Positions 1 through 64,000 of a stretch of 64,000 nt of DNA are shown here, in pieces (the first letter of the stretch is position 1; each line of letters begins with the position of its first letter). A program made the translations under genes and the position numbers. The stretch lies in contig NZ_OY761553.1 in NCBI RefSeq assembly GCF_963664735.1, positions 1,689,303 to 1,753,302 on the forward strand, written 5' to 3'. This DNA comes from an uncultured Cohaesibacter sp. (lineage in GTDB: Bacteria > Pseudomonadota > Alphaproteobacteria > Rhizobiales > Cohaesibacteraceae). The notes beneath the pieces are model-generated. The model was not told the origin of the DNA, searched no databases, and saw nothing but the letters and a program-made list of their open reading frames with translations.

Positions 1-306
1 CCCGGCGGCATCAACCGGCTCTTTCGCGGCAAAGACCTCATTACCGTGAATGCGAAAAAGTACGAGCTCTGCAACTCACCACAGATGGTCATCACCATGG
101 CCACTGCCGGACTGGGGCTGGCGCAGCTGTTCCCTTCCACGGTTCGCAAGGAGGTGGCTCAGGGGCGTCTCGTGCGCATCATGCCAGACCTAAGCGGAGA
201 AACGATGATCTTCTCTCTGGTCTATCCTTCGCGCAAGCATTTGCCGCTAAGGACGCGAGCCCTGATCGACCACATTATGGCAAGTCGGCTTTTTGACCCG
301 CACTAA
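1..306 (+). CDS. LysR-type regulator, C-terminal fragment (5' end outside window)
   Basis: The frame is open from base 1 (PGGINRLFRG...) to the stop at 304-306, so the gene begins before the window. About 101 residues are visible. The stretch ITMATAGLGLAQLFPSTV followed by GRLVRIMPDL and LVYPSRKHLPLRTRALIDHI is the typical end of a LysR substrate-binding domain, where an effector-dependent regulator closes its second Rossmann lobe. An internal GTG at 46 is not the real start, because the homology extends upstream of it. The DNA-binding domain and the target are not visible. It converges on pntB. Confidence 0.8.
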   Translation, partial: PGGINRLFRGKDLITVNAKKYELCNSPQMVITMATAGLGLAQLFPSTVRKEVAQGRLVRIMPDLSGETMIFSLVYPSRKHLPLRTRALIDHIMASRLFDPH

Positions 307-370
307 TGCACTTTGCTTCTGAGCTGGCAGGCTTTAGCAGTGCCCTCGGCCCCAAGAAAGGCAGTCGGAA

Positions 371-400
371 ACCAAAACGCCCGGAGCATAGCCCCGGGCG
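371..400 (-). terminator. Rho-independent terminator of pntAB
   Basis: CGCCCGG (378-384) pairs with CCGGGCG (394-400) around a 9-nt loop. Read on the minus strand, the hairpin is followed by TTTTGG. It lies 30 nt beyond the pntB stop. Confidence 0.8.
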
Positions 401-429
401 CATCGACCTTGTCTCGCAGAGTCTGCGGC

Positions 430-1836
430 TTACTGGATCTGCTGAAGCAGGGTGTCCAGAGATGCTTTCGCATCGCCATAGAACATGCGGGTATTTTCTT
501 TGTAGAACAGCGGGTTCTCGATACCGGAATAGCCAGTACCCTGACCACGTTTGGAAACGAAGACCTGCTTGGCTTTCCAAACTTCCAGAACCGGCATACC
601 GGCGATTGGAGAGTTTGGATCTTCCTGAGCAGCCGGGTTCACGATGTCGTTGGAGCCGATAACGATAACAACGTCCGTATCAGGGAAGTCGTCGTTGATC
701 TCGTCCATTTCCATAACGATGTCATAAGGCACCTTGGCTTCAGCCAACAGCACGTTCATGTGACCTGGAAGACGACCAGCCACCGGATGGATGGCGAAGC
801 GGACTTCCTTGCCCTTGGCGCGCAGACGGCGGGTCAGTTCAGCAACATTTTGCTGAGCCTGAGCAACAGCCATACCATAGCCCGGAACGATGATGACACT
901 GTCGGCATCGTCAAGAGCGGCAGCAACGCCGTCGGCATCGATTGCGATCATCTCGCCATCGATTTCCATGGCTGGGCCAGTGGAGTTACCAAAGCCGCCA
1001 AGAATAACCGAGACGAAGTGACGGTTCATGGCCTTACACATGATGTAGGACAGAATGGCACCTGAGGAACCAACCAGAGCACCGGTCACGATCAGCAGGT
1101 CGTTGCCAAGCAGGAAGCCGGTAGCCGCTGCAGCCCACCCTGAATAGGAGTTCAGCATGGAGACAACAACAGGCATATCAGCGCCACCGATGGCCATAAC
1201 CATATGCACACCAATGACGAACGCGATGATCGTCATCAGATAGAGGGTCCAGGATCCGAGGCCGTTCATATACATGATCAGCAGGATGAAGGACACAACC
1301 AGCATCAGGATGTTCCACATATGGCGACCCGGCAAAAGCAGGGCTTTGCCGCCAATGCGACCGGAGAGCTTGCCATAGGCAATCAGCGAGCCGGTGAAGG
1401 TAACAGCACCAATGAAGACACCAAGGAAGACTTCAATCTCGTGGATGACCTCTTCCGCAGGTGTCGGGAAGACATGTGCCGTCAAATCGGAGTTGAGACC
1501 GATGAAGACAGCAGCAAGACCCACAAAGCTGTGCAGCATGGCTACAAGCTGTGGCATGCCGGTCATTTCAACGCGTTTGGCAACGATGCCACCGATAACG
1601 GCACCAATAACCACTGCGATGAGCAGAACGACAGGGCTGGCAGCAAGCACCGTCCCCAGAGTGATGTCATGGGGATCGATCGGTCCAAAGATGGTAGCCA
1701 GAACAGCGATCGCCATACCGACGATACCGAACCAGACGCCACGCTTTGCACTTTCCTGATCCTTCAGTCCACCCAGAGACAGGATGAACAGCACAGTAGC
1801 CGCGATGTAGGCGGCTGTTTGTAATTCAGCGTTCAT
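430..1836 (-). CDS. pntB: NAD(P) transhydrogenase subunit beta
   Basis: This is the 468-aa beta subunit of the proton-translocating transhydrogenase, which uses the proton motive force to reduce NADP+ with NADH at the inner membrane. Residues about 1-265 hold a series of hydrophobic helices forming the proton channel (domain II). Residues about 285-468 are the NADP(H)-binding domain III, recognised by [45 protein letters not shown] and the C-terminal [16 protein letters not shown]. The length matches the family. It lies 15 bp downstream of pntA with its own GGAGG site, so it is co-transcribed. A terminator follows it. Confidence 0.97.
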
Positions 1837-1851
1837 AATTACCTCCGCCTA

Positions 1852-3423
1852 TCAGGATTTCTGGAACATCTGCAGCATGCGACGGGTAACCATGAAGCCA
1901 CCGACGATGTTGATCGAAGCAATCAGGATCGACACGAATGCCAAAAGCAAAACGATCCAGGAGCTCGAGCCCAACTGCAGGAGTGAGCCGAGGATGATAA
2001 TCCCCGAAATTGCGTTCGTCACAGCCATCAAAGGCGTATGCAGCGAATGAGCTACACCCCAGATAACCTGGAAGCCGATGAACACGGCCAAAACAAACAC
2101 GATGAAGTGGCCCATGAAGGCCGCAGGAGCATAAAGGCCGATAAGCCCCATGATGACGGCGCCGATAACAAGAAGGCTGATCTGCTGCCGGCCAGCTTTG
2201 CGGGCTGCAGCCTCTTCTTCTGCCTTGATCTCTTCAGGCGTCTTTTCCTTGACTTCCGGTTTTTTCTGGGCAGCGATCGCCTTGATTTTCGGAGGTGGAG
2301 GCGGGAAGGTGATTTCACCTTCGTATGTCACGGTAGCACCGCGGATAACATCGTCTTCCATGTTGTGTACGACTTGGCCGTCTTTTTCAGGGGTCAGGTC
2401 GGTCATCATGTGACGGATGTTGGTAGAATAGAGTTCTGAAGACTGTGTCGCCATACGGGACGGGAAGTCGGTGTAGCCGATGATGGTCACGCCATTGTCG
2501 GTAACAACTTTCTCGTCAGCAACCGTTCCTTCCACGTTGCCACCGCGCTCTGCAGCAAGGTCGACAATCACGGAACCGGTTTTCATGGATGCGACCATGT
2601 CTGCAAGCCACAATTTTGGAGCAGGACGGTTCGGGATCAACGCAGTGGTGATCACGATGTCCATTTCCCCTGCAATCTCGCGGAACTTGGCGAGCTGAGC
2701 GTTGCGGAACTCTTCAGACTGTACGGAAGCATAACCACCGGTGGCTGCGCCATCCTGTTGTTCTTCTTCAAAATCCAAATAGACAAATTCGGCACCCATA
2801 GATTCGACCTGTTCGGCCACTTCCGGACGCACGTCAAATGCATAAGTGATCGCGCCAAGCGCAACAGAAGTACCAATAGCGGCCAGACCGGCAACACCGG
2901 CGCCAACAATCAGAACTTTTGCAGGTGGCACCTTACCGGCAGCGGTAATCTGACCGGTGAAGAAACGACCAAAGTTGTTACCTGCTTCAATAACAGCGCG
3001 ATAACCGGCGATATTCGCCATGGAGGACAGAGCGTCCATTTTCTGGGCACGGGAAATACGTGGCACCATTTCCATTGCGATAACGTTGGCACCAGAAGCT
3101 TTTGCCGCTTCCATGCCTTCTTCGTTGCCAGCCGGGTTGAAGAAAGAAATAAGGGTCTTGCCTTTGGCAAGATATTTTAGTTCTTCGGTCAGAGGTTGAC
3201 GCACTTTGGCGACAATATCAGCTTCCTCCCACAGAGCGGACTCGCTGGGAACGATTTTCACGCCCGCTTCTGAATATGTCTCATCTGAAAAACCGGCTAG
3301 TATACCAGCACCGCTTTCCAGGATACAGTCATATCCCAATTTCTGAAGCTGTTTTGCCGAAGACGGCGTCATAGCAACGCGCGCCTCTCCCTCGAACAAC
3401 TCCTTAGGTGTACCTATCTTCAC
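1852..3423 (-). CDS. pntA: NAD(P) transhydrogenase subunit alpha
   Basis: This is the alpha subunit carrying NAD(H)-binding domain I plus the first membrane helices. The N-terminus MKIGTPKELFEGEARVAMTP and the nucleotide fold VGAGVAGLAAIG near residue 170 are diagnostic. A proline-rich linker (FPPPPPK) and a charged coiled stretch near residue 390 precede about four C-terminal membrane segments. It is a single fused alpha chain, as in E. coli, not the split PntAA/PntAB found in many Alphaproteobacteria. An upstream GTG at 3441 would add six residues. I prefer the GTG at 3423, because AGAAGGGAG sits 6 nt before it and the family N-terminus starts there, giving 523 aa. Confidence 0.95.
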   Translation of the reverse strand: MKIGTPKELFEGEARVAMTPSSAKQLQKLGYDCILESGAGILAGFSDETYSEAGVKIVPSESALWEEADIVAKVRQPLTEELKYLAKGKTLISFFNPAGNEEGMEAAKASGANVIAMEMVPRISRAQKMDALSSMANIAGYRAVIEAGNNFGRFFTGQITAAGKVPPAKVLIVGAGVAGLAAIGTSVALGAITYAFDVRPEVAEQVESMGAEFVYLDFEEEQQDGAATGGYASVQSEEFRNAQLAKFREIAGEMDIVITTALIPNRPAPKLWLADMVASMKTGSVIVDLAAERGGNVEGTVADEKVVTDNGVTIIGYTDFPSRMATQSSELYSTNIRHMMTDLTPEKDGQVVHNMEDDVIRGATVTYEGEITFPPPPPKIKAIAAQKKPEVKEKTPEEIKAEEEAAARKAGRQQISLLVIGAVIMGLIGLYAPAAFMGHFIVFVLAVFIGFQVIWGVAHSLHTPLMAVTNAISGIIILGSLLQLGSSSWIVLLLAFVSILIASINIVGGFMVTRRMLQMFQKS

Positions 3424-3775
3424 GACAGACTCCCTTCTCACATAATTGTTTATGCCTTCCGAATGGTTGCCCTTACAGAAAGCAACTTACCCTCCGGCTC
3501 TAATAGTGCAGACGAAAGTCAAAATGCCAAGTCGCCTTTGTGACTCAGTTGCGTTTTATCCGATGCGATTTACCAGAATTTGTCTCACACCTAGGCAATT
3601 TTTCCTTATTTACGCAATTTCACTTAGACATTACATACTTGTCAGCATTTAATAGACAGAGCCCGACTGCACTAAAGACACCTTGGTCCTGCCAACCATT
3701 TCGTATACACACCCCACCCAGCAGGATGGAAATCAGGCATCATCCGCAAGAGCCAATGCAGAAAGTGCCCTTTCA

Positions 3776-3827
3776 TAAGACAGTGTATTTAGCTAAAGAA
3801 GAATCCCTCCCTTCATACACCGTCTTA
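3776..3827. repeat. Long imperfect inverted repeat in the pntA-pgl gap
   Basis: TAAGACAGTGTAT (3776-3788) and ATACACCGTCTTA (3815-3827) match at 12 of 13 positions when one is reverse-complemented, with 26 nt between them. The gap 3424-4002 (about 580 bp, AT-rich) holds no convincing gene. It must contain the pntA promoter, but I cannot place a -35/-10 pair with confidence. The pgl terminator occupies its low-complexity right edge. Confidence 0.5.
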
Positions 3828-3960
3828 CACATTAGTCTATTGTAGCGCGTTATGAAATAGATGGAAGTGACCCGAGAGGGCAGCATCTGTGTATCGCCTT
3901 GATGAAAGTGACAATATCACCAAAAAAAATTATCGTTTTCCACGACAATTTTCATTCATT

Positions 3961-3990
3961 ATCGATAAAAGCCAGCTTAAGCGCTGGCTC
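3961..3990 (-). terminator. Rho-independent terminator of pgl
   Basis: GCCAGC (3971-3976) pairs with GCTGGC (3983-3988), extended by one A-T pair, around a 6-nt loop. On the minus strand it is followed by TTTTATCGAT, 12 nt past the pgl stop. Confidence 0.75.
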
Positions 3991-4002
3991 ATCTTTGGCA
4001 AA

Positions 4003-4689
4003 TTAGTCGGCATAATGGATCGTTGTTGCTCGTGCGCGGTTCAGGATCACGCGAACCGGAGCTTCTTCTACGAGGCCAACCTTTTGTGCTTCGCGCAATG
4101 CGCCCTTCTTCTCTTCGCCGACGATCAGAATATGCGCCTTGCGGGCCCGCTCCAGAACCGGAGCGGTGAGAGTAAGGCGCGGTTGGCCGTCTTCATGACC
4201 GTTGACCACCATAACCGGAGACGCCCAAAGCCCCAAAGCTTCCTCGATATTCTCGGCCTGAGGAAAAAGCCCCGCGACGCGGTGATCTGTCCCCATACCC
4301 AGAACGCAAACATCAATAGGCAGCACATCGTGCAAGTCTGCCAGAATGCTCGACAGGGCATCTTCGGGCTGTTCCGAATCACACTGATAAGAATGGAAAT
4401 GGGCTTGTGCTGCCGAATTCTGTAGCAGCAATTCTCTCACTGCGTGAGCGTTGCTGTTTTTAGCGGTGACTTTGACAAAGTGCTCGTCAGTCAGAATGAT
4501 CGATACGCAGTCCCACTCCACCTTTTCCTCGCTTAATGCCTTAAAAAAACTGTGAGGGGTTTCGCCTCCAGGAACGGCAAGCGTGGCCCTTCCCCGCTTT
4601 TTGATGGCTTTGTTCAACTCAGAAGCCACTTGATCTGCGAGGCCAGCAGCCAAGCTGCCGCGATCGGGATAAACTCGGGTTTCAGTCAC
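4003..4689 (-). CDS. pgl: 6-phosphogluconolactonase-like protein with altered active-site motif
   Basis: This 228-aa protein has the SOL/DevB fold, which hydrolyses 6-phosphogluconolactone in the oxidative pentose phosphate and Entner-Doudoroff routes. LAVPGGETP (residues 37-45), ILTDEHFV (65-72) and LGMGTDHRVAGLFP (130-143) correspond to the family's PGG-TP, TDER-V and GMG-D-HTASLFP motifs. The last motif normally carries the catalytic histidine. Here that position is Arg137, with His136 one residue earlier, and the usual Arg after TDE is His70. Activity is therefore uncertain. The GTG start at 4689 is preferred over the ATG at 4704, because AGGAG lies 6 nt upstream of it. No zwf or edd neighbours are present. 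Confidence 0.8.
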   Translation of the reverse strand: MTETRVYPDRGSLAAGLADQVASELNKAIKKRGRATLAVPGGETPHSFFKALSEEKVEWDCVSIILTDEHFVKVTAKNSNAHAVRELLLQNSAAQAHFHSYQCDSEQPEDALSSILADLHDVLPIDVCVLGMGTDHRVAGLFPQAENIEEALGLWASPVMVVNGHEDGQPRLTLTAPVLERARKAHILIVGEEKKGALREAQKVGLVEEAPVRVILNRARATTIHYAD

Positions 4690-4930
4690 GTTTTTCTCCT
4701 GCATAAAGAGGGCTGTCTGGCTGTGGCAAATCAGGCGCGAATCTTACTGTCGGGATAGATCCCCGGGGTTTCTGGACACCCTCTATTTTGTCGACGGAGT
4801 TCCTGTCCGGAAGAATCGTCCATCAATTGCAACTTTGGTTTATTAGGGTGGGCATATTGCAGTTTTATGATTGTTCAAAAATAGATCGTTCCACTGCCCG
4901 GCCCTCACCCTTCAGCGCTCCGATAACAAA

Positions 4931-4978
4931 AGCAAAAATGCAAAAAGGCAGCGCCGCTTAAAACCGGCACTGCCTTTG
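4931..4978 (-). terminator. Rho-independent terminator of glk
   Basis: AAAGGCAG and GCCG pair with CGGC and CTGCCTTT through one mismatch around a short A-rich loop (4943-4977). On the minus strand a T-rich run (TTTTTGCATTTTTGCTTTT) follows. The rest of 4690-5015 holds no gene; the pgl promoter should lie there. Confidence 0.8.
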
Positions 4979-5015
4979 GCTATTTCTTTAGTGTGACACT
5001 TAAGGCCGAGAAACT

Positions 5016-6023
5016 TTATTGCATATCGGGATCAAAGCTCATGGCGTTGATCGCGCCTTCGAGACCAAAATTACTGTTACGATAGAGATAAATCGGCATG
5101 TTGACGCGGAATTTGGTGTGGCGTCCGCCCTGATTGAAGCCTCTGAGGAAATGCGGATTCTGGAAGATCCATTCATTTTTCTGCAAAACACCGCCGGTCA
5201 GGAATACACCGCCATAAGCGGAAATATAGAGCGCCAAATCGCCAGCCACTGCGCCCAGATGATGCGCGAACATGTCGATCGCCCGCACGGCCAGTGGGTT
5301 GCCTTCAGTGCGCGCGACATCAAAAATATCCCGTGCGGACATTTCAGACGGCTCCTGGCCGTTGATCAACTCCAGAGCCTTCATCAGATAGGGAATACCT
5401 GTACCTGAGAGAATCGCTTCTGCTTCAAGAGCAAGGCAGGTCTTGTCGTCCATCTGGGTCGCAGGCCACAGTTCGGCAAGTTTTGCAAAAACGGGCACCT
5501 CATCCATCGAGTGCGGGGCAACGCGAACATGACCGCCCTCCCCTTGCAGGACTTCTGGCTGAGGACCAGCCCAAACCTGAGTGCCGACGCCGAGCCCAGT
5601 GCCGGGGCCAATGATCAAACGGGGCGGGGTCGGGGTTGGTGGCGTCTGCAACGGTCCGGGCAAATTGCCCTGAATGAGGGTCAGATCATCTGGATCGGCG
5701 GTCACCAAGGACCATGCGGCGGCTTCAAAATCGTTCAAAATGCGCGCATTTTCTGCTCCAGCGGCAACGATCAGATCTGCCCGTGAAAAAGTCTGGTTCC
5801 CCGCATTGGTCAGCGTCACATAGCCATTTTGAATGACCCCGGCGGCAGCGACCACAACATAGCGCGGCTTGGACCCGATTTTTTCGACAAAGCTCTTAAC
5901 GGCATCGGTCAAATGCATATGACCAGTCGTATCGAAAGTATGCTGTTCCTTAATGCGCCCTTCAACGGCTGCGGCCAATCGCATGTTGGTTCCGCCGACA
6001 TCGGCAACAAGATCCCAGAGCAT
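5016..6023 (-). CDS. glk: Glucokinase
   Basis: This 335-aa protein phosphorylates glucose with ATP to glucose 6-phosphate in the cytoplasm. DLVADVGGTNMRLA (residues 4-17) is the phosphate-binding loop of the ASKHA fold. VVVAAAGVI, LNDFEAAAW, IGPGTGLGVG and EVLQGEGGHVRVAPH are the glucokinase substrate and nucleotide motifs, and GGVFLTGGVLQKN is the second adenosine motif. The length is near the 321 aa of E. coli Glk. GAGGGA lies 6 nt before the ATG. It is monocistronic, with a terminator behind it and the bioY terminator upstream. Together with pgl and the distant pgm, it supplies glucose phosphate metabolism. Confidence 0.95.
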   Translation of the reverse strand: MLWDLVADVGGTNMRLAAAVEGRIKEQHTFDTTGHMHLTDAVKSFVEKIGSKPRYVVVAAAGVIQNGYVTLTNAGNQTFSRADLIVAAGAENARILNDFEAAAWSLVTADPDDLTLIQGNLPGPLQTPPTPTPPRLIIGPGTGLGVGTQVWAGPQPEVLQGEGGHVRVAPHSMDEVPVFAKLAELWPATQMDDKTCLALEAEAILSGTGIPYLMKALELINGQEPSEMSARDIFDVARTEGNPLAVRAIDMFAHHLGAVAGDLALYISAYGGVFLTGGVLQKNEWIFQNPHFLRGFNQGGRHTKFRVNMPIYLYRNSNFGLEGAINAMSFDPDMQ

Positions 6024-6263
6024 TGCGCTTCCCTCACAATTGCAAATGAAAAAATAAATTCAACCCGAACGTTAACTTCCCGGTGCCCACTCGGGATGAG
6101 AACTGCATACAGGGAATCAATCATATTTTCATCCCCCAAATTAAAGATTGTTCTCTAAAGGAGAGGAATTTTCTGATTTGCGTGATCTGTTCCGCGCTAC
6201 AAGATGAAAACGCCGGATTTACAGTCAAAGCTTGTTGTTTTTAATCGAAACCGTTAGGCCAAA

Positions 6264-6293
6264 CAAAAAGGGTCTGCTCATGAAGCAAACCCT
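6264..6293 (-). terminator. Rho-independent terminator of bioMNY
   Basis: AGGGT (6269-6273) pairs with ACCCT (6289-6293), and an inner GCT/AGC pair continues the stem. TTTTTG follows on the minus strand. It separates bioMNY from glk. The remaining bases 6024-6263 hold no gene and should contain the glk promoter. Confidence 0.75.
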
Positions 6294-6335
6294 CTGTAAT
6301 TTTAGCTTTTAAGCGTTTCTGCGCGCCAGACGCGG

Positions 6336-6881
6336 TTAGCTGCGGGAAAGCAGAGCGCTAGGGCGGGCCTTTGCAATGGCCTGCAGAACGAATCCGGCAA
6401 CGAATGCCTTGATAACGTCACCCGGAATGAACACCAGCACCATGGATGTTGCTTCCAGAAAGGACTTGTTGAGGCGGACAGACATGCCAAGAATGCCCAG
6501 CAGATAGAGAACAAAGATACCGCCGACGATGGAAGCGAAAGTGCCTGCGATCACAAGGTTACCCTTGCCCCATTTCTCAACAATCAGACCGGTTGTATAG
6601 GCAGCAAATGGCCAGCCGAGGAAAAAGCCGACAGTCGGGCCTGCGAGCACGCCCAGACCACCACGGCCACCGGCCAGCAGAGGCAAGCCTGCGAGCACCA
6701 GTACGATGAAGAGGATCATGGACAAGGCGCCACGACGCGATCCGAGCACGACACCGGCCATCATGACACCCAAGCTTTGGGCACTCAAAGGCACACCATA
6801 CGGCAGCATGAACTGCGGCATCAGCCCCAGCGCTGCAACCAATGCAGCAAACAAGGCGATAAAGGTGACTTGGCGTTCCAT
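6336..6881 (-). CDS. bioY: Biotin ECF transporter S component BioY
   Basis: This is a 181-aa integral membrane protein with about six helices. It is the high-affinity biotin-binding S component of an energy-coupling-factor importer. VPLSAQSLGVMMAGVVLGSRRG (residues 30-51), GGRGGLGVLAGPTVGFFLGWPFAAY near residue 72, and the late GDVIKAF are BioY signatures. AAGGGAG lies 8 nt before the ATG. It is the last gene of bioM-bioN-bioY and is followed by a terminator. All three ECF parts are here, so the importer should be self-sufficient. Confidence 0.95.
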   Translation of the reverse strand: MERQVTFIALFAALVAALGLMPQFMLPYGVPLSAQSLGVMMAGVVLGSRRGALSMILFIVLVLAGLPLLAGGRGGLGVLAGPTVGFFLGWPFAAYTTGLIVEKWGKGNLVIAGTFASIVGGIFVLYLLGILGMSVRLNKSFLEATSMVLVFIPGDVIKAFVAGFVLQAIAKARPSALLSRS

Positions 6882-6941
6882 GTTGAATTCTCCCTTTAAT
6901 TCTAGTAAGCGCGCTATTTGTTGGCGCTATCCGACTGAGAT

Positions 6942-7562
6942 TTAACGTTCGTTGTTCTTTGTGCTTTGCAGGCCACCCCGTGCCCGAATGGCTTCGGCGA
7001 CTCGGTCTGCATCATCAATTGCGCTCAGTGCCAATGGCACCAAAAGGCGCGGGCTTGTCTTTTTAGGGCTTCGCGCCCGCCAAGCCTGATTAAGCTGCAT
7101 GCCCCTTTGCAGGAACAGCGGCGTAAAACGAATGACAAGCCCCATGGCAAATCCAAGGGCTCGTGGCGGCAGGCCAAAGGTGTAGAAAGGCTTGGCCAGT
7201 GTCTCGATAACAGCCATCATATCATCAAGTCGCGATGTCATGGTCACCAAATTTGCAAGGCTGACAGTCGCGACAAGCTTGAAACAGATGGCAAGGCCAT
7301 CTTCGATACGCCATGTGGCCACCTGATAGGCGAATATGATGGCGATAAGATAGAGAACCGGTTTGAGCCTTTTGGCTCCCGTCTTGGCAAAGTAACGCCC
7401 TGCCGACAGATAAAGCATCACGACAGGTACGTTGGCCGCGAGCAGCAGGCGCCAGTCATTCAGCGGCCAAAGCACCAGCGTGAACAGACAGAGCAGGCCG
7501 AGTTTTGCCCAGACAGGCAAAGCATGCATCCAGCTTCTCTGCTCAACGGTCAAGGATAGCAT
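6942..7562 (-). CDS. bioN: Biotin ECF transporter T component BioN
   Basis: This 206-aa transmembrane coupling protein (EcfT/CbiQ family) passes ATPase movement to BioY. It has about five hydrophobic helices. The cytoplasmic coupling region QLNQAWRARSPKK and DRVAEAIRARG carries the two short Ala-Arg-x motifs typical of T components. The start overlaps the bioM stop by one base (TGATG), which implies translational coupling. Bio assignment rests on the adjacent BioY. Confidence 0.93.
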   Translation of the reverse strand: MLSLTVEQRSWMHALPVWAKLGLLCLFTLVLWPLNDWRLLLAANVPVVMLYLSAGRYFAKTGAKRLKPVLYLIAIIFAYQVATWRIEDGLAICFKLVATVSLANLVTMTSRLDDMMAVIETLAKPFYTFGLPPRALGFAMGLVIRFTPLFLQRGMQLNQAWRARSPKKTSPRLLVPLALSAIDDADRVAEAIRARGGLQSTKNNER

Positions 7563-8311
7563 CAGCCCTTGTCCTCCGGAGCAATGGTCAATCCGGAGCC
7601 AAGATTCTCATCATCGGCAAGAACCAGCCGTTCCATTTGCTCCCTGTATTTAGGCAGGATGTCTGACGGAGAGCCATCGGCAATCAATTGCCCTTTTTCA
7701 AGCCATAGGATGCGATCATAGCTCTCGAGATGATCAATATCGTGCGTGACCAGAACCACTTGCTGCTCCAGTTCGTCCAGCCAACGATAAAGCCGCCTTG
7801 TGGTTGGCCAGTCGAGTCCGGCAAAGGGTTCATCGAAAAGAACCGCTTTGGGCTGCATGGCCAGCACCGCCATCAGGCAGACAAGATGGCGCTGCCCCTG
7901 AGAGAGCGTAAAGGTGCCGCGCTCGGCCCAATCGAGCCGCCCGAACGACTGAAGAAAGGCCCGAGCGGTCTTTCGCGCCTCCTTGCGGTTGCCGCTGAGG
8001 CTCTCAAGCCCGAAGGCGATTTCCTCTTCAACCGTCGGGAAAATGATCTGATGATCCGGATTCTGGAAAATAAGACCGATGGTCTCGATCGCTCTTTTGC
8101 GATCCTTTGCAATGTCGACGCCATGCACAAGAATTTCGCCGGACTGGGGCTCTACAAGGCCAGAGATCATCCGCGCCAAGGTGGATTTGCCCGAACCGTT
8201 CCGTCCGATCAAACCAATCCGCTTTTCGCTCAACGTCAGGGACAAGTCCTTAAAAAAGGGCTTGTCATTCAATAGGTGGTTTACCCCTTTCAGGACGATG
8301 GCATTTTCCAT
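7562..8311 (-). CDS. bioM: Biotin ECF transporter ATPase BioM
   Basis: This 249-aa ABC ATPase powers biotin uptake. Walker A is GRNGSGKST (about residues 36-44), the Q-loop lies in LIFQNPDHQI, the signature is LSQGQRHLV, Walker B is AVLFDEPFAGLD and the switch His is in LVTHDIDH. It is the first gene of the operon. The ATG has no clear Shine-Dalgarno site: a 14-bp imperfect palindrome (CTGAT-N4-ATCAG, 8312-8325) sits directly upstream. I did not find the TTATCTATAA-type box used by the alphaproteobacterial regulator BioR. Confidence 0.93.
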   Translation of the reverse strand: MENAIVLKGVNHLLNDKPFFKDLSLTLSEKRIGLIGRNGSGKSTLARMISGLVEPQSGEILVHGVDIAKDRKRAIETIGLIFQNPDHQIIFPTVEEEIAFGLESLSGNRKEARKTARAFLQSFGRLDWAERGTFTLSQGQRHLVCLMAVLAMQPKAVLFDEPFAGLDWPTTRRLYRWLDELEQQVVLVTHDIDHLESYDRILWLEKGQLIADGSPSDILPKYREQMERLVLADDENLGSGLTIAPEDKG

Positions 8312-8669
8312 CTGATCGCTATCAGCTGCACACTCTGATGCACCGGAGCGGGACTCCGTGGGGGCCTTTACGAGATCAACGATAGGTCAACTCCAGATCA
8401 CGCGAGCCTTACGGCTCGAAATCTGCGCGGCATCAGAATGGGTAAAATTCAGCCCAAGGCTCGACGACGCGCTGGCTGGCACAGGTCATAGCCAAGATTG
8501 GACACAAAGGCCAGTAAACAAACTTATCCCAATGGTTCGCTTTGTGGAGAAACTAGCCAATTTGTCGCAGATTGATGCCCAAAACTGCAAATACCAGAAT
8601 TGAATAAGCCTATGCAGCCATGCCGATCATAACGGAGCGCGGGTCTAAATAGCCAACCGTATCATTCAG
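8312..8669. other. Intergenic region upstream of bioM
   Basis: These 358 bp hold no convincing gene. The bioM promoter should lie here. The only structured element noted is the CTGAT-N4-ATCAG inverted repeat at 8312-8325, abutting the bioM start. Several short open frames cross the region without ribosome sites or recognisable products. Confidence 0.5.
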
Positions 8670-9143
8670 TCAATGAGCTGCTCTAATTTTGTCAAGTTGC
8701 AACTCAGCATTCCTGTTTCGAGCAGCTTGAGCCAATTCTTTGGACACAACACGTCTACCAACTGGCCAAAAAGACAAGCCCGCAAGTTTAAAGGCTTGAA
8801 GGCCAAAAGGAATACCAATGATGGTTATACAATTTAGGAAACCGGCAGCAAGATAGGATAGAAACAGCGTGATACCAAAAGTACAAGCCCAAATAACATT
8901 CACAATTGTCCCCAAAGCTCCAACCATAAGCATGGAAGCATCTTGTTCCTTTGCATCCAGTTCTCGGACGTGAACCACATCTTTCCCAAAAGGAAAAGCA
9001 GCTAGCTTCGCCATTTCGAAACAGGCTCTAGAAAGAGGGAGCCCAACAATCGAAACCGCCGAAAGAGCAGCTCCAAGCAGCCAAATAATCGAAATAAAAA
9101 AGCCACCCAAAACAAACCAAATAACATTGCCAGCAAAACGCAT
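8670..9143 (-). CDS. yccF: YccF-family inner membrane protein
   Basis: This is a 157-aa membrane protein of the YccF (DUF307) family, whose function is not established. Two similar halves are visible: VIWFVLGGFFISIIWLLGA...IVGLPLSRACFEMAKLAAFPFGKDVVHV and VIWACTFGITLFLSYLAAG...IIGIPFGLQAFKLAGLSFWPVGRRVV, each with a helix pair followed by an IG-P-G segment. The ATG at 9143 is chosen over an upstream one at 9194, because AGAGGGTG lies about 8 nt before it and the family N-terminus begins MR...N. It stands alone between bioM and the ABC operon. Confidence 0.88.
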   Translation of the reverse strand: MRFAGNVIWFVLGGFFISIIWLLGAALSAVSIVGLPLSRACFEMAKLAAFPFGKDVVHVRELDAKEQDASMLMVGALGTIVNVIWACTFGITLFLSYLAAGFLNCITIIGIPFGLQAFKLAGLSFWPVGRRVVSKELAQAARNRNAELQLDKIRAAH

Positions 9144-9254
9144 AGCCCAACACCCTCTATGATTTAAATTTTGCAATAAATGTAACGCACACATATTTAA
9201 ATCATAAGTTGCAACATTTCTTTCTGTTGAGCAACAAAAAAACGACTCTCAATC

Positions 9255-9284
9255 GCCAAAACGAGCGGAGCAATGGCCCCGCTC
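9255..9284 (-). terminator. Terminator of the Ugp-like operon
   Basis: GAGCGG (9263-9268) pairs with CCGCTC (9279-9284). GTTTTGG follows on the minus strand, 27 nt beyond the TIM-barrel gene. Confidence 0.65.
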
Positions 9285-9311
9285 AAATCCGTTTTATTAT
9301 TTTCTGAATGT

Positions 9312-10133
9312 CTACTGGGCCAAGCCCATAGCTTCGAGCCGCTTGACTGTGCTTGGCAACAGCCCCTTGCGGTCGCGCGCTTCAATGATGAGACGCGGTG
9401 CCGCGTGGATTTCAGACAGAGCCTTGAAAACACCACCCCATGGAACGGACCCTTCACCCGGGTGCCAATGGCGGTCAGCATAGCCGTCCGCATCCTGCAG
9501 ATGGACATGGCCAAGAAGAGCGCCTGCGACGGTGATATAATCTGTCACCGGCGGGGCTTTATATTGCCCATGGGCCAGATGAGCGTGGCCGGTATCGATT
9601 GAGACTTGCAACATCGGGCTATTGATGATTTCAACCAGCTCGCAGCGCAGATTGGGGTCCGCATCGTCGATATTTTCCAGCATCAGGCAGCAGCCGATCT
9701 GTTCGGCGCGCTGAACCACAGGGCCAAGGATCTTCTGTGCGGCTTCAAAGACGTCCGGCTTGATATTGGCATAGTTGGTGAAGTTCAGGGTGTGCCAGAA
9801 AGTGAAAGGGCTGTGCACCACCATGTGTGTTGCACCCAGCTTTTCGCATTTATTCAGGGCATCCAGCAAACGCACAGTGACCACCTGCTGGATCAGCGGA
9901 TCGGTTGCCGCCAGATCAAGGCTGAAAAACGGACCATGAATACCATAAAGACCGCGAAAACCATCCAGCTGATCCTTATAGGCATCGATCAACTCATCCT
10001 GATCGTCATCAAGGACATCAACCATGCAGAAATCCTGCAGTTCGATGGTTCTGTTCTTCTCGAAGATCCAATCCTTCAAGGTGACAAGCTCATCATATTT
10101 GAGCGAAGCGCCGAGCACTGGCAAATGGGACAT
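9312..10133 (-). CDS. Sugar phosphate isomerase/epimerase-like TIM barrel protein
   Basis: This 273-aa protein of the xylose-isomerase-like AP endonuclease 2 superfamily carries the usual metal-binding residues: MLENIDD (Glu), SIDTGHAHLAHG (Asp/His), GHVHLQDADG (His), RHWHPGEGSVPW and the final LIIEAR (Glu). Members interconvert sugars or sugar phosphates, but the substrate cannot be read from sequence. The ATG at 10133 has AAAGGAAAA upstream; a TTG one codon earlier is less likely. It is the last gene of an operon encoding a sugar- or glycerol-phosphate-type ABC importer, so it probably acts on the imported compound. Confidence 0.8.
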   Translation of the reverse strand: MSHLPVLGASLKYDELVTLKDWIFEKNRTIELQDFCMVDVLDDDQDELIDAYKDQLDGFRGLYGIHGPFFSLDLAATDPLIQQVVTVRLLDALNKCEKLGATHMVVHSPFTFWHTLNFTNYANIKPDVFEAAQKILGPVVQRAEQIGCCLMLENIDDADPNLRCELVEIINSPMLQVSIDTGHAHLAHGQYKAPPVTDYITVAGALLGHVHLQDADGYADRHWHPGEGSVPWGGVFKALSEIHAAPRLIIEARDRKGLLPSTVKRLEAMGLAQ

Positions 10134-10181
10134 CAAATTTTCCTTTTATGTGGCCGGAAGCGGGCCGACTCGTTATTTGGG

Positions 10182-11015
10182 CTATTTAATACCAGCGCGC
10201 ATGAAACTTTGAACAAACTGTCGCTGGAAAAGCAGGAAGCCCACAAGAAGAGGACCGGAGGTCATCAGGGTCGCGGCGTTGATCACCGACCATTCCACGC
10301 CTGACTCTGTCATGGAAAAGACCGACAGTCCAACCGTCAAGGGGCGAGTTTCCACCGAATTGGTCACGATCAGAGGCCAGAGGAAATCATTCCAGTGAGC
10401 CGACACAGACACGAGCCCGAATGCAAGATAGGTGGGTTTTGCCAGCGGAATGTATACCCGCCACAAAGTGCCGATCAGCCCTTCGCCCTCGATGCGGGCG
10501 GCATCATCAAGCTCTTTGGGGATGGTCATGAAGGTCTGGCGCAAAAGAAAGATGCAGAAACCCGAGGCGAAGTAAGGCAAGCCAACGGCAAGGATAGTGT
10601 CAACAAGCCCCAGCATGCCCATGGTCTCATAGTTTTTAACCAGCAAAATATCGGGCGTCACCATCAGCTGCAAAAGCACGAGAGTAAATAGGATATTCTT
10701 ACCGGGAAACTTCAGCCGCGCGAAGGCATAAGCGGCAAAGGTGCTCAGCACCAGCTGGGCGGTCAGCGTCATGGCGACCAGTATCATGGTGTTGAGAAAA
10801 TAGCGGGCAAAGGGAGCCTGAGACCAGGCCTTGGGAAAGTTTTCCAAGGTCAGGGGCGCTGTCAGCGTGAAATTGGTCTCATAGGCCGCCGGGTGGAATG
10901 CCGTACAGACAGCATAGGCCAGAGGCAAGATCCACAACAGCGCCAATAGCCACGCACCGAATGTCATCAAGGCCCGATCGAGACGGGCAGCAAGGGTAAA
11001 TTCCTGAGCAGTCAT
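10182..11015 (-). CDS. ABC transporter permease (UgpE/MalG type)
   Basis: This 277-aa inner membrane permease has about six helices. The EAA motif is DDAARIEGEGLIGTLWRVYIPLAKP (about residues 185-209), the loop contacting the ATPase. The family member in E. coli is UgpE, which imports sn-glycerol 3-phosphate. Its start overlaps the preceding permease stop by four bases (ATGA), indicating coupled translation. Confidence 0.92.
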   Translation of the reverse strand: MTAQEFTLAARLDRALMTFGAWLLALLWILPLAYAVCTAFHPAAYETNFTLTAPLTLENFPKAWSQAPFARYFLNTMILVAMTLTAQLVLSTFAAYAFARLKFPGKNILFTLVLLQLMVTPDILLVKNYETMGMLGLVDTILAVGLPYFASGFCIFLLRQTFMTIPKELDDAARIEGEGLIGTLWRVYIPLAKPTYLAFGLVSVSAHWNDFLWPLIVTNSVETRPLTVGLSVFSMTESGVEWSVINAATLMTSGPLLVGFLLFQRQFVQSFMRAGIK

Positions 11016-11881
11016 TTGTAATGCACCTTACGGTCAAGCCAGAAGAATTGGCCAATAGCGAGCAGCGATAGAACGACAAGAATGACCACGGTCATCGCGC
11101 TGGCAGGAGCTGTGTCCCAATACTCAAAGGCCGTTTCATAGATATGGTAGAGCAGCAATCTGGAAGCATTGTTTGGCCCCCCTTGCGTCATGATGAAAAT
11201 GTGATCGATGAGCCGCACCGAGTTGATGATGGCATTGACCAGAATGAACAGGGTCGTCGGCATGATCAGCGGCAGGGTGACACGGCGAAAAAAGGTCCAG
11301 CGCCCTGCCCCTTCGAGCTTGGCTGCCTCGCGCAGCTGTTCCGGTATCGTCTGAAGCGCCGCAAGGTAGAAGATCATAAAGAAGCCTGCATTTTTCCAGA
11401 CTGCAACGACCAGCACCGTATAAAGCACGGTCTCGGTATTGCCCATCCAGTTTTGCGCGGGCAAATCAAACAGGGAGCGGATCTGATCGATGAGGCCGAA
11501 GCTCGGGGTGAAGAAGAACAGCCAGATATTGCCCACGGCGATCATTGGCAAAACGGTCGGCGTAAAATAGGCCATGCGCAGGAAGGAAAGCCCCGTCATG
11601 CGGTTATGCACGAACAGCGCCATGACCAGCGCAATAATGATGGAAGCCGGAATGGTAATCGCTGAATAGATCAGGTTATTCCAGCATGAGCGGATGAAGA
11701 CATCATCTTCAAGCAGATAGCGGTAATTCTCTAGGCCGACGAAATGGGCAGGACGGTGCCCATGGGGCGTTGAGAAAAAGCTGCTGATGACGGTTTCAAT
11801 CGCTGGAATATGGGTAAAGCCCATGAGCAGCACCATTGCCGGCAACAAAAGCAGCAACGCATATATCCAGTCGCGTCTCAT
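11012..11881 (-). CDS. ABC transporter permease (UgpA/MalF type)
   Basis: This 289-aa partner permease has about six membrane segments. The EAA loop REAAKLEGAGRWTFFRRVTLPLIMP (about residues 180-204) is well conserved. MTQGGPNNASRLLLYHIYETAFEYWD is the UgpA-like periplasmic/C-terminal signature. It forms a heterodimer with the following UgpE-like protein. An intercistronic hairpin lies between it and the binding-protein gene. Confidence 0.92.
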   Translation of the reverse strand: MRRDWIYALLLLLPAMVLLMGFTHIPAIETVISSFFSTPHGHRPAHFVGLENYRYLLEDDVFIRSCWNNLIYSAITIPASIIIALVMALFVHNRMTGLSFLRMAYFTPTVLPMIAVGNIWLFFFTPSFGLIDQIRSLFDLPAQNWMGNTETVLYTVLVVAVWKNAGFFMIFYLAALQTIPEQLREAAKLEGAGRWTFFRRVTLPLIMPTTLFILVNAIINSVRLIDHIFIMTQGGPNNASRLLLYHIYETAFEYWDTAPASAMTVVILVVLSLLAIGQFFWLDRKVHYK

Positions 11882-11922
11882 TCTATAACCTCACATGCGA
11901 TCATTCGCTTTAATAGCAAGAA

Positions 11923-11945
11923 GCGAGGGGACCGAGCCCCCTCGC
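11923..11945 (-). other. Intercistronic hairpin downstream of the binding-protein gene
   Basis: GCGAGGGG (11923-11930) and CCCCTCGC (11938-11945) form a perfect 8-bp stem with a 7-nt loop and no T-run. It sits 22 nt past the binding-protein stop inside the operon. Such hairpins commonly stabilise the upstream mRNA or attenuate readthrough, so that the binding protein outnumbers the permeases. Confidence 0.6.
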
Positions 11946-11966
11946 CAAAGCTTGTCCCAACGGGTA

Positions 11967-13247
11967 TTAGCGGTAGTTTTTCAGAACGCGTTCTGCTTTT
12001 TCCTGAGCTTCCTTCAGTGCAGCTTCTGGCGTTTTTTCGCCCGCGAGCGCTGCGTGAATGGCGTCGTTCAGGAAGTTGGTGACTTTCTGGTTCTCATAGG
12101 TGGAAAGCTCTGCCACGGCATATTCAAGCTGGTCGCGCGCAACGGCGGCCTGAGGTACTTCTTTTGCGTAGGCTTTCATGGCTTCGGTTTCCCACGCAGC
12201 CGGGGTTGGAGCAACATAACCGGTTGCGATGGACCATTTGGCAGCCTGTTCCGGCTCGGACATCCATTTCACGAACTGGACAGCGGCTTTCTTCTGCTCT
12301 TCGGAAGCATCCTTGAACACAACGAAGTTGCCACCACCGGTCGGAGCACCAAAACGTTCATGTTTTGGCAGGAAGCCAACACCGAAATCAAACGGTGCGT
12401 TGGTGCGGATGTTGGTAAGGTTGCCCGTGGTGGTCCAGATCATGGCAGACTGACCTTCAAAGAAAGCCTTCGGCGTTGCAGACCAAGAGGTTACGCCCTC
12501 TTCCATGATCTTTTCTTCCTTGGCCATTTTCACCAGGAATGCCAGAGCTTCAACAACTTTCGGGTTGGCGAAGTCGGTCTTGTTGCCTTCTGCGTTGGCA
12601 AGGATTGCACCGGCTGGTGTGGACAGGCCCTGGAACAGCCAGTAAGGGAAGCCGTCAAGCGGAATGCGCAGGCCCCACTGGGTCACGTTGCCGTTGGTGT
12701 CTTTCTTGGTCAGCTTGTGACCATATTCAACCATTTCTTCCCAGGTTGCAGGTGCTTTTTCAGGATCAAGACCGGCTTCCTTGAAGGCTTCCTTGTTCCA
12801 GTACATAACTGGCGTGGAACGCTGGAACGGGATGCCCCATGTTTTGCCGCCGGTCTGACTGTTCAGCATGAAGGCAGGGTAGAAAGAGCCGAACCATTCC
12901 TTGCCTTCTTCCTCAGAGACAAAATCGTCAAATGGTTCGATCAGGTCCTGATCGATCAGGGTGAACATGTCGGTGGAAAGGAGCACGGAAAGCTGAGGCG
13001 CATTGCCACCGCGCGCAGCGGTCATGGCTTTGGTCAGCGCATCGGTGTAGGAACCGGCATAGATCGCATCAATATTCACATCCTTGTGGGATTTGACATA
13101 ATCTTCGGTCAGAGACTTGATGGTGTCAGCGGCTTTACCACCAACGGAAACCGGGAAATAGAACTGCAGATCGACAGCAAAAGCCGGTACTGCAACAGCA
13201 GACAGCAAAGCTGCTGCAATCGTGGTTTTCAGAAAATTGGAAGCCAT
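11967..13247 (-). CDS. ABC transporter substrate-binding protein (UgpB-like)
   Basis: This 426-aa periplasmic binding protein of the carbohydrate family 1 fold has a signal peptide of about 24 residues ending AVAVPAFA. LQFYFPVSVGGKAADTIKSL and GKTWGIPFQRSTPVMYWNK resemble UgpB, the glycerol 3-phosphate and glycerophosphodiester binder. LVKMAKEEKIMEEG and GQSAMIWTTTGNLTNI follow the same family pattern. The ATG at 13247 is chosen because AAGGA lies 8 nt before it and the signal peptide starts there; upstream in-frame starts lengthen the N-terminus without a ribosome site. The ligand is inferred from family only. Confidence 0.88.
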   Translation of the reverse strand: MASNFLKTTIAAALLSAVAVPAFAVDLQFYFPVSVGGKAADTIKSLTEDYVKSHKDVNIDAIYAGSYTDALTKAMTAARGGNAPQLSVLLSTDMFTLIDQDLIEPFDDFVSEEEGKEWFGSFYPAFMLNSQTGGKTWGIPFQRSTPVMYWNKEAFKEAGLDPEKAPATWEEMVEYGHKLTKKDTNGNVTQWGLRIPLDGFPYWLFQGLSTPAGAILANAEGNKTDFANPKVVEALAFLVKMAKEEKIMEEGVTSWSATPKAFFEGQSAMIWTTTGNLTNIRTNAPFDFGVGFLPKHERFGAPTGGGNFVVFKDASEEQKKAAVQFVKWMSEPEQAAKWSIATGYVAPTPAAWETEAMKAYAKEVPQAAVARDQLEYAVAELSTYENQKVTNFLNDAIHAALAGEKTPEAALKEAQEKAERVLKNYR

Positions 13248-13300
13248 TGCTATGGTCCTTTTCATCCTGTTTGACTGTAAAATATGGATTTGGTTATGAA

Positions 13301-14386
13301 TCAAGACCGCAGGGCCTCGACCAGTTTTTGGGACTTGAGAAGACGTGCCCCTGATGCCTTGTCGAACAAGGCCAACTCCTCAGGTGCGAAGGAAAGGGAG
13401 ACCGTGTTGCCGGGGGAGAAATCACTCCGTCCCGAGGCCCGCACGGTGATCATTTCATCGCCGATCTGGCAATCAAGCATGGTGTCGGCGCCCTGAAATT
13501 CAGCCGCTCCGATGGTGGCTTGGAGGAGGCCGTCACTAGCTGGAGAGATGGCTTCTGGTCGGAGCCCAAGCAGCAACGGAGTTCCGGCTTCCTGTTCCAG
13601 TTTTTCGCCCATCGCGCCAAGAGCAGAAGCTTCGAACAGGCTCATGGGAGGTGTTCCGATAAAACGGGCGGCGAAGGTCGTGCGCGGCGCTTCATAAAGA
13701 GTGCGCGGCGCGTCAATCTGTTCCACTTCTCCGGCGTTGAGCAAGACCACCTGATCGGCCATGGTGATGGCTTCAGCCTGATCATGGGTGACATAGACCA
13801 TCGTAAAGCCAAGCTTGCGCTGAAGCGCCCTGAGCTCGACACGCATTTCGTGACGCAGCTTTGCATCCAGGTTGGAAAGAGGTTCATCCATGAGGCAAAT
13901 GGAGCGCTCGGCAATGACCGCACGGGCCAAGGCAACGCGTTGCTGTTGGCCACCGGACAATTCACCCGGCTTGCGATCAAGCAATGTCTCCAGGCCCATC
14001 AGCTCGGCAACAGCCTTCAGCTTTTCAGTGCGCTGCGCCTTGGGTTCCTTACGGGTCTTGAGACCAAAAATGATGTTTTCCGCCACATCGAGATGAGGAA
14101 ACAGTGCGTAAGACTGGAACACCATGGACAAGTCCCGCTTGTCTGGAGGGCAGCGGGTTACATCTTCATCACCAATAAACACAGTGCCTTCAGTTGCGGT
14201 TTCCAACCCGGCAATGATGCGCAACAGAGTAGATTTGCCGCAACCGGAAGGGCCTAGCAGTGCCGTAAACGAGCCTGCCGGAATGGAAATGCTGACCTCG
14301 TTCAAGGCAACGGCCTGATCCCAGCGTTTTGAGATGGCCTTCAATTCAATCGATCGCCCATGATGGGCAGGATGTGCAGCGTTCAT
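13301..14386 (-). CDS. ABC transporter ATPase (UgpC/MalK type)
   Basis: This 361-aa ATPase has Walker A GPSGCGKST, Q-loop VFQSYALFPH, signature LSGGQQQRV, Walker B LMDEPLSNLD and switch VTHDQAEA. A C-terminal regulatory OB-type domain follows residue about 240, as in MalK and UgpC. It lies 26 bp after the DeoR-type regulator and 53 bp before the binding protein, so it is the first transport gene of the operon. Confidence 0.93.
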   Translation of the reverse strand: MNAAHPAHHGRSIELKAISKRWDQAVALNEVSISIPAGSFTALLGPSGCGKSTLLRIIAGLETATEGTVFIGDEDVTRCPPDKRDLSMVFQSYALFPHLDVAENIIFGLKTRKEPKAQRTEKLKAVAELMGLETLLDRKPGELSGGQQQRVALARAVIAERSICLMDEPLSNLDAKLRHEMRVELRALQRKLGFTMVYVTHDQAEAITMADQVVLLNAGEVEQIDAPRTLYEAPRTTFAARFIGTPPMSLFEASALGAMGEKLEQEAGTPLLLGLRPEAISPASDGLLQATIGAAEFQGADTMLDCQIGDEMITVRASGRSDFSPGNTVSLSFAPEELALFDKASGARLLKSQKLVEALRS

Positions 14387-14412
14387 CGCTTGCCTCGCTT
14401 ATAAAAGGTCTA

Positions 14413-15204
14413 TCAGGCGTCAGCCTGATCCTGTCGGTGGGACCTGTTGGCTATGACCAACTCAGTTGAACCAAGACCCCCTTCAAATTGATGCGGAATA
14501 GGTTCGTCGCAGAAAATGCAGGACACATCGGACATATGGCCACCGCGAACATGTGCGGCTCGGCCAAACTTGGTATGATCCATCACGAGAAATGAGGTGC
14601 GGCTGTTTTTCAGGATCGCCCGGCGGCTGCCGACCTCAGCCTCGGAAAAGTCCAGAAGCCCGCCATCCGGCGTTACGCCCGCAACGCCAAAGATGCCGAA
14701 ATCAACCTCGAAGCGATCAAAGAAAGCCTCGACTTCCAGCCCCAGAATGTCCTTGTCACCGGGACGCACGGAGCCGCCGGCAATGGTCACTGACCAGTCG
14801 TGACGCTCGCTCGCCTGCATGGCGACATTGAGGTTGTTGGTAAAAACCTTGAGATTGGCCTTTTCCTGCAAAGCCTCGATCACCATTTCAGGCGTTGTGC
14901 CGATGGAAAGAGCAATCGAGCTCCCATCCGGAATCTGCTTGGCCACTTCAACGGCGATTTGCCGCTTGGCTGTGACATTCATGATCTTGCGCTTGGCATA
15001 AAGCAGGTTGCCAGAGATAGGGGGCGGCTCGACCCCACCCCACACGCGGCGCAACTCGCCAAGCTCACAAAGCGCATTGACGTCCCGCCGGATGGTCTGG
15101 GTGGATACATTGAACTGTTCGGACAAGGCATCGATAGCTGAGAAGCCGCTGTCCGTCACAGTACGAATGATTTCCAATTGCCGTTCGCTATATTGCTTCA
15201 TCAT
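14413..15204 (-). CDS. DeoR/GlpR-type transcriptional regulator
   Basis: This protein of about 263 aa has an N-terminal winged helix: KQYSERQLEIIRTVTDSGF, then ALSEQFNVSTQTIRRDVNAL (recognition helix) and GELRRVWGG. The C-terminal ISOCOT sugar-phosphate-sensing domain contains GSSIALSIGTTPEMVIEAL and VFTNNLNVAM. Members usually repress sugar or glycerol phosphate operons and release DNA on binding a phosphorylated intermediate. The start is uncertain: ATGs at 15216, 15204 and 15201 are possible and the AGGGA site is very close. It is co-directional with and 26 bp from the ABC operon, so it is probably autoregulated with it. Confidence 0.88.
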   Translation of the reverse strand: MMKQYSERQLEIIRTVTDSGFSAIDALSEQFNVSTQTIRRDVNALCELGELRRVWGGVEPPPISGNLLYAKRKIMNVTAKRQIAVEVAKQIPDGSSIALSIGTTPEMVIEALQEKANLKVFTNNLNVAMQASERHDWSVTIAGGSVRPGDKDILGLEVEAFFDRFEVDFGIFGVAGVTPDGGLLDFSEAEVGSRRAILKNSRTSFLVMDHTKFGRAAHVRGGHMSDVSCIFCDEPIPHQFEGGLGSTELVIANRSHRQDQADA

Positions 15205-15477
15205 TCCCTGAACCATCTTGGCAAACAAAAGGTGAGACCAGAAACAAGCCAATCCAGAGAAGGTCTGGTCATTGAGCATTTCAAAAACCACCCCCCTTTT
15301 TGGGGATGTCTTTTCGCTTCCGGACTGTTTGTGATGGGGACGTTAGGCGAGGAATATTTCAGCTATTTGAACGTTATGTGTCATTCAAATGAAATTGAAA
15401 ATGGAACAGAGATTTTTCTCAGAATTCTCAAACAACTGTTTTTATTAAACTATTTTTTCAATTACCAACTGTTCTTA

Positions 15478-15512
15478 ATGTTCATTTGATCACGTCTCTC
15501 AAAAATGAACAT
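15478..15512. promoter_or_regulatory. Candidate DeoR/GlpR-type operator
   Basis: A perfect inverted repeat ATGTTCATTT (15478-15487) / AAATGAACAT (15503-15512) has a 15-nt spacer. Each arm resembles the ATGTTCG half-site known for GlpR operators. It lies in the 774-bp gap between the DeoR-led operon and the divergent phosphodiesterase gene, in an AT-rich promoter-like stretch. The gap 15205-15978 also holds a 14-bp palindrome CTTCAAGCTTGAAG (15548-15561) and no gene I can support. Confidence 0.55.
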
Positions 15513-15978
15513 GACAATAATATGACAGGCAAAATGGCGGATTTGCGCTTCAAGCTTGAAGAATGGCACGGGTTTATTGGCACTAAGAGGTCGTTTCCGC
15601 TGGGCTGAGCCCCTTGCTTTGACGGCGATAGCAAAAGGTCTGTCACTTTTGCACCAGTCCCCTCCGCAGCAGAAAAGCGTATTTTGATATGAGGGCCATG
15701 GCTTCGCTACGGCCCGCGTGCAAGCTTCACTTCTCAAAATTGGAGTTTTTGCCATATCGATAGCAAAGAATCTTCAATTCATTATGAGACTGTCATCTTC
15801 GCAGACCATATTCGCGCTACTTCGAGGATAGGCGTCAGAATCGTTTTTCAAGCCTTCCATCGGTACAGAATCTCCAGCCATTGTCTAGTTTGGCTCCGTT
15901 GCAGGAACAGCGAAGCTGAGAGATTTTGAGCCAAATGGATATAGTGAGCGACAAGAGTGCTTAAGGGGAGCCGGAGAC

Positions 15979-16785
15979 GTGAACAGGAATAATGACATTT
16001 TGAAGTTCATTCATTTGACGGATTGCCATATCGCGCGCGACGGCAACATGGTCTATGGTTCGCAATCAAGCACCCGATTGAGAGCGGCAATCGACAGCAT
16101 CAATAATGAGCATCACGATGCCGAGTTTGTGGTCATCACTGGCGATCTCACCCATCATGGAGACGATGCCGCTTACGAGGCATTTGCGCGTGAGCTACGC
16201 AGGTTGACGGTGCCCGCACACCTGCTCATGGGCAATCATGATGATGTGAAAAGCTTTCGCTTTCACTTTCCTGAAGCACAACGCTGTGACTGCGGTTTCA
16301 TTCAGGGCTCGAAACGCACCCCGTTCGGCCTTTGTCTATTTCTTGACACCAGCCAACCGGGCAGCTCTGCCGGTCGCTATTGCGAGGAAAGGCGGGATTG
16401 GCTGAATGGGGTTCTGAGCGAAACGTCTGGTCCGGTCATGCTTTTCATGCATCATCCCCCGTTCTCTATCGGCATTCCCGGCACGGACGACAGTCAGCTT
16501 GAGGACGCAGATGCGTTCTGGAAAATTCTAAGACCGCACCGCCAACGAATCCGCCACATATTTTTTGGTCATGTCCATCGCATGGTGTTTGGCAGCTGGC
16601 GTGGAATACCCGTTTCCTGCATGCGAGGGCTCAATCATCAGGTTGCTCTTGAATTAAATCGCTCCCCGAAAGGGCAGATTGGCAATTTCGAAGCTCCCGC
16701 TTATGGCGTTGTGCTGATCGACGAGACCCAAATCATGGTGCATATGCACGATTTTCTGGACCGTTCGGAACGGTTTGTCTTCTAG
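15979..16785 (+). CDS. Class III metallophosphoesterase (GpdQ/CpdA-like phosphodiesterase)
   Basis: This 268-aa calcineurin-like phosphoesterase has all dinuclear metal motifs: LTDCH (Asp15, His17), ITGDLTHHGDD (Asp56), MGNHDD (Asn86, His87), FMHHPPF and FFGHVH. Relatives hydrolyse cyclic nucleotides or glycerophosphodiesters. There is no signal peptide, so it is cytoplasmic. It starts at GTG with AAGGGGAG-CCGGAG upstream. It is divergent from the UgpB-like importer, so cleavage of an imported phosphodiester is a reasonable inference. Its stop overlaps the stop of the convergent GlxA-type gene at the palindromic CTAG. Confidence 0.85.
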   Translation: MNRNNDILKFIHLTDCHIARDGNMVYGSQSSTRLRAAIDSINNEHHDAEFVVITGDLTHHGDDAAYEAFARELRRLTVPAHLLMGNHDDVKSFRFHFPEAQRCDCGFIQGSKRTPFGLCLFLDTSQPGSSAGRYCEERRDWLNGVLSETSGPVMLFMHHPPFSIGIPGTDDSQLEDADAFWKILRPHRQRIRHIFFGHVHRMVFGSWRGIPVSCMRGLNHQVALELNRSPKGQIGNFEAPAYGVVLIDETQIMVHMHDFLDRSERFVF

Positions 16786-17765
16786 TCCGGCGACAAAATA
16801 TTGGTGCCGCAAAACTTATGCCGCCATGCAGCCGGAGGAGTGCCGAATTTCTGTCTGAAATGATGGCGCAAAGAGGCTGCGGTTTGAAATCCGGCCTCTT
16901 CTGCGATGCTTTCGATCGGAAGCGCCGTATTCTCAAGCAGATCCTGGCTTCGCCCCAAGCGCTCATCGAGCAACCATTGGGTAAAGCTGGTCCCCATATG
17001 CTTGCGAAAGATTCGTGTGAAGCTGCGTCGGCTCATATGGAGGCGGTCTGCTGCGGTCTCTATGCTGTAGCTCTGCGCCAGATTCTGCCGGATGGTCGCA
17101 ACGAGGTCAGCGAGCCGCTTTTCGGAAATCAATTGCGGCACGGGTCTTTCGATAAACTGGGATTGCCCCCCATCCCTGTGAGGGGCTACCACCATGGAAC
17201 GGGCGACCCTGTTTGAGACTTGAGCACCGAATTGGCACCGCATGACATGAAGACAGCAGTCGATTCCGGCGGCCACCCCTGCAGAGGTGATGATGGAACC
17301 AGCATCTATATAGAGGCGATCGGGCTGGAGAAGGACCTCAGGATAAAGCTGGGCAAAGCGGTCCGCATATGCCCAATGGGTTGTCGCGGCAACTCCGTCC
17401 AGAAGACCGGCTGCACCAAGCACGAATGCTCCTAAACAAAGACCAATGATCGTTACGCCTTTTTCATGCGCTGTTTGCAGCAATTCCAGCAAGGCCACGG
17501 ATGGGCGCACCTCCACATCATGCCATGTAGGCACGATAATCATGTCGCCAGCTTCAAAGCCCGCGCAAGCTGTAAAGTCCTCAAGGATAGACAGGTTGTA
17601 ACCATCTGCGGTTTTAATCTCTCCCTTGCGTTCAGCGCAAAGAAATGAGCGATAGCGCCCTCCCTTGTCCGCCCCCTGCCCGAAAACAGTCATCGGGATC
17701 CACAAGTGGAAAGGGCTGATCTGATCAAACGCAATTACCGCAACCCTTATGGTACGCCCATCCAT
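16782..17765 (-). CDS. GlxA-family AraC-type transcriptional regulator
   Basis: This 327-aa protein has an N-terminal DJ-1/PfpI-like sensor (residues about 6-190, with the nucleophile-elbow GLCLGAF at Cys110) and a C-terminal AraC double helix-turn-helix (about 215-320; YSIETAADRLHMSRRSFTRIFRKHMG and PIESIAEEAGFQTAASLRHHFRQKFG). AAGGAGAAG lies just upstream of the ATG. Such regulators often control catabolism of quaternary amines or nitrogen compounds. It is divergent from the isochorismatase-family gene with a 215-bp shared promoter region, so that gene is its likely target. Confidence 0.9.
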   Translation of the reverse strand: MDGRTIRVAVIAFDQISPFHLWIPMTVFGQGADKGGRYRSFLCAERKGEIKTADGYNLSILEDFTACAGFEAGDMIIVPTWHDVEVRPSVALLELLQTAHEKGVTIIGLCLGAFVLGAAGLLDGVAATTHWAYADRFAQLYPEVLLQPDRLYIDAGSIITSAGVAAGIDCCLHVMRCQFGAQVSNRVARSMVVAPHRDGGQSQFIERPVPQLISEKRLADLVATIRQNLAQSYSIETAADRLHMSRRSFTRIFRKHMGTSFTQWLLDERLGRSQDLLENTALPIESIAEEAGFQTAASLRHHFRQKFGTPPAAWRHKFCGTNILSPD

Positions 17766-17980
17766 GAATGCTTCTCCTTGCTCCTGGCAGTCTGCCTTCT
17801 GCTCGCGCCCGGGCAGCTTGGCTTTTTTGCGGCAGAGATGTTACTTTGGCCCGATCTTGGCACACATTGTCCTTCGGGTCACTTTCTTCTTTCCTTGATC
17901 TGGCTAATCTCATCATCACATCGACACTGTGGGCAAGATCAAGCCCGCTTCCGTCCCGATTATGAAATGGATAAAATGCC

Positions 17981-18505
17981 ATGACGCAGACCAAACCCGC
18001 CCTCATTCTGATTGACATACAGAATGACTATTTCGACGGCTTCGCTTTCCCTCAGCACGGGGCTGATGCCTTACTCAGCCGTCTATTGAATGCAGTGAAA
18101 ATAGCCAAAGAAAAGGCAATACCGATCATTTTGGTGCAACATGTAGCCGATGCATCAAAAGGAATGGCTCCGTTTTTCAATGAGGGAACAGAAGGCGTGG
18201 CCATTCACCCTGCATTGCTGGCAGAGCTGCCCGATGCACCGATTGTGATAAAGCACTCAGCGGACGCTTTTCGCGACACAGATCTGGCCGAGACTTTAGA
18301 AGCCGCGGGTGCCACGGAATTGCTCATCTGTGGAATGATGACGCAGAATTGCGTGACACACACGGCGATCTCTCGCCAAGCCGACGCTTACAAGGTCGGC
18401 GTGCTTTCGGACCTGTCAACTTCGGTGAGTGAAATGATCCACCTGATCGCACTCAATGCTCTGGCTCCTCTTGTCGAGGTGGGGCCATCGGAAGCCTTGC
18501 TATGA
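17981..18505 (+). CDS. Isochorismatase-family cysteine hydrolase
   Basis: This 174-aa cytoplasmic protein has the complete catalytic triad of the family: Asp12 (LIDIQNDYF), Lys91 (IVIKHSADAF) and Cys124 (GMMTQNCVTHTA). Such enzymes hydrolyse amides such as nicotinamide, ureidoacrylate or carbamoyl compounds. The substrate is not evident. It has no partner genes downstream; the next gene converges on it 27 bp away. Control by the divergent GlxA-type regulator is inferred from position. Confidence 0.88.
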   Translation: MTQTKPALILIDIQNDYFDGFAFPQHGADALLSRLLNAVKIAKEKAIPIILVQHVADASKGMAPFFNEGTEGVAIHPALLAELPDAPIVIKHSADAFRDTDLAETLEAAGATELLICGMMTQNCVTHTAISRQADAYKVGVLSDLSTSVSEMIHLIALNALAPLVEVGPSEALL

Positions 18506-18532
18506 GCCAAGTCTTGCGAATAGTGGCGGCGA

Positions 18533-20074
18533 TCAATCCGTGACAACGGCCCCTTGCGGCGTTACGCAATAGCGGGCCAATGTCTCGTCCATATGGCGCG
18601 CTCTCACATCAAGCAATTTCTCTGCATAGATAAGCCGAGTGCGCAGATAGCCTTCCTCTTCGGCCACATTGGTGAGGCAATGAGGGTCTTTTTCCAGATC
18701 AAACAGCAAGGCCGGAAAGCCGGGGATGTGAACATAGTGAAACTTCTCGTCCCTGAGCACCGCAAGCGAACATTCCTCCTGACGCATCCGCGCCTTGAGG
18801 TCCGCGCGTTCGGCCCGTTGTGCGCGGAAGTCAAACTCGTAGAAAGCGGCATCGCGCCAACCGGAGACCGCGTTGCCATACACATGTTCCATCAGCGAAG
18901 TACCATCAAGGCTGTTGGTAGCCTCCTCACCAAGCACTTCCAGAAGCGTTGGAAAGACATCGGCGCTGGAGGTAAAGGCATTGACGGTTTCGCCGCGGGC
19001 CCCATCAGGCGTCCGGATGATCAGCGGAATATGGTAGCTGGAGGCGTGAAAGCCCCCCTTGCCCAGCAACCAGTGATCGCCCATCATTTCGGCATGGTCG
19101 GAGGTGAAGATAAAGACCGTATTCTCCCAGAGCCCTCTTTCCTTAAGACTTGAGACTAGACGGCCAATCACAGCGTCGACCTCAGAGATCATGCCATAAT
19201 AGAGCGCTCGAATGCGGCTGAGATCGTGGGCGGAAAGATCCTTGACCTTGCCCCCCTGCTCCGGATTGCCATCCTCGTCATAACAAACGAAACCGGACAG
19301 TGCGTTGGTGTCGATCATCAGCTCGGAAAAGCCGTGGCTCGCCGCTTCGGCTGTTGCGCATTTGTGGCGGGAAAATTCCGGCCCGTCGTCGGGCTCGTAC
19401 ATGGAATTGTAAGGTTCCGGCACCACGAATGGCGGATGTGGACGGATGAACGAGAGATGGGCGAAGAATGGCGAATCCTCTTCTTGCCGCTCATCAAGCC
19501 AATCCTCCATTTTCTCCATCAAAAAGGCAGTCGGCGTTTCATCGGCACCATAGGGCAAGGACAAAAGGGAAACCCGTTCGCCGGGCTCGACAGGCGGCGT
19601 GTGTGCCTCGTGGCGGGTTTCTATGACATGACCTCGCTTTTTGAGCCATGTGAGCCAAGGCTTGTAATCCTCAAGCAGCAACTGCTGAACATCCATACCC
19701 GGCAATATGCCCTCATAGCTCTTGAGCGCGGGATCATCGGGAGCGAGCGTACGCGGATCAAGGCAAGTATCGGTATAACCAAACAGGGTCGGCTTATAGC
19801 CAGCCCTGCGCCCGGCCTTGGCGAGATTGTCGAACCCGTCAGCAAGGGGCGCACCATTGCGCACCACCCGATGGTTCATCTGATAGAGCCCGGTGTAAAG
19901 GGTTGCCCTTGCGGGAGAACAAGGTGCCGTTGCGCAATAGTGATTGCGAAAGAGCACCGCGTCTGCGGCAATTGCGTCCAGATTGGGCGTCTTGATGGTG
20001 GGATGCCCCACAGCCCCCAAACAGTCGCCGCGCCACTGATCTGCAGTGATAATCATGATATTCGGTCTGGACAT
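18533..20074 (-). CDS. Phosphonate monoester hydrolase-like enzyme (sulfatase superfamily)
   Basis: This 513-aa alkaline-phosphatase-superfamily enzyme carries a formylglycine site CSPAR (Cys52-x-Pro54-x-Arg56). The metal ligands are ITADQWRGD (Asp12) and FTSDHAEMMGDH (Asp326, His327). The block HLSFIRPHPPFVVPEPYNSMY and the late CSLAVLRDEKFHYVHIPGFPALLFDL resemble rhizobial phosphonate monoester hydrolase more than classical arylsulfatases. No signal peptide is visible, so it works in the cytoplasm and needs an imported substrate. It closes the operon behind phnX and phnW, which supports action on esters of 2-aminoethylphosphonate. A formylglycine-generating enzyme is not in the window. Confidence 0.82.
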   Translation of the reverse strand: MSRPNIMIITADQWRGDCLGAVGHPTIKTPNLDAIAADAVLFRNHYCATAPCSPARATLYTGLYQMNHRVVRNGAPLADGFDNLAKAGRRAGYKPTLFGYTDTCLDPRTLAPDDPALKSYEGILPGMDVQQLLLEDYKPWLTWLKKRGHVIETRHEAHTPPVEPGERVSLLSLPYGADETPTAFLMEKMEDWLDERQEEDSPFFAHLSFIRPHPPFVVPEPYNSMYEPDDGPEFSRHKCATAEAASHGFSELMIDTNALSGFVCYDEDGNPEQGGKVKDLSAHDLSRIRALYYGMISEVDAVIGRLVSSLKERGLWENTVFIFTSDHAEMMGDHWLLGKGGFHASSYHIPLIIRTPDGARGETVNAFTSSADVFPTLLEVLGEEATNSLDGTSLMEHVYGNAVSGWRDAAFYEFDFRAQRAERADLKARMRQEECSLAVLRDEKFHYVHIPGFPALLFDLEKDPHCLTNVAEEEGYLRTRLIYAEKLLDVRARHMDETLARYCVTPQGAVVTD

Positions 20075-20119
20075 GGCTAAGCCTTTCCCAAAAGCGGCGA
20101 CAGAGTTTGATCCTTGCGC

Positions 20120-20893
20120 CTAGAGCGCCTCGATAAGGGCAGGCAAATCAGCGACCGTGTCGATCACGTAATCGGCCCCACCCTCTTTGAGTAGCACAGT
20201 TGCAGCGTCTCGCAAGCGGGCAATCTCGTCTTCTGGCATCGCAGCAAGATCCTCAGGCGTTTTGCCCACGAAATTGCCTGACAGCGCCAGCCCAACGGTT
20301 ATGCATCCGGCGGCAACTCCTTCTTTAAGGCCCGGGACGGTATCATCCACCTTGATGATGGCTTCGGGCGGATAGACCGCCAGATTCACAAAGGTCTGAT
20401 ACATGCCAAGGGGACCGGGACGCCCTTCGGCAAGATCGTCGGCGCAAATGAGATTATCCGGCACAAAGCCCTGTTCTTTAACGACTGGCAAGACGTGCTC
20501 CATGATGGAGCGGGTATATCCGGTGGTGGAGCCGATCTTGATTCCACGGCGGCGCAGCCATGCGATTGTGTCAAGCGCCCCGGGCACCAGATCGGCATAG
20601 TCCGCGGCGACCTTCTCATTCATCGGCACGAAGATTTCATATATCTCGTCAACATCTGCATCGGTCGGCGCATTGCTATATTTTGCCCGCCACTGCGCTG
20701 CGATGTCATCATCGTTCATCATGGCACGGATATGATCCCACTTGGGCAGCCCCATCGGAGCGCGCGCCTGTTCGATGGTAGCCGTGATGCCAAACTGCTC
20801 GAAGCATTTAACGAACACACCCATCGGCGCGAAGCTGCCAAAATCAACCAGCGTTCCGGCCCAGTCAAACACAACTGCTTTAATCTCTTTCAT
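20120..20893 (-). CDS. phnX: Phosphonoacetaldehyde hydrolase (phosphonatase)
   Basis: This 257-aa HAD-family enzyme cleaves the C-P bond of phosphonoacetaldehyde to acetaldehyde and phosphate. The nucleophile motif is VVFDWAGTLVDFG (Asp10), and Lys51 in MGLPKWDHIRAM is the Schiff-base lysine that separates PhnX from other HADs. IGSTTGYTRSIMEHVLP and IIKVDDTVPGLKEGVAAG are the second and third HAD motifs. It lies 26 bp after phnW, so both steps are made from one transcript. Confidence 0.97.
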   Translation of the reverse strand: MKEIKAVVFDWAGTLVDFGSFAPMGVFVKCFEQFGITATIEQARAPMGLPKWDHIRAMMNDDDIAAQWRAKYSNAPTDADVDEIYEIFVPMNEKVAADYADLVPGALDTIAWLRRRGIKIGSTTGYTRSIMEHVLPVVKEQGFVPDNLICADDLAEGRPGPLGMYQTFVNLAVYPPEAIIKVDDTVPGLKEGVAAGCITVGLALSGNFVGKTPEDLAAMPEDEIARLRDAATVLLKEGGADYVIDTVADLPALIEAL

Positions 20894-20919
20894 TGAGGGT
20901 CATTCCTTCCGGTTTTCGT

Positions 20920-22134
20920 TCAAGCATTCAGTTTCTTGCGCTCTTGCAACGCTTCAGGGCATGGTGCGGCAGACTTAACGCCCAGCTCTTCAAGACTCTC
21001 CCGGGCAGCGACGACCACCCGCCGCATGATGGCTTCGTCCATCTGGCCGATGCAGCCGATGCGGAAGCTTTCAACGACGGTCAGCTTGCCCGGATAGATG
21101 ATGAAGCCCTTGTCTTTCATCAGGGCATAGAAGCGGTCAAAGTCGAAACGCTCGTCTGCCGGACAGAAGAAGGTCACGATGATGGGTGAAAGCCAACGCG
21201 CGTCAAGCAAGGTCTCAAAGCCCAACTCGCGCATACCTGCGACCATCACGTCGCGATTGTTGGCGTAGCGCGCTCCTCTTGCTGCGACGCCCCCCTCGGC
21301 TTCGTGCCCCTTCAGGGCTTCAAGGAAAGCGGCCACGATGTGTGTTGGCGGGGTGAAGCGCCATTGGCCGCTTTTTTCCATATTCTCCCACTGGGCGTGA
21401 AGATCGAGGCTCAGAGAATGGCAATTGCCCTTGGCTGCGACCAGCTCGCTATGACGGACCATCGCAAAGCCGAAGCCCGGCACGCCCTCAATGCATTTAT
21501 TGGCAGAGGAAACCAGCGCTTCATAACGGATCTCGGAAGGCTCAATAGGCACTGCACCGAAAGCAGACATGGAGTCGACCAGAAGCTTGCGGCCTGCGGC
21601 ATAGGTCGCTTCGGAAATTTCCGCCACCGGATTGAGGATGCCAGAACTGGTTTCACAATGGATCGCCAACACATGGGTGATTGTCGGATCATTGGCCAGA
21701 ATTTCAGCGACTTCTGCGCCTCTCGGCGGCAGATAGTCGCCTTTGTCTAGAAGATGATAGGCACGACCAATCACTTCCATCGTTTTGGCAGCTCGAAGGC
21801 CGTAGGCACCATTGGCCAGAACCAGCAACTTGCCATCTTTGGGCACCATGGTTCCAAGCATGGATTCGACCAGATAGGAACCAGACCCCTGCATCGGGAT
21901 ACATTCGAAAGCATCCTTTTCCGTGCCGAGCAAATCCAGAAGCCGGCGGCGCATTTCAGCGGTCATGGCGCGGAAATCACCATCCCAGCTGCCCCAGTCC
22001 TTCAACATGGCCTCCTTGACGGCGAAAGACGTGGTCAATGGACCGGGAGTGAGCAGAAACGGCTCTCCCATCTTGGGGTCTGGTAGCAAGCTGTTTTTCA
22101 AGCTACCGGTAAATTCGTTGTCCCGTTCAGTCAT
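20920..22134 (-). CDS. phnW: 2-aminoethylphosphonate:pyruvate aminotransferase
   Basis: This 404-aa PLP-dependent class V aminotransferase converts 2-aminoethylphosphonate and pyruvate to phosphonoacetaldehyde and alanine. LLTPGPLTTSFAVKEAML, GSGSYLVESML, VDSMSAFGAVPI (Asp187) and SSANKCIEGVPGFGF (PLP Lys213) are diagnostic. KGFIIYPGKLTVVESFRIGCIG is the C-terminal PhnW signature. It is about 35 residues longer than typical, split between an N-terminal extension and a tail. GAGGA lies 8 nt before the ATG. Confidence 0.96.
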   Translation of the reverse strand: MTERDNEFTGSLKNSLLPDPKMGEPFLLTPGPLTTSFAVKEAMLKDWGSWDGDFRAMTAEMRRRLLDLLGTEKDAFECIPMQGSGSYLVESMLGTMVPKDGKLLVLANGAYGLRAAKTMEVIGRAYHLLDKGDYLPPRGAEVAEILANDPTITHVLAIHCETSSGILNPVAEISEATYAAGRKLLVDSMSAFGAVPIEPSEIRYEALVSSANKCIEGVPGFGFAMVRHSELVAAKGNCHSLSLDLHAQWENMEKSGQWRFTPPTHIVAAFLEALKGHEAEGGVAARGARYANNRDVMVAGMRELGFETLLDARWLSPIIVTFFCPADERFDFDRFYALMKDKGFIIYPGKLTVVESFRIGCIGQMDEAIMRRVVVAARESLEELGVKSAAPCPEALQERKKLNA

Positions 22135-22179
22135 CGGACAATCCTCTTTTTTTCTGATTACTTATTTCCAATACCGGCC

Positions 22180-22193
22180 TGACTGATCAGTCA
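22180..22193. repeat. Perfect 14-bp palindrome upstream of phnW
   Basis: TGACTGATCAGTCA is a perfect palindrome in the 72-bp gap between the importer ATPase and phnW, 46 bp before the phnW start. It could be a regulator site or a short intercistronic hairpin. Confidence 0.5.
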
Positions 22194-22206
22194 TGGCGGG
22201 GGCTGT

Positions 22207-23352
22207 CTATTCGGCGGCTTCCTGTTGGCCGCGCGAGAAATCAAACTCATGCACCCTGTGACACGAGACAAAATGCTCCGAAGCAACTTCCTGCCACTGG
22301 GGAATTTCATTGGCACACTGCTCGGTCGCGTACGGACAACGGGTGTGAAAACGACACCCTGTTGGCGCGGCCAGCGGGTTCGGGATTTCTCCCTCCAGCT
22401 TGATCGGATCAAAGGTCTCTGCAGGGTCCACAGTGGGGATCGCAGAGAGAAGCGCGTGGGTGTATGGATGGCGCGGGTGATAGAAAAGGCTTTCGGTTGG
22501 CGCATATTCGACAAATTTGCCGACATACATCACCGCCACCCGATGAGACATCTGGGCCACCACAGACAAGTCATGTGCAATGAAAAGAAAGGCGACACCC
22601 ATCTCTTCCTGAAGGTCTTTCAACAGATTGACGATCTCGGCCTGAATGGACACGTCAAGCGCGGAAACGCTCTCATCGCAGACGACAAAATCCGGCTGTG
22701 TCACCAATGCCCGTGCAATGCATATGCGCTGTCTTTGTCCGCCCGAGAAAGCATGAGGAAACCGGCGCAAATGCTCCAGATTGAGCTTGCAGCGGCTGGC
22801 GATGTCGCGCACACGCTCGTCGATCTTCTCCCGATTTTTCATCATGCCTGACGCGACCAGCGGCTCGGCTATGATATCGCGTACCGTCATGCGAGGATTG
22901 AGCGAGGAATAGGGATCCTGAAAGACAAGGCTCATGCGGGGCCGGAAGGCCCGGAGAATGTCGCTGGCCATGTGGGCAATGGAATGAGGTCCTTCGGAGA
23001 AAACCATGCCCATTTTCTTGCGGAAGCGGCGCAGCTCCTCTCCTTCCAGTTCGTCAAGATAGATATCGTGCTCACGGGTATGAAAGATCACGTCCCCTGC
23101 CGTGGGATCAATGGCGCGCAGGATGGCTCGGCCAACTGTCGTTTTGCCTGAGCCGGATTCCCCAACAAGGCCAACGGTTTCGCCGCGGCGAATATCAAAG
23201 CTCACGTCATCTACCGCGCGCAGATAGGAAACCTCCGAGGAAAAGAGTTTCTTCTTGCGGATGGGAAAACGGACCTCAAGATTTTTGACCTCGATAAGAA
23301 GTTCATTCTTTTTCTTGATGCTATTTGCCATATTGTTCGCTTCCTCACTCAT
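22207..23352 (-). CDS. Oligopeptide-type ABC transporter ATPase (OppF/DppF type)
   Basis: This 381-aa ATPase has Walker [10 protein letters not shown] (residues 64-72), Q-loop [15 protein letters not shown] (about 143-157), signature [15 protein letters not shown], Walker [17 protein letters not shown] and the C-terminal oligopeptide/nickel motif [18 protein letters not shown]. About 27 extra residues ([20 protein letters not shown] region, about 115-140) precede the Q-loop, where relatives go straight from RRFRKKM to VFQDPY. Its start overlaps the OppD-like stop by four bases. It serves the same importer as the permeases upstream. Confidence 0.92.
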
Positions 23353-24350
23353 GCTTGAGCCCTCAGCTGTTTTTCATGCAGAAAGCAACGCACCGTGTGA
23401 TCTTCACCCACTTGCAGAATTTCCGGCTGATGCCGGTCGCAAAGCCCTGCAATTACCTTGGCGCAGCGAGTGTGGAACGGACAGCCGGTGGGGCGATCAT
23501 TCGGGCTCGGAATGTCGCCGGGGATGGGTGTCAGACGATCGTGCAGACGGTCCACACTGGGCAATGCCTTGATTAGCCCTTGGGTATAGGGGTGGGCTGG
23601 CTGATGGATGACCTTGTCGGTGGGGCCACGCTCGACAATCGTTCCCAGATACATGACGGCGACGTCGTCGGCGATATGGGAGATGACCCCCAGATCATGG
23701 GTGATGAAGATCATGCCCATGGAAAGATCGCGCTGAAGACTGCTCATCAATTCCAGCACCTGCGCCTGAATGGTGACGTCGAGCGCCGTGGTCGGTTCAT
23801 CTGCAATCAACAAGGCGGGACCTGCTGACAAAGCCAGAGCGATCATCGCACGCTGACGCATGCCGCCAGACATTTCATGCGGATATTGATCGATGCGCGC
23901 TTCCGGGTTTGAAATACCCACCTTATCGAGCATCTCGACGGCGATGCGGCGAGCATCCTTGCGCCCCACATTGCGATGCAGGCGGATGGCCTCCACCATT
24001 TGATTGCCAATGGTATAAACAGGCGAAAAGGATGCCATGGGCTCCTGAAAGATCATCCCGATCTCGCCACCGCGAATATGGCGGATTGCGCGACTGGTTT
24101 TACCCAATTTATTGATATCAATCACTTTTCCGGATTTGTCGGTGTAAAGGATTTTCGCTTCTTTGGAAATGACCCCATTGCCGGGCAAAAGCTGCATCAG
24201 CGCCTTGGTAGAAATGGATTTGCCTGAGCCGGATTCTCCCACGATGCCCAGCGTATGGCCGGGGCGCACTTCAAAGGAAATGTCCTGCACCGGCGTTATG
24301 AGACCTTCATCCGTACGGAAGGAAATGGAGAGATTTTCTACTTTCAACAT
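23349..24350 (-). CDS. Oligopeptide-type ABC transporter ATPase (OppD/DppD type)
   Basis: This 333-aa ATPase has Walker A GESGSGKSI, Q-loop MIFQEPMASFSPVYTI, signature MSGGMRQRAMIALAL, Walker B LLIADEPTTALDVTIQ and C-terminal NDRPTGCPFHTRCAKV. A longer frame opens at 24488, but the ABC fold begins at MLKVENLSISF (24350). AAAGGGCAG precedes that ATG, and the longer form would overlap the permease gene by over 100 bp, so I use 24350. Confidence 0.92.
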   Translation of the reverse strand: MLKVENLSISFRTDEGLITPVQDISFEVRPGHTLGIVGESGSGKSISTKALMQLLPGNGVISKEAKILYTDKSGKVIDINKLGKTSRAIRHIRGGEIGMIFQEPMASFSPVYTIGNQMVEAIRLHRNVGRKDARRIAVEMLDKVGISNPEARIDQYPHEMSGGMRQRAMIALALSAGPALLIADEPTTALDVTIQAQVLELMSSLQRDLSMGMIFITHDLGVISHIADDVAVMYLGTIVERGPTDKVIHQPAHPYTQGLIKALPSVDRLHDRLTPIPGDIPSPNDRPTGCPFHTRCAKVIAGLCDRHQPEILQVGEDHTVRCFLHEKQLRAQA

Positions 24351-24369
24351 GGTTCTATCTGCCCTTTTC

Positions 24370-25545
24370 CTAGCGAACGTCCGAATAAGGGTCGGCGGCA
24401 TCGCGCAGGCCGTCTCCCACCACCGTGAAAGCCAAAACGGCCAGCACGACGAAGACAGCCGGAATGAAGAGCCATGGCGTTTGCTCAATAACTCGCACCG
24501 ACTGGGCCTGCTGCAACAAGACGCCCCATGACACGGTCGGAGGACGCAGGCCCAACCCGACGAAGGACAGTGCTGTTTCGCTCAGGATCATGTAAGGAAA
24601 GGAAATCACCAGATCGACGATGATGAAGCTGGTAAAACTGGGCAGCATATGCTGGGAAATGATGCGCAAGGGGCGTGCTCCGGCCAGTCGCGCGGCGACA
24701 ACATAGTCCTCTGAGCGGATGGAGAGCAGCTGCGAGCGAATGCGCCGCGCCAGCGTCGGCCAGCCGAAGAGCCCCAAAATCAGCGTCATGGCAAAATAGA
24801 CTTCTGTGGTCGACCATTCCTTGGGCATGGCAGCCGCCAGCCCCATGTAAAGCGGGATGATGGGCACCACGCGGATAACTTCCGTTACGCGCTGGATGAT
24901 GTTATCCACCCACCCCCCGGCATATCCGGCCACGCCACCGATGATCAGGGCCAACACGAAAGAGATCAGCACACCGATTACCCCGATGGAAAGCGAAGTT
25001 CGGGTTGCATAGATTGTGCGCGAGAAGACATCGCGCCCCAGATCATCCGTGCCCCACAAATGCAGCTTGGCGCGTTTGTCATCGAGCTGGAACAGGTGGA
25101 TCTTCGAAGGAATGATGCCTATCAGCTCGGTCTTCTCTCCTTGCGCAAAGAATTTGACATAGACGCGCTTGTCCGGATCCGGCACAGAGATGGCACGCAG
25201 GGTCACCGGATCGCGTTTGGTGGAAACCCCATGAATGAAGGGACGCCATGAGCAGCCATTCTGATCGCAGAAGAGCGGCATCTGCGGCGCTCCATCGAGA
25301 TATTTGGTGTCGCGGCTGGTCGGGCCATAGGGAGCGACAAATTCGGCAAAGACACCAAGCAGCGCCATCAGCAGCAGCACAGTGGCGGCAACCATAGCGG
25401 CGCGATGGCGACGGAAGCGCCACCAGATCAGGGTCCATTGGCTGGCTGAGTAATATTTCAGCCGCTTCTTGTGCTCTTTGTCGCTCTCCCTTGATATGGA
25501 CGTCAGGGCTGCCGATTGCATTCGGTTTTCGGTCAAATCCGTCAT
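24370..25545 (-). CDS. Oligopeptide-type ABC transporter permease (OppC/DppC type)
   Basis: This 391-aa permease has a charged cytoplasmic N-terminus (about 45 residues), a first helix, and a long periplasmic segment (about residues 75-165) before LHLWGTDDLGRDVFSRTIYATRTSLSIG, the family's entry motif. The EAA loop is RSEDYVVAARLAGARPLRIISQHMLP. The large extracytoplasmic insertion, with Cys residues in FCDQNGCSW, makes it longer than E. coli DppC (300 aa). It is seen in permeases paired with very large binding proteins, as here. Confidence 0.92.
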   Translation of the reverse strand: MTDLTENRMQSAALTSISRESDKEHKKRLKYYSASQWTLIWWRFRRHRAAMVAATVLLLMALLGVFAEFVAPYGPTSRDTKYLDGAPQMPLFCDQNGCSWRPFIHGVSTKRDPVTLRAISVPDPDKRVYVKFFAQGEKTELIGIIPSKIHLFQLDDKRAKLHLWGTDDLGRDVFSRTIYATRTSLSIGVIGVLISFVLALIIGGVAGYAGGWVDNIIQRVTEVIRVVPIIPLYMGLAAAMPKEWSTTEVYFAMTLILGLFGWPTLARRIRSQLLSIRSEDYVVAARLAGARPLRIISQHMLPSFTSFIIVDLVISFPYMILSETALSFVGLGLRPPTVSWGVLLQQAQSVRVIEQTPWLFIPAVFVVLAVLAFTVVGDGLRDAADPYSDVR

Positions 25546-25547
25546 GA

Positions 25548-26543
25548 TCAGTTATTCCCCAACTTGATGCGCGGATCGAGCCACGCCAGCAAAATGTCCG
25601 AGATGAAATTCATCAGCACAATCATGAAGGTAAGCATCAACAGAATGGCTCCGGCGACATACATGTCGAGGTCTAGATAGGCGTTGAGCAGCAAATTGCC
25701 CAACTCGGTAAGGCCGAGAACAACGGCAACAATCGGCAGCTCGGAGAAAATACGGTTGACGTCAAATCCGATGGTGGAAACCACCGGGTTGATGGCAAGA
25801 CGGGCCGGATATTTGATCAGCAACTTGGTTTCCGGCACACCACGCGCACGCGCGGCCGTTACCGAGAGTTTGTTCAGCTCATCGGACATGGTGGCGCGGA
25901 TAGTCTGGATCTGATAGGCGACCGCCGACCATGCCAGCACAAAGGCCGGCAACCACAGATGCTTGAGCAAATCCCAGCCCTTGGCAAAGGACCATGGCGC
26001 ATCTTCCATATGGTTCGAAAAGAGGCCGCCGATATCGGCGCCAAACCAGAGGTTGGCAAAATAAAGCATGATGAGAGCCAGCAGAAAGTTCGGGAGTGCC
26101 AGCCCCAAATAGGAGAAGACCGTCAGCCCATAGTCCGCAAAGGACGCTCGCCTGACAGCGGCATAGATACCGATTGGTATTGAGACCAGATAAGTGAGCA
26201 GCAGCGTTCCGAACAGAATCGCCATGGTCAACCAGGCCTTGTCGCCGATAACCTTGGTCACATCTGTTTCAAACGCAAAGGCCTGCCCGAAATCGCCATG
26301 TAGAACGATGTTGCCGATCCAGTCGACATAACGCAGAGCCATTGGTTTATCGAGGCCAAAATCGTGGCGGATTGCCTGAATATCTGCTTCAGTGATAGCA
26401 ATGCCGGTGCCGGAATATTTCCGGAAAGCATAGCGGTCCGCATAGTCGCCCGGTGGTATTTCCATAATCAGGAATACCATCATGGAAACAAGCACCATCG
26501 TGACAATCATGCCAACCAGTCGCTCAAGTGTAAATCGAAGCAT
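25548..26543 (-). CDS. Oligopeptide-type ABC transporter permease (OppB/DppB type)
   Basis: This 331-aa permease has about six helices. N-terminal MLRFTLERLVGMIVTMVLVS, the motif FGLDKPMALRYVDWIGNIVLHGDFGQAF, the EAA loop ATMSDELNKLSVTAARARGVPETKLLIKYPARLAI and the C-terminal DILLAWLDPRIKLG are typical. The ATG at 26543 with GGGGA 8 nt upstream is preferred to an earlier frame start at 26624, which would run back through the intercistronic hairpin. It ends two bases before the OppC-like start. Confidence 0.92.
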   Translation of the reverse strand: MLRFTLERLVGMIVTMVLVSMMVFLIMEIPPGDYADRYAFRKYSGTGIAITEADIQAIRHDFGLDKPMALRYVDWIGNIVLHGDFGQAFAFETDVTKVIGDKAWLTMAILFGTLLLTYLVSIPIGIYAAVRRASFADYGLTVFSYLGLALPNFLLALIMLYFANLWFGADIGGLFSNHMEDAPWSFAKGWDLLKHLWLPAFVLAWSAVAYQIQTIRATMSDELNKLSVTAARARGVPETKLLIKYPARLAINPVVSTIGFDVNRIFSELPIVAVVLGLTELGNLLLNAYLDLDMYVAGAILLMLTFMIVLMNFISDILLAWLDPRIKLGNN

Positions 26544-26590
26544 CTTCAGGTCCCCACAAACAGGCCCGCACGCCATGGAACGGGCAATGA

Positions 26591-26610
26591 TGCGGGGGCA
26601 ATCCCCCGCA
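26591..26610 (-). other. Intercistronic hairpin after the binding-protein gene
   Basis: TGCGGGGG (26591-26598) and CCCCCGCA (26603-26610) form a perfect 8-bp GC-rich stem with a CAAT tetraloop, 28 nt past the binding-protein stop and without a T-run. The position matches hairpins that raise binding-protein mRNA over the rest of an ABC operon. Confidence 0.65.
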
Positions 26611-26638
26611 CCGGATGGTTTCATTCAGTCCAACAGGA

Positions 26639-28693
26639 TTATTTGGACATGAACCACTGTTGTGGACGGTATGGGTAGGTCCAGTAGAAGTCGTAGGACT
26701 TGGCCTTGATCGGTTTGACGTTTTTCAAGTCATTGCGATAAAGGAACGGCGCTACGATATCGCCGACGGTGCCGATCTTGAGCAGGTTGTCGACATGGAT
26801 CTTGACGATCTCTGCACCCAGCTTGTTGGATTCATCCGAGCCCATGGATACCTGAAGGAATTTCTCGGACAGGTCATAAAGCTCTTTGACATAGGCCGGT
26901 GGCTCAACGCCTTCCTTGCCATTGGAGTCTTTCCACTGGGCCCAGGCAAAGCCGGTGCCCGGATTGAAGACATCGCCGAACGGTGGGATGAAGGCTGTCA
27001 CGTCCTGAGAAATGGCCGGACCGGAAGTGCCGTCATATTTCCAGGTGGTCAGGTCCAGATCGTTGTTGTTGGCACCGGCGCGATACTCATCAGAGGTAAC
27101 CTCTTTGAGGTCGATACGCACGCCAACAGCTGACCAATAGTCACGAACCAGTTCCATGATTTTGACAGGCACGCCTTGAGAAGAATAGATCAGGCGGATA
27201 ACCAGCGGTTTTCCATCCGGACGTTCCAGAGTACCATCGCCATCGGAATCCTTCAGACCGATCTCAGCCAGCAGCTCCTTTGCATGGTCGGGATCGAATT
27301 CAATATCCTGATTGAGAATGTCTTCTGAGACGAAAGAAACTGTTTTCGGCTCGGCCGGAACGCCCTGTGCTGGCTTACCCTGTCCGAGATAAACGATTTC
27401 GTTGATTTCGTCGCGATCAAGAGCGATGGACATGGCGCGTTCAAAACGGATGTCATTGAACAACTTGGCCAGAACCGGATCCTTGTGGGTGCGGTTGAAG
27501 GAGAAGAAGATGTTCTCGCCGAAGGTTGGAGCGTAGGAAACCGTGTAGTTGCCTTTTGCTTCATTTTCCTTGAGCAGCGGGAAGTCTTCGAGGAACACAG
27601 CCTGCTGTTTCCAGACAACTTCGCCATTCATGATCTTGAGATTCTGAACTTCCTTGTCCTTGACATAGGTTTCGTCAATTTCAGGAATGTAAGGCAGCTG
27701 GTTACCGGCAGTGTCGACCATATGGAAATATGGGTTTGCGACCAGTTTGCGGCCTTCGGCATTTTCTTCAACCACAATGTGGGATTCCAGCGTTGGAACC
27801 ACAGCGCGACCGAATTTTTTGGCAACATCAGCGTCTTTCAGGAGCGGTGACGGAACGTCTTTCCAGTCAGAACCACCGTAATACATCTTGACGGCTGCAG
27901 CCCCGTTTTCAAGCCCCATTTCCTGAGCAAGCTTGTCAGCGTCCTTGTTGTATTTCGGCATGAACTGAGCAAGGAAATGCTTCGGCTGGAAAGCCTGTCC
28001 ATAGTCAACAGCAAAGCGGTTGAGAATGCCCGGCGTTGGAACCGGGAACGTGAAGGAGACGGTTACGTCGTCCTCGGCTTTTACAACAGCAGGCTTGCCT
28101 GCAAACAACCAACGACCAGGGGTCTTTTCGTAAACATCTTTATTCAAGATCAGGTCGTTGTACCAGAATTCGATGTCAGCGGCGGTGAAAGGCTCGCCAT
28201 CGGACCATTTGTGGCCCTTGCGCAGAGTGAAAGTCAGCTTGGTGTAATCGTCGTTCCATTCCCAGCTTTTAGCGATGTTTGGCACAACGGTCTGCAGGTC
28301 ATCGGCGTAACGCACAAGGTTTACATGGCGTACGGAAAGAAGGTCGGAGGTGCCGGATTCCGTGCCTTTGGAAAGACCGGTAATCACACCACCATAAGTG
28401 CCTACCGACTCATAAGGGGCGACAACAAGCGGCTCGGCTGGCAGGCGATCTGCAAGAGCTGGCAAGTCTTTGTTGCCGAAAATTTCGCTATTGAATTTTG
28501 CAATGTCCGGATTCTGGGCAAATGTCAGTTCGCAGTTGCCAGCTTTCTGGAATTCAGCCAGTTCAAACTGCTCTGGATAGGCAGAGGTCAGGCCTTTCAT
28601 GTCTGCAACAGTTGCCACCGGGCAGGCAGCAAAGGCAGAAACGCTCAGTGCGACATAGGCGGCACCGGCTAGAAAAACAGATTTAGGGCTCAT
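26639..28693 (-). CDS. Large oligopeptide-type ABC substrate-binding protein
   Basis: This 684-aa periplasmic solute-binding protein of family 5 has a signal peptide of about 22 residues (MSPKSVFLAGAAYVALSVSA). DYTKLTFTLRKGHKWSDGEPFTAADIEFWYND is the SBP_bac_5 core signature. FERAMSIALDRDEINEIVYLGQGKPAQG is the second conserved block. It is much larger than DppA or OppA (about 535 aa), a subclass that often binds conjugates rather than simple peptides. The ATG at 28693 has AGGGAG 9 nt upstream. As first gene after the regulator, in front of permeases, ATPases, phnW, phnX and a phosphonate-ester hydrolase, it probably binds a phosphonate ester or conjugate. The ligand is inferred. Confidence 0.88.
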   Translation of the reverse strand: MSPKSVFLAGAAYVALSVSAFAACPVATVADMKGLTSAYPEQFELAEFQKAGNCELTFAQNPDIAKFNSEIFGNKDLPALADRLPAEPLVVAPYESVGTYGGVITGLSKGTESGTSDLLSVRHVNLVRYADDLQTVVPNIAKSWEWNDDYTKLTFTLRKGHKWSDGEPFTAADIEFWYNDLILNKDVYEKTPGRWLFAGKPAVVKAEDDVTVSFTFPVPTPGILNRFAVDYGQAFQPKHFLAQFMPKYNKDADKLAQEMGLENGAAAVKMYYGGSDWKDVPSPLLKDADVAKKFGRAVVPTLESHIVVEENAEGRKLVANPYFHMVDTAGNQLPYIPEIDETYVKDKEVQNLKIMNGEVVWKQQAVFLEDFPLLKENEAKGNYTVSYAPTFGENIFFSFNRTHKDPVLAKLFNDIRFERAMSIALDRDEINEIVYLGQGKPAQGVPAEPKTVSFVSEDILNQDIEFDPDHAKELLAEIGLKDSDGDGTLERPDGKPLVIRLIYSSQGVPVKIMELVRDYWSAVGVRIDLKEVTSDEYRAGANNNDLDLTTWKYDGTSGPAISQDVTAFIPPFGDVFNPGTGFAWAQWKDSNGKEGVEPPAYVKELYDLSEKFLQVSMGSDESNKLGAEIVKIHVDNLLKIGTVGDIVAPFLYRNDLKNVKPIKAKSYDFYWTYPYRPQQWFMSK

Positions 28694-28768
28694 TGGAAGG
28701 TCTCCCTGTTTGGATCGAGCGAGACACTTCCTAGAGATTGTATTTAACAGTTTTATGAACATCTGTTA

Positions 28769-28789
28769 TCTATAGTTTTTAGCTATAGA
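28769..28789. promoter_or_regulatory. Candidate LysR operator upstream of the phosphonate operon
   Basis: A perfect inverted repeat TCTATAG (28769-28775) / CTATAGA (28783-28789) with a 7-nt spacer lies 76 bp upstream of the binding-protein start. Spacing and A+T richness fit a LysR-type recognition site. It lies between the regulator stop and the first operon gene. Confidence 0.5.
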
Positions 28790-28836
28790 AAGACAGGTGA
28801 CATAAATCATTCACAAGTCGTGGGGAAATAATTATT

Positions 28837-29706
28837 TCATGCGGAGGTAGTAACAGAATTATACATGGCATTGATCACCGAGACATGCTGCATCTCCGGT
28901 AAGCAAGCCAGATAATGAGAAACCGTGAGTGTTTCATCCTCAACAGGAATCGTAACCAGATTGTTCGAAGCGAGCACTTCGCCTTCCATTGCCACGCCGA
29001 TACCCATCCCCGAATTGATCGTGGTGACGATTGCCCCCCAGGACCCCAGCGCCAGCACTGTCTTCAAGCTCACGCCTGCGGCTTGAGCGGCTTTTTCAAA
29101 CACGCGTCTGGTGCCAGAGCTATTCTCGCGCTGGACGAGAGCGTTGCTTGCAACATCCAGCCAGCTGGCTTTGCCTTTTTCGCAAAGAGGATGCCCTTGA
29201 GGAACAACAAGAACAATGCGCTCCGTTCGAATCTTTTTGACATGCAAGTTCTGCGGAGCTTCTTTGGCCGTGATGAAAACAACGTCAAACTTGCCGTCTT
29301 CCAACAAAGGCAGGAGGTCGTTCGTCGCCATCGCACGCGCTTCAATATCAACGTCTGGAAACCTTGTCATGAAATTCGAAAGAATCGGCATGGCAAATTG
29401 ATATGTTGAGTAACCAAGCCGTAAAGACCCGGCCTGCATACGCCTGCGCCCTTCAAGGGCGAGTTCAATCTCATCGGTCATGGCAAGCACAGATCGAATT
29501 CGGGAAAGGATTTCCCTGCATGTCTCCGTGGCTTCCGCCTGACGCCCATTCCTATGGATCAATTGCGTACGATAGTGCTTTTCCAACGCTGACAGATGGT
29601 TGGATACCGAGGGTTGAGAAATACCCAACTCCTTGGCCGCAGCCGAAAAGCTGCCGGTGCGCACCACAGCTTCGACGGCACGCATCTGATTGATAGATAA
29701 TTTCAT
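28837..29706 (-). CDS. LysR-type regulator of the phosphonate operon
   Basis: This 289-aa regulator has an N-terminal winged helix-turn-helix (residues about 1-60: MKLSINQMRAVEAVVRTGSF and AAKELGISQPSVSNHLSALE). An effector domain of two lobes follows (RLGYSTYQFAMPILSNFMTRFP, then WGAIVTTINSGMGIGVAME). It lies immediately upstream of, and on the same strand as, the importer-phnW-phnX operon. Control of that operon by AEP or a derivative is inferred. LysR regulators adjacent to phnWX are common in Proteobacteria. Confidence 0.9.
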   Translation of the reverse strand: MKLSINQMRAVEAVVRTGSFSAAAKELGISQPSVSNHLSALEKHYRTQLIHRNGRQAEATETCREILSRIRSVLAMTDEIELALEGRRRMQAGSLRLGYSTYQFAMPILSNFMTRFPDVDIEARAMATNDLLPLLEDGKFDVVFITAKEAPQNLHVKKIRTERIVLVVPQGHPLCEKGKASWLDVASNALVQRENSSGTRRVFEKAAQAAGVSLKTVLALGSWGAIVTTINSGMGIGVAMEGEVLASNNLVTIPVEDETLTVSHYLACLPEMQHVSVINAMYNSVTTSA

Positions 29707-30208
29707 TTGCCCATCACCTACTTATCGCTAACCGACATTAGTGGATCACAGATGACAACGCGATGACAAGATTTGACCTACTCAAAGTGGCAATATTCGC
29801 CAAAATACCAGCTTCTGCAAAGAACTCTGCTTGAGCGTGTTTCGTGTTTCTACAGCGTAATTCCGTACTGAATTTGACATATATATTCCTCCTCTTCTAG
29901 GAAGGAAAACTTGTGTCATAAGTAGACACCAATATATCTTCAGTCATTGGTTAATCAATTAACCTTTGCACAGTGGACATATGTCAGATTTTTTATTTTT
30001 AAGTATCCATAAAGCAATCTATAGCGCAACTCACCGAAATTAATTGAAATGAAAACTTGTAATTCGGCATTTATTCTTAAGTCTTCTGCACCATCTGGTT
30101 CTGCACCGTTGTGGATGAAATCTTGCATCAACCCACGCTGGCAACAGGGTAATTATTTACCTTTAGAATCAATATCGAACAATTTTTCCCAAAATTCTCG
30201 TCAAATGA
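29707..30208. other. AT-rich intergenic region
   Basis: About 500 bp lie between the LysR gene and the small membrane protein. It is AT-rich and should hold the regulator's promoter. A short inverted repeat TTCCT-N8-AGGAA (about 29887-29904) is the only structure noted. Open frames here lack ribosome sites and known products. Confidence 0.4.
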
Positions 30209-30442
30209 TCAGATATCTTCTCCCTTGGGCATCGTGGCCATCCGGGTCAATTTCAAAAAAAGCAGGATCCAGGGCGCTCCGTGAAACACCATATCAAAAA
30301 TATCGACGGGACGGGAAAGCGTACCAGTTGCGAGCATTTTGAGCTTTTCCCAAATGTGCGGTTCAGGAAAAAAGGGAGCCAATCCCAACGTCAAGGAAGC
30401 GACCAACAGCGTTCCGATTGGAATTTTATCAATAATTTTCAA
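30209..30442 (-). CDS. Small conserved membrane protein
   Basis: This 77-aa protein has two hydrophobic helices joined by FFPEPHIWEKLKMLATGTLSRPVDIFD. This PEPH...EKL.ML..G.L.RP.DIFD pattern, followed by HGAPWILLFLKL, is a recurring small-protein family in Proteobacteria, sometimes labelled RND transporter although far too short to be one. I choose the TTG at 30442 because AAAGGGA lies 8 nt upstream; a GTG eight codons earlier would place that site inside the gene. Its function is unknown. Confidence 0.7.
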   Translation of the reverse strand: MKIIDKIPIGTLLVASLTLGLAPFFPEPHIWEKLKMLATGTLSRPVDIFDMVFHGAPWILLFLKLTRMATMPKGEDI

Positions 30443-30659
30443 TAGACTATCCCTTTTTTCTCGCACAGCACACCCGAAAGGTCTCTGGCTCGGAGCCGGT
30501 TTGGGTGATTGCTATCGATATTTGGCCAAACCCGCAAGAATGCTTTCGACGGAGAAGCTCTTTGACCAAAGACGGCCTTGCCCCGGCTTGCCACAGTTAA
30601 TTTTGCACCTATATCAAAATGAACATACGTAAAATGGACAAGTAATCGAGAGGAACGCG

Positions 30660-31460
30660 ATGTTTGATGCATCAAAACTGATCAGCGAATTTTTGGGTGC
30701 AACCAACGCACCAGGAACCAGATCTCAGGGCACTGGCGACGCTGGTGGCGATTTGATGCAAAGAGGAAAAGAATATTTGTCGCAGAATGCAGGAGGCATA
30801 GGAGGCGGCGCATTGGCCGGCGGCCTCGCTGGCTACATGATGGGGTCGAAAAAAGGACGCAAGCTGGCTAAAAAGGCAGCCACCTACGGAGGTTTGGCTC
30901 TGGTGGCAGGGCTCGCATACAAAGCCTATTCCGATTATCAGGGCAAGAAGGCGGGTGTACCTGTGGTCGACGGTCAAGTTGGCCAAGGCAATCAGACCAT
31001 TCCCGCTCATTTACACGCCTCTGGCCAGGACAGTCAAAAGCTAACTCATGTTCCGGTCGTTCCCATGGGATCAGGCTTTGAGGTCAACGAAATGACCCAG
31101 AATGCTGCAGGTTTCGGAGCAACCCTCGTTAGCGCGATGATCGCAGCAGCAAAGGCGGATGGCCAGATTGACGCGCAGGAACAGGCCGCAATTTTCGATA
31201 AAATTTCGCAAGAAGACCTAAGCGCCGAAGAAAAAGCCTTTTTGCTGGATCAACTGAACAAGCCGTTGGACATCGACAGCATAGTTGCAGAAGCCAGAAG
31301 CAAGGAACAGGCCTTGGAGATCTATCTGGCGTCATTGATGGCAATAGAGCCGGATGATCCAGCCGAGCAGGCTTATCTGTCCATGTTGGCCGCAAGGCTT
31401 CATCTGGAACCAGAATTGATCAAGCAGATACACGAAACGGTTCTGGAGGTGGAAGGGTAG
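30660..31460 (+). CDS. DUF533/TerB-like inner membrane protein
   Basis: This 266-aa protein resembles YebE. A glycine-rich stretch (NAGGIGGGALAGGLAGYMMGSKKGRKL, about residues 43-70) and a short hydrophobic segment YGGLALVAGLAYKAYSDYQ form the membrane part. From about residue 145 a TerB-like helical domain follows (ATLVSAMIAAAKADGQIDAQEQAAIFDKI ... LHLEPELIKQIHETVLEVE). The role is unknown; E. coli relatives are envelope-stress induced. A GAGAGG site precedes the ATG. It is divergent from the small membrane protein. Confidence 0.88.
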   Translation: MFDASKLISEFLGATNAPGTRSQGTGDAGGDLMQRGKEYLSQNAGGIGGGALAGGLAGYMMGSKKGRKLAKKAATYGGLALVAGLAYKAYSDYQGKKAGVPVVDGQVGQGNQTIPAHLHASGQDSQKLTHVPVVPMGSGFEVNEMTQNAAGFGATLVSAMIAAAKADGQIDAQEQAAIFDKISQEDLSAEEKAFLLDQLNKPLDIDSIVAEARSKEQALEIYLASLMAIEPDDPAEQAYLSMLAARLHLEPELIKQIHETVLEVEG

Positions 31461-31731
31461 GTGTTGTAGAGCCAATCGCTGTTTCAAGCATCTTTGTCCT
31501 CTGCCACAGCACCCTCAATAGCCACCAATTTCAAAATCAAACATACCTCTTTGGGCGAGAAATATGCTCAAACGGAGCTTGAAGGCTGGCTCTCTGCCAA
31601 GAGGGCCGCTACACTCGTAACTCTATCAATTCGGTTTTCCTGTTCCTGATCGGGTCGTGTTCCCAAGATGGCTTTAAAGCCAGCTGATCATGGCCCCATC
31701 AGAGACCAAGATATGCTTGAACGAGGGTGTC

Positions 31732-32721
31732 ATGCTTCAATCTGTTTCCGATCGGTACTTCATCCCTACTCTCCTTTTCACCATCATACTGTTTGCCTGC
31801 GCCTTTTCCGTGGAGCCAGCCAAAGCAAATGACGGGTCAGCCATGCTGGAAGCGGGAGGAATCCGCCTCGTTGAAAATCAAGTGATTTCGCTTGACGTGG
31901 AAGATCTCTATATCAGCCCCAAGGAAATTCGCATTCATTATGAGTTCGTCAATCCATCGGATCAGGATGTCAAGTTGCTCGTTGCCTTTCCAGTTCCGTT
32001 GATCGACGCAGAGCCTGAAATGAATTACGGCAATCAGAATGTTGATCCCGTCAATTTTCTTGATTTCACCGTTATCGCAAACGGTAAGCGCATATCCCCC
32101 GAGATGGAAGTCAAGCTTGTCATGAACGGGCAGGATTACACCAAGCTGCTTATCGACAATGGCGTGCCTCTGCACCGCTTTTCTCCGGACTATTATGAGC
32201 GGCTTGACAAGATCTCTGCTGCTTCAAGGCAAATTCTTGCCCAAAACGGCCTGATAGAATGGACGCCCGGCGAAGAATGGTTCACCAAAAAATGGAAAGT
32301 GAAGGTCAACTATTATTGGTGGCAAACCTTCCCGGCCAACAGCCGCACCGTGCTCGATCATAGTTATGCACCAGTTGTGGGTGGCGGCATTGTCGACGAA
32401 GAATATGGCATTAGAGACAATATCGGACGCTTTTGCATCGACGACGGATTTATTCGCGGCTTTCGCAATCTACTCAAGCAAAGCGGACATAATTCCACGA
32501 TCAGCTCGGAAGTTCGCTACATCCTCATGACAGCCAATACATGGCTTGGACCGATTGGAGATTTTCGTCTGGTGATCGACAAGTTGAAACCGAAAGACCT
32601 GATTTCGCTTTGCATCAACGGCATTCATAAAATTGCACCGACGCGATTTGAATTCCGCGCCAAGAACTTTGTTCCAGACAGAGATCTGGATATTCTGTTT
32701 ATCAAGCAGCCGGATTGGTAA
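31732..32721 (+). CDS. DUF4424-family exported protein
   Basis: This 329-aa protein has a signal peptide ending near VEPAKA (about residue 34 with the chosen start). LISLDVEDLYISPKEIRIHYEF-like sequence, the block WFTKKWKVKVNYYWWQTFPANSRTVLDHSYAPVVGGG and FRLVIDKLKPKDLISLCINGI match the DUF4424 family of beta-rich periplasmic proteins of unknown role. The ATG at 31732 is chosen because GAGGG lies 5 nt before it; an upstream ATG at 31690 adds 14 residues before the signal peptide. A 14-bp palindrome TGGCTTTAAAGCCA (31669-31682) lies 50 bp upstream. Confidence 0.8.
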   Translation: MLQSVSDRYFIPTLLFTIILFACAFSVEPAKANDGSAMLEAGGIRLVENQVISLDVEDLYISPKEIRIHYEFVNPSDQDVKLLVAFPVPLIDAEPEMNYGNQNVDPVNFLDFTVIANGKRISPEMEVKLVMNGQDYTKLLIDNGVPLHRFSPDYYERLDKISAASRQILAQNGLIEWTPGEEWFTKKWKVKVNYYWWQTFPANSRTVLDHSYAPVVGGGIVDEEYGIRDNIGRFCIDDGFIRGFRNLLKQSGHNSTISSEVRYILMTANTWLGPIGDFRLVIDKLKPKDLISLCINGIHKIAPTRFEFRAKNFVPDRDLDILFIKQPDW

Positions 32722-32739
32722 GGCTCGTCCTAGCTTTAA

Positions 32740-32801
32740 GGGCTCAATATGGCGTATTCCCGACAAGCATAGCCCACCGGGAATACGCTCCTTCTGAGCC
32801 C
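32740..32801. repeat. Nested long inverted repeat between convergent genes
   Basis: Outer arms GGGCTCA (32740-32746) / TGAGCCC (32795-32801) enclose inner arms GCGTATTCCCG (32752-32762) / CGGGAATACGC (32778-32788), with a 15-nt loop. All 18 paired positions are perfect. No T-run follows on either strand. Its place between two convergent genes suggests a bidirectional transcription stop or an RNA-stability element. Confidence 0.75.
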
Positions 32802-32811
32802 TCAGACCCAA

Positions 32812-33624
32812 TTAGATTGAGATATTCATCTCGGTTTGAGTTTGAAACAGCTGGCTTGTTTGCTGATACAGCTGATCCATCATGCGCGAAAAGAGCATGT
32901 CAGAAGCAGAACGTGTTTGCTCTGTCGACTGGCGGGACAAGCTGTCGAGCGTTGTTTTATCCGTATCCTCAGAACCGTCTTCACCCTCGGAAGAAATTCC
33001 CTCAGCCGATGGCGGCGGAGGCGGTGGAGGTGCCGCAGAGGATATCTCATCATCGGACGAACTGGCGTCGCTTTCCGCGACGACATCCTTGACCAAATCC
33101 ATCAGAATCTGAGCATTGGCCGCATCGGAGGTTTCGTCCGAGCTATCGCTCTCGCTCACCCCGAATTGGGCATCGAACTCTTCCTGCGAGATAACCCCGT
33201 CTCCGTTCGTATCTAGACTGCTGAAGAGATCGTCCTCATCGTCATCATCATCCGAAGATGCGCTCGCTCCGGGAGGCCCTCCCGCAGGTGCCCCAGAAGG
33301 ACCACCAGAAGGACCGCCAGTAAGACCACCGGCAGTTTCCCCAGAAGACGAAGGGGGTGGCGAGGCCATTTCCTGAACGCTCAGAAAATCTCCCGAGAGA
33401 TTTGATCCCCCAACCGCCGCGTTGAATTCTTCTTCGCTTAACGTGCCGTCAGCATCGCTGTCAAACTGGTCAATAATAGACGTTGCTTCACTCGTGCTGT
33501 CGTCACCGCCGATCAGTTCAGCCAGTTCGGATACATCAAGAGAACCATCATCATTCGTGTCTGTCTTGCTGATGAATTGTTGCCATATTTGACTGGAGCT
33601 GGTTAGGCTACCAATAGCACTCAT
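32812..33624 (-). CDS. Acidic EF-hand calcium-binding protein
   Basis: This 270-aa, strongly acidic protein has three canonical EF-hand loops: DTNDDGSLDVSE (residues 22-33), DSDADGTLSEEE (55-66) and DTNGDGVISQEE (138-149). Between hands 2 and 3 lies a GGPSG/PAGGPPG low-complexity linker and a run of Asp. A proline run (PPPPPPPP) and a Ser/Glu-rich stretch follow, then a helical tail MLFSRMMDQLYQQTSQLFQTQTEM. No signal peptide is visible. AAGGAAGG precedes the ATG. EF-hand proteins of this kind in Rhizobiales-like bacteria have no assigned role; calcium binding is the only safe statement. Confidence 0.85.
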   Translation of the reverse strand: MSAIGSLTSSSQIWQQFISKTDTNDDGSLDVSELAELIGGDDSTSEATSIIDQFDSDADGTLSEEEFNAAVGGSNLSGDFLSVQEMASPPPSSSGETAGGLTGGPSGGPSGAPAGGPPGASASSDDDDDEDDLFSSLDTNGDGVISQEEFDAQFGVSESDSSDETSDAANAQILMDLVKDVVAESDASSSDDEISSAAPPPPPPPSAEGISSEGEDGSEDTDKTTLDSLSRQSTEQTRSASDMLFSRMMDQLYQQTSQLFQTQTEMNISI

Positions 33625-33932
33625 CTCATACCTTCCTTTCGTTAGAGACAGAGAGGTAGAGGCAATTTAAGTGCCACACAGAAGAAATGAGATTCAACTT
33701 TTATTTAATAAAATCAAATACTTAAATATAAAAATCCCGCAATATTGACAATATTTGGAAATAAACTGAAAAGATTCTGGTGATTTTCTTATTTTTACTG
33801 CACTTTTTGCCTAACACAGGCAAATATTACCCAGGAAAACTTTCACCCGACATCAAAGAAATTTGCCCGCGAAACAAGGACATCAATCCATTTTGCCCAA
33901 CAGCTTCAGGGTATCTTTTGAGGTAGGTCCCC
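33625..33932. other. AT-rich promoter region of the EF-hand gene
   Basis: These 308 bp without a gene are very AT-rich. A 15-bp inverted repeat AATATTG-A-CAATATT (33741-33755) is perfect and lies about 117 bp upstream of the EF-hand start; it may be an operator. No terminator for the XRE gene was seen. Confidence 0.45.
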
Positions 33933-34610
33933 TCACCGCTCCAGACTGACCCAGAGCACAACGGCATCCTCGTCGCTGGTCGTAACACAGCAATGCCCCA
34001 TGGAACTGTCATAATAGACACTGTCACCGGCCTTCATGGCGAGGGGGCGATAATGCTCGGTATGCAACTCCAATTCACCGGACAGGACATACATGAACTC
34101 TTCGCCGCGATGGCGGATCCAGTCGCCGAAATCGGAGATATCACGCGCCTTGATGGTACTGACATAGGGCAGCATGGCCTTGCTGGTCAGCTCGTTGCAG
34201 AGCAGCTCATGAGAATAGGTCGCGGTCACCTTCGTCTCCCCCTCCCCTTTGCGCGTCACATCGCGGCGGCCGGTAAAGTCGCTTTTCCCGCTTTGCAAGA
34301 ATAGATTGGGCGTTTCCAGCTCAAGAGCCTGTGTCAGGCGGCGGACGATGTCAAAGCCGGGACTGGTCTGGCCATTTTCGATCTTGGAGAGAGTGGAGCG
34401 ACCAATACCGGCATGGCGGCCGGTTTCCTCCAGCGTCCAGCCTTTTTTCTTGCGCGCCTCGCGGACCATCTGGCCAAGCTCGTCCATTCCGGGAGCGCTG
34501 GGGGATGATGCACCAGCGGGAGCCAGCACACCGGGAATAGCTTCAGTGACCGATGTGTCATCCTGCAAACTCTCTATGGCGCCGAATTCGCCGCGTTCCA
34601 GATCACCCAT
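33933..34610 (-). CDS. XRE-family regulator with C-terminal cupin domain
   Basis: This 225-aa protein has a helix-turn-helix at residues about 43-98 (LGQMVREARKKKGWTLEETGRHAGIGRSTLSKIENG). The C-terminal cupin, about residues 150-222, contains IRHRGEEFMYVLSGELELHTEHYRPLAMKAGDSVYYDSSMGHCC. This layout senses a small ligand, often an amino acid or amine, and represses or activates adjacent genes. AGAGGAAAG precedes the ATG. It is divergent from gcvP-sdaA with a 291-bp shared gap carrying a 20-bp palindrome, so those genes are its probable targets. Confidence 0.9.
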   Translation of the reverse strand: MGDLERGEFGAIESLQDDTSVTEAIPGVLAPAGASSPSAPGMDELGQMVREARKKKGWTLEETGRHAGIGRSTLSKIENGQTSPGFDIVRRLTQALELETPNLFLQSGKSDFTGRRDVTRKGEGETKVTATYSHELLCNELTSKAMLPYVSTIKARDISDFGDWIRHRGEEFMYVLSGELELHTEHYRPLAMKAGDSVYYDSSMGHCCVTTSDEDAVVLWVSLER

Positions 34611-34697
34611 GCCCGTCTTTCCTCTAGTTGCATCTTATGTTTGCTCGCAAAATCGCACAAATCTCGTCCAAGGTCAAAATCTGTAAAATAATAGAGT

Positions 34698-34745
34698 TTG
34701 ACATCTCTAAGCACTTATATTGCATATAGGGGAAATTTCCACTAT
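34698..34745 (+). promoter_or_regulatory. Candidate gcvP promoter with overlapping palindromic operator
   Basis: TTGACA (34698-34703) is followed after 17 nt by TGCATA (34721-34726), a weak -10. Directly behind lies the 20-bp near-perfect palindrome ATAGgGGAAATTTCCaCTAT (34726-34745), with one mismatched pair. Position over the expected transcription start suggests an operator for the divergent XRE-cupin regulator. The -10 assignment is tentative. The rest of the 34611-34901 gap holds a 14-bp palindrome CGGTTGCGCAACCG about 30 nt before gcvP. Confidence 0.5.
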
Positions 34746-34901
34746 AAGAAACTTCAGCAAACATACCATGAGAATCGGCTGCTTTTCGGTCGTCTTATTT
34801 GATCCCTAAAGCCATAGCCGATCGTTTCCCTTGGCATTTTCACGGGAGACTGTCACGATCCGGTTGCGCAACCGCAAAGGACGAGGATTGAGGAGCAGGC
34901 G

Positions 34902-37775
34902 ATGACCTTCAAACTGACCGATTATGAAGCTTATGATTTTGCCAACCGGCGCCATATCGGACCGTCGCCGAGTGAAATGGCGGAAATGCTCAAGGTGATC
35001 GGCTTCACCACCCTTGATGAGCTGATTAACGCAACTGTCCCCTCCTCCATTCGTCAGAAAGCCCCTCTCAAATGGGGTGGCGCGCTGACCGAAGGCGACA
35101 CGCTGCATCATATGCGCAAGGTTGCCTCGAAGAACAAGCTGCTCACCTCGCTGATCGGACAGGGCTATTACGGCACCACCACGCCGCCGGTGATCCTTCG
35201 CAACATCCTTGAAAATCCGGCATGGTATACCGCTTACACGCCTTATCAGCCAGAAATCAGTCAGGGACGGCTTGAGGCTCTGCTCAACTTCCAGACCATG
35301 GTGTCTGACTTGACCGGCCTTGAAATTGCCAATGCCTCGCTGCTGGATGAGGCAACAGCCGCTGCGGAAGCCATGACCATGGCCAAACGCGCTTCCAAGT
35401 CAAAGTCTGATATCTTCTTTGTTGACGAGAACTGCCACCCGCAGAATATCGCCGTGATCGAAACCCGCGCCGAACCGCTTGGCATCACCATCAAGATCGG
35501 TGCACCGGAAGATCTCGACCCCTCGGAAGTCTTTGGCGCCATCTTCCAATATCCGGGCACCTATGGTCACGTGCGTGACTTCACAGACATCATGACGGCG
35601 CTACATGAGAACAAGGCACTCGGCATCGTGATTGCCGACCCGCTAGCGCTTGCCCTGCTCAAATCGCCGGGTGAAATGGGGGCTGATATCGCGGTTGGCT
35701 CCACGCAGCGCTTTGGCGTGCCGCTCGGCTATGGTGGCCCGCATGCCGCCTACATGTCCTGCCGCGACGATCTCAAGCGCTCCATGCCGGGCCGCATCAT
35801 TGGCGTAACCATCGACAGCCATGGCCGAAAGGCCTACCGGCTTGCCCTTCAGACCCGAGAGCAGCATATCCGACGTGAAAAAGCCAACTCCAACGTCTGC
35901 ACCGCGCAGGCCCTGCTAGCTGTTATCGCCTCGATGTATGCGGTCTATCATGGCCCGGACGGCATTAAGGCAATTGCGCAATATGTCCATCGCAAGACCG
36001 TGCGTCTGGTCGACGGCCTCGAAAAACTCGGCTTCAAGCCAGAACCGGACGTGTTCTTCGATACCGTGACCGTCGAGGTCGGCGCGCTTCAGGGCGTGAT
36101 CATGAATGCAGCTGTCGCCAACGGCATCAACCTGCGCAAGGTGGGCACATCCAAGATCGGCATCAGCCTTGACGAGCAGACCCGCCCGGAAACCGTGGAA
36201 GCGGTGTGGAAGAGCTTTGGCGGCGATCTCTCCTATGGTGCGTTCGAGCATGAGCGCGAGCAGGACATTCCCTATCGCCTGCCGACGGCCAACCTGCGCA
36301 CGACCGAATATCTGACGCACCCGATCTTCCACCTCAACCGTGCCGAGGCCGAGATCACCCGCTACATGCGGCGTCTTGCCGACCGCGATCTGGCGCTTGA
36401 CCGGGCCATGATCCCGCTCGGCTCCTGCACGATGAAGCTCAACGCGACGATCGAGATGATCCCGATCACCTGGCCGGAATTCGCCAACCTGCATCCGTTC
36501 GTGCCTGACGATCAGGCGCTCGGCTACAAGGAGATGATCGAGGATCTCAACAAGAAGCTTTGCCTCGTTACCGGTTATGATGCCATCTCCCAGCAGCCGA
36601 ACTCGGGCGCGCAGGGTGAATATGCCGGCCTCATCACCATCCGCAACTATCACAGGGCGCGTGGCGAAGGCTATCGCGATGTCTGCCTCATCCCGACCTC
36701 TGCTCACGGCACCAACCCGGCGTCGGCCCACATGGCCGGCTTCAAGGTTGTCGTGGTGAAATCCGCAGAAAACGGCGATATCGACGTGGACGATTTCCGC
36801 GCCAAGGCAGAGAAGCACAGCGACAATCTCGCCGCCTGCATGATCACCTATCCGTCCACCCATGGTGTGTTCGAGGAGACTGTGCAGGAGGTTTGCGCCA
36901 TCACCCACAAGCATGGCGGACAGGTCTATATCGACGGGGCCAACATGAATGCCATGGTTGGGCTCTCCCGCCCCGGCGACATTGGCGGCGACGTCAGCCA
37001 TCTCAACCTGCACAAGACTTTCTGCATTCCCCATGGCGGTGGCGGACCGGGCATGGGGCCGATCGGCGTCAAGGCCCATCTTGCCCCCTATCTGCCCGGC
37101 CATCCGGAACGCGATGCTGCCATCGGGCCGGTCTCTGCCGCCCCGTTTGGCTCGCCCTCGATCCTGCCGGTCAGCTGGGCCTATTGCCTGCTTATGGGTG
37201 GCGCAGGGCTTACCCAGTCGACCAAGGTGGCGATCCTCAATGCCAACTATATCGCCGCCAGCCTCAAGGGGGCCTATGAGGTGCTCTATTCCTCCAAGGC
37301 CGGTTTGGTGGCCCATGAATGCATTCTGGAAACCCGACCCTTGAAGGACAGCTGCGGCGTGAGTGTTGACGACATTGCCAAGCGCCTGATGGACAACGGC
37401 TTCCATGCACCGACCATGAGCTTTCCGGTTCCGGGCACATTAATGGTCGAGCCAACCGAATCCGAGCCAAAAGCCGAGCTTGACCGCTTCATCGCCGCCA
37501 TGCTCGACATCCGCCGCGAGGCACAGGACATCGAGGACGGCAAGATCGACGCCGAAAATAACCCTCTGAAAAACGCACCTCACACGGTACGCGACCTTGT
37601 GGGAGAATGGGACCGCCCCTACTCCCGCAAGCAGGGATGCTTCCCGGCGGGGGCTTTCGAAGTGGACAAATATTGGCCGCCGGTCAACCGCGTCGATAAC
37701 GTCTATGGCGACCGTCATCTCATCTGCACCTGCCCTCCAGTAGATGCTTATGTGGAGGATGAAGCTGCGGAGTAA
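34902..37775 (+). CDS. gcvP: Glycine dehydrogenase (decarboxylating), P-protein
   Basis: This 957-aa PLP enzyme decarboxylates glycine and loads the aminomethyl group on the lipoyl H-protein. It is the single-chain form with both halves: [39 protein letters not shown] in the N half, and [28 protein letters not shown] and [16 protein letters not shown] in the C half. PLP binds at Lys705 in [19 protein letters not shown]. Unusually, gcvT and gcvH do not accompany it; sdaA follows 29 bp later. A GGAG-type site precedes the ATG. Confidence 0.97.
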
Positions 37776-37804
37776 TCCGCAGCTTTCCAAGCCGAGCGAG
37801 GCAC

Positions 37805-39220
37805 ATGTTCCTCTCCATCTTTGACATCTTCAAGATCGGCATAGGCCCTTCATCGTCCCATACCATGGGACCGATGAATGCGGCCTTGCGGTTCATGTCG
37901 GACCTGCGGGATGGCGCCTTCATGGGCGTCAGCGCAGCTCAGATCAGGCGCGTGAGCTGCTCGCTGCATGGCTCGCTCGCCTTCACCGGCAAAGGGCATG
38001 CGACAGACCGCGCTGTCATCCTCGGTCTTCTTGGCTTTTCGCCAGACAAGCTTGACCCGGACGAAGCCGAAGCGCAGGAGGCGCGTGTACGCAAAGAAAG
38101 GTTCATTGAGCCGGAAGGGTTCTCGCGCCTGCGCTTCAACCCCGATGAAGACCTTGTTTTCGACTATGGTCCTTCCCTGCCGGGCCATGCCAATGGCATG
38201 AAGCTCTTTGCCTATGGCGACGGCAACCAGCAGCTTGCCAGCGTAACCTATTATTCCATCGGCGGCGGCTTCATCGTCACAGCCAGCGAAATGGAAGAGA
38301 CGATCAGCCACAAGCCCGACGCTCTGCACAAAGTTCAGGAAGAGGCCGGTTTCCCCTACCCATTCGGCTCAGCCAAGGAAATGTTAGCAATGGGGAAGCG
38401 CTCGGGCCTATCGATTGCCGCCATGAAGCGGGCTAACGAGGAAACAGCACTTTCTGCACAAGATCTGGATTCTGGCATCGATCGGATCTGGAAAGCAATG
38501 CGGTCTGCAATTGATCGCGGTCTTTCCAAAGACGGTATTCTGCCCGGTGGCCTCAAGGTCAAGCGGCGGGCGAAACACATCCATGACCAGCTACAGGCGG
38601 CTCATGGCAACAACATGCCAATGCCACATCAGGTCAACGATTGGCTCAGCTGCTACGCCATGGCGGTGAATGAAGAAAATGCAGCCGGAGGGCGTGTGGT
38701 GACGGCCCCGACCAATGGCGCGTCTGGTGTTGTCCCTTCGGTGTTGCGCTATTATCGCGACCATTGCCCCGGCTCGTCCGATGAAGGTATCCGGACATTC
38801 CTGCTCACGGCTGCGGCGATTGGTGGCCTGATCAAACATAATGCCTCCATTTCGGGTGCTGAAGCGGGTTGTCAGGCCGAAGTCGGCTCAGCTGCCGCCA
38901 TGGCTGCCAGTGGGCTCTGCGCGGCTCTGGGGGGCAGCAATGAGCAGATCGAGAATGCCGCCGAGATCGCACTCGAACATCATCTCGGCATGACCTGCGA
39001 TCCGGTCAAAGGCCTCGTGCAAGTGCCTTGCATCGAACGTAATGGCCTTGGTGCCATCAAGGCGGTGTCAGCTGCGTCCCTCGCCCTTTATGGCGACGGT
39101 TCCCACTTCATGCCGCTCGATAATTGCATCCGCACTCTCAGGGAGACCGGCCGCGACATGGATGAAAAATACAAGGAAACGTCGCTCGGCGGGCTGGCTG
39201 TCAATCTGCCGGAATGCTAG
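37805..39220 (+). CDS. sdaA: L-serine ammonia-lyase, iron-sulfur dependent
   Basis: This 471-aa single-chain [4Fe-4S] enzyme deaminates serine to pyruvate. [19 protein letters not shown] at the N-terminus, [19 protein letters not shown], and the cluster cysteines in [19 protein letters not shown] and VQVPCIERN are all present. The C-terminus [10 protein letters not shown] is family-typical. It is co-transcribed with gcvP, linking glycine cleavage and serine breakdown. Its last 11 codons and the downstream sequence are repeated in tandem behind the stop. Confidence 0.96.
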
Positions 39221-39556
39221 TTCAGTTCAGTGCCCTGCCCGCCTCGCTTCCTCTTTGTCGATACGCTTGTCCCGCCCTATTCGTGCGGGGCGTATCTTGG
39301 CGGCGGGCTGGCTGTCAATCTGCCGGAATGCTAGTTCAGTTCAGTGCCCTGCCCGCCTCGCTTCCTCTTTGTCGATACGCTTGTCCCACCCATCAGGGCG
39401 GGGCGTATCTTGGCGGCGGACTGGCTGTCAATCTGCCGGAGTGCTAGTTCAGTGCCCTGCCCGCCTTGCTCCTTTTACTATCGATATGCTTGTCCCGCCC
39501 CATCAGCGCGGGGCGTATCTTGGTGGCGGGCGGGCTGTCAATCTGCCGGAAGCTAG
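39188..39556 (+). repeat. Tandem array duplicating the sdaA 3' end
   Basis: A unit of 114, then 113, then about 110 bp is repeated three times, with a partial fourth copy. Each copy starts with the last codons of sdaA ([10 protein letters not shown] and TAG) and continues with TTCAG-TGCCCTGCC and a hairpin. The hairpin pairs GATACGC with GCGTATC and an inner CCCGC with GCGGG. Stops fall at 39220, 39334, 39447 and 39556. Copies have diverged by point changes and small indels. The hairpin in each unit probably acts as the sdaA terminator, now present in triplicate. The remaining 39557-39736 holds no gene. Confidence 0.9.
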
Positions 39557-39736
39557 CGTTGATCAATCTGCCGCCGTCCTGCTTTTGTATTCATACATGT
39601 TGATGGTTTCTTGGCTCGAAAGTTCGCGCTATCCTCAGGGCTGCCGATGCGAGCCTGAGAGCATGCTGCTCTATCTTGATAAGCTTCAATGCCTCGCTGA
39701 AATTGGTTCAACAACATTCAAATAGGGACCGGCACC

Positions 39737-40207
39737 ATGTTCCGCCTTGCATTTCTTTTGCTTCTGCTCATGACCGGGTTCTCTGTTGCCGACGATAAAA
39801 CATACTTCAACGGCAGGTTTGGCACCTCAGCGACGATACCGGCTGGGTTCGTCAGACAACCGGGCCCGAAAAATGGCGACGGGCACAGTTTTGAGAGCCA
39901 GTGGCTGGAGGGCCGTATCAGTGTATATGGCAGCTACGGTGCCGTCGCGGATAGCTTCAAGGGCTACAGACAGTATCTTACCAACCTCTATGGCAGCGAT
40001 GGCAAAAGCATCACATACAAGACCAATGGCGACAATTGGTTCGTCTTGTCAGGCTGGAGCGGAGACAGGATATATTATCTTCGCGTGGTTGGATGTAACA
40101 ACGGACCGATGCATCACATGTATTTCGAATATGCCGGAGACCAGAATGCCCAATGGTCACCGATCATCAAAAATTATTCCAAAACTCTGACTGGCCCTTG
40201 CCAGTAA
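39737..40207 (+). CDS. Hypothetical exported protein
   Basis: This 156-aa protein has a clear signal peptide (MFRLAFLLLLLMTGFSVA, cleavage near residue 18). The mature part begins DDKTYFNGRFGTSATIPAGF and contains two Cys (GCNNGPM and the C-terminal GPCQ) that could form a disulfide. The pattern FNGRFG-x5-IPAGF recurs in small periplasmic proteins of Alphaproteobacteria with no known role. GGGA lies about 8 nt before the ATG. I do not recognise a characterised family. Confidence 0.7.
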   Translation: MFRLAFLLLLLMTGFSVADDKTYFNGRFGTSATIPAGFVRQPGPKNGDGHSFESQWLEGRISVYGSYGAVADSFKGYRQYLTNLYGSDGKSITYKTNGDNWFVLSGWSGDRIYYLRVVGCNNGPMHHMYFEYAGDQNAQWSPIIKNYSKTLTGPCQ

Positions 40208-40358
40208 TGGATCGCGCCCCCGAGTGCCCTGCCAGTTAATCATCTTGATTCATCCTAATCGGGGAATAAGTGGTGCAAAATTCTATTGCGCGGCAATTTG
40301 CAGATGGCATCATCCGTAAAAGCAAGTAAGTATTCTTATACAATAGTAGGAGAATACA

Positions 40359-40607
40359 ATGGAAAATCTTGCAATCGAGACAGCGCTTTGGGATGTCGCC
40401 CGCTCTATCGCACTGGATGCAGAAGCAATTCCTTCTAACATCCTGACCAGTGAGCCAATTGCCGCTTTTGCCGATCTGGACACCCAGATTCTGGCCTATA
40501 GCATTGCCAAGGAACGGGTTCTGAGTGGTGCTGTGCCTTATGACTATCCTGTTTTGATGAATGCTATCGAGACTGTGATTGCTGAATCCAAAGCAATGCA
40601 AGCTTAA
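40359..40607 (+). CDS. Small hypothetical protein
   Basis: This 82-aa, alpha-helical, acidic protein (MENLAIETALWDVARSIALD...) has no signal peptide or membrane segment. The start is well supported: AGGAGAAT lies 5 nt before the ATG. I recognise no family. It lies alone, between the exported protein and the GFA-family gene. Confidence 0.65.
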   Translation: MENLAIETALWDVARSIALDAEAIPSNILTSEPIAAFADLDTQILAYSIAKERVLSGAVPYDYPVLMNAIETVIAESKAMQA

Positions 40608-40694
40608 CTTGCTCGTCCTATCCGCCTCGCCACTTGCCTTTGCAACTGACGCAAGGCACAGTGATACTCCCACAAACAGGCGGAGGATTAGGAA

Positions 40695-41117
40695 TTGATC
40701 ACACCGGGAAAGACCTACAATGCGTCTTGCCATTGTGGCTCCATCAAGTTCAGAGTTACGATTTCACCAGGAGACAAGCCTCCTCGTAGATGCACTTGTT
40801 CAATTTGTCGTATGCGCGGAGCGGCGGCTGTCTCAGCCCCTCTCGATGGTATCGAATTCATCGCTGGCAAAGACATGCTGAGCCTTTACCAGTTTGGAAC
40901 GAAGAGTGCGGAACACTATTTCTGCTCCAAATGCGGCATTTACACCCACCACAAGCGGCGCTCCAATCCCAACGAATATGGTATCAATGTCGCTTGCATT
41001 GAGGGCGTCAGCCCGTTCGATTTCAAGGAGATCGCCGTTTATGACGGCATCAATCATCCGCGCGATAATGATGGAGCTTCCCGCATAGCGGGGTATCTTC
41101 GCTATTTTGAGGAATGA
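40695..41117 (+). CDS. GFA-family zinc-binding protein
   Basis: This 140-aa protein of the glutathione-dependent formaldehyde-activating (GFA/CENP-V) fold has two zinc sites: SCHCGS (Cys12, Cys14), RRCTCSICRM (Cys33, Cys35, Cys38) and YFCSKCGIYTHHKRR (Cys77, Cys80). Most family members have no proven formaldehyde role, so the substrate is open. It starts at TTG (40695), with GGAGG 8 nt upstream; no ATG or GTG gives the full first zinc motif. A bidirectional terminator separates it from nqrF. Confidence 0.85.
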   Translation: MITPGKTYNASCHCGSIKFRVTISPGDKPPRRCTCSICRMRGAAAVSAPLDGIEFIAGKDMLSLYQFGTKSAEHYFCSKCGIYTHHKRRSNPNEYGINVACIEGVSPFDFKEIAVYDGINHPRDNDGASRIAGYLRYFEE

Positions 41118-41164
41118 TTATTTGGCTTGAACGAGCCAGTCTTCCCATTTCGAAGTCTGAACAT

Positions 41165-41198
41165 AAAAAGGCCGGAGCATTTCTGCCCCGGCCTTTTT
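41165..41198. terminator. Bidirectional Rho-independent terminator (GFA gene / nqr operon)
   Basis: AAAAAGGCCGG (41165-41175) pairs with CCGGCCTTTTT (41188-41198) around a 12-nt loop. T-runs exist on both strands, so it serves both convergent genes. Confidence 0.9.
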
Positions 41199-41218
41199 GT
41201 GATTGCATTCGGTTCGGT

Positions 41219-42439
41219 TTAGCCGCCGAAATCGTCGAACATGATGTCTTCGCGGTCAACACCGAGATCAAGCAGCATGTTGGTCACGGACTGGTTCATG
41301 ATCGGAGGTCCGCACATATAATATTCGCAGTCTTCCGGAGCTTCATGGTCACGCAGATACTGTTCATACAGCACATTGTGAATGAAGCCAGTCAGGCCGG
41401 TCCAGTTATCTTCAGGCAGAGCATCGGACAGAGCGACGTGCCATTCGAAGTTCGGATGATCGGCTGCAAGGCCGTCGAAATCTTCGACATAGAACATTTC
41501 GCGCTTGGAGCGAGCACCATACCAGAAGCTAACCTTACGTTTGGTATCCAAACGCTTCAGCTGGTCAAAGATATGAGAGCGCATTGGCGCCATACCGGCA
41601 CCACCACCGATGAACACCATTTCCTTGTTCGAATCACGAGCAAAGAACTCGCCGAACGGACCGGAAATCATGACCTTGTCACCTGGTTTCAGGTTGAAGA
41701 TAAAGGAGGACATCTGTCCGGGAGGAACGTTCGGCATGCCCGGAGGTGGGCTGGCGACACGAACGTTGAGCATGATGATGCCCTTTTCTTCCGGATAGTT
41801 GGCCATGGAGTAAGCACGTTCGATCGGCTCATCCACCTTGGAAACATACTGCCACAGATTGAACTTGTCCCAATCTTCGCGATATTCCTCGGCCACATCG
41901 AAGTCCTTGTAAGCCACTTCATGGGCAGGAGCTGCGATCTGGATGTAACCACCAGCACGGAAATTGACGTGCTCGCCTTCAGGCAATTCAAGCACCAATT
42001 CCTTGATGAAGGTAGCAACGTTGTCGTTGGAACGAACGGTACATTCCCATTTCTTGACGCCGAAGACTTCTTCCGGCACCTGAATTTTCATGTCCTGCTT
42101 GACAGCGACCTGACAGGAAAGGCGATCGCCTTCCTTTGCTTCACGCTTGGTGATGTGGGCTTCTTCGGTTGGCAGAATGGACCCGCCACCTTCGAACACC
42201 TTACAACGACACTGCGCGCAGGTGCCACCACCGCCACAGGCGGAAGCGACAAAGATCTTCTGGCTAGCCAGAGCACCGAGCAACTTGCCACCAGCAGGAA
42301 CGGAAATGGTCTTTTCACCGTTAATGGTGATGTTCACGTTACCTGTAGAGACCAGTCGACTGCGAGCGAACAGAATGATCGCCACCAGAGCCAGAACGAT
42401 CAGAATAAAGAACGTGATGCCAAGGGCAAACTCTTCCAT
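41219..42439 (-). CDS. nqrF: Na+-NQR subunit F
   Basis: This 406-aa NADH-oxidising subunit starts with one membrane helix ([20 protein letters not shown]). A [2Fe-2S] ferredoxin domain follows, with Cys68, Cys74, Cys77 ([11 protein letters not shown]) and Cys109. The FAD and NADH domains contain [13 protein letters not shown] and [21 protein letters not shown]. Electrons pass from NADH via FAD and the cluster to the membrane subunits. It is the last gene of nqrABCDEF. Confidence 0.97.
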
Positions 42440-42452
42440 CTTTTAGTCTCCC

Positions 42453-43061
42453 TTACAGCTTCACGCCTGAGAAAGCCATGAAGCCCATGGCCATCAAACC
42501 TGCGGTGATGAATGTAACACCAAGGCCCTGCAATCCTGCAGGAACATCAGAATATTTGAGCTTCTCGCGAACACCTGCCATGGCAGTGATGGCCAAAGCC
42601 CAACCGAGGCCGGAGGAAACACCGTAAACGGAGCTTTCTGCAAAGGTATAGTCACGTTCCACCATGAACAGAGAACCACCCATGATGGCGCAGTTCACAG
42701 TGATCAATGGCAGGAAGATACCCAACGCATTGTAGAGCGCCGGGAAGAAGCGATCGAGGATCATTTCAAGGATCTGAACCATAGCAGCGATCACGCCGAT
42801 ATAGGAGATCAGACCGATGAAGGTAAGATCAACATTTTCAAGGCCGAGCCAAGACAGTGCACCTTTGGCAAGGAAGAAATGCAAGATCAGATTGTTGGCA
42901 GGGACAGTGATAGCCTGAACGACTGTCACGGAGATCCCCAGACCGATCGCGGTTTCAACCTTCTTGGAAACGGCAAGGAATGTACACATGCCCAGGAAGA
43001 AGGAAAGCGCAAGGTTCTCAAGGAAGATTGCCTTTACCGCAAGAGAAATAAGACCTTCCAT
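42453..43061 (-). CDS. nqrE: Na+-NQR subunit E
   Basis: This 202-aa membrane subunit has about six helices. [12 protein letters not shown] and [20 protein letters not shown] supply two of the four cysteines, which with NqrD coordinate the intramembrane iron centre. It is inverted in topology relative to NqrD. Its start is 2 bp from the nqrD stop. Confidence 0.96.
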
Positions 43062-43063
43062 AC

Positions 43064-43720
43064 TTAGTGGCCTCCCTCTTGTTTAATGATTGAGAAGTCG
43101 CGTGCTTCAACCTGATCCGGTTTCCATGTACGGAAGATCCAAATGATCATGCCGATAATGAAGAAGGCACTTGGTGGCAACAGCAGCAGGCCATTCGGAA
43201 CATACCAACCACCGTTATTGACGGTTTTGAGGATGGTAATACCAAACAGGGAGCCTGAGCCGAATAGCTCACGAACAATACCGACGAGCATCAGGATGAA
43301 GGAATAGCCAAGACCGTTGCCGATACCGTCAAGGAAACTCGGGATTGGCGGGTTCTTCATGGCATAGGCTTCAGCGCGGCCCATCACGATACAGTTGGTA
43401 ATGATCAGACCGACGAAAACCGAAAGGGTTTTCGAAATCTCGAAGGCATAAGCTTTCAAGACCTGATCCACCAGAATAACCAGTGATGCGATGATCACCA
43501 TCTGCGCGATAATGCGGATGTTGTTGGGAATGTGGTTGCGGATCATCGAAATAAACAGGTTCGAGAACGCCGTTACCAGCGTAACCGAAATTGCCATAAC
43601 GAATGCAACCTTCAGGGAAGAGGTCACAGCAAGAGCTGAACAAATGCCCAGAACCTGCAAAGTGATCGGGTTGTTATCGACCAACGGGTCGATCAACATG
43701 CTATTTTTGCTATCAGACAT
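43064..43720 (-). CDS. nqrD: Na+-NQR subunit D
   Basis: This 218-aa membrane subunit has about six helices. [16 protein letters not shown] and [20 protein letters not shown] carry the iron-site cysteines paired with those of NqrE. The start overlaps the nqrC stop by one base (TAATG). Confidence 0.96.
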
Positions 43721-44535
43721 TAGACCGTCCCTTCTTTGAGGTTATCAAGGAAGCGCTTGAAGCCCTGATCGCCCATCCAGAAGTGGATGAGGTTGTCAAC
43801 GCCTCGGCTGGTCAGCGTAGCACCGGCCAGACTGTCGATATGGTAGGCTTGGGTGGCAGGCGTTGCCGGTGTCTTGGTAACGGAAATTTCCACGTTACCA
43901 TCGTCACCGTAGATTTTCTTGCCAGGCCACAGAGCACGCCAACGCGGGTTGTCCACCTCGGCGCCAAGGCCCGGGGTTTCGCCCTGTTCGTAGAACTGGA
44001 AGCCGGCAACTTCGTTGCCATCTGACTTAAGCGCGACAAAACCATACATCGTGGACCACAGACCGTAGCCATGGACAGGAAGAATGATCTTGTCGATTTC
44101 ACCTGCGTCGTTGCGGATCAGGTAAACAGCGGCAAGTTTAGCCATGCGGCCAATGCTTGCGATGTCGTCCTGAATATCCAGAGATGTTGCCGGATCCTTC
44201 GCTGCAGAACGCTGATCATAGGTAGCGGGATCAGCTGCATCGGAGAATTTTCCGGTTTCCATATCAACGAGGCGCGGCTCGATCTTCTCTTTGTAGGTCT
44301 TGTTGATGTCAACACCCGGCTGGTAAAGGCCAGCAACTTCGAGAATGTTGCGGCGTTTGTCCAGCACCTTGTTTTCTGCCTGAACGGGTCTGAGAGCCAC
44401 TGCTGCGGCTGACACGATCATGGAGCAGAACAGGCACAGGGCGACGGCCACGATGACCGTTTTGACAGGGTTGTCAGCTGGCGTCGCCAGAAAACGTCCC
44501 CAAAGACCTAGTTTCTTATCTGTTGCCTCAGGCAT
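43720..44535 (-). CDS. nqrC: Na+-NQR subunit C
   Basis: This 271-aa subunit has one N-terminal helix ([23 protein letters not shown]) and a periplasmic FMN domain. FMN is joined covalently to Thr240 in [10 protein letters not shown], which fits the D-x-x-(S/T)-G-A-T rule except that Ala stands at the Ser/Thr position. It overlaps nqrB by eight bases. The flavin is attached by the divergent apbE product. Confidence 0.95.
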
Positions 44536-45736
44536 TGCGAGCAGCCCTCCGCTTTATGTTAGCGCGCACAACGAAGAAGTCGATGAGCGGCGCAAAGATA
44601 TTGCCAAACAGGATTGCGAGCATCATGCCCTCAGGGAAAGCAGGGTTGATGACGCGGATCATGATAACCATGAAGCCGATCAGGAAACCGTACCAGAAAC
44701 GACCCGTATTGGTCTGTGCAGCAGAAACAGGCTCGGTGACCATAAAGACCAGACCGAAGGCCCAACCGCCAAGCACCATATGCCACCAGAATGGCATCCC
44801 GAACATCGGGTTGGTGTCGGAACCGATCAGGTTAAGCAGTGCGGAGAAAGCAACCGTACCAGCGATGCAGCCGACAATGAGACGCCAGTTCGCGATGCGG
44901 GTGAAGACAAGTACCAAGCCACCAATGAGGCAGGCCAGTGCCGAGGTTTCACCCATGGAGCCCTGCATGATACCGATGAACGCATCCCACCAGGAAAGAC
45001 CGATATCGGACAGTCCCTGAACACCGTTGAGTGCGGTAACGCCCAGTGCCGTAGCACCGGTGAAACCGTCAACCGGGGTCCAGATCGCATCACCGGACAT
45101 TGCTGCCGGATAAGCGAAATATAGGAAAGCACGCCCAACCAGCGCCGGGTTAAGGAAGTTCTTGCCGGTGCCACCGAACACTTCCTTGCCCATCAGCACG
45201 CCGAAGATGATACCGAGAGACACCATCCAGAGCGGGGTAGAGGCAGGAACAATCAAGGCATAAAGCATGGAGGTAACGAAGAAGCCTTCGTTGATCTCAT
45301 GACCACGCACGATCGCAAAAATCACTTCCACGATGCCGCCAGCGGCCAGTGTGAAAATGTAGATCGGCAGGAAGTAGAGCAACCCATGCACCAGATTGGC
45401 GAAGATGTTGTTCGGATCAAAGCCAATGCCCAACAGGTTGATGATCCAGGCGCGCCAACCGGCGACCTCGGACAACCCCATGCTGGCAATAGCCGAGTTG
45501 GTCTGATAGCCGGTATTATATAGAGCCATCAGGACACAGGGGAATGTGGCGATAACCACATAGGACATAACACGCTTCAGATCGATATCGTCACGTGCGT
45601 GCGGAGCAGCGCGCGTAACCATCTTGGGCGTGTAAATGAAGGATTCCACCATTTCGTAAAGGGCGAAATACCGTTCCAGCTTGCCGCCTTTATGGAAATG
45701 CGGCTCAATGCTGTTAAAGAAATTGCGCAGACCCAA
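44528..45736 (-). CDS. nqrB: Na+-NQR subunit B
   Basis: This 402-aa polytopic subunit of about ten helices carries riboflavin and covalent FMN, and takes part in Na+ translocation and quinone reduction. The flavinylation motif DGFTGATALG (Thr229) is intact. GGTGKNFLNPALVGRAFLYFAYP is conserved in NqrB. It lies 3 bp from the nqrA stop. Confidence 0.96.
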   Translation of the reverse strand: MGLRNFFNSIEPHFHKGGKLERYFALYEMVESFIYTPKMVTRAAPHARDDIDLKRVMSYVVIATFPCVLMALYNTGYQTNSAIASMGLSEVAGWRAWIINLLGIGFDPNNIFANLVHGLLYFLPIYIFTLAAGGIVEVIFAIVRGHEINEGFFVTSMLYALIVPASTPLWMVSLGIIFGVLMGKEVFGGTGKNFLNPALVGRAFLYFAYPAAMSGDAIWTPVDGFTGATALGVTALNGVQGLSDIGLSWWDAFIGIMQGSMGETSALACLIGGLVLVFTRIANWRLIVGCIAGTVAFSALLNLIGSDTNPMFGMPFWWHMVLGGWAFGLVFMVTEPVSAAQTNTGRFWYGFLIGFMVIMIRVINPAFPEGMMLAILFGNIFAPLIDFFVVRANIKRRAARNA

Positions 45737-45739
45737 GGC

Positions 45740-47089
45740 TTAGCCCTCTTTTTCGATTTTGACGAGATTGGCGCGAAGAGCTTCGCCATACTCATATTTC
45801 GAATGACAGATGAAGGTGCAGAGTGCCAGATCTTCTTCATCCAGTTCAAGCGCACCAAGTTTTTGTGCCAAATCGGTATCCAGCGTCAGCAAGGCTTTGA
45901 GAAGCTGCGTCGGCAAAACATCCAGTGGCACAACTCCTTCATAGCTGCCGTATGGCACCATGGCACGACGCCCGCCGCGCTGGTTGGTTCCGAAAGCAAA
46001 TTTCTTGCCGGTACCGAACACTGAAGAGAGATGAACATTGGTGAATGACCAATAGTTCATGGAAGGATAACCCCAGCCAAGAATGCGCTGTTTGGTATCT
46101 TCTTCCATAAGGGTGATCTGAGTTGCCGAACGGGAAAGATAGGCGAACTGGTCTTCAGCCTTAACTCCGGAGAAAACAGAGCCGGAAACCACGCGGCAAT
46201 CAATTCCAACCTCGATCTCACCTGCGGTCAGTTCATCGATCGATGCGCCAACGCGGGTTTTAACTAGACGCGGGTTGGTCGCTAGGGGACCACAAATTGC
46301 AATGGTGCGATCTGTGTCGATCTTACCGGTCAGGAAGAGGTTGCCGATTGCGATCACGTCAGCATAATTGATGGACCAAACGGTCTTATCATGGCTGACT
46401 GGATCGAGGAAATGAATGTGCGTTCCGGCCAATCCGGCAGGATGCGGGCCTTCGAAGGTTTCAAAAACAACCTTCTCGGACGTTACGCCGGGCATTTTTG
46501 CGTCCGGTGCGTGGCAAACGAAAACGTGACCATCGGTAAGATTGGTCAAAACGTCCGTGCCTGCGGAGAATGCTGCTGCGTTCTCGCCGATGACCACGGC
46601 TGGATCGGCAGCAAGCGGGTTTGTATCCATCGCCGTTACAAAGATGGAATGAGGAACCGTTCCCTGAAGAGGCACATATGAATAAGGCCTTGTCTTGAGG
46701 TAGGTCCACTGACCACTTTCATAGAGGCGCTTCTGGACAGCTTCGCGCGGGAGGGCACTGAGCTGTTCTGCAGGCGTAGCCTCAAAGGTGATTTCTTCTT
46801 CCACCTCATCCAGCGTAATCACAATGGTCTCAAGCACACGACGTGCACCACGATTGATCGCCGTAACGGTTCCGCCTCCTGGAGCCACATAGAGCACTTC
46901 TTCGGAAGCTTTGTGCAAGAAGAGAGGTTGACCCTTCTTGACCTTGTCCCCTTCCGCGACCAGCATCTTGGGCTTCAGGCCGATGAAGTCCCGACCATTC
47001 ACAGCCACCTTCGTTATTTTTGGCCCCTCATGAATGGTCTGGACAGGAGCGCCTGATATCGGCAGATCCAATCCTTTTTTTAGCTTCAT
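45740..47089 (-). CDS. nqrA: Na+-NQR subunit A
   Basis: This 449-aa peripheral cytoplasmic subunit is recognised by MKLKKGLDLPISGAP at the start, then LHKASEEVLYVAPGGGTVTAINRGARRVLETIVI and GTHIHFLDPVSHDKTVWSINYADVIAIGNLFLTG. An upstream frame start at 47191 adds 34 unrelated residues. The ATG at 47089 with CAAGG 7 nt upstream matches the family N-terminus. It is the first gene of the operon; the promoter lies in the 353-bp gap to apbE. Confidence 0.96.
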   Translation of the reverse strand: MKLKKGLDLPISGAPVQTIHEGPKITKVAVNGRDFIGLKPKMLVAEGDKVKKGQPLFLHKASEEVLYVAPGGGTVTAINRGARRVLETIVITLDEVEEEITFEATPAEQLSALPREAVQKRLYESGQWTYLKTRPYSYVPLQGTVPHSIFVTAMDTNPLAADPAVVIGENAAAFSAGTDVLTNLTDGHVFVCHAPDAKMPGVTSEKVVFETFEGPHPAGLAGTHIHFLDPVSHDKTVWSINYADVIAIGNLFLTGKIDTDRTIAICGPLATNPRLVKTRVGASIDELTAGEIEVGIDCRVVSGSVFSGVKAEDQFAYLSRSATQITLMEEDTKQRILGWGYPSMNYWSFTNVHLSSVFGTGKKFAFGTNQRGGRRAMVPYGSYEGVVPLDVLPTQLLKALLTLDTDLAQKLGALELDEEDLALCTFICHSKYEYGEALRANLVKIEKEG

Positions 47090-47307
47090 AGCATACCTTG
47101 ACTGAATGAGTTTTCCGGCGCCCCTCGCGCCAATATACGGTGTTGTCCTAACAACACACCCTTTGCTAACGAGGGAAATCAAACAATTCAAGTTAATTTG
47201 CTGCCAGATGGATGGCTTTTGCCATTGGTAGCAATTTGAATGGATAAAATGAAATAAATTTCCCCCAGTCGTCCCCTCTGTCTTCCAGCAAATAGATTAA
47301 AAAGACC

Positions 47308-47321
47308 TTGACTTCAGTCAA
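47308..47321. promoter_or_regulatory. FNR/FixK-like box between nqrA and apbE
   Basis: TTGACTTCAGTCAA is a TTGAC-N4-GTCAA inverted repeat, close to the TTGAT-N4-ATCAA consensus of the FNR/FixK family. It lies 122 bp upstream of apbE and 219 bp upstream of nqrA. The rest of 47090-47442 is AT-rich and holds no gene. Confidence 0.5.
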
Positions 47322-47442
47322 ATAAGAGCCCAACTAACCCGGCATGCCGCTTTTTTAGGCGGTATTAAGACGTTCACTCCTAGTGTCTGCCATGTCTTTG
47401 CCATGTGCCTGCTGCACGCCAAAACTGTTGTGAGGCCTTCCA

Positions 47443-48480
47443 TTGCGTTTGCTTTTCCGGCTAATTCCCATTGTTATTGGTCTATCCCTTCTTGCCGGAT
47501 GTGACCTTTTTTCCCAAAAAACCGACGAATACGTGCTCCGCGGCAACACAATGGGCACCAGTTACACCATCAAGGCACTGCACGCACGGGGGAAGGTGTC
47601 CGACGAAGAGCTCTACAATGACATCAAGTCAACATTGGACAAAGCCAACGAAGCGCTCTCGAATTGGAAGGAAGAGTCGGAAATATCCATCTTTAATGCC
47701 AGTTCTTCGACGGATTGGTTAAGTATTTCTCCCAATTTTCATGAGGTACTGAAAGAAGCTCAGGATATTCACAAGCTCAGTGGTGGCCGATTCGACATTA
47801 CAGTTTCGCCGCTGGTCGACCTTTGGGGCTTTGGACCTGAAGACAACGAAAACCCACCTACAAATGAGCAAATCCAAGAGGCAATGGCCAATGTGGGCCA
47901 AACGGATCTGCTCGAAGTCAAAGACCAGCCGCCCATGGTGCGCAAGCTCAAACCCGGCGTAACCATCACACTCGGAGCTATTGCCAAGGGATATAGCGCA
48001 GATTTGATCGGTCGCACCCTTGCGAAACATGGCATTACGAATTATCTCGTAGAGATAGGTGGAGATTTGATGGTGCATGGCCTGAATGATATGGGCGAGC
48101 CTTGGCAAATCGGTATCGAAAAACCAGACGAAGCCGGTCGCTCGGTTCAGCTGGTCGTTCCAGTGCGCGATATGGGTATTGCTACATCAGGTGACTACCG
48201 CAATTTCTACTTCAATGATGAGGGGCAACGTATGTCTCACATCATTGATCCACTCACCGGACGTCCGGTGACGCATAATCTTGCTTCGGTTACAGTGCTG
48301 GCGCCCAACGGAATGCGGGCCGACGGACTGGCGACTGCTCTGCTGGTTTTGGGCGAGAAGGACGGACGAGCTTTGGCTGACCGGCTGGATATTCCGGCCT
48401 ACTTCATTCGCCGCGAGGAAAGCGGCTTTGTCACATCGAGCAGCAAAGCCTTTGATGCTCTGATGGCGGTAAAAAAATGA
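47443..48480 (+). CDS. apbE: FAD:protein FMN transferase (lipoprotein)
   Basis: This 345-aa exported lipoprotein has the lipobox LLAGC near residue 20. ApbE attaches FMN to threonines of NqrB and NqrC. RGNTMGTSYTIKA, LGAIAKGYSADLIGRTLA and YLVEIGGDLMVHG are its substrate and FAD motifs, and GIATSGDYRNFYFNDEGQRMSHIIDPLTGRPV is the Mg-binding end. The start is TTG (47443) with GAGG 7 nt before it. It is divergent from the nqr operon it serves and followed by nqrM. Confidence 0.95.
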   Translation: MRLLFRLIPIVIGLSLLAGCDLFSQKTDEYVLRGNTMGTSYTIKALHARGKVSDEELYNDIKSTLDKANEALSNWKEESEISIFNASSSTDWLSISPNFHEVLKEAQDIHKLSGGRFDITVSPLVDLWGFGPEDNENPPTNEQIQEAMANVGQTDLLEVKDQPPMVRKLKPGVTITLGAIAKGYSADLIGRTLAKHGITNYLVEIGGDLMVHGLNDMGEPWQIGIEKPDEAGRSVQLVVPVRDMGIATSGDYRNFYFNDEGQRMSHIIDPLTGRPVTHNLASVTVLAPNGMRADGLATALLVLGEKDGRALADRLDIPAYFIRREESGFVTSSSKAFDALMAVKK

Positions 48481-48532
48481 TCAACAGTGTGTCTGTTTGC
48501 ACAGTGCAGCCAGACAGCACGGAGGGAATTAG

Positions 48533-48793
48533 ATGGCAACCTATCTCATTGTATTCGCGGTCTTTTTGCTCGTTATTGTCGGCATGTCCGTTGGCGTCAT
48601 GTTCAAACGCAAGCCGATCGCCGGTTCTTGCGGTGGTTTGAATGCGATTTCAGACGCAGACCATTGCCTGATTTGCGGCTCGCCGGTTGACAAAGACAGC
48701 CCGCTCAAAGAACGCCTGCATGGGGAATGCCCTCGCAAAAAGGCAGCTCGCGAAAAAGCCGAACGTGAAGCTGCAATGAACGCTGCCGAATAG
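48533..48793 (+). CDS. nqrM: Na+-NQR maturation protein NqrM
   Basis: This 86-aa protein has one N-terminal helix (YLIVFAVFLLVIVGMSVGVMF) and four conserved cysteines: Cys33 (GSCGGL), Cys45 and Cys48 (HCLICG) and Cys66 (GECP). This is the NqrM/DUF539 pattern. It is needed for the NqrD/NqrE iron centre, probably by delivering iron. GGAGGG precedes the ATG. It is 52 bp from apbE on the same strand, so both assembly factors are made together. Confidence 0.93.
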   Translation: MATYLIVFAVFLLVIVGMSVGVMFKRKPIAGSCGGLNAISDADHCLICGSPVDKDSPLKERLHGECPRKKAAREKAEREAAMNAAE

Positions 48794-48800
48794 TCGCTTC

Positions 48801-48834
48801 GCAAACTGCCATGCTCTTCAGGCAGGCAGTTTGC
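48801..48834 (+). terminator. Hairpin downstream of apbE-nqrM
   Basis: GCAAACTGCC (48801-48810) and GGCAGTTTGC (48825-48834) form a perfect 10-bp stem with a 14-nt loop, 8 nt after the nqrM stop. Only a short T-run (CCTTTGG) follows, so termination may be incomplete. Confidence 0.6.
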
Positions 48835-48851
48835 AGATCCTTTGGTGATCC

Positions 48852-49471
48852 ATGGTTTTTCTCGGTTCCATTTTCGTTATTTGGGCTCTGGCGGTTGTTT
48901 CGCCGGGGCCAATCTGTTTCTGGTCTTGCGTTACAGCCTTTCGGGCGAAAGACGCTCAGGGTTGGCCGCAGTCGGGGGCATTGCCTGTGGCACCTTTTTA
49001 TGGGGACTGGCCGGGCTGCTTGGCCTGACATCGCTCTTTCAAACGGCGCCAACGCTCTTTCTTGTCATGAAATTGTGCGGGGCGAGCTATCTGGCCTATT
49101 GCGGCGTAAAGATGCTCAAGGCAGCTATCGCCAACCGGTATGAAGAGGCCATAACCGTTGGCACTTCGCAGCGCTCCGTTGCCACGGCATTTCGCTCCGG
49201 TCTGGTGACCAATCTCTGCAACCCCAAGAGCGCCATTTTTGTAACAGCTCTGTTTGCAGCTGCTATGCCCCACCCGCTGCCACTGGCTTACGGGCTTTGC
49301 GGGGTTTTGCTGATGATGAGTATTTCCACAGTCTGGTATGGACTGGTTGCCCTGCTGTTCAGCTCCAGGCGCGCCTCAGCCATGGCAAAGACCATCCGGC
49401 GAACCATTGATGCGGTCGCAGGGGCAGCGTTCCTCATTTTTGCAGGCAAGTTGATGCTATCGCAGAAATAG
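48852..49471 (+). pseudogene. LysE/RhtB-family exporter gene with a frameshift
   Basis: The family N-terminus MVFLGSIFVIWALAVVSPGP is read from the ATG at 48852, but at about 48911 the frame must change by one base to continue NLFLVLRYSLSGERRSGLAA. The family expects SPGPN here, as PGP-AAT-CTG; one A seems missing. Downstream of the shift about 187 intact residues follow, with GLVTNLCNPKSAIFVTALFAAA and several helices, ending at 49471. LysE/RhtB proteins export amino acids. Either the gene is inactive, or the shift is a sequencing error or programmed. Confidence 0.8.
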
Positions 49472-49479
49472 ACTGCGAC

Positions 49480-49671
49480 TCAGTGTGGCACGAACGGAAT
49501 GAATGCAAGAACCATGAAGCAGAAGGTTGCAACGCCGCCGGAGAGCCAGCAATTGCGCTTCCAGTTGACGCCTTGCGCCTTCCAGTTATCGCGGAACACC
49601 TTGCCGGCCAGAACGAAGACTATGAGAATGGCGATCCCGACATAGGGATTGGAAATAACAAGATTGGACAC
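49480..49671 (-). CDS. Small membrane protein
   Basis: This 63-aa protein has two hydrophobic helices (NPYVGIAILIVFVLAGKVF and WLSGGVATFCFMVLAFIPF) flanking a polar loop RDNWKAQGVNWKRN. It starts at GTG (49671) with a poor ribosome site. The frame is clean and the helix-loop-helix layout looks like a real protein, but I recognise no family. It is convergent with the frameshifted LysE gene. Confidence 0.55.
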   Translation of the reverse strand: MSNLVISNPYVGIAILIVFVLAGKVFRDNWKAQGVNWKRNCWLSGGVATFCFMVLAFIPFVPH

Positions 49672-49779
49672 GAAACAACGCTTTCAGGCTTTGAGTTCTT
49701 CTTGATTGGCTTTATCGCCAATTTATCCTAATGTCCGCGCAACGCAAACCATTCGCCAATTGAAGAGCTCATTATCCCC

Positions 49780-51141
49780 GTGTCAGCGCCTCTTTCGCCC
49801 AAACCTGTGTTGCTGGATCGAGAAACGCCTTCCATTTTGAAGCTGGCGGGTTTTCTCTCGCTGTCAGGTCTCTTTTCCACATCGGCAATTCTCATTGATG
49901 CCAATATGGTGGGGCCGATTGGTGACGAAACACTCGCCGGGCTTGGTCTTTGTGCAGGCTTATACGGCTTGTTCATGGCGCTGCTGTTCGGCCTTGGCTC
50001 CGGAGCCCAGATATTACTGACGCGCGCCTTTGGCACTGGCGACATGGTGTTGTTTTACAAGCGTCTGATGCGCATGATGGGGCTGGGGCTTTCGCTCAGC
50101 GTCGTTCTGGTGCTGCTGTTCCGCTTCAATATCAATTTCCTTGTCGACTGGCTTGCCACGACCTCGGGTATCGGCTTTGCGGCAAAGCGTTATCTGGAGC
50201 TGATGGTCTATGCGCCTCCAATGAGCTTTGCAGCCTATCTGCTGACCATCAGCTTTGATGTGCGTCGACAGGCACCCAGGGAATTGCGCGGTTTTGCCAT
50301 AGAGCTGCCGTTGAATGTCGTTCTGAATGCGCTGCTCATCTATGGCTGGTTCGGAGCGCCTGAGTTGGGCATCAAGGGAGCTGCCATAGCAACTCTGATC
50401 AGTCAGGGAGCACGTCTCGTCTATCTGATAGCGTTGACTGCGGGCGACATGAACCATGCCTTCAGAGCGGACCGAGCACATGCGCCGCAAAATCATGCGA
50501 GTTTGGCTCATCCAAATGATGAACCTCTTCTTCCTCGCTCTGTTTTGCTGCCGGTCATGCTCAATGTCGCCGCACTCATTGTCGGCGCACAGGCTTATCA
50601 GCTGCTGTTTGCGCAGCAGCCCTATTTGACCTTTGCAGCGCTTGCGCTGATGACGCCCTGGCTTTCGGTTGCCAATGTGTTGGGGCGTGCAGTTGCCATG
50701 TCAGCCACCTTGACATGCGCCGATCTCAAGCCGGGCAGCGAAGAGCTGCGTCAGGCGATCCGCTCCGTGTTGTCCGCCCTGCGTTTGCTTGCGCCCAGAT
50801 TGGCCTTGCTCTTTGTCGCCGTTACCCTCGTGGCTGATGCTCTTTCATGGCATATATCGGACTGGGTGCGGATCAACTTCCTGCTGCTTATCCCCTATGG
50901 TGGCTTGCTCGTTCTGGTGCGAACGGTCTCGGTTACCATCGGCGCCATATTGCGTGCAACGGACCGGCCCAAATGGGTTTTCTGGGTTCAGGTTGGGCTG
51001 CAATGGGGCTTTGGCGTGCCCCTATTGCTCATCGCGACGCACGTTTTCGAACTATCCCTTTACATCGCTTACGGCATTCTCATAGGCGAAGAGGCGTTGA
51101 GGCTCGGCATTATGGCTCTGCGCCTGAAGCGCTTCATGTAA
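49780..51141 (+). CDS. MATE-family efflux transporter
   Basis: This 453-aa protein has about twelve membrane helices in two MatE repeats. ILKLAGFLSLSGLFSTSAILIDANMVGPIGDETLAGLGL opens the first, and LLFGLGSGAQILLTRAFGTGD matches the family's conserved GSGAQ/GA-G segment. ELRGFAIELPLNVVLNALLIYGWFGAPELGIKGAAIATLISQG is the middle block. Members export drugs or metabolites in exchange for Na+ or H+; the substrate is not evident. GTG start at 49780. Confidence 0.88.
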   Translation: MSAPLSPKPVLLDRETPSILKLAGFLSLSGLFSTSAILIDANMVGPIGDETLAGLGLCAGLYGLFMALLFGLGSGAQILLTRAFGTGDMVLFYKRLMRMMGLGLSLSVVLVLLFRFNINFLVDWLATTSGIGFAAKRYLELMVYAPPMSFAAYLLTISFDVRRQAPRELRGFAIELPLNVVLNALLIYGWFGAPELGIKGAAIATLISQGARLVYLIALTAGDMNHAFRADRAHAPQNHASLAHPNDEPLLPRSVLLPVMLNVAALIVGAQAYQLLFAQQPYLTFAALALMTPWLSVANVLGRAVAMSATLTCADLKPGSEELRQAIRSVLSALRLLAPRLALLFVAVTLVADALSWHISDWVRINFLLLIPYGGLLVLVRTVSVTIGAILRATDRPKWVFWVQVGLQWGFGVPLLLIATHVFELSLYIAYGILIGEEALRLGIMALRLKRFM

Positions 51142-51168
51142 TGTAACGTAACGTCTGCTCGACCCTGC

Positions 51169-51777
51169 TCAGGTCATCGCAGAATAAGGAGGTGCCGGGT
51201 CATATTGCATGGCCTTTTGCACCATACGCGCATATTCGGGCCCAAGCCATTCGCCGACAAGCCAGAGGCTCATGTCTATGCCAGCAGAAACGCCCGCGCT
51301 GGTGACAAGGTTGCCATCGCGAATATAACGATATTCCCCATGAACACAGGGCTTTTCGGGACGATCCTTTAACAAATCAACGGCAGCGTGATGTGTCGTG
51401 ATCTTTTTGCCAGCTGTCAAACCGGCGGCGGTCAACAACAGTGATCCGGTGCAAACACTGGTCACCCATTTGGCCTCTTGCCCTATGCGGGATATCCAGT
51501 CGATAATAGCCGGATTATCAACCTCGCGCCTCGTGCCCTGACCACCGGGGACCAACAGCACATCAAGCTTGGACACATCGCTCATGGTCTTGTCCGGCAA
51601 TACCCGCATCCCCTTGGCGCATTTGACCGGATCAGGGTTAGGACCTATAAAAAACGGCTCAAAAGGCAAGTCCCTGCCCTTATATTCGGCGACCTTGTTT
51701 GACATTGAGAAAACTTCCCATGGACCCACAAAGTCCAACTCTTCTGCATCTGCGAACAGCAATATTCCGATTTTCAT
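51169..51777 (-). CDS. DJ-1/PfpI-family protein
   Basis: This 202-aa single-domain protein is recognised by MKIGILLFADAEELDFVGPWEVFS, LDVLLVPGGQGTRREVDNPAI and the nucleophile elbow VTSVCTGSLLLTAAGLTAGKKITTHHAA. The pattern is that of isonitrile hydratase-like members. It has no AraC domain. The ATG at 51777 with AAGGG nearby is preferred; an earlier frame start at 51849 adds a lysine-rich extension with no match. The reaction is not known. Confidence 0.85.
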   Translation of the reverse strand: MKIGILLFADAEELDFVGPWEVFSMSNKVAEYKGRDLPFEPFFIGPNPDPVKCAKGMRVLPDKTMSDVSKLDVLLVPGGQGTRREVDNPAIIDWISRIGQEAKWVTSVCTGSLLLTAAGLTAGKKITTHHAAVDLLKDRPEKPCVHGEYRYIRDGNLVTSAGVSAGIDMSLWLVGEWLGPEYARMVQKAMQYDPAPPYSAMT

Positions 51778-51913
51778 ACCCTTGCCCTTTCTCTTCATCT
51801 CCGCCATACATGGCGAGCGAAAAGCCCGCTTGTTTTTTCTTTCTCGCAAGGAAAAAATGTGCGAAGGAAAAAGTCTTCTTTACGTCCTACCATCATTTTA
51901 AAAAGCTGTATTT

Positions 51914-52810
51914 ATGAAAAACAATAATATTGTCGCCTATGCACTTTTGGCTTTGGCCACGCTTTGCTGGGGTGGAAATGTGGTTATTGGCCGCGCTGTT
52001 CGTGGGGATTTGCCCCCACTTGGCCTTTCCTTCTGGCGCTGGTTTTTCTGCTGCCTCATTTTGCTGGCCTTCACCTTGCCCAAGCTGAAGACAAATTGGC
52101 CCATTATGCGCAAGCACTGGAAGCTTCTGCTGGCCATGTCCGCAACGGGTATCGCGGCGTTCAATCCGTTGCAATATCAGGCATTGCACAGCACAACGGC
52201 CATCAATTCCACGCTGATTCTGGCCACCTGCCCGGCTATTATGGCGCTTTTGTCCGGTTTCATCCTGAATGAAAGGCTCGACCGCACGCAAATCGCAGGC
52301 ATCCTCGTTTCCTTTTTCGGCGTCGCGATTGTCATCACGGCAGGTGACCTCAAGACACTTTTTCACCTAAAATTCACCGGCGGCGACATCTGGATGGTTG
52401 GCGCGGCAATTGTCTGGGCTCTTTATTCCATAACCGTGAAAATGCGCCCTACAGAGCTAGATCCTCTGGTCATGCTGATGGTGATTACAGGGGTTGGCGC
52501 CCTTATTCTGCTGCCACTTTATATATGGGAAACCCTCACCTATCAGGCAGTTACCTTAACGCCAACCAATCTGGCGGCGATCGTGTATGTGACCTTCATC
52601 GCTTCTCTTCTGGCCTATTTCAGCTGGAACAAGGGCGTCGGGATTATCGGCCCGTCCAAAGCGGGCGTCACGATTCATCTGATGCCTGTGTGGGTTGCTT
52701 TTCTGGCCTTTTTCTTTCTCGATGAAAGGTTGGAAATCTATCACATCCTCGGCATAGCCTTTATTGCCTTGGGCATCTTGTTGAATAGCCACCGCGCACA
52801 TGCCAAATAG
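51914..52810 (+). CDS. EamA/DMT-family transporter
   Basis: This 298-aa protein has about ten membrane helices in two EamA repeats. ALATLCWGGNVVIGRAVRGDLPPLGLSFWRW is the first-repeat signature, and IWMVGAAIVWALYSITVKMRP and PVWVAFLAFFFLDERLEIYHILGIAFIALGILL belong to the second. Members export amino acids and metabolites; the substrate is unknown. Confidence 0.9.
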   Translation: MKNNNIVAYALLALATLCWGGNVVIGRAVRGDLPPLGLSFWRWFFCCLILLAFTLPKLKTNWPIMRKHWKLLLAMSATGIAAFNPLQYQALHSTTAINSTLILATCPAIMALLSGFILNERLDRTQIAGILVSFFGVAIVITAGDLKTLFHLKFTGGDIWMVGAAIVWALYSITVKMRPTELDPLVMLMVITGVGALILLPLYIWETLTYQAVTLTPTNLAAIVYVTFIASLLAYFSWNKGVGIIGPSKAGVTIHLMPVWVAFLAFFFLDERLEIYHILGIAFIALGILLNSHRAHAK

Positions 52811-54966
<2,156 letters not shown>

Positions 54967-55010
54967 TCGCATGAAGGATGAAGGGAAACGTTTCATTCTC
55001 GGAATTACAA

Positions 55011-55045
55011 ACAAAGGCGGCTCTCACAAGGCCGCCTTTGTTTTT
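55011..55045. terminator. Bidirectional Rho-independent terminator (pgm / MCP gene)
   Basis: ACAAAGGCGGC (55011-55021) pairs with GCCGCCTTTGT (55031-55041) around a 9-nt loop, followed by TTTTT on the plus strand. It lies between the convergent pgm and MCP genes. Confidence 0.88.
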
Positions 55046-55085
55046 GGTTATCTTCAAAGTCCTTGGCATAAGTTGACCAACAGCC

Positions 55086-56246
55086 CTAGCCGACCTTGCG
55101 CACTTCACCCATAAAGCGGACCAGTTCTTGGCGCAGGCGGCCAAGGCTGTCTTCCTGTCGAACGAGTTGCTCGGAAACATCAAGAACTTCCTGAACGGTA
55201 TTTTGCGTGACGGCGGTTGCTTCCTTGACCTCGGAAACGCCTCTGCTCACATCCTGAGTGCCAACGGCGGCTTCTTCAATGTTGGTCGAAATTTCCCGCG
55301 TTGCAGCGCTCTGTTGTTCAACTGCGGCTGCGATGGCGGTGGAGATTTCGCTAACCCGTTCAATGGTCGCAGAAATTTCGTCGTTGGCCTTGACCGCTCG
55401 TTGGGTTGCCTGCTGCAAGCTGTTGATCTGCTCGGAGATCTGTTCGGTTGCCTGCGCGGTTTGCGCGGATAGATTTTTCACTTCCTGCGCCACAATGGCA
55501 AAGCCCTTGCCCGCTTCCCCTGCTCTTGCCGCTTCAATGGTGGCATTAAGCGCGAGCAGATTGGTCTGTGCAGCGATATCGGAAATAAGGGACACGACCT
55601 CGTTAATCTGCTGGGAAGCAGATGCCAGACTAGAGATTTCACCGCTCATGTCTTTGGATTTTTCAACCGATGTACGGGCAATGCCGCTGCTATTGACCAC
55701 CTGAGTATTGATTTCACTGATGGATTCGGTGAGCTGCTCCACAGCTTCAGCAACAGATTGCATATTCGCCGAAGCCTGCTCTGCACCGGCAGCCACGATT
55801 AAAGACTGTTCCTGAGCACCGTGTGACGCGGTCGAAACCTTCTGCGAGGCGCCTTGCAGGTTAGAAATCATGCCCGTCATGCTGACGACGATGTCGTTCA
55901 ATTCGCATTCGAATTTCGTGCCCATTTCGTCAAACTGATCGTGACGTTGCTTGATCTTCCATGTTGCCCGGTTGATGCTTTCCGCAGCTCTCTGAAAATC
56001 ACCGATCATTCCCTTCTCCGCAATCAGACGGAAATGCCGGTTTTTTGAAACATAATCCAGACAGGCTTTTGACTCGCGAATGTAGGCGTCGGAACGATCT
56101 ATCATGGAGTTGATAGCGTGCATCAACTCGCCAAGCTCTCCTTTGTCACTGATGTTGGTTATGCGAGCGGAAAAATCTCCTCTGGCAACAGCAGCACAAA
56201 CTTCCTTGGCCTTTTTTATTGATGCACTTTTTGTTGTAAAACCCAT
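55086..56246 (-). CDS. Cytoplasmic methyl-accepting chemotaxis protein
   Basis: This 386-aa receptor without membrane helices starts with a HAMP-like region ([36 protein letters not shown]). A linker to about residue 110 and the coiled-coil signalling domain follow, with the conserved hairpin tip [36 protein letters not shown]. It has no CheB/CheR-tethering pentapeptide. The ATG at 56246 is preferred, since AGGAG lies 10 nt upstream; the earlier GTG would put that site in the gene. It lies 48 bp after a PAS gene. Confidence 0.93.
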
Positions 56247-56294
56247 TTGGTTGCTCTCCTGGAACACTTTTCTCTCACTGAGGGAATGGCGATA

Positions 56295-56846
56295 TCAGCG
56301 ATAACCACGACGTTCTCTCTGGCCCAGAGTCGCTATGAATTCATCATAAGCCAGCCCCTTTTCAGCCAAGACCGCTTCAATTACTTTCGTTCCTTCTTTC
56401 AGTCCATCCTTGCGGTTAGCAACAGACGATTCAGCGGCACGAATCTTGTCATAAAGCGGAATGACATGATTCTTCAGAATGTCGTGATCTGGAACACGCC
56501 GATTTGAATGGAAGCCAACGACCTTGCCATCGTTACCCCAGCTTGGAGTTACATGCGCATAAACCCAATAGTGATCGCCGTTTTTGCAGCGATTATTCAC
56601 GTAAGCAAAGATCTCCTTGCCGCTTTCAATTGTTTGCCACAGCAGCTTGAAAATCGCGCGCGGCATGTGGGGATGCCGGATAAGGCTATGCGGTTGGCCC
56701 AAGACTTCCTTTTCGGTATATCCCGATATACTCAGAAAGATCTGGTTCGCATAAGTCAGACGCCCGGAAAGGTCGGTCTTACTAACGATGATATCTTCGT
56801 CACCAAAAAATCTTTCAACACCAGTTACAGATCTATCGTTGGACAT
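56295..56846 (-). CDS. Aer-like PAS sensor protein
   Basis: This 183-aa protein has a single PAS domain (residues about 15-125). FLSISGYTEKEVLGQPHSLIRHPHMPRAIFKLLW and VNNRCKNGDHYWVYAHVTPSW are nearly the FAD-binding PAS motifs of the aerotaxis receptor Aer (GYT-x-E-x-x-GQPH...RHPDMP and KNGDHYWV). A helical tail follows; there is no membrane or output domain. Two further upstream starts are possible (56936 and 56924); I use 56846, where the similarity begins, although its AAAGGTG site is far (13 nt). It pairs with the MCP gene downstream. Confidence 0.85.
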   Translation of the reverse strand: MSNDRSVTGVERFFGDEDIIVSKTDLSGRLTYANQIFLSISGYTEKEVLGQPHSLIRHPHMPRAIFKLLWQTIESGKEIFAYVNNRCKNGDHYWVYAHVTPSWGNDGKVVGFHSNRRVPDHDILKNHVIPLYDKIRAAESSVANRKDGLKEGTKVIEAVLAEKGLAYDEFIATLGQRERRGYR

Positions 56847-57329
56847 TGGCCAAAAAGCACCTTTACTAGTAAATACTGTACGGACCTGACAAGATTCTTC
56901 AGTCAAACTGGACAATTTTGTCATTGCTAGTTTCACTTAGTGTAGGTTAATTTTGATTAAACAAGAAAAAATGATGTCGCCTAATTATTAGTTTTGACTA
57001 ACTACTTTAGGATGGGTGATATTTAAAATTAAAATAGATTGTTCGCAAATTTAAATATTTCGATTTTTAATGGTCACCACAAAGAAATGGACCATATTCA
57101 ATCATTTTATAATATGCGCTTTTTATATTAAGCGCCCTGGTACGAAATCAATATTTACCCACCATTTCTATCAATAAGTCTAAAATCCTCCGCAAAACAT
57201 ATAATGAACATTATCAACAACCAAGAAATTCCAGCGATCTATCCATATCCGTGACACACTCCCTCTAACCTGCCATGATCGGAGCTTCGCAAAATGAGCC
57301 CGTCGCCTCGCATATCAGGAACCAGCTAG
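56847..57329. other. AT-rich intergenic region
   Basis: These 483 bp are very AT-rich and hold no supported gene. They must contain the divergent promoters of the PAS-MCP pair and the MBL hydrolase. No clear operator was found. Confidence 0.45.
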
Positions 57330-58244
57330 ATGACTGACCTTCAGTTTGACCGAAATTTTGCCCCACACTACGGGCAAGCGGTCACCCTTGCCCCCAATGT
57401 CAAACGCGTAACATGCAACAATCCGGGGCCGTTCACATTCTTTGGCTCCAACAGCTATATCGTCGGTAAAGGACAAGTGGCCATAATTGATCCCGGCCCG
57501 GCAGATCCGGAGCACATCGAGGCCTTGTTGCGGGCGACAGAGAATGAAGAAATCAGCCACATCTTGATTACGCACACCCATGCAGACCACTCGCCGGGCG
57601 CTCGCTTGCTCAAAGAGTTGTCCGGGGCTCCCATTTACGCGGAAGGCATGCACCGCCCGACCCGCGCTCTGCACTTGGAGGAAACCAATCAGCTTGATGC
57701 TGCAGGCGATACGGAGTTGGAAATTGACCATTATCTTGCTGATGGCGATTGGGTGGAAGGAGAAAACTGGGCGTTAGAGGTCGTCCACACGCCGGGGCAT
57801 ACGGTCAACCATCTTTCATTCGGCTTTACCGACGGAAGCGGCCTCTTCTGTGGAGACCATGTCATGGCGTGGTCTACCTCTATTGTGGCCCCGCCGGATG
57901 GCTCCATGGCGGCCTATATGTCCAGCCTCGAGAGGCTGCTTAAACGAAATGACCGTGTTTATTGGCCAGGACATGGCGGTGCCATCTCCAATCCGGCCCC
58001 CTTTCTGGCTGGCTTGAAAAGCCATCGGCAAAAGCGGGAAGAAGCCTTGATGGAGCGACTTGCAGCGGGTGACATGACAATCTTTCAGATGGTCGCGACG
58101 GTCTATAAAGACGTGGACCCGTCCCTTCATGGTGCTGCAGCGCTTTCGATGTTCGCACAAATGGAATATCTGGTGGCCAAGGGACAGGTCGCTTGTCTTG
58201 ACACTCATCCGACCCTAGAGGCGCGCTATCAATTAGCGACGTAA
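57330..58244 (+). CDS. Metallo-beta-lactamase-fold hydrolase (LACTB2-like)
   Basis: This 304-aa cytoplasmic hydrolase has the full MBL metal set: HTHADHSPG, HTPGHTVNH, CGDHVMAW and YWPGHGG. An LACTB2-type C-terminal winged helix follows (residues about 235-300). The N-terminal NPGPFTFFGSNSYIVGKGQVAIIDPGP is typical. Eukaryotic relatives are ribonucleases, and the bacterial role is not settled. AGGAACC lies 9 nt before the ATG. It is convergent with the DUF1499 gene, 19 bp apart. Confidence 0.9.
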   Translation: MTDLQFDRNFAPHYGQAVTLAPNVKRVTCNNPGPFTFFGSNSYIVGKGQVAIIDPGPADPEHIEALLRATENEEISHILITHTHADHSPGARLLKELSGAPIYAEGMHRPTRALHLEETNQLDAAGDTELEIDHYLADGDWVEGENWALEVVHTPGHTVNHLSFGFTDGSGLFCGDHVMAWSTSIVAPPDGSMAAYMSSLERLLKRNDRVYWPGHGGAISNPAPFLAGLKSHRQKREEALMERLAAGDMTIFQMVATVYKDVDPSLHGAAALSMFAQMEYLVAKGQVACLDTHPTLEARYQLAT

Positions 58245-58263
58245 AACCGCTCTCCCGCGAAGA

Positions 58264-59145
58264 TTAACCCGTGGCTTTCTTGCCCAGATTTGCAGGTTTG
58301 GGCCGCGGGATTGGCCCCATTTGCAAGCGGCGCAAGCGTTCTATTTCTTCCAACTTAAGCTCATAACGCTGAACATTGGTGTTCAATCGCGTTTCAAGCC
58401 CGGAAATAAAATTGGTTATTCTGCTCGCATTCAGCCCAAAATCGTGAGTTCCCCAGAGCGAGGCGGACCGCATGTCGAAATTGGTTTCTTCCTCGCCTTC
58501 GGGACGCAAACGGATACAGATCACATAGCGCAGCCCCGTTATGATCGAGCGGGTCACGACTTCATAATAGGCGCTGTCTTCTTCGCTTTGCTGCTCTTGG
58601 GCTCGGAGAATTTGCCACTTGTTCTTTTTCAATTCATCAGCCACGGCCAATTGCATGAGTGCAACCGGTTGATCATAGATCTGGGTTTTGAGAGTTGGAT
58701 AAGCAAGCGCCTGTTGCTCACGCTCGTCCAGAGAAGCTATTGCAAGGCTGTTGTCAAAATCCTGCCTTGTTTGCCAAGCTGCAACAAAATCGGGCGGGTC
58801 CAGAGGATCCGTTGAAAGATCGGAAAATGGTGGCACGCTGAAGTAAAAATAGGCAAAAACGGCGGCGGGCAGCAGCACAACCAGGCAACGCACAAAGGAG
58901 CCCCATAGTTTCCCTCCGCCCTTATAGCCTTCCGACCAGATGGAATGGAATGCAATCAAGCTGGTCAGGATCGATAGAACCGCAAGCAGAACCGAAGCGC
59001 CAAAACAATAAATGGCAACAGCAGGATGCAAACCGCCAAACCGCATCAGAAGGAAGGACAGAATAGCAACGGGAATGGAAAGACGAGCAAACCAGAGCGC
59101 CCAATCGGCTAGTCGGGAAGTTTTGAATTTATAAATTCCTGGCAT
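58264..59145 (-). CDS. DUF1499-family membrane protein
   Basis: This 293-aa protein has three or four N-terminal helices (LWFARLSIPVAILSFLLMRF, AIYCFGASVLLAVLSILTSLIAF, FVRCLVVLLPAAVFAYFYFS). The soluble DUF1499 domain runs from about residue 110 (DPPDFVAAWQTRQDF ... SAYYEVVTRSIITGLRYVICIRLRP ... SASLWGTHDFGLNASRITNFISGLETRL). Its function is unknown. A basic proline tail ends the protein. Confidence 0.85.
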   Translation of the reverse strand: MPGIYKFKTSRLADWALWFARLSIPVAILSFLLMRFGGLHPAVAIYCFGASVLLAVLSILTSLIAFHSIWSEGYKGGGKLWGSFVRCLVVLLPAAVFAYFYFSVPPFSDLSTDPLDPPDFVAAWQTRQDFDNSLAIASLDEREQQALAYPTLKTQIYDQPVALMQLAVADELKKNKWQILRAQEQQSEEDSAYYEVVTRSIITGLRYVICIRLRPEGEEETNFDMRSASLWGTHDFGLNASRITNFISGLETRLNTNVQRYELKLEEIERLRRLQMGPIPRPKPANLGKKATG

Positions 59146-59294
59146 TGCCCGCTCTCATTTTGGTAACCGGCTCACTGATCCTTGCTAGCCGGCGTCCAAT
59201 TCAATGCCGTAACAGTATTTGTGCCCAGTCGTTCTTTGGGCAGCAGCTTAGTGCCGTTTGCCAGTAATCTCAATTGCTCAGGCGAACCAGCACA

Positions 59295-59327
59295 CAAAAA
59301 AGCAGAGTGCCCGAGGGCATCTCTGCT
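59295..59327 (-). terminator. Rho-independent terminator of the flavodoxin-like gene
   Basis: AGCAGAG (59301-59307) pairs with CTCTGCT (59321-59327), and an inner TGCCC/GGGCA continues the stem. TTTTTTG follows on the minus strand, 43 nt after the stop. Confidence 0.85.
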
Positions 59328-59370
59328 CATTGATCCGATTTTTGAACCATTTGTCTTGCAGCAAGCAAGA

Positions 59371-59958
59371 TCAGTTCAAGCCGTTCCAGCGCTTGGCAGC
59401 AAGAGCCATGCGTTCACCAAACAGCTCGGCTGTTTTATGATCGCTGGAAGGAGGTGTCACGTCGGCGCCCTGATCGGCATTGGCCTGTGCCATCACACCC
59501 AATGTGGAGCCCAAACGGTTGATATCGTCCACCGAACCCTGAGAGCTGTTGTTGCCAGGCAAAGTGCCGGTGGAGACCCACTGCATACCATGCTGAGCTG
59601 CAAAAATGGACAGCTGGATAAGGGTGTTCAGCTTATCGCCAGACTGAGAAGCCGATACGGTAAAACCGCCAGCCAGCTTGTCTTTCCAGCCCATTGCAGC
59701 CCAAACCTTGGAGCTTGCGTCCATGAAAGTTTTAAACTGGGCAGATACAGAGCCCATGTAGGTCGGGCTACCGAAAATAATTGCATCAGCGTTGGCGAGT
59801 GCTTCCCAATCGAGATTTTCATCATCAACCTTGATCTGTGCGACAGCAACGCCGTCAACAGATGCAGCCCCTTTGGCTACGGATTTTGCGAGCGCTTCGG
59901 TATGGCCATAGCCGCTGTGATACAATACGACTACGGACGCTGCACGGACATCAGTCAT
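59371..59958 (-). CDS. Flavodoxin-family NAD(P)H:quinone reductase (WrbA-like)
   Basis: This 195-aa protein binds FMN through VVVLYHSGYGHTEALAKSVAKGA (residues about 9-31) and IFGSPTYMGSVSAQFKTFMD. The pattern follows WrbA and related quinone reductases, although the classical WrbA T(R/P)fG-motif is absent, so I call it WrbA-like only. AAGGAATT lies 7 nt before the ATG. It is divergent from a LysR-type regulator with a 130-bp shared gap, a common arrangement for stress-induced reductases. A terminator follows. Confidence 0.88.
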   Translation of the reverse strand: MTDVRAASVVVLYHSGYGHTEALAKSVAKGAASVDGVAVAQIKVDDENLDWEALANADAIIFGSPTYMGSVSAQFKTFMDASSKVWAAMGWKDKLAGGFTVSASQSGDKLNTLIQLSIFAAQHGMQWVSTGTLPGNNSSQGSVDDINRLGSTLGVMAQANADQGADVTPPSSDHKTAELFGERMALAAKRWNGLN

Positions 59959-60088
59959 TCTTAATTCCTTGTTTTATGCCGTTTTCAATCGGGTGCTTTT
60001 TCTGCTCACCACGTCAGAAAATGAATTGTCTATCTGGGAGGAAAATAAGAATTGTTAAAATGTTTTCAAATGCATTATATTAATCTCT

Positions 60089-61141
60089 ATGATGAAAAAT
60101 ATCGATTACTTGGCCCTTGATGGGCGCTCACTTTACATGATCAAGCTAATTCACGAGTATCGCTCCGTAACCGAAGCGGCCAGAATGCTTGGCGTGACGC
60201 AATCCTCTGTCAGCCATTCGCTTGACAGATTGCGCAATCTATTGGGAGACCCGCTCTTCCTTAAGGTGGGGCGCACTATGGTGCCGACCGAGCGTGTGGA
60301 AACCATGATCGGGGACATTGACGTCGTATTGGGCGGTATCGAATCCCTTTACAGCCAAGCTGTATTTGACCCGGCAAATTCGAAAGACCGTTTTTCAATT
60401 GTCTGCAACGACTATGAGCATGATTTGCTGGTGCCCGCGATTTTCGAGCGGCTCAAGCAAGAGGCGCCCCATTGCTCGCTGAAAACCTATCAATTGAATC
60501 TGGCAGTACCGGACCCTCTTGAAAAAGGCTTTACCGATCTGGAACTGTGCCCCTATGCGCCAGAGGATTCCACAGATCTGGTGGTAAGCAAGCTCTGCAG
60601 TGATCGGATGATCACCTATTATGATCCAACCATGCGAGATGCGCCCACATGCCTTGAGGATTTCGTGAAGGCAGAACATGCAATTCTGTCTTGGGACACC
60701 AACGAAAGCACGACCGTCGACAAAGCTCTGGCGAACAAGGGTCTCACAAGGAACGTATCCTATCTGGGGCCAACCTTTTCTTCGGTTGCCATGGTTATTC
60801 GCGGCACAACGATGCTGGCAACAGCTCCGTCCCGCCTGGCCGATTCGATTTTCCGCGAATTGTCCTGGGTTAATACTCCGCTGCAACTGGAGCCGAGTGA
60901 GTTTTTCATGGTCTGGCACATTCGCAACCGCCATTCACCACGGCACAAATGGTTCCGCGAGATGATCAAGACCGTGGCAAGAGAGTTGCCAGAAACAAGC
61001 GAAGCCTGCAAGAAGGCACTGCTGCGGATAGAGAAAGAAGCCACAGCAACCCAAGCCCTCAAGGCACAAGAAGAGACTGGACCCCAACCGGCTATATCGC
61101 CGCATCCGGCAGATAGCACCAGCTCCTTGGCGGAAGCCTGA
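60089..61141 (+). CDS. LysR-type regulator
   Basis: This 350-aa regulator has a winged helix (residues about 9-66: RSLYMIKLIHEYRSVTEAARMLGVTQSSVSHSLDRLRNLLGDPLF) of the NodD/NahR subtype. The effector domain is recognised by RFSIVCNDYEHDLLVPAIFERLKQE and SVAMVIRGTTMLATAPSRLADSI. The last 45 residues are a Lys/Ala/Pro-rich tail not typical of the family. It probably controls the divergent flavodoxin-like gene. Confidence 0.9.
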   Translation: MMKNIDYLALDGRSLYMIKLIHEYRSVTEAARMLGVTQSSVSHSLDRLRNLLGDPLFLKVGRTMVPTERVETMIGDIDVVLGGIESLYSQAVFDPANSKDRFSIVCNDYEHDLLVPAIFERLKQEAPHCSLKTYQLNLAVPDPLEKGFTDLELCPYAPEDSTDLVVSKLCSDRMITYYDPTMRDAPTCLEDFVKAEHAILSWDTNESTTVDKALANKGLTRNVSYLGPTFSSVAMVIRGTTMLATAPSRLADSIFRELSWVNTPLQLEPSEFFMVWHIRNRHSPRHKWFREMIKTVARELPETSEACKKALLRIEKEATATQALKAQEETGPQPAISPHPADSTSSLAEA

Positions 61142-61191
61142 AGAAGGCGCAGCTATCTGCTTCTCCTTCCCATCGCGGCGACACCAGCAAA

Positions 61192-61713
61192 ATGCAGCAA
61201 CAGGTATCCATTCAGCCAGCAACAAAGGCCGACTTTGCAGCCATAGCTCATCTGCAGGCGGAGAGCTATGCTTGCGCATACCGCTCCAGCTTGCCCCCTT
61301 ACTATATTAAAGACAGACTGCATGCTGATGTGCTGGACAGCTGGATGCGTTGCAAGTTGGCAAAGCGGGATATTGTTTTGGTGGCAAAGCAGCCGGAAAC
61401 GAACATTCTGGTCGGCTTCATTTCCGTGTGGTGCCGTCCTCAGCCATTCATCGACAATTTGCATTGTCATCCCTCTTGCACAGGACAAGGAATTGGCACC
61501 CAATTGTTACGCGCAGCTTTCCAAAAGCTGCTCGCGCAGGGGGAAGATTCAGTATCTCTCTCCGTTCTCGTTTCAAACGACAGAGCTCGCAAGCTCTACC
61601 TGCGACTTGGAGCCCAAATCCACAAACGACAGCGGGAAAAGCTCTTTGGTCACCCTGTTGAGGTGGAGATTCTGACGTGGCACGCGCTTAATTGCCAGAA
61701 AATGGCAATTTGA
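61192..61713 (+). CDS. GNAT-family acetyltransferase
   Basis: This 173-aa protein has an N-terminal VSIQPATKADFAAIAHLQAESYACAYR and the acetyl-CoA loop NLHCHPSCTGQGIGTQLLRAAFQKL (Q/R-x-x-G-x-G/A), followed by VSLSVLVSNDRARKLYLRLGAQ. The acceptor is unknown. No clear ribosome site precedes the ATG; it follows the LysR gene by 50 bp, so it may be co-transcribed. Confidence 0.85.
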   Translation: MQQQVSIQPATKADFAAIAHLQAESYACAYRSSLPPYYIKDRLHADVLDSWMRCKLAKRDIVLVAKQPETNILVGFISVWCRPQPFIDNLHCHPSCTGQGIGTQLLRAAFQKLLAQGEDSVSLSVLVSNDRARKLYLRLGAQIHKRQREKLFGHPVEVEILTWHALNCQKMAI

Positions 61714-62096
61714 CAGTAACACTTGCTTTTATGTTTAACAAAAACCTTCTTATTCTCTTATAAATAGCAAATCAGACCTATTACGCCCCGTTTTCAGCAA
61801 TTAAATAACCATGCTGGGGTATTTTTCCAATTTTTATTATTGATAGAATTTACAGGCCAGACATTCAAGAAAAGAAATATCATCTCAGATAGTTGGCACT
61901 GTATGTTATTTGTCAATTGCAACTTAAATTATTATTTACAAATCATGCCGTTTAATTGTCTCACCAATAAAAGGCGAAGCACTACAGGTCTTCAATCTGG
62001 ACCGAACCTTGCGGTTCAACATGACGGCTAGAGTCTTCACAGTGAAATTGCGCGGAAATGCACAGGTATAAATAATAATTTATTGGGAAAGAACTC
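61714..62096. other. AT-rich intergenic region
   Basis: These 383 bp are AT-rich without a supported gene. A CCCC...CAGC/GCTGGGG imperfect hairpin followed by TATTTTT (about 61786-61822) may end the acetyltransferase transcript. Confidence 0.4.
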
Positions 62097-64000
62097 ATGA
62101 ACGGCGTCCCCTCGGAAATAAACAATAATGCAATCTTCAGTGCATCGGATTTGATGTCGCTGTCGATACCATTGTGGATTTTCGATTTGGACAATTCATG
62201 CATTGTTTGGGCCAATGAAATGGCTTGCAAACTTTGGCGTGCCAAGTCCTTTGAAGAATTAACAGCCAGAAACTTGAGCGCTGACATCAGCAGCTCGGTT
62301 GCAGAACGCCTCAAGCACTATCAGGAAGTTTTGAGCGAACCAAACCACGTTTTCCGTGAGCTTTGGACACTTTATCCTGAGGGCACGCCAACAGCCTATA
62401 GAGTTCAGATTTCCGGTCACAAGCTGCCAGATGGCAGGATGGGCTTGCGCTTTGAAGCCAATGCAGACACCCAATGCATGCCCGAACAGGTGAGAAGTGC
62501 CGAAGCACTCAACCATATTCCCATTTGTATTTCCCTGTTCGATATGGACGGGCATTCCGTATACAAGAATCCCGCTGCGATCGAGACATATGGCAAAGAT
62601 GCTGAAGAATTGGCAGGCCAGTTCGCCAAGCGGTCTGACTATAGCAAGTTCCTCAAGGGAATTCATGATGGCCGTTCGATCTCGAAAATCTGCGAAGTTA
62701 TTACCAAGCATGGCAAGCGGTGGCACGAGATAACTGGCGTCTGCTGCTATGATGGCCTGACGGGACAATCAGCCTTCATTCTGACTGAGTCTGACGTTAC
62801 CGAGCTGAAGGAAAAAGAGAACCGCGTTCGTTACTTTGCGCATTATGACATGCTCACCGGACTGCATAACCGCAATTTCGTCAATTCTCACTATCCCGAG
62901 ATAATCGACTCGGCCCTGTGTGAGAATGAACGACTGGTGTTCATGGTTGTTGGACTGGACCACTTCAAGTCTATCAATGAGACCTTGGGGCATCCGGTTG
63001 GCGATGCTTTGCTCAAACATGTTGCCCTCCAGCTTCAGCAATCGCTCGGTGAAAACGAGCATATTGCCCGGCTCGGCGGCGACGTATTTGTAATCGTCAA
63101 ACCATATGCATCAAGTGCGGAGCTGGATAAATGCTGCCAGAGCATTCTTGATTCCATCAATGCCGAATGCAATGTCGGTGACCACATTCTTTCAGCAAAC
63201 GCCAGCATTGGCCTTGTGATGTTCCCGGAGCATGGCACAGACATCCAGACACTTCTGCGTCATTGCGATCTGGCTCTGCATGATGCCAAAGATGCGGGCA
63301 GGAACACATATCGTTATTATCGTCCGGCTTTGCAGCATGCCGCGTTGGCTCAACGTGCGCTGGAGAAAGACTTGGCACGTGCCGTTGAAAATAAGGAATT
63401 CAGGCTATTCTACCAGCCCCGCGTCGACTGCATGACCCAAAAAGTAGTGAGTGCAGAGGCGCTCATGCGCTGGCAACATCCTGATCGTGGCATGATTTTC
63501 CCTGGAGAATTTATTGGTGCGCTGGAAGATACCGGCCTCATCCACAAAGTGGGTGACTGGATCATTGACCAAGCCGGCAGGGACCAGCGTCTTCTGACAC
63601 AAAAGGGTTATTGCTTTCCCATTTCCATCAATATTTCGCCCAAGCAGTTTGAGCGGAGCGATTTTGTCAATCGCCTGAAAGCCGGGCTTGAAAGAACATC
63701 TTGCCCGTCAAAATATATTGAGATTGAAATCACCGAGAGCATGCTCATGGGCGTGGGCTTCGATGCCAAGTCGATTTTGGTCGATCTGTGCCGTGCGGGC
63801 TTTTCCATTGCTGTTGACGATTTTGGAACGGGCTACTCCAACCTCGCCTATATTCAGGACTATCCGATATCGAGCCTCAAGATTGACCGTTCTTTCGTCA
63901 ATATGATTGAAGAGCAAAGCTCGGTTATCAATCTGATATTGTCTCTATGTCGTCTGATCGGTGTTACGGCCGTTGCCGAGGGGGTAGAAACCATTGACCA
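62097..64000 (+). CDS. PAS-GGDEF-EAL protein with degenerate GGDEF (3' end outside window)
   Basis: The frame is open from the ATG at 62097 (GGGAAAG upstream) to the window end; 634 residues are visible. Two PAS-like domains (about residues 15-120 and 140-240) precede a GGDEF domain (about 255-410) and an EAL domain (from about 430). The diguanylate cyclase signature is GGDVF (residues 327-331), lacking the catalytic Glu. EAL phosphodiesterase motifs are intact: EALMRW (454-456), NISPKQF, ITESMLM, DDFGTGYSNL and KIDRSF. It should degrade cyclic di-GMP, with GGDEF as a GTP sensor or scaffold. Confidence 0.93.
   Translation, partial: MNGVPSEINNNAIFSASDLMSLSIPLWIFDLDNSCIVWANEMACKLWRAKSFEELTARNLSADISSSVAERLKHYQEVLSEPNHVFRELWTLYPEGTPTAYRVQISGHKLPDGRMGLRFEANADTQCMPEQVRSAEALNHIPICISLFDMDGHSVYKNPAAIETYGKDAEELAGQFAKRSDYSKFLKGIHDGRSISKICEVITKHGKRWHEITGVCCYDGLTGQSAFILTESDVTELKEKENRVRYFAHYDMLTGLHNRNFVNSHYPEIIDSALCENERLVFMVVGLDHFKSINETLGHPVGDALLKHVALQLQQSLGENEHIARLGGDVFVIVKPYASSAELDKCCQSILDSINAECNVGDHILSANASIGLVMFPEHGTDIQTLLRHCDLALHDAKDAGRNTYRYYRPALQHAALAQRALEKDLARAVENKEFRLFYQPRVDCMTQKVVSAEALMRWQHPDRGMIFPGEFIGALEDTGLIHKVGDWIIDQAGRDQRLLTQKGYCFPISINISPKQFERSDFVNRLKAGLERTSCPSKYIEIEITESMLMGVGFDAKSILVDLCRAGFSIAVDDFGTGYSNLAYIQDYPISSLKIDRSFVNMIEEQSSVINLILSLCRLIGVTAVAEGVETID

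Follow-up and report, generated by a model that had tools for sequence, protein, structure and literature searches.

A conserved Cohaesibacter operon unites an Opp-type importer, a phosphonate monoester hydrolase, PhnW, and PhnX and may take up esters of 2-aminoethylphosphonate

Nine genes with a predicted role in import, ester cleavage, and phosphonate breakdown

We analyzed a 64,000-nucleotide stretch of the genome of an uncultured marine Cohaesibacter sp. (the window), in which nine genes, all on the minus strand, occupy positions 18533-29706. Read along that strand, they encode a LysR regulator (28837..29706), a 684-aa family-5 substrate-binding protein (26639..28693), an OppB-type permease (25548..26543), an OppC-type permease (24370..25545), an OppD-type ATPase (23349..24350), an OppF-type ATPase (22207..23352), the 2-aminoethylphosphonate (AEP):pyruvate transaminase PhnW (20920..22134), the phosphonoacetaldehyde hydrolase PhnX (20120..20893), and a phosphonate monoester hydrolase (PMH) of the alkaline-phosphatase superfamily (18533..20074). 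Coordinates and family matches bear out the sequence-only reading, which had placed the genes at these positions, in one direction and with short gaps or overlaps: OppD and OppF overlap by 4 bases, the widest gap (LysR/binding protein) is 143 bases, and 45 bases separate PhnX from the hydrolase. The binding protein starts at 28693 for a length of 684 aa, the listed open reading frame being longer, and OppB and OppD probably start at 26543 (MLRFTLERL; listed frame from 26624) and 24350 (MLKVENL; listed frame from 24488). Promoter and terminator scans returned sites no more numerous than those in shuffled sequence.

PhnX scores 331.3 bits against TIGR01422 (cut-off 220) and PhnW 469.2 bits against TIGR02326 (cut-off 400.8); the reactions of both enzymes are well established. 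The genome also encodes a C-P lyase. The best match of the LysR regulator is the AEP-catabolism family TIGR03339 (phn_lysR) at 210.2 bits, under the cut-off of 341.1, and we regard it as a relative of that family. Across the operon, Pfam recognizes Sulfatase, SBP_bac_5, BPD_transp_1 with OppC_N, and ABC_tran with oligo_HPY.

The hydrolase belongs to the sulfatase/alkaline-phosphatase family (180 bits against PF00884), of which it is the only match found in the genome, and its hits include 4uph (E 7e-178), 2w8s (E 7e-104), and 2vqr (E 3e-101). Its best NCBIfam match is PehA (NF045661), at 466.6 bits against a cut-off of 900, and we do not class it as a PehA equivalog. The predicted formylglycine site, CxPxR, is C52 of the CSPAR motif within APCSPARAT, and the same genome has one sulfatase-maturating enzyme above cut-off. 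As had been read from the sequence alone, the N-terminus (MSRPNIMIITADQW), judged by eye, lacks a signal peptide. PMHs have Tyr and Asp/Thr where related arylsulfatases have Lys and His (PMC5488252); with Y100 and D102, the hydrolase follows the PMH rule, and its earlier description as PMH-like is supported. Because of this signature and weaker family scores, we dropped an identity as arylsulfatase or choline-sulfatase, while the presence of PhnX and the formylglycine type of the enzyme ruled out a PhnA-type phosphonoacetate hydrolase. A search of viral contigs for PMH found nothing.

The binding protein, two BPD permeases, and two oligo_HPY ATPases (PF00496, PF00528, PF12911, PF00005, and PF08352) constitute an Opp/Dpp-type importer. 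The N-terminus of the binding protein is, by eye, a typical signal peptide. Against Pfam at E 0.001, the protein matches PF00496 only, and not pfam13343, the family represented in the AEP importers AepXVW and AepSTU. The nearest solved structure, by sequence and by model, is the pectin-binding SPH1118, followed by 5ipw, which was deposited as oligopeptide-binding, and then by MelB with sugars; structures of peptide binders in complex with peptide fall far below SPH1118, and other peptide binders are lower too. The cargo had been proposed to be AEP linked to a sugar, a glycerol, or a peptide. Of these, the sugar gains support, since kinship with binders of the pectin and melibiose type would be more in keeping with a sugar conjugate than with a peptide; peptide conjugates are disfavored, 5ipw being the exception among the nearest structures.

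Peptides are the best-known cargo of Opp-type systems; this, together with the rank of 5ipw, speaks for an importer of free AEP or AEP-containing peptides, with the hydrolase serving an accompanying ester such as a sulfate ester or a polysaccharide-derived phosphate. In addition, phnS2, the sole importer model run, gave nothing above its cut-off in this genome, so that an importer of free AEP may be needed. Yet the proximity to SPH1118, the much lower rank of peptide-bound binders, and the PMH rather than arylsulfatase signature of the hydrolase argue against such a role, which we consider distinctly improbable.

Gene order in relatives

A search for conserved synteny had been set beforehand as a test of the sequence-only reading, and the arrangement was found to recur. 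The order binding protein-OppB-OppC-OppD-OppF-PhnW-PhnX-PMH is present in 10/17 other Cohaesibacter genomes of the sample, in one of which (G016) the contig ends within the PMH gene. The order LysR-binding protein-Opp-FAD oxidase-PhnX-PMH, without PhnW, occurs in G036 (locus L041) and, in Roseibium, at L104 and L106. In Roseibium and one other family, a TIGR03364-type FAD oxidase replaces PhnW, and the enzyme of L106 scores above the TIGR03364 cut-off. The order is altered in G590 (PhnX-PMH-binding protein-Opp). This recurrence shows that the synteny is not unique to one genome and that the operon is not a chance assembly.

Two genomes, SC52 (from sea cucumber intestine content) and G820 (its locus covered without the stretch containing OppC), keep binding protein-Opp-PhnW-PhnX and have a distant PMH as the terminal gene. 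These hydrolases share 33% (SC52) and 35% (G820) identity with that of the operon and 49% with each other, and a tree places the SC52 enzyme in a different PMH clade. The slot has been kept while its occupant changed, which suggests selection for that activity.

These comparisons bear on the idea that the hydrolase is a functionally unlinked neighbor in a mobile or often shuffled region. PMH-family genes do occur in many contexts, and no Opp cassette was found at 58 of the 70 PMH-family loci of the class sample; however, the shared strand, the 45-base gap, the conservation of order in several families, the altered order in G590, and the occupation of the terminal slot by another PMH lineage all point the other way and leave this explanation very little probability.

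In 18/73 named relatives, PhnX and PMH lie no more than about 10 kb apart. Among the 18 tree rows kept of the operon's PMH clade, 17 have PhnX near PMH, a figure that becomes 17/21 if three further Stappiaceae loci without PhnX, thinned before the tree, belong to the same clade. PhnX is not nearby in the Stappiaceae loci L101, L102, L103, and L112 or in many Rhizobium relatives at 52-56% identity, and one PMH relative (L083) sits, by eye, between galE-like and ribose-type ABC genes; these loci weigh against the AEP-ester reading. Some Stappiaceae retain PhnX-PMH without this Opp importer, and in G682, where the covered part contains no PMH, PhnW and PhnX adjoin a member of the same importer family; both arrangements would suit an importer of free AEP or AEP-containing peptides.

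Importer and hydrolase in wider samples and the proposed function

An Opp cassette lies within 8 kb of 12/70 PMH-family loci and of 0/40 control sulfatases (Fisher p = 0.0037), a comparison in which three of the 12 loci come from one genus, six of the counted loci had contributed to the search profiles, and the controls were drawn from a nearer genome sample than the PMH loci. PhnX was found within 8 kb at none of the 70 loci, the operon's own aside, so the link between PMH and PhnX is mainly a trait of one clade. PhnW matches occur near PMH at two loci (L167 and L181).

Nine loci (L125-L133) combine Opp and PMH with no PhnW, PhnX, or FAD oxidase in the same stretch, and such pairs also argue against an importer dedicated to free AEP or its peptides. 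At four of them (L129, L130, L131, and L133), relatives of a GlpR/DeoR-type regulator, a choline-kinase-like kinase, and a GlpA-like FAD enzyme lie within 8 kb. Other phosphodiesterases adjoin the same importer family as well: a calcineurin-type enzyme in L148 and L149, a PF01663 enzyme in L266, and a GDPD convergent with OppF in L134. In Aureimonas, a PMH relative adjoins DeoR-glpD. The importer loci L137, L138, L140, L142, L143, L144, and L147, by contrast, showed no recognized hydrolase among the few neighbors scanned (none for L147), which counts against the AEP-ester reading.

The pairings of Opp with PMH or with other phosphodiesterases, and the Aureimonas locus, favor a general phosphodiester module. 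In it, Opp would import small phosphodiesters and phosphonate monoesters (e.g., glycerophosphoethanolamine-like compounds), PMH would cleave phosphodiesters of many kinds in the cytoplasm, and the role of PhnWX would be merely to clear AEP from the fraction that carries it. The frequency of PhnX near PMH in the operon's own clade, whether 17/18 or 17/21, suggests specialization instead, and a GlpD relative lies near 0/70 PMH-family loci, as near 0/40 controls; we hold the general module to be fairly unlikely. A GlpA-like FAD enzyme occurs near PMH at 7/70 loci versus 1/40 controls, DeoR at 6/70 versus 0/40, and the kinase at 4/70 versus 0/40. A general tie of PMH to glycerol-3-phosphate dehydrogenase was not found, and the DeoR/kinase/GlpA-like set belongs to one clade only.

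Synteny and the PMH signature support the earlier proposal of AEP-ester import in part, but its scope was too narrow, since the importer family also joins PMH, and sometimes other phosphodiesterases, with no PhnW, PhnX, or FAD oxidase found nearby. What these modules seem to have in common is a substrate class of phospho- or phosphono-diesters at large, within which AEP esters would be one specialization.

For the operon itself, it is fairly probable that an AEP monoester is imported whole and mineralized as a source of phosphorus, and we infer the ligand, the reaction, and the order of steps as follows. The binding protein would capture an AEP conjugate, probably a sugar or glycerol ester from phosphonoglycans or phosphonolipids, and OppBCDF would carry it into the cell. 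In the cytoplasm, the formylglycine hydrolase would cut the P-O-C ester to give AEP and an alcohol; PhnW would then convert AEP to phosphonoacetaldehyde, and PhnX would turn this into acetaldehyde and phosphate. More tentatively, an Opp importer with a cytoplasmic PMH or phosphodiesterase may form a recurrent conjugate-uptake class, mostly in Alphaproteobacteria, that imports small phospho- or phosphono-diesters whole and represents the natural role of PMHs, including that of the rhizobial enzyme RlPMH. In marine lineages, this pair would be joined to PhnW or a FAD oxidase and to PhnX for AEP esters from phosphonoglycans or phosphonolipids, PMHs of more than one lineage having come to occupy the hydrolase slot. 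We give this wider proposal a little less than an even chance.

Significance and comparison with known systems

PMHs are long-studied model promiscuous enzymes, and if the proposal is true, an enzyme class without a settled job gains a natural role; the relevant part of PMC5488252 names no natural substrate for them. Phosphonates are estimated to account for 20-25% of marine high-molecular-weight dissolved organic phosphorus (PMC8931226), and bacterial phosphonate-making capacity is thought mostly to decorate cell surfaces with AEP-like molecules (PMC6697681). Marine phosphonate esters on polysaccharides have been described, and those named are methyl- and hydroxyethylphosphonate, not AEP (PMC5649143), which counts against the AEP-ester reading. 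Alkaline-phosphatase-like enzymes have been suggested to release AEP from conjugates, with no transporter named in the pertinent sections (PMC8931226, PMC5649143). A conserved operon that names an importer, a hydrolase, and a downstream route makes both AEP-conjugate release and the role of PMHs testable in culturable bacteria.

The agrocinopine importer AccA-AccF is also Opp-type with a family-5 binding protein, and AccF belongs to a hydrolase family other than PMH. The logic is alike, as an ABC system imports a phosphodiester conjugate that the phosphodiesterase AccF cleaves afterwards (PMC4526662), but phosphate stands there in place of the phosphonate in the operon's proposed substrate; the likeness is one of working, and we claim no membership. 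AepXVW, AepSTU, and AepP share with the proposed importer a role in AEP supply. AepX and AepS are pfam13343 binding proteins and AepP is a major-facilitator (MFS) permease, whereas the operon's binding protein is PF00496; none of the three is family 5 as they are described in the part of PMC8316502 concerned with them, in agreement with the earlier statement that characterized AEP importers are not Opp-like.

The suggested likeness to rhizobial PMH is confirmed: the hydrolase shares with RlPMH (PehA) its family, the formylglycine site, and 10/11 compared active-site residues at 37-38% identity. Thr107 of RlPMH corresponds to Asp102, an Asp of the D-PMH type (PMC5488252). The pRL9 gene presumed to encode RlPMH has an Opp-type ABC importer directly after it and no annotated phn gene beside it, whereas the operon's hydrolase adjoins PhnWX. 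A literature search on pRL90232 found no paper, and none among the matches listed in our literature searches, which lay mostly outside subscription journals, combines an Opp-type importer, PhnWX, and PMH.

The closest comparison is with PhnWX operons for AEP that have a LysR regulator, with which this operon shares PhnW and PhnX above their cut-offs and a LysR whose best match is the phn type. Some PhnWX operons include Pbf-type FAD enzymes, which oxidize N-methyl-AEP, and in some cases also AEP, to the substrate of PhnX (PMC10590968); in relatives of the operon, the TIGR03364-type enzyme takes the place of PhnW. To this known scheme, the operon adds an Opp-type importer, whose binding protein has a pectin binder as its nearest solved structure, and an ester hydrolase without a signal peptide.

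Operon content and hydrolase active site

The block at 18533-29706 (minus strand) comprises nine genes, which encode a LysR regulator, a family-5 binding protein (SBP), the importer subunits OppB, OppC, OppD and OppF, PhnW, PhnX, and a hydrolase of the sulfatase superfamily. Each assignment is backed by family scans. PhnW and PhnX both score above curated cut-offs, and the best-scoring models of the hydrolase (PehA) and of LysR (a regulator associated with 2-aminoethylphosphonate, AEP) were both matched under cut-off. Judged by eye, the SBP has a signal peptide and none was seen on the hydrolase. In the proposed mechanism, import would precede hydrolysis of an AEP ester, and PhnW and PhnX would act on the product.

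The solved sequences closest to the hydrolase are 4uph, deposited as a sulfatase, and then the phosphonate monoester hydrolases (PMHs) 2w8s and 2vqr. Because the 2vqr entry bears the name pRL90232, a gene of plasmid pRL9 is taken to be RlPMH, the characterised Rhizobium enzyme. Aligned to it, the window hydrolase is identical at 10 of 11 compared active-site positions. At the eleventh, RlPMH has Thr107, whereas Asp is found in the window hydrolase (Asp102) and in all remaining compared rows save one with Ser. One study describes two positions at which related arylsulfatases carry Lys and His; PMHs have Tyr at the first of these sites and either Asp or Thr at the second, Asp being the case in most PMHs (PMC5488252). 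With Y100 and D102, the window hydrolase therefore bears the PMH signature. The genome holds one PF00884 match, and therefore no other PF00884 partner was found for its one sulfatase-maturating radical SAM enzyme above cut-off; a search of the genome gave no match to an FGE-type maturase. C-P lyase (PhnJ) is present at a separate site, and no phnS2-type binding protein, the one AEP importer model covered, scored above cut-off.

Beside the operon lies a second locus (9312-15291), of putative glycerol-phosphate importer type, in which UgpBAEC-like ABC importer genes (under model cut-offs) are accompanied by genes for a GlpR-like DeoR regulator and for a xylose-isomerase-like protein. An isochorismatase-family protein and an FtrA-like AraC regulator (16782-18505) lie between the two. 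The surroundings also encode a SpdA-related calcineurin-like phosphodiesterase under the SpdA model cut-off (15979-16785, plus strand) and a DUF4424 protein of unknown function (31690-32721).

Conservation of gene order and two hydrolase lineages

The sequence-only reading had called for a search for conserved synteny of Opp importer, phnWX and hydrolase, and the order SBP-OppB-C-D-F-PhnW-PhnX-PMH is indeed retained in 10 of the 17 other same-genus genomes sampled (in one of these, G016, the contig terminates within PMH); the remaining seven, one just 64% complete, lack a close PMH. An FAD oxidase occupies the PhnW place in the otherwise same operon of genome G036 (locus L041, another family) and of Roseibium loci L104 and L106, and that of L106 passes the TIGR03364 cut-off. 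Pbf-type FAD enzymes, according to one report, convert N-methyl-AEP, and for some AEP too, to phosphonoacetaldehyde, the PhnX substrate (PMC10590968).

The same slot is filled by a second kind of hydrolase. On a plasmid of the Rhodobacteraceae strain SC52 (sea cucumber intestine content), SBP (76%), Opp, PhnW, and PhnX are followed by a hydrolase 33% identical to the window's. Genome G820 has LysR-SBP (60-61%)-OppB, a gap in the retrieved sequence, and then OppD-OppF-PhnW-PhnX and a hydrolase at 35% to the window's. These two hydrolases share 49% identity, and both keep the compared PMH residues. In a tree that predates the discovery of G820 and lacks it, the SC52 hydrolase groups with the Opp-linked loci L125-L127, on a long branch of unsure placement. 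The tree keeps 129 of 170 rows, PhnX-less rows among L054-L122 having been thinned beforehand to about a quarter, which took out three of four Stappiaceae loci without PhnX; counted after that thinning, 17 of 18 rows in the window's clade have PhnX near PMH. Elsewhere in the tree, PhnX is a neighbour at G036/G076 and, within the Rhizobiaceae, in the separate rows L055 and L090.

A search for named PMH relatives gave 74, of which one at 24% identity was set aside; some of the other 73 are cut by contig ends. PhnX lies at most about 10 kb from PMH in 18 of these 73, and none is nearby in four Stappiaceae loci (L101, L102, L103, and L112) or in many Rhizobium loci. G590 has the altered order PhnX-PMH-SBP-Opp, its PhnX recognised by position only. 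Among 385 genomes, PMH occurs in 61, PhnX in 39, and both in 16 (p = 5e-5, own genome included, genome size and kinship uncontrolled). No PhnX was found within 8 kb of the 70 non-own PMH-family loci of the class sample. PMH and PhnX are strongly paired within one clade and only here and there outside it.

The Rhizobium locus L083 (4219-20118; names by eye) is a different, unexplained setting of the same enzyme: a PMH relative directly 3' of a galE-like gene and ahead of ribose-type ABC genes and of a Dpp-type system accompanied by a dipeptidase-like protein. Parts of this gene set reappear in other Rhizobium loci.

PMHs and Opp importers beyond the operon

SBP, OppB, and OppC occur together within 8 kb of 12/70 PMH-family loci vs 0/40 control sulfatases (Fisher p = 0.0037). 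The 70 are every non-own match in the class sample (E up to 1e-80), all retrieved, some cut by contig ends; the search profiles were built partly from L128-L133, which are among the counted loci, and the controls came from the genus-to-order sample, several sharing a genome. In half of the 12 (L128-L133) the binding protein is of the window's kind. The other six (L203, L207, and L208, which share a genus, and L210, L212, and L214) have a different kind. Conversely, SBPs at at least 40% identity have a listed PMH-family match within 12 kb at 7 of 12 places in the class sample and 15 of 23 in the relatives sample (own genome included in both). The pRL9 gene is immediately followed by a set of Opp-type genes (binding protein, two ATPases, two permeases), and a similar annotated pair occurs in Pseudoroseomonas. 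No PMH-Opp pair was seen in the inspected stretches of Ruegeria sp. AD91A or in that of R. pomeroyi, which has two ABC permeases at its far edge. A further annotated pair, of a PMH relative with an Opp-type ABC system, is found on a Roseibium aggregatum S1616 plasmid (L159, 8066-15839), next to a divergently oriented gene for a phnF-type regulator.

At seven importer loci, the small number of neighbouring genes scanned included no recognised hydrolase, and contig ends truncate others. In the retrieved part of G682, PhnW and PhnX adjoin the importer and PMH is absent. The distance from OppF to PhnW and PhnX is about 12 kb in G425, and in G748 about 32 kb separate PhnX from the binding protein. 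At L272 (1258-3346), PhnW (68%), a divergent PhnX (39%), and a DMT-transporter-like gene (by eye) adjoin an Opp importer at 50% identity, with no PMH within the part retrieved.

Likely cargo and comparison with known systems

The AlphaFold model of the SBP (mean pLDDT 79.7) is nearest to the pectin-binding SPH1118 with galacturonate, then to 5ipw, deposited as oligopeptide-binding with no ligand given, and third to MelB in complex with melibiose, raffinose, or galactinol; nonapeptide, chitin, and nickel binders rank far lower. A sequence search gives the identical ranking (SPH1118, 5ipw, an alpha-galactoside binder). The alcohol part of the proposed ester could be either sugar or glycerol. GlpD was near none of the 70 PMH-family loci of the class sample. 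Separately, a PMH-family gene on an Aureimonas plasmid (L270, 7965-12309) adjoins DeoR/GlpR, glpD, and a glycerol-type ABC system.

Beside relatives of the importer, PMH can be replaced by a calcineurin-type phosphoesterase (L148 and L149), a phosphodiesterase of family PF01663 (L266), or, in convergent orientation, a GDPD (L134), and one clade of importer relatives without PhnW/PhnX adjoins a GlpR/DeoR-type regulator, a choline-kinase-like kinase, and a GlpA-like FAD enzyme. AEP corresponds to phosphoethanolamine as its phosphonate analogue. Importer relatives in L127 (13236-19830) and Ruegeria conchae adjoin a glutamine-synthetase-like enzyme, an Fe-alcohol dehydrogenase, an aldehyde dehydrogenase, and an N-formylglutamate amidohydrolase-like enzyme; this set, which with phosphatase-like genes also surrounds Opp-PMH in L127 and L157 (10415-18786), might suit ethanolamine breakdown. 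Small diesters as a putative shared substrate class of these importers, with AEP esters a specialised case in the window, fit both the gene neighbourhoods and the binding-protein comparisons.

The PhnWX route, PMH enzymes, and Opp-type importers are already known. Release of phosphonates from polysaccharides by alkaline-phosphatase-like enzymes is proposed in a marine isolate study, which names a PMH relative (PMC5649143), and in a Prochlorococcus phosphonate study (PMC8931226). Among the literature matches listed, we found no published account of importer, PMH, and PhnWX in one conserved operon with import preceding hydrolysis. In its proposed working, the window's operon resembles the agrocinopine system AccA-AccF (PMC4526662), and we do not claim it as a member of that system.
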